The position numbers and the translations under genes are program-made. From positions 3,832,001-3,896,000 of the forward strand of contig OY727099.1 in the NCBI GenBank assembly GCA_963402885.1: DNA of 64,000 bases, given 5' to 3'. Shown here one piece after another: positions 1-64,000 of the stretch. The DNA comes from Antedon bifida. Its lineage: Eukaryota > Echinodermata > Crinoidea > Comatulida > Antedonidae. The notes under the pieces were generated by a model. The model saw only the letters and a program-made list of their open reading frames with translations. It searched no databases and was not told the origin of the DNA. Each line of letters starts with the position of its first letter. The stretch's first letter is position 1.

Positions 1-277
1 ATAACAATAATAATCATGATTCCTTAAAAGAAGTAAATAAAGTTTAAAATATTTCGGTTATTGTATTACAACATCGTCTGAAGTAAGCTACTGTAGTAAA
101 GTTGAGGGTATTTGGGATATCAAAGCCAAACCAGGCTTGTTAACATTCAATTAAAGATGGAAACGACGTGCTAAATGCAAATTATTTAAATCGAAGTAAA
201 TAAATCATTTAAGAAACTTTTTTTTTAAACAGTAGTGTGTTATAAAATACACACATTAATTGTTAATTGTTTTATAG

Positions 278-756
278 GATATATTGGTGGTGGACAGTAT
301 TCACACAGTGGGGGTGGCACAAACGCACTGTGTTTACCAGAGACACCTGAATATAACAACGGATTGATAGCAAGTGGGAATCAACGGTCTCTAGTATACG
401 GTGCTGAGATTCAATCTGATGATTACCTTCCCTGGAAAGACATATACCAAAATGACCCGTTATGTGCTGTATGTCTTGCACAAGGCCGATCAACAAGTCT
501 GATGATTCCAGCTAAACGTACGTGCCCACAGGGATGGACCAAGGAGTACGAAGGTTTACTGATGGGTAATAGACATGATCACCCAGGAGGACATGAATAC
601 CTTTGTGTCGATTTAAATCCTGAAGTTAGACCTGGTTCTGCACCAAATCATAACGGATTCTTGCTTTTTCCTGCCGTAGGTGTTTGTGGGTCTTCTTTAG
701 CTTGCCCACCCTACGTTCATCGCAATGAGTTACCATGCGTTGTATGTACATGGTAA
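278..756 (+). CDS. Short-chain collagen C4-like secreted protein, paralog A (last exon only)
   Basis: Only the terminal exon is in the window; upstream exons lie beyond the left edge. It opens after a TTTTATAG acceptor with phase 1, exactly as the last exons of the three downstream paralogs, and runs 479 bp to TAA. It encodes the Cys-rich C-terminal domain: GYIGGG, HSGGG, CLPETPEYNN, CAVCLAQGRST, CPQGWTKEYEG, LACPPY and the terminal CVVCTW, with nine cysteines in the shared places. This pattern is known from the globular C-terminal domain of sponge and invertebrate short-chain (spongin-like) collagen C4 proteins. Role inferred: secreted, disulfide-rich extracellular protein. A point of difference is HRNE where B, C and D have DNAE. 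Family call fairly sure; function unknown. Confidence 0.8.
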
Positions 757-3544
757 TTACAGTACAGTACATTGCCTAAAACGGAATTTGATTGGTTTAT
801 GTATAGTGATTGATCACTTAAACTTAAAGTTTTTTGTAATTATAATTTAAACCTGTTACGTAATCCGTTTACCACGGCATCTAACGAATAATGGAATAAT
901 ATATTGCATAACAGATGCTAGTCTGTTTGAGTTTCACTTTATTTTTATCATAATAATGTAGAGCTCTAAACATGTAATCTTATGGTTAAAAAAAAAATAA
1001 ACGCACTCCACCAATAACTTTCAAAATCGCGGAAATATATGTAATGTTATTGTATAGTGCGTCTTCTCTATCGCTTATTATGGAAATACTCTTTTTATAA
1101 TTGCGGCCTCTTTATCTTCACAAAATAACTATTTATTATTTTATGCAACGTTTCTTATAACGTAAATTGTAACTTTAAACAGGCCTCTGTTCTCAATACC
1201 AAAATGAAATGAAATGGTGAACATTTTTGATAATACACATTTGTCAGCAAAGCGTTATACAAGTAATAATAATAAATACTTTCCGTTGGGTTTTAATAGT
1301 TATTTCATGCAGAGCGTCCCTCTTTGTAAAACGACGATCGATGACCAACCAATGTAAATAATAGGGACTCTTAGATGTTCACGCTATTACGTCATTTTTA
1401 TGATATGCGCATGCACTAGGCGACTGATACGTCGACGGGCAAATGTGAGTGCTTGTTCAATCAGTGGCATTTCGACGTTCTCTCTCTCTGACATAGACGT
1501 ACCACGTGGACTTCATAACACTGCACTGCCCAGAATCTCGCGATGATTAATTTTATTAATTAAGGTTATGGCATGGGTGTTACCACTAGGACGCCATCCT
1601 TCATTCAGAAAATAAAGGATCTCGGCTAGGCATAAGCTATACAAACTTAGCCTGGCCTAAGCCCGTGTATTTCCACCGGCCCAGCGCGGTGGTGGAATAG
1701 CAACACGGATGAGCGCTACTATAGAGATTACCAAGTCAGATCACAAGGTCACTACGTCATACATTCACTGTCACGTCAACTTAAATGTCCACTTAATCTA
1801 AAAGTAAGTCTTAGTCTAAAATCTGTTGACGATAACCGGGTGGTTAAGGCAGGTGCGCCGTTTACCGTACCTAATGAGCCAACAATATCGGCATGGGTTA
1901 GACGCGGACTCACTCCTAGATCTGGTGGTGGAACAAGTCTTCTCAGATAAAGAATATAAACCGTGTACCAAGTTTGTCATGTGCACATTCGAGACGAGTA
2001 AGGGTTACCCCGGTAATCTGTTTCACAGCCTCTGTGGAATTACTGCCTATCTGATAGGACAGTGATTAAATACTATTGTTATTCCTTGAGCATATGTACC
2101 TAAAGACATTATTTATAACGATACCGTGTTTTGGGAAAATAAATAATTGTATTTGAATTAAAAAACGTAAGATCAACACTAGCAACTTTCGACGAACAAA
2201 GTTAATATTGCTTCCGTGAAATGCATCTTATAACGCATGCAAAGGTATACACGTTCGTCAAACTTAGTGCACAACTGAACGTGTCAATAACATCATTATA
2301 CTAATTTCTGTTGGTATCAAAATGCCATGTAGGCATATACACACACAAAAACATTAGCTAAGAGCAATGACGAATCTCAGTAAGCTTTTCTTCAAATAAT
2401 CATCCGAGATAGCGTACAAAACATGCGGTACCTAATAATTATAAGTAACTTTATAATCTATTCCTATTCATATAATCTCAAATGCAAGGCAATGCTCGAA
2501 TATAACGAGCGACCCGTATCAACTCTAAAGCAGCTTACACGATACCAGTAAACGAAATGTATGTAAATCTCTTGTATGCAAGTGTGTACTGTCTTTTCGT
2601 GAATCAAGTAAAGGTATAATGTGATTTTTTATTACACAAAATAGTTTTTGCATCTTAGAAATGGAAGAAGATTAGGAGAATCTAAGAATACGGTAATGGT
2701 AAATTAGATTTATGTCTGAGGGATAAAGTGAAGTCTGAAAGATTGATTAAAAAAATCGTAAGACCATTGTAGCTAATCCATAAATTATTTTATTTCAGGA
2801 TATTAGAACAATTGTAATAGTATTTTCCAAATAGTATAAATATCAATAAAGGTATAGATATTAACGTGTAAATACTCCATGTAAAACTAAATCTACCTTT
2901 GTGAAAATATTTTTGGAAAAAAAAGATCTTTTCATCATTAATTACTGGTCGAGAGAGTGGTCTATTCTATGATAGATGATAATGACATCTTTCGTGTACA
3001 TATTATAACAATTAGTAATATTATTGGTAATTACGTTTCCCTATCCTCTATTCCATACTTATAATGTTGAATATTTTCCTCACTACTCCTAAAATGAATA
3101 CGTATCATAGAGGCGTGCAAAGGTTTAACTTTCCTCAAACAATACATTTTATCCATACAGAACGTTTTAGTAATATAGTACAATTATCATTTTCCTTTTG
3201 CTTTTTTATGCATTATACACGAAACGTGTCTAATGATTAATTGAAGTAAAGACTACATAAGCCTTTGTTCAAACAAGTGTTTGATATGATACGATAAAAG
3301 CGTGCGTTACATAACGTACAAATGCTACGATTCATATAACTTAGAATAAGGTGTATGAATATAACTCAACCAAATCTCGTCACACACCCACTCTGCAATA
3401 TAAAGGACATAGCCTATCTTCAAAATACATTATTATAATAATAATAGTTCATTCTTATATAGAGCATATAAGCAAGCTCTCAATGCCCTGAACATTATTA
3501 CCCCAGTAATTTTTTTTTATCAAACACGTATGAAAACAGACTTC

Positions 3545-3740
3545 CATAATGCAGCTAGTAATCAGCGCAAAGTTGTGTCTTGATCTAACCGGGTACCCAT
3601 TTATACACCTGGGTAGAGAGAGGCAAACGTAAGTAAAGTATCTTGCCTACGGATACAAGCAATGCGGCGAGAGTTGGATTCGAACCTCGGTCTCACGATC
3701 AGTAGTCCAACGTCCAACACACTGCGCCACACGCCCTCAC
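3545..3740 (-). mobile_element. tRNA-derived SINE
   Basis: On the minus strand the head reads as a degenerate tRNA: an A-box-like TGGCGCAGTGTGTT is followed about 40 bases later by a B box GGTTCGAATCC. The head is followed by a body with GGCAAGATACTTTACTTAC and ACCCAGGTGTATAAATGGG, a layout typical of invertebrate SINEs. The tRNA part has no clean acceptor stem, so it is not a functional tRNA gene. The 3' limit is uncertain. Confidence 0.65.
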
Positions 3741-3934
3741 GATTTTCGGAAAGCCAGCTGTTTGGCAGACTGATTTAACTGTTCAAGAAATGCTAGAGTT
3801 GTGTATACATATTCAACTCAGAAGTCGTATACCTTAAAACCTAGAAAAGAATATTTTTGACACAAAAATGACTTCTAATCCATTCAATGTTGTAACTCTT
3901 TCAGTAGTATTGCTCTGCCAACAATGTAACAATT

Positions 3935-3997
3935 ACGCCCTCTATATCGTCACACAATAATGTTCTACTCACAACTTGTGAGAGGGCGTATGCTTAT
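3935..3997. repeat. Short foldback element, copy 1
   Basis: An ACGCCCTCT ... AGAGGGCGT inverted repeat brackets about 45 bases containing ATCGTCACACAA. Related copies sit between paralogs B and C (about 8160-8222) and between C and D (about 13,694-13,744), so it travels with the duplicated array or inserted repeatedly. Confidence 0.55.
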
Positions 3998-4860
3998 GCT
4001 ACAAACCTAACTAACGTAATACTTTTAATTTTAGCAAGTAATTTTTTTTTTAACCAAATGACCCATGAGACACGCAATCAAAATGAAAACTAAAACTATT
4101 CGATATTTTAGTGAAAATAACAAAAGGATTGAAGAATGTTTAGCCTATAGAAAAAAACAGGCGTAAGAAAGTCGTCACAAACTATACAGCAGTTTGGACT
4201 AACAAAGCAGACAAACTATAAATTACGTCAGCTTGTGACAATCTTTACACATCTGTTTAAAAAACAATTGTGTATCATACTAAGTCTATGTCCAATGGTG
4301 TATTTATCTTGTAATTGTGGCACGCGAATTGTATCACTAAAATCACGTATCCGTGTCGATGCATATTATAGTGAGCCCATATTATCTGCTTTACTGATGC
4401 CTATTTAAATATCTCTAAAAGCATCTGTTATATACTTTATAACAATTACAAACATAACAAAATCAAACATTGTGATGATATTGAAAATGTAAAATGTCAA
4501 AACATCACGTTACATATAAAAACGTCACGTATGTACGATACCAATTTTCCAGAAAACAATCCATCAATATCACACTTTTTGGAGATAATAAAATGTTCTA
4601 ATTGATTTTTTTTTTAAAGAAAAAAATTAAGAATGAGCTTACTTTCTAATAAAATATTATCTTATATTTAATTATTTTTATCAATTGTAATTTTCATATG
4701 CTTGAAATAAGCATGCAAAAACACGTCGACAAACACGCTAAACAGACAGAACGTGATGTACCATCCTTCAGTGTTTTAAAAATCAGTGTATAGTATACAA
4801 AACACCATTAGTTAAAACTACATATGGATTTGTAAACAGAAAAATCCGATATATACAGAC

Positions 4861-4868
4861 TATAAATA
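4861..4868 (+). promoter_or_regulatory. TATA box of paralog B
   Basis: TATAAATA lies 54 bp before the first ATG of paralog B. The same element in the same setting precedes paralog C, and a TATATAA precedes paralog D. A transcription start about 25-30 bp downstream would give a very short 5'UTR, as is common for highly expressed secreted-protein genes (inference). Confidence 0.6.
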
Positions 4869-4914
4869 ACGGGGATGTGTAACGATTTATTTCAAATTTA
4901 AAGAAGGCACATCA

Positions 4915-7760
4915 ATGTTAACCAAGATGAAGATCGTCAACTACGTCGCAACGTTTTCCTGTCTATTTTTTCTGAATCAGGCCGCAAAGGTAAGACACCG
5001 TAACTTTTCTAGAAAGAGTAGGCCTACCCAATCATTAATTAACCTAGAGGGAAGTTATCTAGAAGATAGTTGGTGTAAATCTAGTAAAAGCACTTGCCCC
5101 TTTATATAAAAAATTTTGACTGGTGTTTTTAATGAATATATCTCAAAGCGATAATGCAAGATAATATTGTCCCCATGATAAAAGTTGTTGTGTTTTTTTT
5201 GTTTCAATATAAATTTTTTATGCCATATAATAGTTATACACTTTGACCAACAATTTGATCGAAAAAACAATATTATTACCTAAAAAAAATATGTAATTTT
5301 TAAAAAAAATCAAATTGACTGGAAGTCAACAAGTTTTTGGTTGAAGTAACCGTTTATTTTGTCTTTTTATAAGTCAAAACATGGGGGTTTTTAAGTTAAA
5401 AGTGTGAAGTGGCCTATTCAAAGCCATTTTAGTCGCGTGCAACGCGACCTTACAGCTCACTATGTCGGTCGGTCGGTCGGCTGGTCGGTAAACACTAACT
5501 TGAGCACGCGACTGCAGCCATGTATATGTAAATTAATCTTCTTTTTCCGGTTTTGGGGGACAACATACATTTACCAAAGTGAAACGAATGTGACTATGCA
5601 TGTGAAATGGATATTGTGTTTCATCAAATGAAACTGATTACAATTAATCACTTTTTATTTGCTGAAATGTTTAGCTTTAAATTATAACACATTTAATCAA
5701 ATGAGAATGTCTTGAAGCTAAAGGTTGTGTTTTGTGAAGTTTTCCTACTTTAATCGAGTTTTCTCGAAGCGCGGTTTTTATCAAAAACTACGCGAAGCAG
5801 TTAGCCACTTCGTGGCGTCGTCACTATAGCGATATCTAACAGCACATAATTTTCGATGCGCGAGCGTTTTTGTCAATTATTGTTAATACCATGGAGGAAT
5901 GTTTAAGTTCTTAGATGATTAGCAAGTCAAATGAGCTAGCGATTAAACGTTTACTGTACCCAAAAAAAGCCAACAATATCGGCATGTTTTTAAGGCCTAC
6001 AGGTAGTTCTGGTGGTGAAAGTCTTCTCGGATAAGGACTATAAACCGTAGGTGAAGTGTACACAGTTTGCCCGTGTACACTTTCAAGAACCCAGTTTGAG
6101 CAGGTGGTTTACCTCGGTGAACTGGTTGACAAAAATACTTTGTGTCAGGGGGATTACCTACAGACATTCATACATACATACAATACAAACAAAAGGGTTC
6201 AAACCCACCGACCTTCTAAAAATGTTCATTATTTTAAAGGTTGATGATGATGACGATGCTGCCGACAATGTTGTAAATTACATATGGAACATACTCGGCG
6301 GTGGCGGTGATGATGTTGGTAAGATTTTAATGTATTTCATGGTTGGACAATGTATGTAAATATTCTAAAATATTATTATCTTAAACAGTAGGTACCACTT
6401 AAAAAATAACATGACAATTCACGAATACCAATATAGTTTAAAACTATAGCGTAATATTTAAAGTTATGTAGTTTAACTGAATATGGAATAAAATAAAGTA
6501 TTCTTTTTAAGAATATGTAATGATAAATATTATCATTATATTATAATTATATTATAATTATATTATAAAAATGCTCTGATCAATATTTATATTTTACAGT
6601 ATATCAAAAAAGTAAAACTTATATTAATTTGCATCATTTGTTTTTTAGTGGGGGATTTTTCCCCTCACTTTTCAACAGCAAAATCATTAAATTGTTCAAA
6701 TGAAATTCCTTTTAATACGTCCCCCACTATTAAAAACGGATCTGCGCCGTTGCGGCTATAATCGACTGCTTCCTTTAGCCTATTATTTATAAGCATAATA
6801 ATAATATATCATTTCTGAAACGTACAATGTTACTTTGGTACAGGGACCCATCCAGCAAACGACTGCAAACAAGAGTTTATGACGTGTGAAACAAGAAATG
6901 CTAGCGTTGTGTATACACACTGGGGTAGGAGTGACTGCACCCCAGACACGTCACACGTCGTCTATACTGGTGGGTAATTGCATGTAAATTATAATAATAA
7001 TAATCATTATTCATAAAATGAAGTACAATCAATTTAAAACTATCTCGAAGTTTCGGTTATTGTATTACAACATCGTTTGAGGTAAAGCTAGTAAAGTTTA
7101 GGCGAATATATCGCACAGCATAACAGGATTTTTAAATTACAGATAGAATCGACAGTCTTAATGCAAAATGACCGAAGTAAATAAACAGAATACATAATGC
7201 ATGTTTCTTTGAATGGCAATTTTAATTTAGCCTAGTAGTCATAAAGTTATAAGCAATCTTTCTATTATTCAATATTGTTTATAGGATATATTGGTGGTGG
7301 ACAGTATTCACATAGTGGGGGTGGCACAAATCCTTTGTGTTTACCAGAGACACCTGAATATAACAACGAATTGATAGCAAGTGGGACTCTTCGGTCTCTG
7401 GTATACGGTGCTGAAATTCAAGCTGATGATTACCTTCCCTGGAGTGACGTACACCAGAACGACCCATTATGCGCTGTGTGTCTTGCACAAGGCCGATCAA
7501 CAAGTATGATGATCCCAGCTAAACGTACGTGCCCACAAGGATGGACCAAGGAGTACGAAGGTTTACTGATGGGTAGTTATAGAACCCTTGCAGGACATGA
7601 CTATCTTTGTGTCGATTTAAGTCCTGAAGTTAGACCTGGTTCATCGCCAAACAAAAATGGTTTCTTGCTCTATCCCGCCGTGGGTGTTTGTGGGGTTTCG
7701 TTAGCCTGCCCACCCTACGTTGATAATGCTGAGTTACCGTGCGTTGTTTGTACATGGTAA
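4915..7760 (+). CDS. Short-chain collagen C4-like secreted protein, paralog B
   Basis: Four coding exons join in frame: 4915-4989, 6240-6318, 6844-6969 and 7285-7760, giving 251 residues. Residues 1-25 are a signal peptide (MKIVNY then a hydrophobic core). Residues 26-52 are a separate acidic exon with a DDDDDAADN run, NYIWNILGGGG and DD. Residues 53-94 carry three Cys, an N-glycosylation sequon (NAS) and YTHWGRSDC. Residues 95-251 are the C-terminal domain with nine Cys, including CLPETPEYNN, CAVCLAQGRST, CPQGWTKEYEG and CVVCTW. The YTHWGR and Cys patterns match the C-terminal domain of short-chain collagen C4-like proteins; no Gly-X-Y repeats are present. A second in-frame ATG four codons on (4927) corresponds to the only start in paralog D and may be the real start. 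Extracellular matrix, cuticle, mucus or defence roles are all possible; none is shown here. Confidence 0.85.
5157..5395. mobile_element. MITE-like element in intron 1 of paralog B
   Basis: The segment shares GTTATACACTTTGACCAA, GATCGAAAAAA and a GGTTGAAGTAACCGTTT-like motif with 29,858-30,080 and, in the other orientation, with 53,690-53,974, where the ends are clear inverted repeats (AAGATGTATTGTCCCCC). An ATATTGTCCCC end is visible at about 5163. It is also present at the matching place in paralog C but not seen in D. Confidence 0.6.
5431..5500. repeat. GTCGCGT hairpin plus GGTC tetranucleotide repeat
   Basis: A perfect short hairpin (GTCGCGT, GCA loop, ACGCGAC) is followed by CTCACTATGTC and repeats of GGTC. 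The same compound motif occurs at about 10,886 in paralog C and at about 23,276, so it is a dispersed family rather than a local microsatellite. Confidence 0.6.
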
Positions 7761-10303
7761 ATACATTAACGGTGCATCTAAAATGGCCTTTTTTCGGCTC
7801 AACTTCTAATATATTCGACTTGCAAGTACTGAGTGATCATTAAACCTTAATTCCCTTGGACCCTTATTGTAGACTTCTCACTAGAACCATAAATGGTTAT
7901 TTTATTAGGAAGTTTTTATCCTAAAGAACACGGGAATCATTTAAACAGGCAGTTATTTTTTTGTTTTAATAAACTAATTCCTTAGCATACCAGGCCAGAG
8001 TACCCTGTTTATGTCTTGTTCGTTAAAATATTTTTTTCTCAGTTGGGAAAAAAAACTCTTCTGCTATAACTAATCTCAAATTTCAAACAAATTCATAGTG
8101 CGCCCTCTTTATGGATTCGAAGCCATATCAAAACTCTACTATTTTTCAAAAGATGCAATATTTGCGCCCTCTTTATCGTCACACAAAAATTGTTCAATTT
8201 TGTGAAAATGTTGCGAGGGCGTTTATCAACGGAACACAATCAAAGCATTAGTATTTTTTCATGATCAAAGCAATAATTAGTATTTAATTTTAAAAATAAA
8301 CTTTTTTAATAACAAATATATTTGTTCATAAGAACCAATTCAAAAACTCATGAGGTAGGCAATCAAAAAATCTAACCTATTCGCTCTTGTGTAAAAACAA
8401 TAGAAGGATTGTGCAGTATTCGATTTGCACAGAACATTTTGTATATGGAAAAACAAGCTTATTGTAACTACGTAACTACTACCCAAAATGTAAAATTTGT
8501 GTCCGAGCGCATCGTCTAATTTCCACTACCACTACTTTTTGTTTTGATTTCAGAGTCCGTAAGCAGCTATATATAGTTTTATTACTCCATACTTCACATC
8601 TTAATTCGATAATTTACCAATTCATTTTTTATAATTAAAATGTTTTAATCTGCCGACTGATTGACATATTTAAACGAATATGTCCCTCTTATGTCACTTT
8701 CTAAGGCGCAACCTAGAATAATATTCACACAGCAAGTCCCATATCCTGTATTGCATTCGTTTTGTAGCTTACAGTATTACGACGTAAAGGAATACTTCGT
8801 GTATAACAAAGTCAATGGCCGTAAATAGTTCCGAATTGTATTCGTGACAATTTGCTTGTTTGTTTGTTTAATAATGTTTCAGGGGCCGGGAAGAGTGTGC
8901 TTTTATTATACTTAATCATGCCATGCGAATTATTATTAAGGCAGCCAAACCGTGCGGGGCACGGGTTACTGCTAGACCACAATTTAATTACAAAAGTAGC
9001 AAGTACGTAACAATCTCCCACACAAAACAAACTGAAAAAATATCAAAACCAGTGAAATAAAAATAAAATGTAAATGAATAAACTTAACAATTCGTGTTTC
9101 CGCAGCAATGTGTTTCATTTGATTTTTGTCCACCTGTTTTTATTTTCATATTAATACACGAAAACACCCAAAAAAATATAGTTTGCCATGTTCGTTAGTG
9201 TTTGCGCGCATCATCTAATTCACACAGTACAATTTTTCTTTAGCGTCTTTTATTTTCGTAAAGCCTGAACAGTCAAAAGTAAAGTTCCATATCCAGTCTT
9301 TCATTTTTAGCCTATATATTTCAAAGTGAAGGGATAGTGTACAACAAAATCTATGGCCGTAAATACAGTAGTTCCGAATTTTATTCGTGATACAATTTGT
9401 TTTTATTTTAATTTTTATCTTTTATCAGAGTGCGCTTTTATATAACCAGAAAATGAGGCAGAAAAAGACCGTGCAGAGCACGGGCTACTGCTAGAATTTT
9501 TAATTTTAGCAAGTACTGTCACCTTTTTTTACCAAATGACCCAGGAGACACGCAATCAAAATGAAAACTAAAACTATTTAAGAATGTTTCGACTATAGAA
9601 AAACAGATGTAAGAAAAGGCGTCTCAAACTATACAGCAGTTTGGACTAACAAAGCAGTCAAACTATAAATGACGTCAGCTTGTGACAATCTGTTTAAAAA
9701 ATAGTCAATGTGCACACTAACAATTGTTTATCATACTAAGTCTATGGTCATTGGTGTATTTCTCACTAAAATCACGTAAGTCACAGCTATCCGTGTCGAT
9801 GCATATTATAGTGAGCCCATATTATCTGCATTACTGATTGCCTATTTGACCAGTTGTCTTTGATAATATCTCTAAAGGCATCTGTTCTATACTTTATAAC
9901 AATTACAAACATAACAAAATCAAACGTTGTGATGATATTGTAAATTTAAATTGTCAAAACATCACGTTACATACAAAAACATACCAATTGTCCAGAAACA
10001 ATCCATCAATATCACACTTTTTGGAGATAATAAAATGTTCTAATTGATTTTTTTTTAAATGAAGCCAAGTAGGACCAAGTTAGTTTCTAACAAAATATTA
10101 TATTATGTTTAATTATTTTTATCAATTGTAATTTTCATATGCTTGAAACAAGCACGTAAAAACACGTCGACAAACATGCTAAACAGACAGAACGTGATGT
10201 ATCATTCATCAGTGTTTTAAAAATCAGTGTATAGTATACACAAAACACCATTAGTTAAAACTACATATGGACTTGTAAACAGAAAAATCCGATATATACA
10301 GAC
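7761..10303. other. Spacer between paralogs B and C, no gene recognised
   Basis: AT-rich spacer. An AATAAA near 7967 could serve paralog B. A local imperfect duplication is visible: about 8795-8860 and 9340-9400 share the words GGCCGTAAATA and AGTTCCGAATT, with a CACGGGCTACTGCTAGA-like motif downstream of each. From about 9490 the sequence becomes closely similar to that upstream of paralog B (about 4030 on), marking the left part of the duplicated unit. Confidence 0.6.
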
Positions 10304-10312
10304 TATAAATAG
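10304..10312 (+). promoter_or_regulatory. TATA box of paralog C
   Basis: TATAAATAG, 54 bp before the first ATG of paralog C, matching the element at paralog B. Confidence 0.6.
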
Positions 10313-10357
10313 CGTGGATGTGTAACGATTTATTTCAAATTTAAAGAAGGCACATCA

Positions 10358-13288
10358 ATGTTAACCAATATGAAGATCGTCAACTACATCGCAATGTTTT
10401 CCTGTCTATTTTTTCTGAATCAGGCCGCAAAGGTAAGACACAGTAACTTTTCTAGAAAGAGTAGGCCTACCCAATCATTAATTAACCTAGAGGGAAGTTA
10501 TCTAGAATATAGTTGGTGTAAATCTAGTAAAAGCACTTGCCCCTTTATATAAAAAATTTTGACTGGTGTTTTTAATGAATATATCTCAAAGCGATAATGC
10601 AAGATAATATTGTCCCCATGATAAAAGGGGACTTGTTTAAATGTTGTTTTTTTTTGTTTCAATATGAATTTTTTATGCCAAATAATAGTTATACACTTTG
10701 ACCAACAATTTGATCGAAAAAACAATATTATTACCTAAAAAAAATATGTAATTTAAAAAAAAAATCAAATTGACTGGAAGTCAACAAGGTTTTGGTTGAA
10801 GTAACCGTTTATTTTGTCTTTTTATAAGTCAAAACATGGGGGGTTTTAAGTTAAAAGTGTGAAGTGGCCTATTCAAAGCCATTTTAGTCGCGTGCAACGC
10901 GACCTTACAGCTCACTATGTCGGTCGGTCGGTCGGTCGGCTGGTCGGTAAACACTAACTTGAGCACGCGACTGCAGCCATGTATATGTAAATTAATCTTC
11001 TTTTTTCCGGTTTTGGGGGACAACATACATTTACCTAAGTGAAACGAATGTGACTATGCATGTGAAATGGATATTGTGTTTCATCAAATGAAACTGATTA
11101 GCCTTAATACAACTTAATTAATTAACAAGAAGATTACAATTAATCACTTTTTATTTGCTGAATTGTTTAGCTTTAAATTATAACACATTTAATCAAATGA
11201 GAATGTCTTGAAGCTAAAGGTTGTGTTTTGTGAAGTTTTCCTACTTTAATCGAGTTTTCTCGAAGCGCGGTTTTTATCAAAAACTACGCGAAGCAGTTAG
11301 CCACTTCGTGGCGTCGTCACTATAGCGATATCTAACAGCACATAATTTTCGATGCGCGAGCGTTTTTGTCAATTATTGTTAATACCATGGAGGAATGTTT
11401 AAGTTCTTAGATGATTAGCAAGTCAAATGAGCTAGCGATTAAACGTTTACTGTACCCAAAAAAAGCCAACAATATCGGCATGTTTTTAAGGCCTACAGGT
11501 AGTTCTGGTGGTGAAAGTCTTCTCGGATAAGGACTATAAACCGTAGGTGAAGTGTACACAGTTTGCCCGTGTACACTTTCAAGAACCCAGTTTGAGCAGG
11601 TGGTTTACCTCGGTGAACTGGTTGACAAAAATACTCTGTGTCAGGAGGATTATCTACAGACATACATACATACATACAATACAAACAAAAGGGTTCAAAC
11701 CCACCGACCTTCTAAAAATGTTCATTATTTTAAAGGGTGATGATGATGACGATGCAGCCGACAATGTTGTAAATTACATATGGAACATACTCGGCGGTGG
11801 CGGTGATGATGTTGGTAAGATTTTAATGTATTTCATTTTAAATATTCTAAAATATTATTATCTTAAACAGTAGGTACCACTTAAAAAATAACTTGACAAT
11901 TCACGAATACCAATATAGTTTAAAACTATAGCGTAATATTTAAAGTTATGTAGTTTAACTGAATATGGAATAAAATAAAGTATTCTTTTAAGAATATGTA
12001 ATGATAAATATTATCATTATATTATATATTATAATTATATTATAAAAATGCTCTGATCAATATTTATATTTTACAGTATATCAAAAAAGTAAAACTTATA
12101 TTAATTTGCATCTTTTTATTTTAGTGGGGGATTGTTCCCCTCACTTTTCAACAGCAAAATCATTAAATTGTTCAAATTAAATTCATTTTTATACGTCCCC
12201 CACTATTAAAAACGGATCTGCGCCGTTGCGGCTATGATCGACTGCTTCCTTTAGCCTATTATTTATAGGCCTAAGCATAATAATAATATATCATTTCTGA
12301 AACGTACAATGTTACTTTGGTACAGGGACCCATCCAGCAAACGACTGCAAACAAGAGTTTATGACGTGTGAAACAAGAAATTCTAGCGTTGTGTATACAC
12401 GCTGGGGCGGAAGTGACTGCACCCCAGACACGTCACACGTCGTCTACACTGGTGGGTAATTGCATTTAAATTATAATAATAATCATCATGATTCCTAAAA
12501 GGAAGTACAATCAATTTAAAACTATCTCGACGTTTCGGTTATTGTATTACAACATCGTTTGGAGTAAGGCTAGTAAAGTTTAGGCGAATATAAAGGACAG
12601 CATAACATGAGTTGTAAATTAAATATGGAAACGACAGGCTTAATACAAATGACGAAGTAAACAAATCATTTTTTTAAACAAAAAAGAATAGCTTAGGCCA
12701 GTCAGTGTATTATATAATACATAATGCATGTTTCTTTGAATGGCAATTTTAATTTAGCCTAGTAGTCATAAAGTTACAAGCAATCTTTCTATTATTCAAT
12801 ATTGTTTTATAGGATATATTGGTGGTGGAGACGGTTCGCATAGTGGTGGTGGCACAAATCCTTTGTGTTTACCAGAGACACCTGAATATAACAACGAATT
12901 GATAGCAAGTGGGAGATTTCGGTCTCTGGTATACGGTGCTGAAATTCAAGCTAATGATTACCTTCCCTGGAAAGACTTATACGAGAACGACCCGTTATGC
13001 GCTGTGTGTCTTGCACAAGGCCGATCAACAAGTCTGATGATTCCAGCTAAACGTACGTGCCCACAAGGATGGACCAAGGAGTACGAAGGTTTACTGATGG
13101 CTAATTATAGAACCCTTGCAGGACATGACTATCTTTGTGTCGATTCAAATCCTGAAGTTAGACCTGGTTCTGCACCAGACCTTAATGGTTTCTTGCTATA
13201 TCCCGCCGTGGGTGTTTGTGGGTCTTCGTTAGCCTGCCCACCCTACATTGATAATGCTGAGTTACCGTGCGTTGTTTGTACATGGTAA
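10358..13288 (+). CDS. Short-chain collagen C4-like secreted protein, paralog C
   Basis: Four exons (10,358-10,432; 11,736-11,814; 12,326-12,451; 12,813-13,288) give 251 residues with the same phases as paralog B (0, 1, 1). The signal peptide, acidic exon and Cys/Trp exon are nearly identical to B. Differences concentrate in the last exon: GGGDGSHSGGG for GGGQYSHSGGG, RFRSLVYGAEIQANDY, LYENDPLC, and APDLNGF. Exon 2 begins GDDDDDAADN where B has VDDDDDAADN. All twelve cysteines outside the signal peptide and the NAS sequon are kept, so the product should fold the same way. The introns also align with B along their length, showing that the whole unit was duplicated recently. Function as for B: secreted and Cys-rich, otherwise unknown. 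Confidence 0.85.
10600..10850. mobile_element. MITE-like element in intron 1 of paralog C
   Basis: Orthologous in position and sequence to the element in intron 1 of paralog B, with an extra short GGGGACTTGTTTAAATG segment at about 10,627. It was inserted before B and C duplicated. Confidence 0.6.
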
Positions 13289-14776
13289 ATACATTAACGG
13301 TGCATCTAAAACGGCCTTTCTTCGGCTCAACTTGTAATATATTCGACTTGCAAGTACTGAGTGATCATTAAACCTTTATTCCCTTGGACCCTTATTGTAA
13401 ACTTCTCACTAGAACCATAAATTGTTATTTTATTAGGAAGTTTTTGTCCTAAAGAACACGGGAATCATTTAGACAGGCAGTCATGTGTTTAATTGTTTGT
13501 TTTAATAAACTAATTCCTTAGAGCATACCAGGCCAGAGTATTGTGTATTGTTAGTTAAAATATTTTTTTTTCAGTTGTGAAAAAAAACTGATCTGCTATA
13601 ACTAATTTCAAATTTCAAACAAATGCATAGTGCGCCCTCTTTATGGATTCAAAGCCATATCAAAATTCTATTATTTTTCAAAGCTGCAATATTTGCGCCC
13701 TCTTTATCGTCACACAAAAATTGTTCACTTTTGTGAGGGCGTTTATTAACGGAACACAATCAGCGCATTAGTAAATGTTTTCATGATCAAACCAATAATT
13801 AGTATTTAATTTTAAAAATAAACTTTTTTTTAATAACAAATATAGTTGTTTATAAGCACCAATGCAAAAACTCATGAGGTAGGCAATCAAAAAATCTAAC
13901 CTATTCGCTCTTGCGTAAAAACAATAGAGGGATTGTGCAGTACTCAATTTGCACAGAACATTTTGTATATGGAAAAACAAGCTTATTGTAACTACGTCAC
14001 ACACTAGATCAATGTTAACAATGTGGCCATTCCATCCATGACATGAGCTGTACTGGTTCTCAAATGAGAATAAGTACACATCTGGTTGTCTCAACAAACA
14101 ATTCTTTAATGTGCAAACTGAAAAATGTGTACACCACTAAGTCTTTGGTTTATGTATTTATACAGTAAATTGATTGTGGTATGCAAACGTTAACCCTAAC
14201 ACTACGTAAGTCACAGAATTCGTGTCGATGAATATAATGATGAAGTCCAGCTGCTAACTGATTGTCTATTCGACTGGAATTTCTGTGACATTATTTTTGG
14301 AAGGTATAAAATGATCACACACATACTAATGCAAAACAACACAAATTTCCAATTATAAATTTTAGCAATTTTGTTTTATATATTATTTTATAAAGTGTAA
14401 TTATACTTAACGTTACAGTTAAAGTATTTTGATATAAATGTATTTAGATGTAGGCCATGACGTGTTATATTTCTTTCGTCAACACTATCGTAGTGTCCTG
14501 ATTATATAGTTCATAACGTGTGTTATAGCAGCTCTGGACTAGCCTACGTTCTAACAATTTATCATATGTTTAATTATTCTATTCCATCTTTTTGGGAATT
14601 GTATGTTTCATATCCTTGAAATATTACCGCGTAAATCATGTCAAACAATCCGTTCATAATTATCATGTTTTCTTCAGTGTTTTTAAAATCAATGTACAGT
14701 ATCCACAAAACACCATTAGTTGAAATCAATAACGACTACAAGTATTTGTTAAACAAAAACATAATTTCTACATCAG
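13289..14776. other. Spacer between paralogs C and D, no gene recognised
   Basis: The left half (to about 13,990) parallels the sequence after paralog B, including an AATAAA at about 13,504 and a foldback with GCGCCCTCT ends near 13,694. The right half leads into the promoter of D. Reading frames here are short and AT-rich. Confidence 0.6.
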
Positions 14777-14783
14777 TATATAA
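14777..14783 (+). promoter_or_regulatory. TATA-like box of paralog D
   Basis: TATATAA, about 72 bp before the ATG of paralog D. The following GACGTGTTACGATTT resembles the downstream GTGTAACGATTT of paralogs B and C, supporting a shared promoter ancestry. Confidence 0.5.
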
Positions 14784-14854
14784 CCTGGACGACGTGTTAC
14801 GATTTAAAGTAGGCCTATATCAAATCTAAAGAAGCCGCATCAATATTAACTGCC

Positions 14855-16884
14855 ATGAAGATCGTCAACTATATCACAGTTTTTGCCTCCTGTCTAATTG
14901 TCATGAATCAAGCAAAGGTAAGCTACAATTACTGTCTATGAAAACCTACCTCATTAACCCTAATCCTAACGTAATCTAGATGGGAGTTATCTAGATGGGT
15001 GTTATCTAGTAAGTACTTGTATGTCTATTAAAATTGTTAGTTTAAACTTAAAAGTTATGAAAAAAGTGCATATCTAATTTTAAATAACTTTAAATAAAAA
15101 GAGTTACTAGATTTACAAGTGATCAAAGGGGTAAAACAGTAAAATTCAAGAATACAATATACTATCCAATTAGGACCACTGAGGTTTTATAAGTTTATAA
15201 GTTTATAAGTAGTATTTGTATATAATATTTAATTGTTTTGATTGTCTTACTTATCTTGTTAATGTTTTGTAGAGGAACCCTATGTATCAAGCATTCCAGT
15301 TTAAGGTTTATCCTCTATGTCGTATTTTGGTGGGTTTTTTTTTTGTGGTTTTGAAATCTTGTGGTAATGTTCTGTGACATAGAAATAAATACTACAAACA
15401 AACATGGACACCACGAAGTAAACTGTGACTACAAACACTCGCTTGTGAAATGGATTTTTTTTACAAAGGTGAAAATATGTGACTACAGACACTATACACG
15501 TAGATTGGATTTAATACAACACTGTTAAGCCATGATACCATTTGATTAATTCAAAAATGTTAATCATCTTTTAATTTATAAATTTTAAAGCTTTAATGCG
15601 TACTTATGACAAATTTAATTTCATTAGAATTTCTTTCTTTTTTCACGAAACACGGTTTTTATCATCAAACATTACGCGGTGGGTTCACTATATTGATATC
15701 CTCAACGTATGGTGAGACATCATTTACTGTTGTTCTCGATATATTTTAATTTCATATCTTGTTTATATCGATCTTCCTATGAGAATTTTCATTATTTTAA
15801 GGGTGATGACGAAGTAGCCGACAATGTTGTAAATTACATTTGGAACATACTGGGTGGTGGTGGTGATGATGGTGAGATTTTCTTTTTCTCTTTCATTAAT
15901 ATGTTCTTATCTATTTTCTTACACAACAACAGCAACATCAGCAGAAGCAACAACAATAACAATGTGCCTAATAATAGCACATTTCTTGAATGTACAATGT
16001 TGGTTTCTTTATAGGGAATCTACCACCCAACGACTGCAAAGGAGAGTTTATGACGTGTGAAACAAGAAATGCTAGCGTTGTGTATACACACTGGGGTAGG
16101 ACTGACTGCACCCCAGACACGTCTGACGTCATATATACTGGTGAGTAAACTCTTTATATTACAGTATATAGTCTAATATAATTTGGAGAACTGTATATTC
16201 TATGTTATTACTTTAAAGATGAAAAATGGCGTATACATTTTGAAAATTAATGTTGTAACAATAGTGAGTGTCACACTTAAATGCGCATTATATTGGTCTG
16301 CAGTACCATACAAAAAAACATCAATTGACACCAACAATGCACCGATGAATATCTCGACAAATCTAAATAAAACAGTATGTAAAGCGATCGTTATTTTATT
16401 TGTAGGATATATCGCTGGTGGAAGCCATTTACATAGTGGAGGTGGTAAAAACCCACTGTGTTTACCAGAGTCGCCTGAATATAACAACGGGTTAATAGCA
16501 AGTGGCTCTCTTCGGTCTTTGGTATACGGTGCTGAATTTGAAACTAGTACTTACTCTCCTTTGGCTGGTTTACACGACAAAGATGCAGTATGCGCTGTGT
16601 GCCTTGCACAAGGCCGATCAACAAGTCTGATGATTCCAGCTAAACGTACGTGCCCACAAGGATGGACCAAGGAGTACGAAGGTTTATTAATGGGTGATTA
16701 TTACACTCATAAGGGAGGACATGAATACATTTGCATAGATTCAAACCCAGAAGTTAGACCTGGCTCCTCGCCAAACCATAACGGCTTCTTGCTTTATCCT
16801 GCCGTAGGTGTTTGTGGGTATTCGTTAGCATGTCCACCCTACGTAGATAATGCCGAGTTGCCATGTGTTGTATGCACATGGTAA
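14855..16884 (+). CDS. Short-chain collagen C4-like secreted protein, paralog D
   Basis: Four exons (14,855-14,917; 15,802-15,871; 16,015-16,140; 16,406-16,884) give 245 residues. The start is the ATG of MKIVNY; the more upstream ATG used in B and C is ATA here. Exon 2 is shorter (GDDEVADN for GDDDDDAADN) but keeps NVVNYIWNILGGGG. Exon 3 keeps FMTCETRNASVVYTHWGR and exon 4 all nine Cys. The middle of exon 4 is almost identical in DNA to the other paralogs while its flanks differ (ETSTYSPLAGLHDKDAV for the QADDYLPW region of B). Introns are shorter than in B and C and lack the MITE of intron 1. It is the most diverged of the four visible genes, and the last one; no further copy follows. Confidence 0.85.
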
Positions 16885-19432
16885 ATAAAATAACATAGGC
16901 CTATTGCATTTTGTTGGTCAAACACAAGTTTGACCAACACAATGACCATTGATTAGACCCTTATTATTAGCCCTATGAGGTTATATTTTTGCTATATTTA
17001 CTTTTTGCTTCATTTATTTACTTTGTTTAAATTTAAACCACATAGATATTTGGTCCCGGACCAGGATCTCGAATGTGGACCACTTTTTATTAATTTTAGG
17101 CCGCAGCCTACGTCAAAGCTACAAGACGGATCTTTCATCACGATTATTGATCCTTTACTTTGTTGGAGGTTGCATTGCAACTCTCTGATTGCTATTATTA
17201 CTTTATAACGAATACTGAAATAATTTAAACGTACTTATGTCACGTTTTTCCTTTAATAACCTATTGAAAATGTCAAACCATTATACAGTCTGTGCGTCTT
17301 CTGTTTTGCCTATTCTTAACGACACGCACAAACAATATTCAAATACTGTAGCCAACGATCGTTATATACAATTGCACTTGACTATGTCGACTGCTACCCT
17401 ATTACGTCATTTTTATGGTATGCGTAAATTTGAGCGCTTGTTCAGTGGCATTTTGACGTTACCGACATCATACCGAGTACGAGTGGACGTATGCCCAATA
17501 CTGCAGCAAAGGTTTACCAAAATCATGGCAGAGAATGATCTCGCGATGATTTTCTGAGAATGTAGTCAAGCGAATTTCTGTCAAATTATAATTATTTGCA
17601 AACTATGAATCATTGATTTGTATTGGTTATTTTTAAATAATCGTAAATGTCCACTTAACCTAAACGTTTATTTATCTATCGCCGAGTAACAGTCGACTAC
17701 GACCCATGTGTACGTGAATGTCGTGCACGTTCACTCACATCTAAAAGTCCCTAATGATCCAAGCTACAAAAAGCGAACTATGAAGGCATGTTTACCGCCT
17801 GTGGATAGATAAAGGGAAGGGCTGACAAGAAGGGAATGTATCGTTTTAGCAGCTTTATGGTTTATTTCCAATAAAAAATTAAATAAAGCAAATGCACGCA
17901 CACTTTTTTTCTAGAATTATAAAACATGATAAAATGTAGTTAATACTACAGGACCTGGACTATTTTTTTTCTTTATATTACCAAACTATTGCACTGTAAG
18001 TCTACCTATTTGCCGAGTATGGCTTAAGATAGATATAAATTTGTAAACAAATCACTTACCGTACTTATTTTCAGGCCTCGTGATCTTTTTTCCGTTGGTA
18101 ATCTGGCAATTTCTTCTAGTATTATATCCATATTCCCCACTTTCTGTTCAATTTATTTTATTCGTTGCATTACTTAGCAATTGTTGCCATTTCATCCGTT
18201 TCCGCTTAGACGACAGTTGTTTTAAAATCAAATACGTTAAGGTTGCAACAAAACAAATTTACTTACTTACTTGTTTACTTGTTTCCCGTACACTTTCGTC
18301 TACGGGATCGAGGCGAAGCACTCAGTGCTTAAAAGCCCCTCTTAGCAATAAAATCATATTCAATATAGGGTGAAAACTTCAGCGGGTGGTTAGACCATGC
18401 GACGTTAAGTTTTGCTTTGAACGAGTTCACCGTAGCACATGAAACTACATCCGTAGGCAGAGCATTCCATAAGAGAATAACTCTCCTGGAGAAGGTGTCC
18501 CTCCTAATATCTAGATAACGTAGGTAAAATTATTCACGGAACTGTATAATTATGTTCCCCTTCCTATATATGCTTGCGAACAAGTAGTTATGAATCTCAA
18601 CCACAGATCTCTCAAAATACAGATTATAACACGATGAATTAAAGAGGATTGGTGTTTTGGTATGCAGTAATATGTCGTTCTAAGTAAGAAATTATAAGCT
18701 TCGTGGACGTTTCAACCATATAAAAAGCCCGCCTTTAAAACGGCTTATGATCCCAGCTGTACGCGACCACTTGAAAGGATAATGGAGCAGGCCTGAGGTA
18801 TGTGTTGTTGAAACTCGACTCACGCATAATATGACACAAAGGTGTTTCATGTCAGATGTCATGCCAGGTCATGCATGACATGACATGTCACAAAAGTTTC
18901 ATATCATGCATTGGTGTCAATGGAATTATTATAAATGTTATATTGCATGATTAATAACAACAAATTACATTGACTTGACCCAAGTATTATTATTATATTA
19001 TTTAAATTTACGAATTATAAGCCGAATCGTCGTCAAGAACATAGGCTAAAATGACTTCCAGGCCAAGCTTACCACCGATTTTGTGTTATAATGTTTATAT
19101 ACTGTAAGGATATACAATTCTTGAAATAAAATTAAGTGCATTGTTTTCTTTTTTATTTAATCATCTGCAATGGAGACAACATAAAATATTAAACAAAAAT
19201 GTTGCATCATGCATCACAAAGCAATTGACAACAGGTTGTCTTACATGAACTGTAATTAGTGTAATACGTAATAAATATTCTATATAATTTATTTTTCTTA
19301 TTTATAAATAAGAAGTTAATATATATTTAAGCTATTTTTACAAATAAATATCATTTGATCATATTTCTCTGGTGTTTGAATTGTTCTGCAAGTTTTTAAT
19401 ATACAGTATTTTGATTGCATGTTTTCCGCCAT
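16885..19432. other. Region after the array, no complete gene
   Basis: The block at about 17,398-17,660 is homologous to sequence about 620-1040 bp downstream of paralog A (shared TATTACGTCATTTTTATG, TTGTTCA...AGTGGCATTT and AAATGTCCACTTAA), so an array unit ends here. A LINE 3' end follows. At about 18,849-18,900 there is a run of CATGACATG-type palindromes. Nothing else was recognised. Confidence 0.6.
18262..18800 (-). mobile_element. LINE (non-LTR retrotransposon) 3' end remnant
   Basis: Minus-strand translation of about 18,329-18,530 reads YLDIRRDTFSRRVILLWNAL, then LPTDVV, SFKAKL and W. This is the usual end of many invertebrate non-LTR reverse-transcriptase ORFs (RRxxFSxRVxxxWNxLP...VxSFKxxLD). 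It ends in a stop at 18,329. Upstream of it (18,530-18,800) stop codons interrupt weakly similar sequence, so the copy is dead. At its 3' side the minus strand ends in AAGTA-type short repeats (about 18,262-18,290), as often seen at LINE tails. Confidence 0.7.
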
Positions 19433-22400
19433 CTATTTAATTTCATATTTAATACGTGACTTCATGCTGGATCCTTTCATTTGTTCGTCATAATATTTCT
19501 CGAAAATTTCGTTTTGTTCAACAGTAAATAAGTTTTTCCAATCACCAACTTTTCCTATAAAATAATTGTATAATGAAATAATAAATAAAATACATCGTTT
19601 TTACTTGAAGATTTCTACAGTATATTAATATGAAGTCTTCTCTGTATGGTTTTGGTTGCTGGAAGAACATCAAAGAGATAGAAGGCATTCTTCACGTAGA
19701 GCACAATATTCAGCATAGACTTGCCCCAAGTCTGTATTCATTGTCTTTTTTGTGTTAAGGCCCATTTACACGATAACAATAGATATATAAGCATGCATTT
19801 TATTATATAAACCAAAGGAAATTAAAAGTTGAAGTTTCAAGTAGATACATATGAAACGCCATATGTGTCAAAATATTTATATTTTAAGGCCAAAACTCAG
19901 GAACCCAGACTATATTCAGCCTACCACTTGCCTATCTATTTTCTATGTGTCGTACTTAGAGAAAACTATTTCACATTACCTTTTCTTAGAATCTTGAATG
20001 GCAACTTCTTTCTCAGTGGCTCTGGAATTGAGCCGGTTGGTAGTAGACCATCAAACTTTTTGTTCATTCTAGAGAAAGAAGCAAGTTCCACGAGCTTATC
20101 AAGGTTTTCTCCAGAAGCTGGATGGCCTAGGAAATCAGCAACTTCTTCAATAACTGCCCTTATATCCTGCAAGATGAAATACACGTTTTTGCACTTAGTA
20201 ATTTACAACAGCATGAATATTATACACGTAATGAATGATAGTGAGAAGAATATTTCATAAGATGAAAGTAAGATTGACTTCAGACTCAGGTTGAATTGTG
20301 TAGTTACGTGTAGCGGCAATAGGGGCGCATATCATTTTCGGAGCGGATGGGGATGCGAATAATCTTCACCACAGCCGGCTTGAGACTTTTTTTTCCGGAA
20401 ATAAGATTTTTGTGTGTGTGTGTGTTCGTACAAAAAGGTTGGAAGTCCAGTATCGCCATTAGATATCACCCTTTCAGATGTGTATAGCTTTGTTTGTATA
20501 CCAGACATTAACAAAAAAATGTCTAGACTACAGTCACTATCAACATGATTTCATATGTATTTTTCTGTTTAACGGTATAATAAGAGACACGATTAAAACA
20601 ATACCTCTTTCATGTCTTCAAATGTTGTCAAGAAGAAGTTCTTGTCGTTGCGATGTTTCCAGTAATTCAAGTTGTAGTCGCACCACGATCGTCCTGGCAC
20701 TAGAAATAAATACAAATAATAATAATACAATCATATTAACCAATAGTGTTCAAAGTTTAGAAATAAAGGAAGGAAGGAAGGAAAGGAAAATAGGAATAGA
20801 ACAGATGTACATGAGCTTGTAATACTTACTGTCGTCTGACATAAATGACTGTAGAAAGCTTTCCCACGTATCCCATTCTTCACTGTAGCGGAAAGGTTGA
20901 GCAAAGTGATAATATGATACTGCGGAATCTTTTGGATTTCTCATAACAAACACAACCTAAAAATACAATATTGATGATGATGTAGTGTCGGTATAAATGT
21001 CGATTAATTGATTGATAAACTAAGGCCCAAAGCAAAATATGCTATTATTATATGCTGTATTAAACCAAAAATCACAGTAGGCCTACCCAACGAAATGTCC
21101 CCTATTTGTATGGGCTGTAGTGTTTTAACGTCTTATGTTCATCCTGGTGGTATAGGTTTCACGGGAAAGCACACCCTTAATATAGAACGTGAAAGTGTCC
21201 CAACCGAAGCGTAGGTTTGGGGCATTCAAAGTGTGTGGTGGTAAATTATTTAAGCGCCACTTTCAAACAGGCCTAAAAACATCGCGCCGGTCACTGGAGT
21301 ATTATAATTATACCTTTTGTTGTTGTAGGCTTTATGTTTTGCTGTTAACGAGTCATTTAAGAGAGACCCCAACTATTGGCAAACGGGGAGGGGGGTGGGC
21401 GGAAGATAGACTACATAATCATACACTAATGTGTCGTTTTACCCTAAATCAATGACTGATTAAGTAGGCCTAGATCAAAATGTCACTGAGCGAGACTAAT
21501 TAAATAATCCATATACATTTTACGTTGAGAAGGTTTTGTAAAACAGCTCACGGCTCGATCACTATAGTAGGCCTATCCTTTCCAGATATTCACAATGGTT
21601 AAAATATAATAAATAAGAAACTACCTTTGCTTTGCCTTCGAACACTTTCTCTGGGAGCATCTGTTCGTGAATATGGGTGACAATAACACGTGGATTATCA
21701 CGTGACATTTTAGCCATGTCTGCGACAGTGTTGAAGTATTCTAAGGGTTTTGGGTGTATCATAAACGTCTTCTCAGCCTTTTCATAGTCTGCATCGGCTA
21801 AAACACTTTTTACAATTTCAGTCATCCAATGAGTTCCTATGGTAAACAAACAAAATGTTTAAATACTATGTGGGATGTAAAGATCTGTAATTATACTTAT
21901 GCGTGATCGACTCTGTGTTCATCCTTCGCGCGTTCATGTGAACACAATGATCGACGGGTTTGAACATGTATGTAAGCCTATATTTGACTGACAATATTTG
22001 TGCTTCTTTAGAAAGGCACTTTATTTTTGCCATTGGGAGCTTAATTATCAAAATTTTCAGCCGATATAATATATTCATTCTATTAGGATTTACATTATCT
22101 CCAAAACAAATATTAAAGTTACAGATGCGGGTTGATATCTACAAACAATTGTCGATTCTTACTACAGTATATAAACTAAAGCAAAGAATAAAAAATGCGG
22201 GCTAGAAATACTATTAAAAAAAACAAAATTGATTTATGTGACTCTATCAATGACCTAATAGCTTACAGCATTTGTACAAACTGTACGGCATAATAATCCA
22301 TAAAGAAAATAAATACAAGATTGTAACACTTTTTTTCAAAGAACGATCAGCAATTGTTTAGGCTACTGTGTTTTTGACAGTACGGACGTTTTCCAAATAA

Positions 22401-22663
22401 GAAACAATAAAAACATTTACCGTATAAATTCGCCTACTGATCACGAAATCATTTAGAATAATAACAATTTATTTACCTGCTTTTGAATATGTGACTACAA
22501 ATACGTCGTTGTCCCTCACTTCAAACGCTCTCATATCGTCGTGCATAGCATCTCGAACCATCGGAGGATACCTCTCACCTTCAATCGTAACAAACCCTGC
22601 AAAATCCCCTTGTTTCGGCAAAAAATCGGCGTTCACCGTTCGCATGTTATTCTTACTAGTCAT
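19433..22663 (-). CDS. Cytosolic sulfotransferase (SULT family)
   Basis: Six exons in genomic order on the minus strand: 22,663-22,477; 21,836-21,625; 20,956-20,830; 20,699-20,605; 20,166-19,980; 19,554-19,433, joining to 309 residues, typical for the family (about 290-310). The protein should transfer sulfate from PAPS to a hydroxyl or amine of a small molecule in the cytosol. Visible sites: the 5'-phosphosulfate loop YSKAGTHW (59-66; canonical YPKSGTTW), the catalytic His117 in VTHIHEQMLP, Arg139 and Ser147 in RNPKDSAVSYYHF for the 3'-phosphate, FEDMKE, the RKGKVGDWKN loop (268-277) and an exact KxxxTVxxxE dimer motif (KNLFTVEQNE, 276-285). No signal peptide or membrane segment, so not a Golgi sulfotransferase. 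The acceptor substrate cannot be told; SULT1-like is a reasonable guess. Confidence 0.9.
20401..20426. repeat. TG microsatellite in a sulfotransferase intron
   Basis: A run of TG dinucleotides lies between sulfotransferase exons 4 and 5. A second TG run is at about 35,332-35,350. Confidence 0.7.
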
Positions 22664-25600
22664 TTTAAAATATGCACCTTGGCTCTAATTAATCAAAATT
22701 AACGTTTGATCCGACTTCGGTAGCTACTACTCATCGAATACACAGGTTTATTCCAAACCACTTGTTTATAAATGTAATGCCTACCATCAATAGTTATTGA
22801 AAACTATTTTTTATAGTATGTTTAAATATTTATTAGTACGAAGCTAATGGCTGCGCATGTATAATGGCATGTTTGAATTATTCATATTATTTGGACCATT
22901 GTTTAACTTAATTCAAATACATGTAGCCTATTATATAAATATTAATAATAACAACAGCAGCCATTGTTCAATGCATGGTAGGATTACTCATAACTTAATT
23001 TATTGAACCTACCAGTATTGTAGTGGAAATTTAATTAATTTAAGCACAATTAAAACAAAGATATCTTTACCTTATAACTAAAAATGAATGTAGCATCTTA
23101 CATAATGAACTTTATTGTTTATTTTTCGTCTTTTTGGGTATTTTTTTTTTTTTTTTTTTTTTTTTATATATATAATTCGTTTTTATTCAGCATAAGCATA
23201 ACCAATGACTGGGAGTATATAGAATGGCCAGCAGGTCATACCAAGGCAATCTAACAACAGCAGTACACTATTTTTAGTCGCGTGGACGCGACTCTATAGT
23301 TCACTATGTCGGTCGGTCTGTCTGTCGGTCTGTCTGTCGGTCCGGTATCACTATGCTGTTGGCCTTGTTATAGTATATAATGATAAGGCAAGGTAACAAC
23401 AGGATGTTGAGCTCCAGAAATCAAATGGTTTATCTGTGGCTGCGACATGATCAGTTCCACGCCCCTACATCGCGCGCCGCGGAAAATATGTACATAGTAC
23501 AGTACTGTTGGTATTTGTCGCAGCCAGACATAGAACTCAAAGTCTGATACGAGTTCCTATCTTGGCAAGACGAGCTCAGTGTACTGTTAGATTGCCTTGG
23601 TCGTACTGAAGTAACTGGTATAGGCCTATACCCCGACGGGGACCACGGGACCACAATGGTTTGGGTACTAGGCATATTTGATATTCTCATGATTTGGGGT
23701 TTATCATAACATCGTATAGTGCCTATATGTACGTGATGTTATCTGTCGATGAAAAATTATCATTGTTATTATCCATGTTCAACAAAATGATAAATAATGT
23801 CAGCCAGAAACTGATAAATGTTAATCTTAACAGTAGTTCCGACTTGGAGAAACACATCAGTAATAAAAAAAAACAATAAATTCAAACAAAAATATCTTTT
23901 ATAAAAAACACACTATTTATTGAGTATCTGAAAACAATTGAATAATGAATTCTGCGTACAAAAAAATAATTAAAAATTATGACCGTTGATATAACAAATT
24001 GTTTTTACATGAAATAGATGTTCTATATCTATAATAATACAATGAGAAGGTCTCATTAAATAGTGCAAGGTAGATAATAAATGATACTAGGATTTACATT
24101 TTCTAATTCCGATAATGCGCATATTTTCTGCAATATGCATTAGGCCTAAAACCTTTTTTCAGGTGTAAATCATTGGTTGGTTGATCGAATATTAAGGCCT
24201 ACGGATTATGTAATAATAAGGGGTATATTTACTAATTAAATTATGCCTATTTTATAATGTAACTGCATGACTATATTAAATACAATATTTTATAATGGTA
24301 TGTGGTATATAGTAGCAGGCTATACAACCTCTCGCCATTGATTCAAGGTTTCGCAATTTTTGTATAGCCTATTGTGTTCTTTAATGAATATAAAATATAT
24401 TCGTTAAATATGACATTGTTTGATAATGCCTACCTTATTTTAAACAATTTACGACATACACTTTGTTATACAGTTTAAATAAAAACAAATTCACATTTTA
24501 AATTGTCAAATTGTTGATATTCAATACATGTGTATTATGATTCAATTGAAAACGACTATTAGAGTAAAGAAGAGTGTCTTTTTTTACAACAAGAAAAAAT
24601 AAAATGGAATATTTAAAAAAACTTAGACAATGTCGTTTTATCAATGCTCGATCTATTTTGTTGCTAATCTACATTATTTTTTTTCGATAACGAATGGCAA
24701 ATAGTAGTCTATTTATTGCCAGCTAAATTTCATAAAACCAGTCTAATGATATACACCTATAAAATAGTACATAATATAATGTATTATCCTTCGTAAATAT
24801 TGCCCTGAAATTGTCTATCTAAAATCTTATTTTACAGTAACATCTTTAAATTACGCACGACACTGTTTGTTGTGAAAAGATTACTATTGTATGTATTGTA
24901 ATGTGCCATCAACTCAGTACAGTGGCCTACCAGACACGTTATGTAATAATGGTACATAGATGTTTCATGTATGTATCATTGACATGATCGCATCCCGGCG
25001 CCTCGTACGATACGTGTGACACATATCAAAGAATGTGCCTATAACACAGTAAAACAGTATTGATACGGTACTGGATATGTGGGGTACATAATATGTAATG
25101 AGAATTGGGTGCCATGCCAGCAATGAAGAGGGAGGGAAGGGGTTTCCTGAGATGCACATGATAGGTCAGGTACCAACTACTGTCTGAATTACTACTTCGG
25201 CATACAAACTTTTGTTGTAGGCTACGTGAAGGACAGGCTACGTAAATGACCGGCTACTGTGTTGTTTAATAAATACTATTCAATCTACCTAGAATATACA
25301 TCCAATGCTTTTAGCATTTTGGGGCATTTTCCCATTTTCATTATATTATGATTTGGATCGAAATCAGAGAGTATGGTACTTGAGGTGGGGTAGGGTGTGG
25401 GGTGATTAAAGTAGTCCTATGTCGAGTTTGTGAACACATTTTATAAACATTGTTGAGCTTGGTACTGAGCAGTCCTGAAAGAATCAATGTGCTTAAATTG
25501 TTGCCATGTACCTGTAAATATAATAAAATATAGATGTTATGTATAGAAAACAAGTTGACATAATAGGTTGTGTTTGTTTATAAAGCTACAGAGTGCCAAT

Positions 25601-25782
25601 ATTATTATCACAATATTTGCATATTATTTGCATAAGAAAATAAAATATTCACTTTTCATTGCTAATTGGTCAACTTTCTATTTAGTTAGTTAGCCGTGGA
25701 TACTAACTCTTATATTCTCTCAAAAGAAATGTTTTGTGTGGTAAATATATAGAAAAAAACAGTAAACAAAATGTCGTCATAC
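22664..25782. other. Intergenic region between sulfotransferase and four-TM gene
   Basis: The left end should hold the sulfotransferase promoter, but no clear TATA box was found. A T homopolymer runs from about 23,141 to 23,165. A nested MITE is at 23,245-23,605. The rest is AT-rich without recognised genes; the right end should hold the 3'UTR of the four-TM gene. Confidence 0.55.
23245..23605. mobile_element. MITE with AAGGCAATCTAACAACAG ends, carrying a nested insert
   Basis: Outer inverted ends: AAGGCAATCTAACAACAG at the left and CTGTTAGATTGCCTT at the right. The interior contains inverted copies of GGCTGCGAC-type sequence. Inside, at about 23,276-23,345, sits the GTCGCGT hairpin and GGTC/TGTC repeat also found in intron 1 of paralogs B and C. 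A second copy of the outer element is in PSMC3 intron 6 (about 52,275-52,400). Confidence 0.6.
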
Positions 25783-28653
25783 CTAGTATTTGTATGGGCC
25801 TGGGTATCCTCCGTGTCCGTATCCCGGTTGTGGGTATCCATGTCCCTGTGAACATAAATCGCACAATAAATAATAGTTCAGCTTACAATTCGTAAAAAGA
25901 TGGCGTTTCATACATTATACTTATTTAATATTGTACAGTAATAATAAATGTACAGCCAAGTGATATCGTGTCTAAAAGTAATTGATCTTACTACATTCCA
26001 AATGTAATTAAATCGTACTTTGTTTAATATTAGTATGATGTGATTTTCTGGGGTGTTTCATTTTAGCGGGAAAGATCGACAGCATAATGGTATAACTGCA
26101 TGGGTTAAGTTCTTTATTTACAAAAGCCATTGACAACCTATCATTTCAAACATCTTGCAGGGAGATACCTCCCAGGAAAAACGTTGGACAAAATAATGCA
26201 GGCTTATTAATATTAGAAGAAAAGCATGCAAAAACGTACCGGTTGAATATGATAAATTACCGTCACGGTTGATTGATTGATTGATATTATTCGATATTCA
26301 TACACAAAAGTTAAAATATACAATGTACAAAAAGAATACCAGGATAACCCATTAAGTCGACAAATAAAATATAAACTTATTTCCAATAGGGTCCAATCCG
26401 TATTAACTGAAAAAGTGAGTGGTTGGCCCTAGTACAATATATCATTAAGTTGGACGCAGTAAAAATGGAAAAACAAGAAAATACATATAAGACAAGAACA
26501 CATCAAAAATCAATATTAAAAAATAACTTAATTAAACTGATATTCCAATCTGTTCATTATTAAAATATTCTTTAAGTTTTATTTTGAAGGTTGCATTATT
26601 TTGTATTGATTTGAGTGAATTGGGGAGCCTGTTCGGTTGACTCGACCGTAGAGGTAAATTTCATTGTAAAAAATTGAAAGTACTCACGCCAAATGGATCG
26701 ATGGCAACGCAGCATTCAGTAAAGAGTGAGATGATTATCAGGAGCAGCAGACTGACGAATATGAAGGTCAAGATGGTGTACATTTGGTCAATGTATTGCC
26801 AATCAGTGTCGTTTGCTGTTTGATCCAAGTAATCGTAAACATCATAGGTTACCAGAGCAATAGAAGCGCCAATGAGAACGAGTAAGAACAGGTTGGCTAT
26901 CATGGATATCCAAGCAACCTTTAATGATAGAAACGATAACATAATTTAAATGATTACACGTATCTTGTGGATGGCAAACTAAAATATTACATGATTAAAT
27001 CTATAAAAAAAAAACAGTTCTTAGGTTCTCGCAAAAGCTATAAAAGTTACGAGGTAATCTTGAAAGTGCCGAGGCAAGCTATGATATGACAGTGCCGATG
27101 CAAGGTTTGACAGAGTGCCGATGCGAGCTTTGTGACAGTGCCGATGCGAGCTTTGTGACAGTGCCGGTGCGAGCTGTGACAGTGCCGATGCGAGCTATGT
27201 CGGTACCGATTGCGAGCTATGACAGTACCGATTGCGAGCTATGACAGTACCGATTGCGAGCTATGACAGTACCGATTGCGAGCTATAGTACCGATTGCGA
27301 GCTATGACAGTACCGATTGCGAGCTATGACAGTACCGATTTCGAGCTATGACAGTCCCGATGCGAGCTATGACAGTGCCGATGCGAACTATGACAGTGTT
27401 GATGCGAGCTATGACAGTGCCGATGCGAACTATGACAGTGCCAATGCGAGCTATGACAGTGCCGATGCGAACTATGACAGTGCCGATGCGAGCTATGACA
27501 GTGCCGATGCGAGCTATGACAGTCCCGATGCGAACTATGACAGTGCCGATGCGAACTATGACAGTGCCGATGCGAGCTATGACAGTGCCGATGCGAGCTT
27601 TGACAGTACCAATTGCGAGCTAAGGCACAACAAAATGTTTAGTAAGCATACTTACAGATCGTTGACTTCTCTTTGCTGACATTTGTACACCAGAAATAAG
27701 GTTACCAACACCGACACCGGCGACCTAAAACCAAAATAAAATAAACCAACATTGCTTAAGCATAATTACGATATTATTAACAACGATCTGATTTGTTACT
27801 CGGTTCGACTTTCTTCAATTTCAGAAAACAAGTGAGTGAGCTACAGTTTAGAATAACACATCGCAAGCAAGGTTTTCCTTGGACGGTCAAAATCAAGAAT
27901 TGACGTAGGCCTACCCCTCTCTCCATCTATTACGCCCCTGTTAATTTACGTAGGTCTACCCCTCTCTCCATCTATTACGCCCCTGTTAATTTACGTAGGC
28001 CTACCCCTCTCTCCATCTATTACGCCCCTGTTCTTTAATCTGTTGAACAATCAACTTCTGACTTGTTTATATTACCATAGTGATGGTGATAATACTAACA
28101 TTCTAACAACTGATATGATTATAAAAAGTGGATTATAATGTTATGTCAACGATGACAATCTATGTCATAATTGAATAGGCCTAGTATACAGTAAGCACAA
28201 TAACTCAACAGTTCTTTTCACAAAATACGTGGTGTACCGCAAACTTTATATCAACACAATAATATTTATTACCAATAACCCAGCAAATGCAATTAATGGT
28301 GAGACTCCGTGATCAGCCGTCGATGTACTCAAGTACAGAATCATTTCCAGGCCTATGATGACAATAAGCATTCCCGACACCACCATGGTACCACCTGTAA
28401 ACAAGGTGAATGTTTGACGAATTGACATCTTCATCTTACTTCCTGAGTATGGTGGGGGTACAAAATTTCTGTAAAAAAAATGTATTAGGTTGACAATCAA
28501 ATCAAATCAAATACAATGAAAAAGTACAATAAAAAAGAAACAATGATCGTGGTATGACAGGCACATTCACTGATATTAATATATTATAATAAAATGTGCA
28601 GATATTTTCTCTTACCGTTCACGTGAAAACATTTCAATATGTTGATTCATCAT
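25783..28653 (-). CDS. Four-transmembrane protein with proline/glycine-rich tail, MS4A/CD20-like topology
   Basis: Five exons on the minus strand (28,653-28,616; 28,468-28,273; 27,724-27,656; 26,918-26,688; 25,845-25,783) join in frame to 198 residues. Four hydrophobic spans are visible at about residues 35-59, 68-92, 103-128 and 145-170, with a small loop between 1 and 2 and a larger acidic loop between 3 and 4 (DYLDQTANDTDWQ). The N-terminal cytosolic part has a PPPY motif (residues 17-20), a possible WW-domain ligand. The 20-residue tail is encoded by its own exon and is rich in GYP, GHG and PGP. Topology and tail resemble MS4A/TMEM176-like or other small tetraspan proteins, but the family cannot be fixed by eye. 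An alternative start is the next codon, also ATG. Function unknown; membrane protein. Confidence 0.75.
27040..27625. repeat. 21/22-bp minisatellite in intron 3 of the four-TM gene
   Basis: About 27 units of GACAGTGCCGATGCGAGCTAT (written here as GACAGTGCC + GATGCGAGCTAT). The left part has a 22-bp variant (GACAGTACC + GATTGCGAGCTAT) and the right part a 21-bp variant alternating GAGCTAT and GAACTAT. Because 21 is a multiple of three, long open frames appear (MTVPMRA and YDSADAS heptads), but the block lies between two well-supported exons and is most likely non-coding. Confidence 0.9.
27903..28031. repeat. 45-bp tandem repeat, three copies
   Basis: Units begin at 27,903, 27,948 and 27,993 with ACGTAGG(C/T)CTACCCCTC and differ by one or two bases, so the triplication is recent. 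It lies in intron 2 of the four-TM gene. Confidence 0.85.
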
Positions 28654-29030
28654 TTTCTTTTAAACGTTTAGTGTGTCTATCTATTTTAAGTGCTGTGTTG
28701 TATGTGTAATCATTACAAGGTTGTGTTCTGTCAGAGCGTGAACTAGGCATACTTGGCGATTGTCTTTATAACAATTGCACCTTTTGTAATTATAATTTAT
28801 GGCATGCATCGAATGAATAGAAGAAAGCATTGAATAAAATCGCAATGGAGAAACGTCTTCATTGCGTAAAGAATTTCATTGATAAAATCAGATACGAATT
28901 TGACTAGTCAGTTATCCATGTTAACAACCGTCGGGGTTTTTTTAAAACTAGATAGGTACTAGGCATACGTACGACCTAAAATAGACCATTAAAACATTAA
29001 TCACGAAGAGAGAAATTAAATACTGCATTT

Positions 29031-29310
29031 ATAGGCCCATTTATACTAGGACGATTACAACCGACGATAAAATAAAAAAGTTGTCATTCTAGAACAGTGT
29101 GATTGTCTTTAATTATAATGGTTCAATACAATGACGCCATGATCAATAAGAACAATACAACCGTATCGTCGCGTCACGATATTGCTCTTGCTAATCATTA
29201 CGTCATTCATTTGATTGGACTATGGCAGCATAAGATTATCTAATAGTAGCATTTTTAGATTTCATTTGTTTTATGTATCTGTAAGTATCGTCCTAATGTA
29301 AGTGGGCCTT
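29031..29310. mobile_element. MITE with AGGCCCATTTATACTAGGACGA ends
   Basis: Left end AGGCCCATTTATACTAGGAC and right end GTCCTAATGTAAGTGGGCCT are imperfect inverted repeats about 280 bp apart, with a second inner complementarity (TCATT...ATCA words). Related single ends occur at about 19,757 and 56,697. No coding capacity. Confidence 0.6.
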
Positions 29311-29857
29311 TTATATATACTATTAGCCTATATATTTTCCACAAAATAATTTCATTCATTCCTTATTTTATATAATTTACATAACTTAAATAACTATATT
29401 CTGAAGCTTGAGTCTAGAAGTCGATTAAAGTTGAATTAGTCGGTCTCGCAGTATTTATGAAAAAAACTTTAGAAAGCATTCGAAAACTACATACATATTT
29501 CACTAGCTATCACCTCAGTACCTAATCAACAACTGGAAGCTGTCTACATGGTCCGTGACTACACTATTCCGTCATCCACCCATGTTCACTGTTGACGTTA
29601 TTTACAGAATTGATTTTCGTTATTTAATATTTTCTTTTCACTGAATGTATAGTTACGTTGAGATACTATTAGTATACTGAAATAACTGAAATGATGCGTT
29701 TGTGTGAATGGACAATATAGGCCGTAGCCTTTTAATAATATCAATTTTTTAAATTTTATAAAGACTTTTATTTGGCTACTTAACTGACTTGTAAAAAAAC
29801 GTACTGATACACTTATTATATTAAAGATATTTTCCCTCTGAAACAATAAGTTTTAAC

Positions 29858-30080
29858 AAATATGTTGTTATTGTCATCACATAATAGTTATTCACTTTGA
29901 CCAAAAACTGGATCGAAAAAAATGATTTACCTGAAGAAAAAAAATGTATTTTAAAGCAACAAATACTGAAATTGTCTTTTCAGACAATGGGTTTTGGTTA
30001 AAATTAACCGTTTTTTTGTCTATTTTAAGTGAAATCATTATGTTTGTTGTTTTTTTTTCTACAAAAACTGCAAAATAGTC
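29858..30080. mobile_element. MITE copy related to 53,690-53,974
   Basis: Shares CACTTTGACCAAAAACTGGATCGAAAAAAAT-type sequence, a TGGGTTTTGGTTAAAATTAACC segment and an ATTTTAAGTGAAAT segment with the element in PSMC3 intron 9, in the opposite orientation. Ends are eroded. Confidence 0.55.
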
Positions 30081-31758
30081 TATTAAAAGTCTTCTTTTGT
30101 TTTGAGGGGGGGGGGGGGGGGGTGGGAATACAACTTTAACAATTGGTAACATTCGAGTACTTGGTTAAAATTATTCGTCCTCATGCTTAACTATATCATA
30201 TAGTATAGAGTTATAGAAATAGAGTGACCATTAGAAAATATAATTTAAAATAGACTAACGAGAATAGAGAAAAATAATAAGATGTCGTTTCTATTACGTT
30301 GTGTAGCAAACTACAGTCTGTATCTAAAGTATAAAGTAAAACGTATTATACCTGTCGTGTATATAACGGTCCATACGATCTGCATATGCAGATTTCTTGA
30401 ACGACCACTCCGACATAAAGGTTACAATACTATCAAGAATTACAGTTTAAAGAAATCCCAATTAGATACAATTCACCAAGATATTAGGGACAGTTTTAAG
30501 TATCCGATACGACTGTCATGTTTGCCTTTCCTTCAACATTGACAAATCGTATTCAACAACCGCTTGTTGTATATATTTCGCTTTTGGATGCACAATTATA
30601 ATTTCTATAGAAAAGCATATCGATTTTACCGTATATGTGAAAGGGAAGATACTATAAAATATCGATGGCTTCGAAATAGAGTACTAAGGGTCGGAGTTTA
30701 CGTTTTGTTATTATGCAATGAGGTGTAGAAACAAACCAGAATATATATAGAGTAGGTCTATGAGTACGCACTAAATCGGTCTACAAATAGCTTCATAGTT
30801 ATGCCACAAGAGTCGCGTATATTAAATTGAAATGTGTTTGAATTCTTTGTATCTGCTTGAGAACCCAACGGAACTAAAACTAAAGATACTGTTAAGTTAG
30901 CAGACTGTAATTTAGAAATAAGTTATATCATAGAGATAATAATATCTCTATGGTTATATCAGGGAGATGTAAAATATCTCCTGCAGTATAATTATTATTG
31001 AACAATAACATGTCAGGGAGGATCGGTGCGTGTCATAAGTGATCACACTGGGCGTAGAATACGAAAACGCCCACAATATTCAATTAGGAACTATTCAAAG
31101 GTATTCAACCTTAAAAATTTGAATTATTTTATACTGCATTTTTTGACAGCTCATTGTTTTTCTTGGTGGTTTTAGTTTTTAAACTTCAAGTATAGAAATT
31201 AAGTTTCAATTTATTTATATGTCAATTAAAAAATGTAATGTTTACGGTATACTCCAGGTAAGTAAGTTTGTAGTAAATAAAGTTGAGAATGTTTCGGTTG
31301 TTTTACAATAAGTATATGGAATACAAAGTATATTCCGGTATATCTTTATTTTGAAAAAATGACACAAGCAACCACTGGCTGAAACCGTAGTCATACATCA
31401 TAAGCCGACATGATAAATAGGTAAATAATAAAATATAAGAAAAAAATCACACCATCAGATACAGATCTTTTATTATCCTACATCAAAACATCATTTACAA
31501 AACTTCTTTTAACGTGACGTAGAAAGCAAAAGCAACATTATAATGATTATGATGATAATAGTGATTGGTTCATAATTTAACCATAGTTAACTAGTTTTCT
31601 AACATCTAAATCTCCAAACACAATGATAATTGTCATTTTGTCTTTATTGTGTCTATCCTTTCCTGTTAACAACCATTTTTATGTGGCAGGGCCTAGGCCT
31701 CCTACTATCGGACCTTGACAAGCTATGCTAGGATACTATACACCGCATTTAATTACAC

Positions 31759-31898
31759 TTAATCCACTTTAACAAAAGCATAGAAACGTTCATTGTTGCT
31801 GTCTTTGGGATTTATCTCATGGTTCACCACTTTCAGATATTCTGAAGTTGGATTTTTCATGAATCCTCCATTGTTATTTTTTGGCATTTGTCGACGAC
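31759..31898 (-). CDS. Putative last coding exon of an unidentified gene
   Basis: On the minus strand a CTACTAG acceptor is followed by 140 bp of open frame: 46 codons after two bases of a split codon, ending at TAA (31,761-31,759). The peptide starts RRQMPKNNNGGFMKNPTSE and continues YLKVVNHEINPKDSNNERF, then YAFVKVD. Its composition is far less AT-biased than the chance frames nearby, and a polyadenylation-type signal (AATAAA, minus strand) lies about 290 bp beyond the stop at about 31,470. I found no upstream exon that I could join with confidence in 31.9-37 kb, and no family is recognised. It could be a small gene with tiny upstream exons or the tail of a larger one. Confidence 0.45.
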
Positions 31899-34800
31899 CT
31901 AGTAGAAATAAATAATATGTACCCGCGCGTTTAAACGTTGATGTGGTGCTATTTGTGTACGCGCGCGTAAAACTTTGTATCGCTTAATAACACTTTGCTT
32001 CTTGTTTTTTTTAGCTTCATTGTCTTGAGTGTACATTGACGTACAATAAGACCATGCTATTCATTTTACTTTTATTTCGGATGCGTAAAATCAATTACAT
32101 TACATAAGAAAAAACAAGTTTAAATTAAAAAGGCAAACATACACACACACAAAAAGACACCGGGATCAGATCAGGATCTCCATCATTTTGTAATGAAGCT
32201 TGGATGATTCAAATGATGATACCATAATACATTATCTCATTTTCGCTAGCAAACATTCTCTGTCACTAAAATAATTTAATTTTAATGTACTTTAAATGGG
32301 TTGGACTGGGTGAAACGAGTGTGTTAACTCGAAAAGCTTGGATATTTCCTTTACATCAATTTCGCGTGATTGGGAACTTTCATCATCTTAGTGGAAGTAC
32401 ACTACACTTATCTGTATTAGGCCTATGTCATAATCAAACAATAACCAATGAGATCGTCTTGCCGAGAACTAGTAAGAAAGTATAACTGTTTTTAACTACT
32501 GCGAAGTAGCTTTGCATCAGACATCTGACCAATATAGTAGGCCTAAACCATTTTATACATTAAAAAACATTCCTGTATTACTATAACTGCCTGATGGATT
32601 CAAAGCAGTATTGTTATACGTAAAAGTTTATCTCTGAACTCCGTAGATATATATCAATATTAAACAAATCCAAAGGCAAAATACTGAAAAAATGACAATG
32701 CTGTGGGTATCAGTGGCTGAATCTCAATGGAGATACAAAAAAAAAGCGAAAAGATAAAAAACGATAAAATAAAACAGCCAGAAAAGTTAGCGGGCAACAC
32801 TAGCCATTCATCAATATTATTAATATTAAACAATATACAACAATATTTGTCCAAAACAGTATGAACAGGGGGCGAAACGAACACATACAGTATAGTCCGC
32901 AGTACGTTAGTTTAAATTTTAAAATGACAGCTGCCAATACCAATTTCACAAATACTAATTTATAAGACGAAAAAAAGCTTGATGGAATGCTAAAGCAGTG
33001 TGTATGAAAAAGTTAAAAAATCGTACTTACCAAATAAAAAAACCCGTGTATACTACCAAACTTTTAGTGGAATACCGCCTAATGGTACATGTATTCACAA
33101 AATGGTTGAATGAGCTACCTCGCCCTAACCCTCAATCAGAAAGAATGTAAGTGCACGAAAGAAGAAAAGACCCAAAGTACCGTGAACCATTTAACTACAG
33201 ATCACACGATCGGGGGTGTTACATCTATGGAATTAAGTTGGCAGTTTTCATTGACAACGATCTCCCGTGATTTACCATACAATGAAGTGGTTATTGCCCA
33301 ACGGTATTTACAAAGCCATTTTAAGGAATGTTAATTTTACAAACCTTATAGAAAAAGAAAATCCCAGATGTACAATCTCATACAATGCATTGCCATAAAA
33401 AATACTGTAAAATATCCCTAAGGCTAATACCTCTATTTATAAAATGTAAGTAAAAACATACAAAAAAAAACCACTAGTATTTGTTGTTCTTGTAAGTAGA
33501 CACCTGCAGAATATGCTAATTAGTCTTAGTTATAATAGACTCTAACGTCGTTGTTATATTGTTGTGTGAATAAAGCTATACCGTGTTGAGTATACTGTGT
33601 TCTTATATTAGTGTTAAAACATTCATAAAAACAGCATCGTTATTCTATCAAAGCACATATTTTTATAATAGTTACTTCCCCGTAATACACAGAGTTAAGT
33701 TCTGTTGATTTAGTGTCGCTTGATGCTTTGTTACACCTTCATAGGTTCACTGATCATTCAAAAAAGATTTTCTTGTATTTATTCAATCAACTTTCAAACA
33801 ATTAATTCTTCAGGCGTTTGGAATTCCGCCAATTCTATTTCATTGTAAATTGCAGAGAGTAGGAGTTTCAACATTAACTACGGGGCGCCGCGACACACTA
33901 CTTCACAAGGTAACAGGTATAGTGTATCGAACGGCGCCCCGTGTCAGATAGTTTTTATCTCAGTGAACTTATGTCTTCACACAATGAATGTAAGAAAGAA
34001 AGTTGTGGGTATAGGCATGGCCTTTTTAATATGAAACAATTAAATTAAATTCTCTGCATAAATGTATTATTGAACGAGAACGCCACAAACTTTCAGAATC
34101 AGGGATGTCAATTCACCCTTCCTTTAGAACACCACTACCAAGGGTACATTAATCTCGAATTGAACGAGAGGAATTGTTTTAACACTACGGTCAACATCTA
34201 TGATTGGGACACAAATTTTGTTCAGATCCCGAAAAGTTTCCTTAATAGAGGTTCTACTGTATTAATATCCGTTGTTGTTTCGTTTGATTCAAATTCAAAT
34301 ATATAACAGGAATGTTAGGAATTGTCACTTTCTTTTAGTCAACAAACCATATCACAACTAGGTTGAAAGACAAAGTTGAGACTAAGTACATTGTGATCAA
34401 CTGGGTGCGACAAGTTGTTATTGTATTGTTGTATTACTATTAAACACGGATGGATTACAATGCATTGATAGAATAATTAGACCTATGTGTCATAGGCTGA
34501 TACACCCAGATACACTGCCTAGCTCGTTTTGTAACTGTCACAATAGAAACACGTCACACCTCTTTAAAGGGTAACTCCGAGTTTAAAATTTAAAAAAATG
34601 TTTTTCACCCCACTTTTTTGTAATAATCAATTACAAGTACACAGGAAAATACTATTTTTTATTAGAAAATACCCGGTTGCGTTTTTAAGTCATTCTTATC
34701 TTGTGAACATTATAAAAAAGCCCCGGCCGCGATTTTTCTTTTCGTACATAAGTTGGGTACACCTTATGTGAAAGATGGCCGACCTACTTCCTAAATATAA

Positions 34801-35639
34801 CTAAACCTAACCTTCTAAATAATCTCTCTCACTCTAAAGTAAAAAGAAGTTGCTCATGGGATTCGAACCCGATACGTCGACATCTCAGATCAACAGACGG
34901 CTCGACAGAACGCGTTCGCATTAGTGAATTGCAGTTAGATCAATTCTTACGTCACACCTTCAATTCAATTCAATTCAATTCAACGTAAACATTTATTTTC
35001 TTTCTTTCAATCAATAATAAAACAAATGAATAAGGTATTAAAAAAAAAGTAAGTACGAGTTTCAAATAATACATTTCATGAATATGTATATGACTAATGC
35101 ATATTCATGTTTATTTTGTGACGTTTCATGAGGGGACTTGTGTATGAAAAGAAATAACGCGCCCGACCAGTATAGTAGGCTACAACACATTTTAAAGGGA
35201 GGTTTGTTTCACGTAGCTGTTTATAAAGGTCTCTATTTTATAGAAATTTTATCTAGCTACCCTTTACTTGTCAGCAAATTGCCATTTGGATTTCGCAATT
35301 TTATATAAAACAACATGTAGTATAAATATACAGTGTGTGTGTGTGTGTGTTAATCATACTGAACGACTACTGCAAATGTACGTCTAGTATTATGGAAAAT
35401 CGAGGACAAATATTTATATTATTATTTCTACACAGGGATGGATTGAATATTGCAACTCGGGCTGTAACAGTTTACACACTACTATAATAAAGATTAATTG
35501 GTACAAGTAAACGCATTTAGCTGGTAGAACGTTTGCACATCATTTCAGAAACTTGCCCAAATAATTCAACAGAAAATATACTATTATCAAATGTCTATAC
35601 AAACAAGACGGGAAACTCCATATATCTCGACGAGTCTTT
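31899..35639. other. Region without a recognised gene
   Basis: AT-rich sequence with a GC-rich hairpin at 33,880-33,943, a tRNA-like fragment with a B-box GGTTCGAATCC on the minus strand at about 34,855-34,925, a CAATT run at about 34,960-34,982 and a TG run at about 35,332-35,350. An open frame at about 34,071-34,306 reads like possible coding sequence (TLPLEHHYQGYINLEL) but has no ATG start or clear splice sites. Confidence 0.5.
33880..33943. repeat. GC-rich hairpin
   Basis: ACGGGGCGCCG at the left and CGGCGCCCCGT at the right are perfect complements about 40 bases apart, and the next bases (ACACACTA against TAGTGTAT) extend the stem. It stands out sharply in an AT-rich setting. Confidence 0.7.
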
Positions 35640-36475
35640 TTATCGCTTCTATTACCATGCATCTATTGACGTATCTATATCAATGCATCTAGCTAACTGA
35701 CTCGATGCATCTACCATCTCGATGCATCTATCTCCATGCGTGCTATGTGTCGATGCATCTATTACCATGCATCTATTGACGTATCTATATCAATGCATCT
35801 AGCTAACTGACTCGATTAATCTACCATTTCGATGCATCTATCTCCATGCGTGCTATGTGTTGATGTGTCTATTTCAATGCATCTCTTGACGTATCTATAT
35901 CAATGCATCTAGCTAACTGACTCGATGCATCTACCATCTCGATGCATCTATCTCCATGCGTGCTATGTGTCGATGCATCTATTACCATGCATCTATTGAC
36001 GTATCTATATCAATGCATCTAGCTAACTGACTCGATTAATCTACCATTTCGATGCATCTATCTCCATGCGTGATATGTGTCGATGTATCTATTTCAATGC
36101 ATCTATTGATGTATCTATATCAATGCATCTAGCTATTAACTCGATGCATCTACCATCTGGATGCGTCTATCTCCATGCGTGATATGTGTCGATGTATCCA
36201 TTTCAATGCATCTCTTGATGTATATATATCAATGCATCTAGCTATTAACTCGATGCATATACCATCTCCATGCGTACTATGTGTCGATGCATCTATTTCC
36301 ATGCGTAGACTATGTGTCGCTGCGTTTATATCGATGCATCTACCATCTCGATGCGTCTATCTCCATGTGTGCTATGTGTCGATGCGTCTATATCGATGCC
36401 TCTATCTCGATACATGTAATTTTACGAATCTATCTCAATGCTTCTTGTAAACTCGATATATAAAACCGATGCACC
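35640..36475. repeat. 110-bp minisatellite with 220-bp dimeric order
   Basis: Built from degenerate (C/T)GATGCATCTA words. A 110-bp unit starting CTCGAT...CTACCAT recurs at 35,701, 35,811, 35,921, 36,031, 36,140 and 36,249. Units at 35,701 and 35,921 share CTCGATGCATCTACCATCTC, while those at 35,811 and 36,031 share CTCGATTAATCTACCATTTC, so the array was partly amplified as 220-bp dimers. After 36,250 it decays into shorter irregular units. Open frames here are by-products of the repeat. Confidence 0.9.
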
Positions 36476-37542
36476 TTGCATTGACGCGTCGACGCGTCAG
36501 TGGACACGCGGCTATATCGATTATAGTCCATTTTTGTCATTTCAAATGTAAGTTTTATTACCGAGTTCCTATTTTAATCTGCATATTTCAAGACAAAGAC
36601 AATGTTATGTACAATAGGCATTGCTTTTGCCTGAAACACCATTTTAACTTATGACTTTATAAACACTTAAATCTGCATAGCACACCTACGTATGTCTAGT
36701 GTAAAATAAATATATATACTGTTTGATTAAATTGTATTGACGAATCAAAACTAAAATTATGTTTAATTTGTTTGAACAAGAACTATTATTTCACTTGAAC
36801 CTGAATTTCACATCTCAATAATTGATATGTATCATTAAACCTGCCAGCAAATATGATTAAACTTGTACTGACAGTGTTGGATGTAATTAAATTTCCATAT
36901 AACTTGTTACACAGCAGTACAGGTCTAGGCTACGCCGGGAAGCTATGGCACATTTGAAACCATATACTGTAATTAAGCGGGTACCTTTGGAATATAATAT
37001 TCATTCATAGAATATTTCTATATTTTGTACTGTATTATAAGAGTAATGCCGTATTGTAAATCAAATTCGCCGAGTATTTCTTGCTTTATTTTATTTAGGT
37101 GTGGGGGGGGGGGGGGTGTAGGAGACGCTTCCTGTCTGTCAACGATTTTTGTACAAGTTGTCAACAGTAATGATAAACTATATTTTTGTATAAACTTGTA
37201 GCCAATGCTATAATAATAAAAAGAAAAGCTATAACAGTATATATGTCATAAATACGTTTATTGAAAACATGTCAATTTGAACACTGTTCTTATCAGCTTA
37301 TTTCTACTAAGTTAAAAAGTAGTGGGTAAAAGTTACGAAGAAAATTAAAATCACACAATATCGCCATGTGAAATAGATCTCCGCCTATTTAGAGACTTCT
37401 TTAATTAAAATCTTTAGTACCGCCAATTTAAGACGTCTAATAATTAAAATCTAAAGTTACAGTACCTCCAAGTTTAATAAACTTATTTGTATTCTAAACA
37501 CCAAGGTATTACAATTACATACATAACCGTTCCTACTAAACA

Positions 37543-37715
37543 CCACACGTCACACAACGCTGCCACACGTCACATAACACTACCACACGTCACACAACGC
37601 TGCAACACGTCACACAACGCTGCAACACGTCACACAACGCTGCCACACGTCACATAACGCTACCACACGTCACACAACGCTGCCACATAACGCTACCACA
37701 CATCACACAACGCTA
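37543..37715. repeat. 20-bp minisatellite
   Basis: About eight tandem copies of ACACGTCACACAACGCTGCC, with CACATAACGCTACC variants in between. A single related word (TGTGACGTGTGGCG, minus orientation) is at about 37,930. Confidence 0.85.
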
Positions 37716-38722
37716 TGCATACGATACAGTACCATATAACCCTGGTTATGGTACTAATGTGCGTTAGTACTCTAGAAGTAAACATATATATGGTTAGGTT
37801 CAGTTAAATTTAGGAATGAGGTTGATTATTTAGGGTTGAGTACATTATTAGCGTCCAGGATTAGGTGCGTATGGTACTACTGTATTATCATTGAGGAATA
37901 GTTCCTCCATGCTATTATGTATAGCCTTGTGTGACGTGTGGCGTTTAGGAGGGTCCGGTAAACACATGGATGGGACCTATTGGTAAACACATAGTACAAG
38001 TATTTGATGAACGCATGCACTTCACATTAAATAAATAACCCTACCAATAATATTTACAAACCAGCCAATTGATTAATGAATGGAATTCATATTGATTTCT
38101 AAATTTGTAAAACTAACCTACCATACACATTATTTTTAACAAATTATAACCAAATACATTTCACAGAAGTGTATAACTAACAGTATTTACAAGAATTTAA
38201 TTAACTATTTTTTAAACGTAGAAATATGAATTTAAATCATGGTTTCAAACAGGTTATCTGTAAAACATATTCTACTGTAGAATTTCTAAACATTTATTAA
38301 TCCTACGAAGAAATAAGAAAATCCACATTTATATACATATTAAAAAAAAAAAAACTTCTGAAAAATAACCATCATTTTCTTTTCATTATCTTACATAAAG
38401 TTGACTATCCTGACGATGCACCTCTTAATGTATTCATTATTTTTAGTAAAGCTCCATGATAGAGTGTCACATGTTTATCATATGTTATAACTGTATCACA
38501 AAGTTACACTGTATATAGGAATTTGCCTATGATACTTATTACATTTACCAAGATACACTAGCTAGGTGATTATCCTGTAAAGGTATCGAAACATTAAATC
38601 CCTAAGTTATTACATGTAGTTATTTTTATCCTATGTCTTAAAATAGTTTACTGTACAGTATATACTTAAATCATAGGAAAACAGCATAGTATCTGTACCT
38701 TATAATATCATCCTTATCATAT

Positions 38723-38790
38723 ACAGTAATACCCTATTAAAGGGACAGTTTGTAGGTCCCAAAGGTGTCCCTTAATAGGGGTAAAAAACA
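38723..38790. mobile_element. Pogo/Tigger-type MITE fragment
   Basis: CAGTAATACCCTATTAAAGGGAC and GTGTCCCTTAATAGGGGTA form an inverted repeat. The CAGTA-ACCCC-GGGACA pattern is that of pogo/Tigger-like ends seen more completely at 47,121-47,303. Confidence 0.5.
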
Positions 38791-41214
38791 CAGTGCAACA
38801 TTCTTAATATTTAGGAAAACAAATATTAATTTGAAAATACAATATAATTTATAATTTGAACCATGAAGTAATAATATTTGAACCATGGAGTACCACTGTG
38901 GACAAGGTGTTCCCGAGTAACTCTATGTATTGTGTCTCAAATTTGTAAAGAGTACAACTACTAGTTAAAACGGTTGATATCCCTGAATATGTATACATAT
39001 TATGTTTTAATTAATATTATTAACACACAAACAAGCTAAATCTATGCTAATAATAACCTTAAACGTACAGGTACCAACATGCATTAAACCAGTAATTATC
39101 AATATATTCTGCTTGCATATTAATGCTAAACAGTGAATAATAATAATTGAACATATATACATGGAGATCAAATTCCCATATTAAATTAAAAAACGTAAAA
39201 TGCTGGTGGCAGAATTTGAAACACACAAATTAAATAATTATACTATAGCACAAAAAAAATTGCAATATCTACAAAAAATAACGTTCAGTTAAATGAGAAT
39301 TTTTAAATGAAAAAATGTACAAACATTTGAACAAAAATAAACGGTTATTTACATAAATTTGGCTAAAAAAATTAATTTTCAGTAATTTTTAAAACACATG
39401 TCAGCTGGTTATACCAAAAATGAGCAATTTTATTTATCGCACATTTTAAATGTTTTTATTATTAATTATTTAATTAATTATTAGTTACTGTAGACTACTA
39501 TTAGGGGGAAATGTATCCTCTTAATAGGTATGTCGTCCACTGAATAGTGGTTGATAGTAAAGATATATTTCTCACCTGAAAAAATCACATAAAACTTTTT
39601 CACTTATTATTGTTTTTTTGTTCATGTTTTGGGGGACATCTTTACAACATACAGCTCATATTTCTGCTTATTTTGTTTAAAAGGAAAGCGTCCCTTGAAT
39701 AGCATTCTATTCTACTATATTTGTATTATGGAATGATCTATACATAACATATATGAAGCAAATATTTACATTCACATTTAACAAACATATAATTAGCATA
39801 ATGATCACAAATTACAGTTGTTTTTTTTTTTCATTCATTTCAAGTTACAACAGCAGTGTTTTTGCATAAATCATGGTTGAACCATAGAGATATATAATAT
39901 GGTTGAACATGGGAAAATCGAAAACAATTTAGGTTGGTAAATTTGGGTCATATGATGTCAAAATTTACAAAAATTACTTCTCCATAAATAACATTGTGCA
40001 CCAAATAAAAAACTGGCAATCAAATTGATAATAAGTTGGTGCAACTTTGTGTACATGTTTTACTGCAAATGCTAGCTTTGTCAGATATGAACGGTACACT
40101 ATGAATGGCCCCTGAAGAACAATTAAGGAAACCCATAACATGTGCACAACCTTACCAGCAATTTTAACAATTATGTACATCGATTAATTCACATTCAATT
40201 CTTTTGTAATGTATTTCTTAATTATAATCTAAAACAGTGATAATAAATGTAATTACCAAATAATAAACATTTGACACCAATAATGTATAATAAACTACAA
40301 AAAAACATTAACATTATGATACCAGTATTCTTCCAGAAAAAGACCAATTAATCTTCAGGCATTCTGGTCTAAAATCTCATTAAGAAAGATGTTGACATAC
40401 TGATCTTTAACTTGAGTGGTCTTGCTGTAAAGTAACTGATAGAAAGTCACGGTATTGTTAACTAATGAATTTAATAAGAAATACACAAATCATTACAAGC
40501 ACCTAGTCTCTATCCTAATATATTTTAACGTATTCTAGTTACACAATAAACAACAATTAAATAATCTACTACAGAAGCCTCAACTTGGAAAAGTGATCGG
40601 GAGAATTTCTGAAAGCATGGCCAAACAAGAGAGAGCGCTTTGAAAATTGAATACATTAAATTATAGAGGGCGCTAAAACAATATCAGGCATTAGCATGGA
40701 TATGCTAGGGGCTTTCCAGGCATGGTAATGGTGGAAAATGTGAAACCGGGGCCTATTATGGTACATAGAACTTTCAGATGAGACTAGAACTATCTCTAGA
40801 TAGTTGGAATCATGCCTTTTGCCTATGCAGTGTTTGAATGTAATTATTACTTGAGATTCAAACCCAAGCAGCAGGTACTACGACAAAAATATTATTACTA
40901 AAAAAAATTACAGGGCAGTTCAATGTACAATTATGATAGGTCCCTCATATAATAAACTACATTTATAAATTCCCAGTGTAGTTTACCAAAAACAATCTTA
41001 TAGACCAGTAACATACTGCTATCTGACTTTACTACACAGTATCTACCCCCACCCCTCTCACACCCCACCCACCTCCTTCATCCCCATAAAAAATGTCAAC
41101 AATTTCCACTGTACAGATCCAACATAAAAGTGTAAAAAAGGTCTGGAATTATCCCCAAGTGATTTTGTACAATCGTTATTTGCGATTAGATCACTGTAAT
41201 AACCAACCTGACTT

Positions 41215-44200
41215 TCAGACTCTTAGAATCTCCAGACAGCTGTTGTAACAGATTGCAATCCAGTCTGGTTGTGTCGCTGCCCACTGAATCTGGTTGATTT
41301 CTCCCTCTGCTGTATAGGCTAGTATTGGATCCTCAATGGCTCGTGGCATTTGCTGGATGTCCCAGATAAGTGCTTGGTGGTCGTCGGCTGAAGAAAAGAG
41401 CATTTTAAAGATTTTAAATCAATATCTTAAAATATTTTTTTAAAATCATACATCAATTAAGGATCTCTGAAATCTAGGGGACTAGGCCATGGTATAACCT
41501 CTTTGCTGAGAGGTGACTTATGTTCATTGGAAAATCCACAATTTTATTCACAGAGTATAAATTCAAACACTACATTGGTTAAATTTTTTCATAATAACAT
41601 GAAAGATTCACAACTATTGAGAAAATAAACTGATTTAATCTCTATTCTTGAATTCTATAAGCTTTGTATAAACGTATAACAAAGGGCATTAATTTAAATT
41701 AGTACATTTAAGAGTGATGGCATAATGGGAGGGAATTTGACTAGCATGTGACAGGCATTGGTTCAAGACCTGTCTGTGCCATATTCAGTAGTCAAAATAC
41801 TAGACACATGTTCTACTCCACTACTATATTTTATATCTTTTTATTTAATTTGCTTTTTTAATACATAATTTCCAAAGGGTCCACATTACCTTACAGATCT
41901 GTGCTTGGCACATCACAGATCTTGTGCATGGAAAAATAAAACCAATTGAATTGAAATGTCATTATTTTGTCCTTGGAAAAAAATTAAATTGTTACCTGCT
42001 GTACATATGTGGCATGATGAGTGTGGTGCCCACGTAATCCCATTGATACACGCTCTGTGATTGCTAAGCCGTGCAACTGGTGTGCAAGGAACTCGTACAT
42101 CCAAGATTATCACCTATTCAAAAAGAAAAAAATAGGTATGATGGTTTGTTTGTTTCATACTGTATTTATCCTCAACTAAGGAAATTTAAATACCTAGGGA
42201 CCATAAATGAGAGGGGCGAGAAGGAGTACCATGGTAACTCTTTAGTCTTTCAAAAGATGCACTGTGCTCTTTAAAGGGAACACAAGCAAGATGTGTACAC
42301 TGGGCCTTCTTTTTAACCCCTATCACTTGTTTTACAATAAATAACTATGTCCGACAAGAGCCTTGAACCTGCCCTATGATTTTATGGGTATGGTTTGCGG
42401 CTTTCTATCTTGAATCTTGTGAGGTAACTTTTCATGCATTACAAATCTGCAAAACGTGCGTAAGCGAATTATGTATCATTGCAGGAAGTTAAAAACTTGC
42501 ATGTTGACTGCGCATACATATGTCGTATGTGTGGCTTAATGAAAACCAGTGGATAAAATAATCTTACCTCACAGGAGTCCATCGCCATTGTAGCCAGGTA
42601 GTTGGGATCTTGCTTGTTCCAGCACAGTCGCAGTAACGGATGATGATTTGGGTCTTCATATATAATAGTTGAATGCTCTAAATGTCGAAGGTCAAACATT
42701 CTTACTGAACCGTCTGCACCTACTGAGGCAAACATGTCTCGTCCTCCACCTGCTCGGCTAAAAGCTATGTCATACACCTATTTAAAGGAACACAATGTTA
42801 TTACATATGGAGAGAGGGGCTAATGTAGGTTTACCGAGGGAAGCTTGGCACAAAATAAACTTACTCATCTCATAATAAATTCTAAAAAAAAATAAACTAG
42901 ACAACATGGTAGTGATATGACTGTAGCATAAAACAACCAGAACTTGATAATAAAATATCTTTTTTTAAAATGATATTTGCGCACAATATTTTACCTCTTT
43001 ATCATGGGCTATTAGTTGTGTTTTCACATGTCCAGATACCATGTTGACCCTTCCCAGCACCTGTCCAGTCTCCAGACCCCAAATAGTACATGTTGTATCA
43101 ATACTGGATGTCCCTAAAAGGTTAGGGTCTACCTCATTCCAATCAAAAGACGTCAGAGGTGCACAGAAATCAGAGTTTTTATTCTAGATAAAATAAATAA
43201 GACAAAATGAGAATATTATAAAAGAAAAAGTTTTACGATTTAAATCTACTGTAAGATAAAAAAATTGTCCATCATGTCAATTATTACTTTTAGACAACCT
43301 CATATGCAGTTTGAAAATGACTAAACAATACACTTAACGCACCATATGTTAGTGAGCTAAAATGTAAACATTGCAAAAATGTTATAGCAGAGTGTTGCCT
43401 ATCTAAATAATACATCTAAAGCCGTAAAGCATACGAGCTGATCATGATAGGATTTAGCCCTAATTGCATCCATTAAATGTCACTTAGGATAAAGTGTCTT
43501 TTTACAGAGAGTCTAGTGTTTAACGAGCTGTACAAGTCAAAAGCGAAGACGATGTGAATTAGCATTTCTGATCATGCAATATTATAGTTTAAGATATTCA
43601 TAGATGAACTCATATTATTTGCAAATAAACCACTGTTATGTAACTTTAATGAGAATACTTTGAATCCTTTGATCTTTCAGTATGTTAAAATTTAAATGGC
43701 AAATTATTATACATTCCAGGGAGAGCGAACAGACACAGAATGTCATTCTTATTGCTATCAGACTACTATAATAATGAGTTCCTAACATAAGAAATTGGAC
43801 TTGTGTACTTGTTAAGTTCTATGTTGAACAGAACATGAATGTATACAATTTGGGTTTTTATATTTTAGTTATTTTCAGTAAAATTACAATACTCAGTTTA
43901 ATTTATTATTATTTATTTTTTTTTATATTTTATACGCATTCAACAGCGAGTAACTCGTTAATTATAGGATGGATAAACTACTTAACAATTTATCGTGATT
44001 ATAAACTAAATCTCATTTGAAGCTTAGGGAGTGGAGTTGAAAGAGTGGTGAGTTACAACCCTGGTACTAAGTCAGGATTGAAGCCCGGACTTTGGGATTG
44101 GAAGACAAGCATGTTAACTACCAATCTCCACTAAAGTGCAACGTCACATTATTATTCATAGTCCAATATCAAATTTGTTTGTTTCCATTTTAAATCGATG

Positions 44201-46182
44201 ACTGTAATGAATGACGTAAACATAATTAAAAGTATTTTTAAGGAAATCAAAATCATTAATTTTAAATTCCTGTTATGACAATGAATTATAATTTGGGAAA
44301 CTCTTATTTAGTGGATTATGAATTTTCAAGGTTTACTTAATATGGATGTTAGAATATCATAAAGTCTAATGAAAAATTATCAAATACAGCCTTTTTATGA
44401 AATTACAACAGCCGATGTGCACTGTATTCAGATCAGGTATAGTATAGAGTATCACGGTGTGACGTCACAAAGATAGAGGGCGCTGCATGGTTGCTAGCCA
44501 ACCAAAAAATGCGTTCAACGCTACTATGTTGATAAACAGTAAAGATCTGTATTTCTATCAAATTATGTATCTTAGCTCGATTTTTTTTTAACTTAAACTG
44601 TAGTTGAAGAATAAATAGATTATTAAAAACAAATGTTTAGTGATCTTTTGAAATTTTAGTTTTGTTTTTATTGAAAATTATTAAGTTTAAAATGACTACT
44701 TCAATAAGCCTATTCCAAACCATTGGTGACCTTGGAGTCACTCAGGCAGGTTGAACGCATTTTTGGTTGCGCTACCAACCACGCAGCGCCACCTACCATC
44801 GTGACGTCAGCACCGTGATACTCTATAGCAGAAAATAAAAATTGTATAGTTATAATTAGCTAATATGTCCTTGTGTGAACAGGACTTAAGTACTTACATT
44901 ATTCAGCAAACATTCTAATCTTGTTTCCGAATCTGAATGCACCCTCCAAACCCTCAAGTAATCGCCACTTGTTGCCACAAGATCAGGGAAAACACCTTTC
45001 TGTATAAAAAAAGAAATAAGAAAACGCATAAATTACTAATTCAGTTCATTCTCACCAATTTGTCATGACAAAGCATACTTTGGAAATATTTTGTAGTTTA
45101 GGTGACCCAATTAAACAATTGGGAAAAAAATATGTGGTGTTTCATTTTAAGGTCGCCGTGGTATTTTTGTTAAATTATCTGTGGGTTTTTATGCAAATTT
45201 CCAGGGGTTTTTAAAAAAAAATCGTTGTTGCTTTTTTTAAAAAAAAAGATATTTGCCGTGACACAATACAGGCCATCGCAGATTTGATATTGAATTGCTG
45301 TATGTGGCGAATGTAACTTGTTAAAAAATAGACCATTACAGATTTTGTTTAATAATAAATACTACTAACACTATCTGGAATCCACATGATTTTGGTTGTA
45401 GGGTAAGGATGGTCAAATGTACTTTTGCTCTGAAATTCCGACGTTTCTTCATTTAATGCAACAATTTGAACCTGAAAGCAAAACAATGTTGTAAAATTAG
45501 TCAAAAGGCAATTTTTAAGGTCATGAGGATCAATCATAATGCGTAAACCACACTGCTGCTGCATAAAAATAAAATGAATTGATTATACCTAGCTAGTAGA
45601 AATTCTTTGTACCACTCACCACTGAATTGATGATTATCTGGACAATTTTGTTACGCACCCTAGGCCTAATTTTGTTTTTAAATAATATTGCTGGATATTG
45701 ACATATGTAGGCTATAGCCTAGTACTACTAATACTGATCAAAAGTGCCAATTATGTTGATGAGGCTCCTTGGCCCAACAAGGGCCTAATTTCTAAAATTA
45801 AATAATTAGTAATTACTAATTTATAAAATAAATATTTATTTTATAAGTTAACCATCATTTCATTTACAAATTACATTAATTAGGCATAGCCTAGCCAAAT
45901 TAGGTAAATAACTATATAGATAGGCCTAGTAGATACTAAAATTTAAAAGCTAGGCTAGGCCTAGGCCCAAGTAAATGCATACACAGACAGCAATATGGTC
46001 AGGCCTACCTTGTTGTTGTATTCTTCGACGAAGCTGCCGACTGCAAGCCTGAACCTTTTGTCCGGACGGACACTCCAGTTCATGCTGTAAACAGTCCATG
46101 GTGCTTCGTACTTGTAAATTTCTTTACGTTTTCCTGATATACCCCCCAGTTTCCCCCCACAGCCTAATGAGGCCGACAACAT
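41215..46182 (-). CDS. DCAF7: DDB1- and CUL4-associated factor 7 (WD-repeat protein)
   Basis: Seven minus-strand exons (46,182-46,009; 45,471-45,370; 44,999-44,898; 43,183-42,995; 42,777-42,568; 42,113-41,996; 41,387-41,215) join in frame to 355 residues. The product is a WD40 propeller, a scaffold that in animals binds DYRK1A, HIPK2 and the DDB1-CUL4 ubiquitin ligase in nucleus and cytosol. Sequence landmarks known from DCAF7 are all present: [109 protein letters not shown] and the C-terminal LEILRV. Human DCAF7 has 342 residues; the extra length is an N-terminal extension ([16 protein letters not shown]) before GKRKEIY. An in-frame ATG at 46,239 would lengthen it further and is less likely. 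Exon 2 uses a GTTAGT donor. The gene is head-to-head with RPL32. Confidence 0.97.
41710..41790 (+). mobile_element. tRNA-derived SINE fragment in DCAF7 intron 6
   Basis: TGGCATAATGG (A box) and GGTTCAAGACC (B box) are spaced about 35 bases apart, as in a tRNA, without a proper acceptor stem. Confidence 0.45.
44443..44828. mobile_element. MITE with long terminal inverted repeats in DCAF7 intron 3
   Basis: The left end TATAGAGTATCACGGTG and the right end CACCGTGATACTCTATA are perfect inverted repeats. The complementarity continues inward for about 80 bp (GACGTCAC, GGGCGCTGC, GGTTG, ATGCGTTCAAC). Total length about 386 bp, no coding capacity. Confidence 0.8.
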
Positions 46183-46534
46183 CTTATAAAAGTGGTAAAA
46201 TAGCTGCAGAGATAGTTGTTTTGATTTTTTATCAAGCAACTTTAGAAATCGACATACGGCGGCGAAGATGGCGATGTTTTTCTGTACAATGTAAATAATT
46301 GCCAGGACATCAATATTTTTAAGTGAAATAATATATTTATATTTTTTTAACTAAGCTATCTTCATTCTTAATGAAAAGAAAACAGCAATCAAGTTATCTG
46401 AGTATATATTGTACATTTATTTTTTAATGATTCAAATCTTTCATGTTTGCTTTTTTTCGTGATATTCAAAAAAATCGATCTTTCTTCGTCGACGAGTTAT
46501 CAATTTTTTTATAAACAGCGCCCTCTAAATCCGG
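46183..46534. promoter_or_regulatory. Shared DCAF7/RPL32 divergent promoter
   Basis: Only about 350 bp separate the DCAF7 ATG from the likely RPL32 transcription start. Near 46,262-46,275 the plus strand has GCGAAGATGGCGA, a match to the YY1 motif (AAGATGGCG), a common element just downstream of housekeeping starts. On the RPL32 side a TTTATAAA (46,508-46,515) lies about 20-25 bp before a pyrimidine tract. Two genes needed in all cells sharing one promoter region is plausible; co-regulation is inference. Confidence 0.6.
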
Positions 46535-46563
46535 CCTTTTCAATTCCATCTTGATTTTGGAAA
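46535..46563 (+). promoter_or_regulatory. RPL32: RPL32 5'TOP start and non-coding first exon
   Basis: A CCTTTTC pyrimidine tract placed about 20-25 bp after TTTATAAA looks like the 5' terminal oligopyrimidine start that ribosomal-protein mRNAs use for mTOR-linked translational control. A GTGAGT donor at 46,564 ends a short non-coding exon; the matching TTTTTTCAG acceptor is at 46,913-46,922, with 25 bases of 5'UTR before the ATG. Confidence 0.6.
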
Positions 46564-46947
46564 GTGAGTGAAATATTGAAGTGAATTTATTTCTGTTACT
46601 ATCCTTTATATATCGCTTGCATCTTCATCTGAAATGTGAAGTTATACTTTAAAATAATTACATATAATCACAAAGTACTTTTATTTTTTAAAATATTTGT
46701 CTGATTTTAGGAAATAAACGTCATTGTATAGGCCCTATACGCCTCACGGTCCACGGAGCGGACGTTTGTGTTCATTCGTGGCCTGAATGGAATGACCAGC
46801 CTAGCCTAGCTAGCCTAGGCGTACACGGATACACAAATGTGTAGGCTAGCCTGCATAGAGAGAGGACCTTAATCAAGTTAACCTAGGCCTAGCCTATAAC
46901 TTATTGATTATTATTTTTTCAGTATACCAACTACCAAAACAAACAAG

Positions 46948-48231
46948 ATGGCTATTCGACCACTTGTGAAACCAAAAATTGTCAAAAAGAAGACCAAACG
47001 GTTTATCCGTCATCAATGTGATAGATATGTAAAGGTTAAGGTAGGTTTATGCTTGGTTAAATTTGTTTGTTTGCATACACAATTACCAATCTGTATGCCG
47101 ATATCTGTAATACATTAATATACAGTAGAACCCCGCCATTGGGACACCCCTCCCTACACTACCCTTTGAAACTAAACAATTGAGTGGCAATATATTTTTT
47201 AACACTGACCAACCCCTAATCATATGACACCCCTAATCATATGACACCCCTATTTATTAAGGGGACACTATGTTGGGTCCTAAAAGTGTCTTTTTTACTG
47301 TATTCAAAAGCTTGTGAAAAACGATAAAATCTATAAACAATACCAATCATAAAATTATAAAGCACATTATTTAAAATAAATCTTTTCCTTATCTTGTATG
47401 TAGCCAAGTTGGAGAAAGCCAAAAGGTATTGACAATAGGGTACGTAGACGTTTCAAGGGTCAGATGCGTATGCCCAAGATCGGTTATGGAAGCAACAAAA
47501 AAACAAGACACATGATGCCAGACGGTTTCAAGAAGTTCCTTGTACACAATGTTAAGGTAAGGCTGTAAAAATGAATAAAAATTACCTAATACTGTACTTT
47601 AAAAAAGACAAAATCAAACACCATTTTAAATTCTGTTTAAGGGAAAACATAAAAATACTTTATGCATGTTTGCCAACCTTTCTAGCAGCTTGCCACCCTT
47701 TCTATGCTGTTTGCCACCCTTTCTAAGCAGCTTGTCACCCTTTCTAATCAGCTTTCAACCTTTTCTAAGCAGCTTGCCATCCTTTCTAAGCAGCTTGCCA
47801 CCCTTTCTAAGCAGCTTGCCACCCTTTCTAAGCTGTTTGCCACCCTTTCTAAGAAGCTTGCCACCATTTCTAAGCAGCTTGCCACCCTTTCTAAGCAGCT
47901 TGCCACCCTTTCTAAGCAACCTGCCACCCTTTCTAAAGCTGTTTCACCTCCTTTACACTGTTAGCTTCCCTCTCGAAATTCTTTGCTGCCCTCTTAGGTT
48001 ATTAGCTGCCCATTTCTAAGTTCTTTGATGGAATTGTGTACATATTTAAATTACATTTTTTATGTTATTTAGGAGTTGGAAGTACTAATGATGTCAAACA
48101 AGACCTACGCCGCTGAAGTTGCTCATAATGTGTCGGCTCGCAAGAGAAAACTCATAGTGGAACGTGCACAGCAATTAGCCATCAAAGTAACGAATGCTCA
48201 TGCTAGGCTGAGGAGCGAAGAAAACGAGTAG
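46948..48231 (+). CDS. RPL32: 60S ribosomal protein L32
   Basis: Three coding exons (46,948-47,040; 47,404-47,556; 48,073-48,231) give 134 residues, one less than the human protein. The product is a structural protein of the large ribosomal subunit (eL32). Recognisable sequence throughout: [64 protein letters not shown] and the basic C-terminal helix region [18 protein letters not shown]. All splice junctions are phase 0. AATAAA at 48,264-48,269, 33 bp after the stop, gives a very short 3'UTR, normal for ribosomal-protein genes. No frameshift, and introns are kept, so this is the working gene and not a processed pseudogene. Confidence 0.97.
47121..47303. mobile_element. Pogo/Tigger-type MITE in an RPL32 intron
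   Basis: Left end TACAGTAGAACCCCGCCATT and right end TTTTTTACTGTA are inverted, and inner parts pair (GGGACAC against GTGTC). A TA duplication at the ends fits Tc1/mariner-superfamily insertion. A lone similar end is at 56,226-56,266. Confidence 0.6.
47670..47950. repeat. 21-bp minisatellite in the last RPL32 intron
   Basis: About 13 copies of TTGCCACCCTTTCTAAGCAGC with scattered changes, filling half of the intron between coding exons 2 and 3. Heptad open frames ([14 protein letters not shown]) result from the 21-bp period and are not coding, since they lie within an intron of an intact gene. Confidence 0.9.
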
Positions 48232-48263
48232 ACCTCTATTATGTTTATTAATTTCAGATGAAA

Positions 48264-48269
48264 AATAAA
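48264..48269 (+). terminator. RPL32: RPL32 polyadenylation signal
   Basis: AATAAA, 33 bp after the RPL32 stop codon, followed by T-rich sequence. Confidence 0.75.
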
Positions 48270-48328
48270 AACAATGTAAAAAGACTAAAAATTACTGTTT
48301 TGATTTTCATTGTCGTTTTGATTTTCAT

Positions 48329-48396
48329 TGTGTTTATATTAGTGTTTTAAGAACCAACTGATGTAGGATATATATACACATATTAACCGTGGTTAA
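48329..48396. repeat. 68-bp direct repeat, copy 1 (before PSMC3)
   Basis: TGTGTTTATATTAGTGTTTT through CCGTGGTTA. The second copy is at 48,831-48,898, with one base difference seen. Copy 1 lies just after the RPL32 poly(A) signal. Confidence 0.85.
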
Positions 48397-48770
48397 AAAA
48401 AATGTTCATTGTCATTGTGTTATAACAGCATAATAGAGCACGCATTTGTGTACAAAGGGAGAGAGGTCAGTTTAGTTGTGTTGACAGAACCTAAGAATAT
48501 CTTTGACAGAACTTATAATAGTGGTAAAAGAAAAGAAATTCACTAAAATGACAGAAGAGTCAAATTTACTTTCACTATCATTAATTATCTCAAAACTCAA
48601 ACTGATCACTATTGTATTGGTGAAAGAAATCCACGGAGTTATTTACTGTAACATATAGAATTTGTTGTATTCATTTTATATGCATTTAAAAATTCAAGTA
48701 GTACCCCCTCTATGATTGGTAGTTGAGATATTAAAAACGAACAAACGTTTCATTAAACAAAAAAAGAAAG

Positions 48771-54775
<6,005 letters not shown>

Positions 54776-55343
54776 ATACATTATACCACACCCATACCAC
54801 ACCCATACTGTACCTAATGCCCAGTCTAGTAAGGCCAAATATTTGTTTTGCATAACCCAAACTGTCTAATATTATTGAAATTTAACAAAGTTAAATCATC
54901 TTCATCAACCAGACAATATTTATTTTTTACGCCCAGAAAGAGTATTTTTATTCTTTTTTTTATACCTCCCCACAAGATATTTTACTGGGATGCGATGCTA
55001 AAAATGATTAAATTTGTTTGGCCTAATTCATAACTTGATTTCTTGGGACATGCAATAGAACAATGTTAGCTTGGCATACTGGTATGTGTAATTATATTCT
55101 GAATATCTTGGTTCATCCTAAACAAAAGCGACGATGTTATTCATGTATTAATAATAATATAGACTCAAACGTATCAACTGTGCATGCATATAGACACTGT
55201 AAACTATGTCCATGCTTTTGTATTAACTATGCTACAATATTAAAATCACTTTTTAAGTGACAGAATTAATATTATTGAAAACTTTGTCCAGTCTGTTTAT
55301 TTTAATGGTGTATGCTGGAATACAGATTTCAAATTTAAAGTTA

Positions 55344-55491
55344 TAAAGCGCTGTCCACACTATCAAACTAGTTTGACAACAAAAGTGTGATGTGCTCACA
55401 AATATGGTAGTGATATTACATCATCATTTCTATATATGGGCACATCACATTTTTTGTCACATAAAGTTTGATAGTGTAGACAGTGCTTTAA
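55344..55491. mobile_element. MITE-145 copy 2
   Basis: The best-preserved copy: AAAGCGCTGTCCACACTATC with AACTAGTTTGACAACAAAAG at the left; CACATAAAGTTTGATAGTG and TAGACAGTGCTTTA at the right. The interior is almost a perfect foldback. Confidence 0.8.
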
Positions 55492-56785
55492 ACAGACAAA
55501 CATCACATCAATGTTTCTTTTAATTTAATAAGTGTAAGATGACATCATGCAAGACAAGAAATATCTGAGAATAGTAATTTTAAATATAACATACAGTAGT
55601 AAAGCAAAGTTGATAATGTCTGCCTGTCTCCGAATTATTTATTAAGTATGTCAATACCATTTACATACTGCAGGCTAGGATTGAGAAATATTGTATAGAG
55701 GTGCACAGATGGTTAGGGAGGAGTGACGTTTGTGGTGTGGGAATTTGCTAGGTATAAAACTTTAATTATAATTACTGAAACGTCATAATAATAATAATAC
55801 AACCTAATTAATAATAATATTCTTGATTAGATTTATAGTAGGGCTATATTGCAATTCGGCTATGCATTGTAGGATAAAAATGATTATGACGTGGATGGCG
55901 TACGGAAAATGACGTACTCTTGATCCGCACCTATACTGTATTATTTAGAGAGAGTTTAGAGAGTCTTTAGAGAGAAAATTAATGGTCACTTAAAAGTATG
56001 GCCTGGGAAAGTTTCAAACTCTGGACTTCTATTGATACCGATACATGGGATAGAATGGACAGGTGGTGTTACGAGATTATTATTACAAGTAGAGTGAGGA
56101 TTTAATTAAGATAAGTCTGAAATAGCCTGGCTTGGTAGTATACATTTTTTTAGTGATTCTTGCGCTTTCAAAATGAGTAGCAGTAATACAGGTTTTTCAT
56201 TATAAGCATTTCAGTTTTGAAAACTACAGTAAAACCCCTATTAAGGGGACACCTTCGGGTAGGCCTATATTGTCGTAGGAAGTAGGCCTACACGAATCGG
56301 CGAAATGATATTTCAAAGGTAGAGCTATACAACTAAAACCCCCCACTATCAGCACCCCTGATCTTAAAGTCACGGTAACATCTACCACAACAGGTCTGTA
56401 CTTCATAATTTACACCCCATCTCTTCCTAATGTGATAGATCCATACACACTAGCAGTGTGTAACCCATTACAAGAAATACATACAATAGATCCCTTTCTT
56501 TTAGGCTATGCTCTATCACCTAAGAAGCTACTAAATCACCTCAATAACCAACTAAGTGCGTTACTCAATGGTTCCCCTGATGAAAATTAAACTATATTCC
56601 AGACACCTGTCACGGTGGTTTCTGTTGTCACAACACTGGTTTTTACCTAATATAAAAAAAGGATAAGCCTTAGGCCTCCTTAAATATCCAATCTTATTTA
56701 AGACTCATTTATACAACAACGATCGACAATAAGTATATGATGGATATGCATTTTTTGTGCATGAAACAAAAATCGAACAAATGTT

Positions 56786-56942
56786 CATCCTGTTAAACTA
56801 GTTCAGACAGAAAAGTGTGATGTGCCCAAATATGACACTGATATACCTAAACAAAACATGGTAGTGGTATGACATTATCATCATATATAGACACATTGGA
56901 TTTTTTTGTCACATAAAGTTTGATAATGTAGACAAGCCTTAA
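56786..56942. mobile_element. MITE-145 copy 3
   Basis: AACTAGTTCAGACAGAAAAG, GTGTGATGTGCCC and CACATAAAGTTTGATAATG with GTAGACAAGCCTTAA. It has a short internal insertion around ATACCTAAACAAAACATGG. Confidence 0.65.
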
Positions 56943-57947
56943 CACTATATGTATGCGGCGTCTATCTATAACTCCGCGGCCAAAATCCGAACGCCGCATT
57001 TTTATATGGTCTAGTCAAAGATGCCGATTAATTGGATAAAGTTTATTAGAGAATTAGAATATAGAAACACATAGGCCTACGGGTATGTCGACGATTTTTC
57101 ATATTAAAATGTGACGGGAAACTATTTTTTTCCAAAATCCCATCGACGCAACCGAAAATATCCGAAGACAGTAGACAAATTACCAAAAACCAAATGTAGC
57201 GATTTCGAAATCTCGATAATTCTTCCTGCAAATTAAACATTGTAAACTATATACTTGTTCTCCTTTAATTTTTTGCGATACATCCTGTAGACAGTTGATC
57301 TTTAAAACAATGCATTCATTTCCTACTGTTATGTACAGTGTACACGAATTTGAGATTAACTGCGTTTAATTTAAACCTGCTCACGTCCAAAGATAATTGT
57401 ATTCATTTCAGATGGGCATTCACCTCTGTTTTTAAACCTCGTTCTACTACTACGACGTTATTCGCATGTTTGTTTTCTTTCTGGGAAACAATTACCTCAA
57501 ATTACATGTAATTATTAGCAAATATTATTATTAAAGCATTCTTGATGTTGATTTAGGCCCTAAAGCTACGTTATTTAGATGAGAAACTAATCTGACAGTT
57601 TGACAATTGAGAGTTTATTAAAATTACTGATATTGCCATGACCAAAATAAGGTCGATGACGTCAGTAAGTTTAATTGTAAACAAGTCCACATTTGAAGTA
57701 GTGACAACACATTCGTTCCAATGTCAATATCGTAGTGTCACATTTGCACTGTTGTACGCGTGCTTGCTTTTGTGTTTCTTTTTGTATAAGAACATAGTTT
57801 ACTCAGGGGGCTTAATGTAATCGCCACCAAATATATAAATATGATTTTAAAAGACCATCGGAAACATTTCTAGCACAGTAACACGTTTTGGGATGGATCG
57901 GACTCAAATTTATCAATCAAAATTGAACATGATAATATAATCCCTAG

Positions 57948-58425
57948 TCATGGTCTAATGGTAGGGCGTCTTCTACCACAGTGAAGATCCTGGTTCTTCT
58001 CATTTGTGGTGTTTTAAGCTCCAGGTCGATTCTGGTTTTGCCGTTAGTCGTGAATTTAGCTCCAGTGGTATTTGATAAGACGTCTATCATCCCGATCCCG
58101 ATTCGTCTTGTTTGTGGTGACGTAAGCTCCTTAAAATGGTATGACGTCTACCAAAGACACCCTGGTTCGAATCGATTCTGTTCTGGTCCTCTCGTTTGCG
58201 GTGAATTTAGCTCTAGTGGTGTATATGACGTCTACCAACAACCGATCCTGGTTCCTCTCGTTTGTGGTGAATTTAGCTCTACTGTTAAAAAAAAGTATAC
58301 CATCAATAGACGACCATGGTTCGTCTTGGTTGTGGTGAATTTAGCTTCAGTCATATAGTGGTACTAGGACGTTTCTACCAACAGGCGATTCGTGTTCGTC
58401 TCGGATGACTGGTCTACGAACCCAT
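57948..58425 (+). repeat. Tandem array of tRNA-like units
   Basis: Six or seven imperfect units of about 65-80 bp. Each has a (T)TAGCTC(C/T)AGTGGT-like block resembling a tRNA A box, then GACGTCTACCA, then GATCCTGGTTCNTCTCG resembling a tRNA B box, then TTTGTGGTGAA. The first unit reads TGGTCTAATGGTAGGGCG, very like the D arm of a tRNA. B-box-like positions are near 57,985, 58,030, 58,095, 58,162, 58,242, 58,316 and 58,392. No unit can form a full cloverleaf by eye. Confidence 0.6.
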
Positions 58426-58790
58426 ACCTTTACTACCGCTTGGCCATTCACTTCGCTATTTGCGTAGGCCAGACGAACTGCGAACATTCTGTCACTATAA
58501 TGCGCAATCAATTACTTTGATATGGCTAATAAAAGTCATTATAGGCCTGTGGTTATTCGCTAATAATTATTTAAAAAAATCATTACTTGTGTTACAAATC
58601 CTCGTAATATATTATTTTTTACCGATATAAACGTGTTAATGTGATGTTTTAAACTTTGCCACTGATTGACTACTAAAGTCATTTACCGATGACAGGAAAT
58701 TATACCCTTCCTTTTATCTTAAAACCAAAAAACAGCGGCTTACATGCTGCCCTTACGTGTAGGTTATACGTCACACGGTTTCTTAAATCT

Positions 58791-58846
58791 TAGTTTCCAC
58801 TAGCCTACGGAATCTTGCGTTACGTCCCAGTGGAAACCAAGCTTAA
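58791..58846. mobile_element. Short copy of the GGTTCCCACTAG MITE family
   Basis: TAGTTTCCACTAGCCTACGG and CCCAGTGGAAACCAAGCTTA are inverted ends only about 50 bp apart, related to the two elements at 62.2-62.7 kb. Confidence 0.5.
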
Positions 58847-58943
58847 GTACAATTACAATCTATTCAGGGGACATCCCTAAGATATAGGTACGTGTGAATC
58901 GGGTATACGTTTAGCAGAGCCATCAAACGCGTCTATTTTACTA

Positions 58944-59033
58944 TTAAGCTCTGTCTCCACTATCAAACTAGTTTGACAAAACAAGTGTGGTGTGCCTAAA
59001 TATGGTAGTGATGCGCACATCACATTTGTTTGT
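58944..59033. mobile_element. MITE-145 copy 4, truncated
   Basis: AAGCTCTGTCTCCACTATC, AAACTAGTTTGACAAAACAAG and CACATCACATTTG are present; the right terminal repeat is missing. Confidence 0.65.
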
Positions 59034-62000
59034 TAGCTTAAGATTTGTTCTGCTTTTATCATTTTATTGCAAACACTCAATTATTAAAGTATCAGAAAAT
59101 TCACAACTGCTATCTCTCGTCACTCAGACAACTCTATTAACTCACCTGTCAATTGCTAAATTTAATTTATCACACTTCTCCCAACTACATAATAAACATC
59201 GACGTTTAACCGGATTAGCGAATGAAATCACTGCGCGTAACATTAAATATATACGCGTATCATACGTAACAATAGACTTATCGCTAGCGGTTACACACAC
59301 TCCGCCCAGTATGTACAACGCGCTGTTAAAATCTCATTAGAGGTTTAATCACGCCCAAGTTGGAAAGTCAAGAATACCGCCGGCATCGCAGACGATTATA
59401 GGAAACAGTGGCAGGAGCGGATTGAGATACTGCCCACCGACGTCATATTCGCCAATTCCCCATCTGGAACGAAGTGTTTTTGTTTGCTCTAACATCGTAA
59501 TTAAGTGGTGGTCACTTTGATAATTGCACATAAAGTACATGAAGTGAATATCGACGGCGATACGTTTCGAACAGGTCACAGGCCCCTTGGCAATAGGCCT
59601 GTGTTTTAGGTTTCATGATTTTAAGTAATACTAATACCAAGACAGCCAAAGCAACGATGACACGCCGGTTTATTTTTGTTGGTGAGTTATTTATTTTATT
59701 TTAGCACTAATAGTCGAGTAAATCCGTTGCTATGTTTGTAATGGATTTGTATAAAAATAACTTTTATTATCTGATGACACAATGTAGTTGGTTTTCATAA
59801 GCGAATTAATTTAATTCAATAGAATTGATGTTGTTTTAGGCAAAGTGGTTTTTGCATTTGTAATGGTATAGCATTATTATTAATGGAACATGTGTGTTTG
59901 TAGGCTACTGACGCACCGGTATTATTTTGTAGAGTCACAGTCTATGTATTGCATACACCCAGCTTTCAACTAAGAATTCATTTTCTACAATAGATTGATT
60001 TTACAATGTTCATGTTGTTTTACATTTCCCTTCATAGTTTAAGTTACAGGACAGCTGACTTACTGATTTATTTTTTAGAGTTCGCCCCACCTCCCCACCA
60101 TTTGAAATACAAAACCAGATTGTGGAGAGGGGAAATTAACGAGTTTATAGATCTAACTAAGACTAAGATTCGTTTTGGCCGGATCTAAATAAGGCCCCAA
60201 TATTGTGATTATTGTTGAAATCTATCGAAAAGAGGATTCACTTTACACAACCATGCACGCAACAGAGTTTCCAGAACAGCTGTTTTATATGCTATGGCCT
60301 AGGTCTACTTGCCGAATTGTAGAAAAATACCAAGATTGGGCTGTATTTTAAGCATGATAAATGTATAATATTGGAATGTTTTTTTAAATCACAATTGGCT
60401 ATTTTGTGAAAATTATCATACCGTATAAATAACACTCAGAATAACTGACTGTAACACTCAAATTGTGATCATATCTCATTAAACTCTAATTTGCATATTC
60501 ATAACCATTAAAATCTTAGAAATGAGTCCATATATTCCGACGCACTAAGTGTGCACGTCGTCTGCAAGTAGACCTATTATACTAATCGCTTCGCGCTTTG
60601 CTGCGCCAGAAGTGGCGAAAAGTATTACAACATTTCCTATACGATCGTAATTTTATGAGTCTTAAAAATATAGATAAATACACATGTATGGGCCATCTAC
60701 AGAAAGAAATTAAGATGTTTCTTCTATTATATTTTTGTTCTTAATTTATCTGACGTCATTTAAGCTTGCTTCGAATCTATACGGACGCAAACGCGAACAA
60801 AGGACATATTTAGCGCAACGCAAGCAAGTAGAAAAATGACTAAACCGAAATGTAAATCCGATAGACTTTCAACTCCGATTGAGAAAGGCCAGGTTAGTCC
60901 CGATACATAACCCCACCTCAACATGGATCGGTGGTCCTTAGTGCAAGTCTTTTTCGGTATTTTTGCCTTTTCTTTACGTCAAAAAAAACAACTTGGTCAC
61001 AACTGACGAAGTCTTCGTGGCAGGAAAACATTTCGAAACAGAAATAAAAGTAAAGATTTTACGCCTTAAAATCAATTATCTGTATAAGGTTGAAATTGAC
61101 ATCTGAACTTTTCCAAAACAAAAAAAAAGATTACTTTTGATCAATAATCAACCCATAAACTAAACAAAAAAGAAATCGAAAAAAAATCTGTTTCTTAGAG
61201 TGATACAGTAATTACATATAAATTTCGTTTACTAAAACATCTAGGTTTCACCTTTTATTATATTACCTTTTCCCGTACTTTTGTTGTGTGTTACAAGTGC
61301 AGTACAAGTAGTCTGATCCGACAAAAATTATTAGTAATATCGCAATTATATTAGCTCAATGAAAGAATAGTGTTCTTCGAAAGCTTTGACACTTTTGGGG
61401 GTTATTTTACTTACTGTTTTGATCCCGGTTTTGATTTAGCTTTCGCTTATTTTATCTGTAGAGTCAAACCACTCTAATACCCACGTTCTCATGTCCCCAG
61501 TAATTTGACTTAGGATTTATTTATCTACAATAAGTAGGCTACATGAACATAATTATTGACCTCACATTCTGAAATTAACAATAGTTGTATTTACCTCCAT
61601 GAATTGTACAGTCGAATAACACAAATAAACAATATTTAGTAATTTAGTAACATACAATAATATTTAACTGCACCCGTCGCGACCTTTAAAAATGTCTCTC
61701 AAGAGAATTACCATGGAAACGATTATCGTTTAATTAAGTTTACGATTAAAGTACGTGCGTGGGTTCTGTATTAAGTTTCTGAAAGAAAAGAACAAAATAT
61801 TAGTCAATTTGTTCTTGAAATTGAATTGTGGTATAGAGATGTCTAATAACGATATCGGATGGGCCATTAAATATTTCTAACAATAGACCACGGACAAACT
61901 AATGAAAATCGTAATTTCCAATTGTTATACATTGTTGTAGTCAATTAGATTTATTTACACGAATCGCGTCTGGGCCTTGTTTGGTTTAAAGTAAATTTTA

Positions 62001-62223
62001 TCTGAATTATTTGGTCTACTGCTATAGTAATTGATTTTTCAACGATTTATGGCTATAGTTTTGTCAGCGACACTGCAAGGATATACCAGTAGTATACGCC
62101 TCCGTGTAAAATGATTGTCAGACGTGTACGTGTGACGGCATGAGTGCGGTGCGAGGAAATAGGATGTTTTACATTGGCGTTTTCGATTGAAAACGTGGGG
62201 GAAAATCAATTTCAACTTCTCCT
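59034..62223. other. Region with unassigned coding-like frames, no gene called
   Basis: At 59,349-59,579 the minus strand has a 76-codon frame with balanced codons, including LRSRWGIGEYDVGGQYLNPL and FPIIVCDAGGILDFPTWA before a stop. On the plus strand, a frame with ATG at 59,617 or 59,659 reaches a GTGAGT donor at 59,683 and can join in frame to a 60,079-60,187 exon (FAPPPHHLKYKTRLW, then GEINEFIDLTKTKIRFGRI, stop). Neither matches a family I know. The rest (60.2-62.2 kb) shows nothing. Confidence 0.4.
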
Positions 62224-62225
62224 TG

Positions 62226-62404
62226 AAGCGTGGTTCCCACTAGGACGCAACGCAGCGACGTAAAGTTCAATATTCAAAGTTCTGTATTGCGTAATCACAA
62301 GTGGGAACCGACGACGCAATAATGCTGCAAACATCGCAGGTTTGATTTCACGCAGGCGGGGGCAAACACAATTTACGTTGCGTCGCTAGTGGGAACCACG
62401 CTTC
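62226..62404. mobile_element. MITE with AAGCGTGGTTCCCACTAG ends, copy 1
   Basis: The left end AAGCGTGGTTCCCACTAG and the right end CTAGTGGGAACCACGCTT are perfect inverted repeats. The interior has CACAAGTGGGAACCGACGACG. About 180 bp. Confidence 0.8.
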
Positions 62405-62480
62405 ATAAGCGACAGTTCGGATGGCGTCGTGATTGGTCAATTTACTTGCGGTGCGCTTACGTCATTGCGTCGCGTCTAAA

Positions 62481-62695
62481 GGGTGGTTCCCACTAGCGAC
62501 GCAACGTAACGAAAATTGTAAATTTGTAAGAAAATGCCCTTCCGATAATTGTGTTTTCCCCCGCCTACGTGAAATCAAATCTCCGATGTTTCCAGCACTG
62601 TTGAGTCGTCGGTTCCCACTTGTGATTACGCAATACAGCACTTTGCGTCAAAACGTCGCTGTGTTGCGTTGCGCCGCTAGTGGGAACCACGCTTA
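62481..62695. mobile_element. MITE with GGTTCCCACTAG ends, copy 2 (inverted relative to copy 1)
   Basis: Starts GGGTGGTTCCCACTAGCGAC and ends CCGCTAGTGGGAACCACGC. The internal CGGTTCCCACTTGTGATTACG is the reverse complement of the internal block of copy 1, so the two copies face each other about 75 bp apart. A further end, AGTGGGAACCAAGCG, follows at 62,697. Confidence 0.8.
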
Positions 62696-62718
62696 AGTGG
62701 GAACCAAGCGTTATAATA

Positions 62719-63510
62719 TTATTAATATAGCTTCAATTAGAACATTAAGCAACGTTTAACAACTCAACTTAAATAAGATAATGATGACAAACATGGTAAT
62801 ATTGTTAATTAGTTTATCATAAACATCGTGTGTCACTATTTTTTAGACGAGCCTGACTAACGTTGAGTCACTAATTCTTAGATTAATTATTGTATTTTAC
62901 CATGTACCTTTAATTTAACGCACTATGATCACGTGATACTATATTGATTACATTCTAACATTACAAGCTCGTTGAACCGCGTAACAGTATATCTTCATTT
63001 GTAAAAGAACAAGCAACCTGTTGATTACGTCACGTTGTTGTTTATTTTCGAAAAATAGGACGTAGAAACGCTACGACGACGAATTGCGATTGGTCCAATT
63101 ATCACTACGCTGAGGGTGGTTTCGACGAACTACTCACATGTTCTCAATGAGAATAAATAACAAGAATTATTTCTTACACAAAACGCCGCTCATCTGACGA
63201 TAACTACCGTCTACATAAATATCGATAAATAAAGAATAGGCCTACTAAATCAATCAACCAATCAATCAATACAGGCATCTCAATATTTATCAGCAAATGT
63301 TTTCATAGACTCTCTTTTCCCAGATGTTCTTTGGGGTGTGCGCATGCCCAGTCCGAGTTTCCAAATAGCCATTTAACTGTTTCCTAATGCTTCCGTTCTC
63401 TTGAATATAACTGCCTAAAGGAGCGGCGCGAAAATGTATAAAACGTGTGAAATTATGAAAAATAACTCTACGAAAGTCCAGAAAATTGGAGAGAATTCAG
63501 AAAAGAGAAA
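62719..63510. other. Region without recognised gene
   Basis: AT-rich sequence with an AATCAATCAACC-type short repeat at about 63,250-63,272. Nothing further recognised. Confidence 0.5.
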
Positions 63511-63711
63511 TCAGATTTTTTTTTGAGAAAATCTTCACTTCATATAGATTGGTCTTATACTGATGCTCTTAATATAACAAACATTAGGACTCTCAAATCC
63601 AGACGTGAAACTATTTTTTTAAATTTTGGTAAATCACTCCTCCAATCCCAAAGATTATTTATACTCTACAGGTTGGTACTATATCACATACTATCAGTTT
63701 CGACCACCTGA
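63511..63711 (+). pseudogene. Possible LINE reverse-transcriptase C-terminal remnant
   Basis: The translated stretch WSYTDALNITNIRTLKSRRE, then FLNFGKSLLQS, resembles the common end of non-LTR retrotransposon ORF2 proteins (YxxALxxxxLxxLxxRRExxxxxFxKxLL). No ATG-led gene, no upstream reverse-transcriptase motifs and an AT-rich context suggest a decayed fragment. The similarity is short, so the call is tentative. Confidence 0.45.
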
Positions 63712-64000
63712 TGCGGATTCTCAATTTTTTTACTAACATTCTTCCAAATAATGAAAATAAACGTCGCTAAGGATAAAACATAGAACATAGAAAAAGTGTT
63801 TATAATTAGAATACCTTTTACCATATATGACACCTTTGTTGAATGATAGCGCGGAAACATAAAGTAGGCCTATAGCAACTATACACGATTAGAATGATTC
63901 ATATGTCATAAGTTCACGTTAATAATGTATAAACTTCTTTTTTTTTATTAGGAACGTTTTTGTCTGACAACATTAGTTCATTCTTGTTTATAAAGTGAAT

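Follow-up and report, generated by a model that had tools for sequence, protein, structure and literature searches.

The window, which is the whole 64-kb stretch of Antedon bifida DNA that was analysed, contains the last four members of a tandem array of seven genes (C12) with intact open reading frames. We give about even chances to the reading that these genes encode a family of small, probably secreted proteins, each with one domain of the spongin short-chain collagen (SSCC) type, remotely NC1-like, and no triple helix, and that the proteins serve as a self-assembling module of matrix or mucus. The original prediction had placed four domain exons and three complete genes with products of 251, 251 and 245 residues in this region; all of them were found there, and the tandem amplification it proposed extends from four genes to seven, three further genes lying to the left of gene 4 and outside the window.

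Each gene of the array has the same layout: a short, hydrophobic exon 1 that looks like a signal peptide by eye, an acidic exon 2 with a "WN" motif (S-N in gene 4), and exons 3 and 4, which together encode the ten-cysteine domain; all 21 introns are of the GT-AG type. The four genes in the window, numbered 4 to 7, lie on the plus strand, and their fourth exons encode 158–159 amino acids each and end in a TAA stop. Gene 4 enters the window with exon 4 (278–756) and is likewise complete, its exons 1–3 being found just beyond the left edge at relative positions −1040 to −984, −726 to −654 and −158 to −33. Gene 5 begins with a 25-residue exon 1 (4915–4989), followed by exon 2 (6240–6318; acidic, N..NYIWN, poly-Gly), exon 3 (6844–6969; two extra cysteines, an N-glycosylation sequon and the first stretch of the domain, VYTHWGR.DC) and exon 4 (7285–7760; the rest of the domain), giving a predicted protein of 251 residues. 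Gene 6 (exons 10358–10432, 11736–11814, 12326–12451 and 12813–13288) also predicts 251 residues, and gene 7 (14855–14917, 15802–15871, 16015–16140 and 16406–16884) predicts 245; in both, exon 2 again combines acidic residues, N..NYIWN and poly-Gly.

The relation of the domain to short-chain collagens, which the original prediction had proposed, is supported directly within this genome, where exon 4 of gene 7 is 48% and 42% identical to two genes (C15:19.097 Mb and C16:3.24 Mb), each preceded on its own strand by Gly-X-Y exons. Thirty matches to exon 4 are spread over five contigs and correspond to approximately 29 domain genes: three that bear collagen (two on C15 and the one at C16:3.24 Mb), six that are probably membrane-anchored, and a collagen-free lineage made up of the seven C12 genes and up to 13 on C10. 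Each of these three types forms one group in trees of 25 domains, from which L023 (no exon 3 in hand) and the partial matches L030, L036, L037 and L038 were left out, and in which L020 and L021 make one entry. The second collagen-free type, on C11 and C16, forms a clade of its own and has a transmembrane-like exon upstream in a type-II-like arrangement. A splice-phase search found no exon joining this transmembrane-like exon to the domain, so the evidence for the proposed membrane architecture is the position, the strand and the conservation seen inside each cluster. As judged from sequence comparison, the collagen-free SSCC form is wider than first noted, with copies across the genome, a probably membrane-anchored type and bacterial members (see below). 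In the mitochondrial COX1 and ND1 frames of the animal, TGA stands for Trp, and AGR codons fall at sites that carry Ser in many invertebrates.

The ten cysteine columns are invariant or nearly so over the 14 domains of profile A1 (14 of the 25), and the HSQ motif is present in none of 27 domains, a set that includes two from bacteria. Spongin short-chain collagens end in the same C-terminal domain, likewise with ten conserved cysteines and lacking HSQ, and have the same phase-1 intron, which follows a VYxG motif inside the domain in the seven C12 genes and in the two collagen-bearing genes read; this shared intron is a feature of the genes of this genome and not part of the published SSCC definition. 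They differ from the array genes in having a collagen stretch, in place of which the array genes have the acidic-WN-Gly exon.

Several weak but agreeing lines of evidence point to the SSCC-type domain as a remote relative of collagen IV NC1. The first half of the domain aligns with the second (hhalign probability 96, E 2e-9, with the 14 of 15 rows of profile A6 that exceed 150 residues; A6 comprises 10 animal and five bacterial domains), as the two halves of collagen IV NC1 likewise do. Against the NC1 pair of this genome's own collagen IV genes (Pfam C4, PF01413, at C10:7.97 and 8.05 Mb) the domain profile reaches a probability of 86 and an E of 4.7e-6 over only 32 aligned columns, in register at CAVC...CP.GW...G, whereas the first half of the domain against the first half of NC1 reaches a probability of only 2. 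Among all PDB sequences, five of the six matches to the profile that includes the bacterial members are collagen IV NC1 (best E 0.026), and the animal-only profile finds a single chain at E 2.1. A Foldseek search with the predicted model, folded from an alignment that omits misaligned exon-3 fragments, places NC1 at ranks 1–17 of 22 matches, none of which reaches an E of 0.001 and with TM-scores of at most 0.30; the model itself, with a pLDDT of 54.9, is of low quality, and the remaining four models of the five score 28.6–34.3. Folding exon 4 by itself produced an unusable model (pLDDT 33.8), which was set aside. The Pfam search that had been proposed as a check gives no C4 match: a scan of 14 members returned only two unrelated families, one member each, at E 0.13–0.15. 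The domain shares with collagen IV NC1 a two-fold repeat and, in a weak profile match, a CxxC...CP.GW...G core, and the array proteins are without the Pfam C4 pair, the HSQ motif and the long triple helix of collagen IV.

It is conceivable that Gly-X-Y exons are present and were overlooked, in which case the array genes would be ordinary short-chain collagens; three of their paralogs do have such exons. We consider this very improbable. All six frames of the 64-kb window are free of Gly-X-Y runs of at least five triplets (Gly barred at X and Y), and under a looser rule no run of at least six triplets occurs in the window or in the 33.3-kb array, which was read except for 63 bases; one frame in L059 proved to be a poly-Gly simple repeat and not Gly-X-Y. 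Moreover, the second introns of the C12 genes measure only 143–525 nt, and the signal, acidic and domain exons join in frame without any collagen exon between them. The original prediction of an SSCC-type domain without collagen is thus supported for the window and the array, where the domain stands behind a signal-like exon; for most of the C10 genes the same check covers approximately 1.5 kb of flank. Just as improbable is the view that the array consists of decaying pseudogenes, as might be suggested by a related gene at C16:0.47 Mb, the middle copy, which looks frameshifted, and by one partial C10 match. All seven C12 genes are open with intact splice sites, and their pooled pN/pS is 0.40; this value, and the 79–86% DNA identity of the exon-4 region of gene 4 to the six other copies, argue that the array is not due to chance. 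Judged by its substitution pattern, the array is under purifying selection, the dN/dS over exon 4 being below 0.40 in 19 of 21 gene pairs and 0.46 and 0.94 in the other two.

The domain could, alternatively, have a separate fold, SSCC and collagen IV being alike only through their shared association with Gly-X-Y; the weak profile and structure scores, the missing HSQ and the missing Pfam C4 match are all compatible with this. We nevertheless consider it quite unlikely, given that separate searches each put NC1 first, that the same two-fold repeat is seen in NC1, and that seven cysteines are common to the spongin domain and NC1, with three the spongins' own, by the count of Fidler 2017. Possible, though still on the unlikely side, is a soluble recognition or defence family, in which the domain would bind microbial or environmental ligands and the soluble (acidic) and membrane-anchored forms would make up an expanded receptor set. 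This would agree with the many paralogs in tandem clusters, with the separate clade that has a type-II-like transmembrane exon upstream, and with genes 5 and 6, the pair of most recent origin, whose dN/dS reaches 0.94 in exon 4 and 0.75 for the CDS as a whole; one bivalve defensome paper also counts "Short-chain collagen C4", though under a Structural/ECM heading. Against it stand the low exon-4 dN/dS of nearly all pairs given above and the Pfam results, in which no lectin or immune domain of a known kind appears.

In the matrix or mucus reading, to which we give the even chances stated at the outset, the signal-like exon would direct the protein out of the cell, and the ten cysteines would pair into five disulfides within a domain of two lobes. 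This domain may self-associate like collagen IV NC1 into compact oligomers instead of fibres, and the short acidic-WN-Gly part would be a charged, possibly cation-binding, linker replacing the collagen stem. The oligomers could then serve to cross-link an extracellular gel, be it mucus, cuticle or matrix. NC1-like trimers are not assured, since spongins, according to Fidler 2017, are without the NC1 domain-swapping region. Three of four Nematostella spongin-like proteins are reported mostly from neuroglandular cells, and for two "short-chain collagen C4" genes of Exaiptasia raised levels are reported in the adhesive pedal disc.

Full-length collagen-free versions of the domain also occur in four bacterial genomes, three of the Candidatus Marithrix order and one Eisenbacteria MAG, and the Marithrix and Eisenbacteria copies sit among bacterial genes. 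In these proteins the domain is C-terminal and follows a signal-like start and a stretch that in most looks helical by eye, and this suggests a resemblance to a tip on a stem. One further match, in G015 (29%, E 9e-4), was taken as chance because its frame encodes an inositol monophosphatase (Pfam E 1e-47). Viral contigs gave 9 and 7 pattern matches with no relative among them, and the plasmids and phages searched gave no match. Fidler 2017 counts collagen IV and its short-chain variant among the founding components of animal tissue. One may speculate, as a long shot, that the SSCC/NC1-like domain is an older extracellular tip module and not originally a collagen end-piece. In this view it exists without collagen both in animals and in bacteria, where it sits on helical or other stems; gene transfer would have carried it from one to the other, and its fusion to Gly-X-Y repeats would have come secondarily, giving rise to the short-chain collagens and collagen IV.

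With respect to novelty, the original prediction of a family not described under the collagen label stands in part. No description of a collagen-free SSCC form or of bacterial relatives was found among the literature matches listed, subscription papers being mostly outside their coverage, but proteins with the SSCC domain had been recognised before as a family found widely among invertebrates (Fidler 2017, citing Aouacheria 2006), and stand-alone collagen IV NC1 genes have been described in ctenophores (Fidler 2017). According to that paper, the latter encode, like the array genes, a signal peptide and a domain without collagen; they differ in that they keep the second HSQ and number two, whereas the array is large and has no HSQ. 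The C-terminal domain of Cthrc1 is likewise a collagen-associated tip that can be found without collagen as well, and also in bacterial metagenomes, and it has a C1q-like fold (Leclere 2020); we set it beside the array domain by description only.

On the practical side, "short-chain collagen C4" labels may name proteins without collagen. A helix-free clade and helix-free bacterial domains make it possible to ask directly what function the domain has by itself, and which came first, the domain or the helix. Were the older-module scenario true, this animal's collagen-free arrays would show the module's own action without collagen.

At each of the four positions in the window where the original prediction had placed a domain exon we found a Cys-rich exon 4 of 158-159 residues, and with upstream sequence of the same genome (27 contigs, 315.6 Mb, an animal's to judge by its many introns and its collagen IV) seven complete genes could be spliced across C12:3819955-3848884, C12 being the contig that carries the window, at 3832001-3896000. 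The proposed tandem amplification is thus borne out as a single array of seven four-exon genes, with GT and AG ends in 21 of 21 introns and predicted proteins of 242-251 aa. Exon 1 is signal-like (19-25 aa); exon 2 is acidic, with the motif N-x-x-N-Y-I-W-N (S replaces W in gene 4) and then Gly-containing residues; exon 3 holds an N-x-S sequon and one or two extra Cys, and exons 3 and 4 together code for the ten-cysteine domain of spongin short-chain collagen (SSCC) type. Genes 5 and 6 are housed in a duplicated unit of ~5.5 kb (90-95% identity, introns included), and a ~920 bp block at 96% is common to genes 3 and 7, which stand apart in the array. The window also contains a sulfotransferase fragment at 19966-20202 (-; Pfam PF00685, E 1.1e-5) and two open frames with repeats, one of 123 residues at 27308-27679 (+; YDSADAN/YDSADAS-like) and one of 129 residues at 47630-48019 (+; PPFLSSL-like).

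Searching the genome with exon 4 gave at least 30 matches in ~29 genes, all such counts being lower bounds: seven on C12, eight (one partial) and five in the C10 clusters at 25.32-25.38 and 26.43-26.50 Mb, three on C11, three on C15 (read as two genes), and one and three on C16 at 3.24 and 0.47 Mb. Exon 3 gave at least 23 matches (E <=10, some very weak), seven of which adjoin exon 4 in C12. Within C10, 3.4-kb stretches at 26.48 Mb (L020) and 25.36 Mb (L021) are 97.5% identical, inverted and 1.1 Mb apart, reflecting either a recent duplication or an assembly matter.

Three architectures can be distinguished. The domain is preceded on the same strand by Gly-X-Y exons in both genes of C15 and in the C16 gene at 3.24 Mb; no further ones were found in the stretches read there and elsewhere (40 kb of C11, 40 kb of C15, and 30 kb each of C16 at 3.24 and 0.47 Mb). 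In the two collagen-bearing genes where it was read, the intron within the domain is of phase 1, as it is in the C12 genes. Nor were Gly-X-Y exons found in the window or the C12 array, in agreement with the prediction that these proteins lack collagen. Six further genes, three at C11:9.165-9.178 Mb and three at C16:0.466-0.475 Mb (loci L039-L042 and L050-L052), have a type-II-like transmembrane frame upstream, consisting in 3/3 C11 genes of a hydrophobic helix followed by I-D-H-L-T-R-N-E, and in 3/3 C16 genes of another hydrophobic helix conserved among the copies. These genes are probably membrane-anchored; the join of frame to domain counts as inferred, because the C11 and C16 frames are alike only as judged by eye, a linking exon was sought in these genes and not found, and the middle C16 copy (C16:469992-470506, L037) appears frameshifted. 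The collagen-free acidic type comprises 7/7 C12 genes, and acidic-WN exons adjoin four of the 13 C10 matches (L016, L017, L018, L027) in the sequence read, the label of the remaining C10 tree rows being assigned by kinship. For most C10 genes no Gly-X-Y lies within the ~1.5 kb flank read, beyond which their 5' ends mostly fall. Upstream of the L017 copy, on the reverse strand from ~394, runs an Asp/His-rich repeat of ~120 codons, probably a microsatellite.

As to what the domain is, the Pfam check suggested by the original prediction returned no match to C4, the family of the collagen IV C-terminal domain (NC1), and a PDB search by single sequence returned no match; the NC1 signal, a weak one, came from profiles and Foldseek. 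With hhalign, 14 domains aligned to the NC1 pair of the same genome with probability 86.4 (E 4.7e-6, 32 columns), and with bacterial members added with probability 86.2 (41 columns). Against PDB, the animal profile had the NC1 of Viking as its sole match (E 2.1), and the profile including bacterial members had NC1 as 5/6 matches (best E 0.026). In a Foldseek search with a model of L017, the first 17 of the 22 matches were NC1 chains, with TM-scores <=0.30 and a best E of 0.12 (probability 0.33), although the model is weak and these matches may therefore mean little. The SSCC-type domain is internally duplicated (probability 96), as is NC1 itself. However, when halves are compared only second with second scores (probability 74; the other three pairings ~2 or less), and the HSQ motif of NC1 is missing. 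Weighing these five results, of hhalign and PDB profiles of two kinds, Foldseek and the internal duplication, against the weak model, the failed halves and the missing motif, we consider remote homology to NC1 likely, in line with Fidler 2017 (PMC5395295) and with Aouacheria 2006 as that paper cites it.

In trees of 25 animal domains, all from this one animal, with four or five bacterial domains, each architecture forms one group, and the labels need three changes, the minimum possible (shuffled means 10.4 and 11.2). Support is 100/99 for the membrane group, 86-87/86-87 for the collagen-bearing group and only 73-75/74-75 for the acidic group; without bacteria it is 96/95 for the acidic group and 91/85 for the collagen pair, a pairing that may be false given the long branches of both rows. 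Because C12 genes intermingle with C10 genes, the window array would most simply be a copy of the C10 lineage. Pooled pN/pS in the C12 genes is 0.33, 0.51, 0.46 and 0.38 for exons 1 to 4 and 0.40 overall; dN/dS between genes 5 and 6 is 0.75.

One narrow pattern, run over 84,980 species genomes of bacteria and archaea, matched five times, two matches being relatives over the full domain: Candidatus Marithrix (49%; Gammaproteobacteria, Thiotrichales in the NCBI taxonomy) and an Eisenbacteria MAG (42%). Among 42 genomes of the order that includes Marithrix, three have the gene, namely Marithrix, G440 (72%), which has a second, divergent and shorter copy (33%), and G441 (70%). The sample of the Marithrix class (1/369) and that of the MAG's phylum (1/47) returned only Marithrix and the MAG themselves. 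The divergent query, over a sample of the Marithrix phylum (2/398), returned Marithrix again and a match in G015 that sits in an inositol monophosphatase and was rejected as chance. The bacterial proteins lie at 1788-2549 of locus L061, ~2001-2531 of L062, 1498-2277 of L066, 1495-2247 of L067 and 1021-1887 of L068; Pfam gave no family match for L061 and L062 and only weak, unrelated ones for L068. Contamination is argued against by the several genomes, the bacterial neighbours and the base composition. The Marithrix gene is intronless and codes for 253 aa, with a start that is signal-like and a short stretch that is helix-like. It is flanked on the left by a CobQ-type gene and on the right by a small gene, beyond which lies one for a histidine phosphatase. 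GC3 is 0.21 in the Marithrix gene and 0.23 in its CobQ-type neighbour, and the Eisenbacteria gene has 68% GC against 70% for its locus. The next downstream gene, coding for a small protein that starts near a TWG motif, is related between Marithrix and G440 (BLASTP E 2e-18), and that of G441 has a similar start only, seen by eye. One branch separates bacterial from animal domains (99/96 with four bacterial rows, 95/97 with five), and the patchy spread argues for gene transfer, which could have run in either direction. The C-terminal domain of Cthrc1, likewise found in bacteria according to Leclere 2020, offers a parallel.

Its sequence suggests that the domain would be two-lobed and closed by disulfides. 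The signal-like first exon, judged by eye, would direct secretion, and NC1 kinship together with the position of the bacterial domain at the end of a stem points to possible assembly into oligomers. In passages of the supporting literature (PMC5395295, PMC12549020, PMC6626399, PMC5560861, PMC5867623, PMC13093298, PMC4581086, PMC6824150, PMC11270918, PMC7058181), none of which deals with the collagen-free form in its own right, spongin-like proteins of Nematostella are placed mostly in neuroglandular cells, except one of four, related genes of Exaiptasia in the pedal disc, and others appear in Mytilus tissue lists. By these papers on related genes, the family may serve in mucus or matrix.
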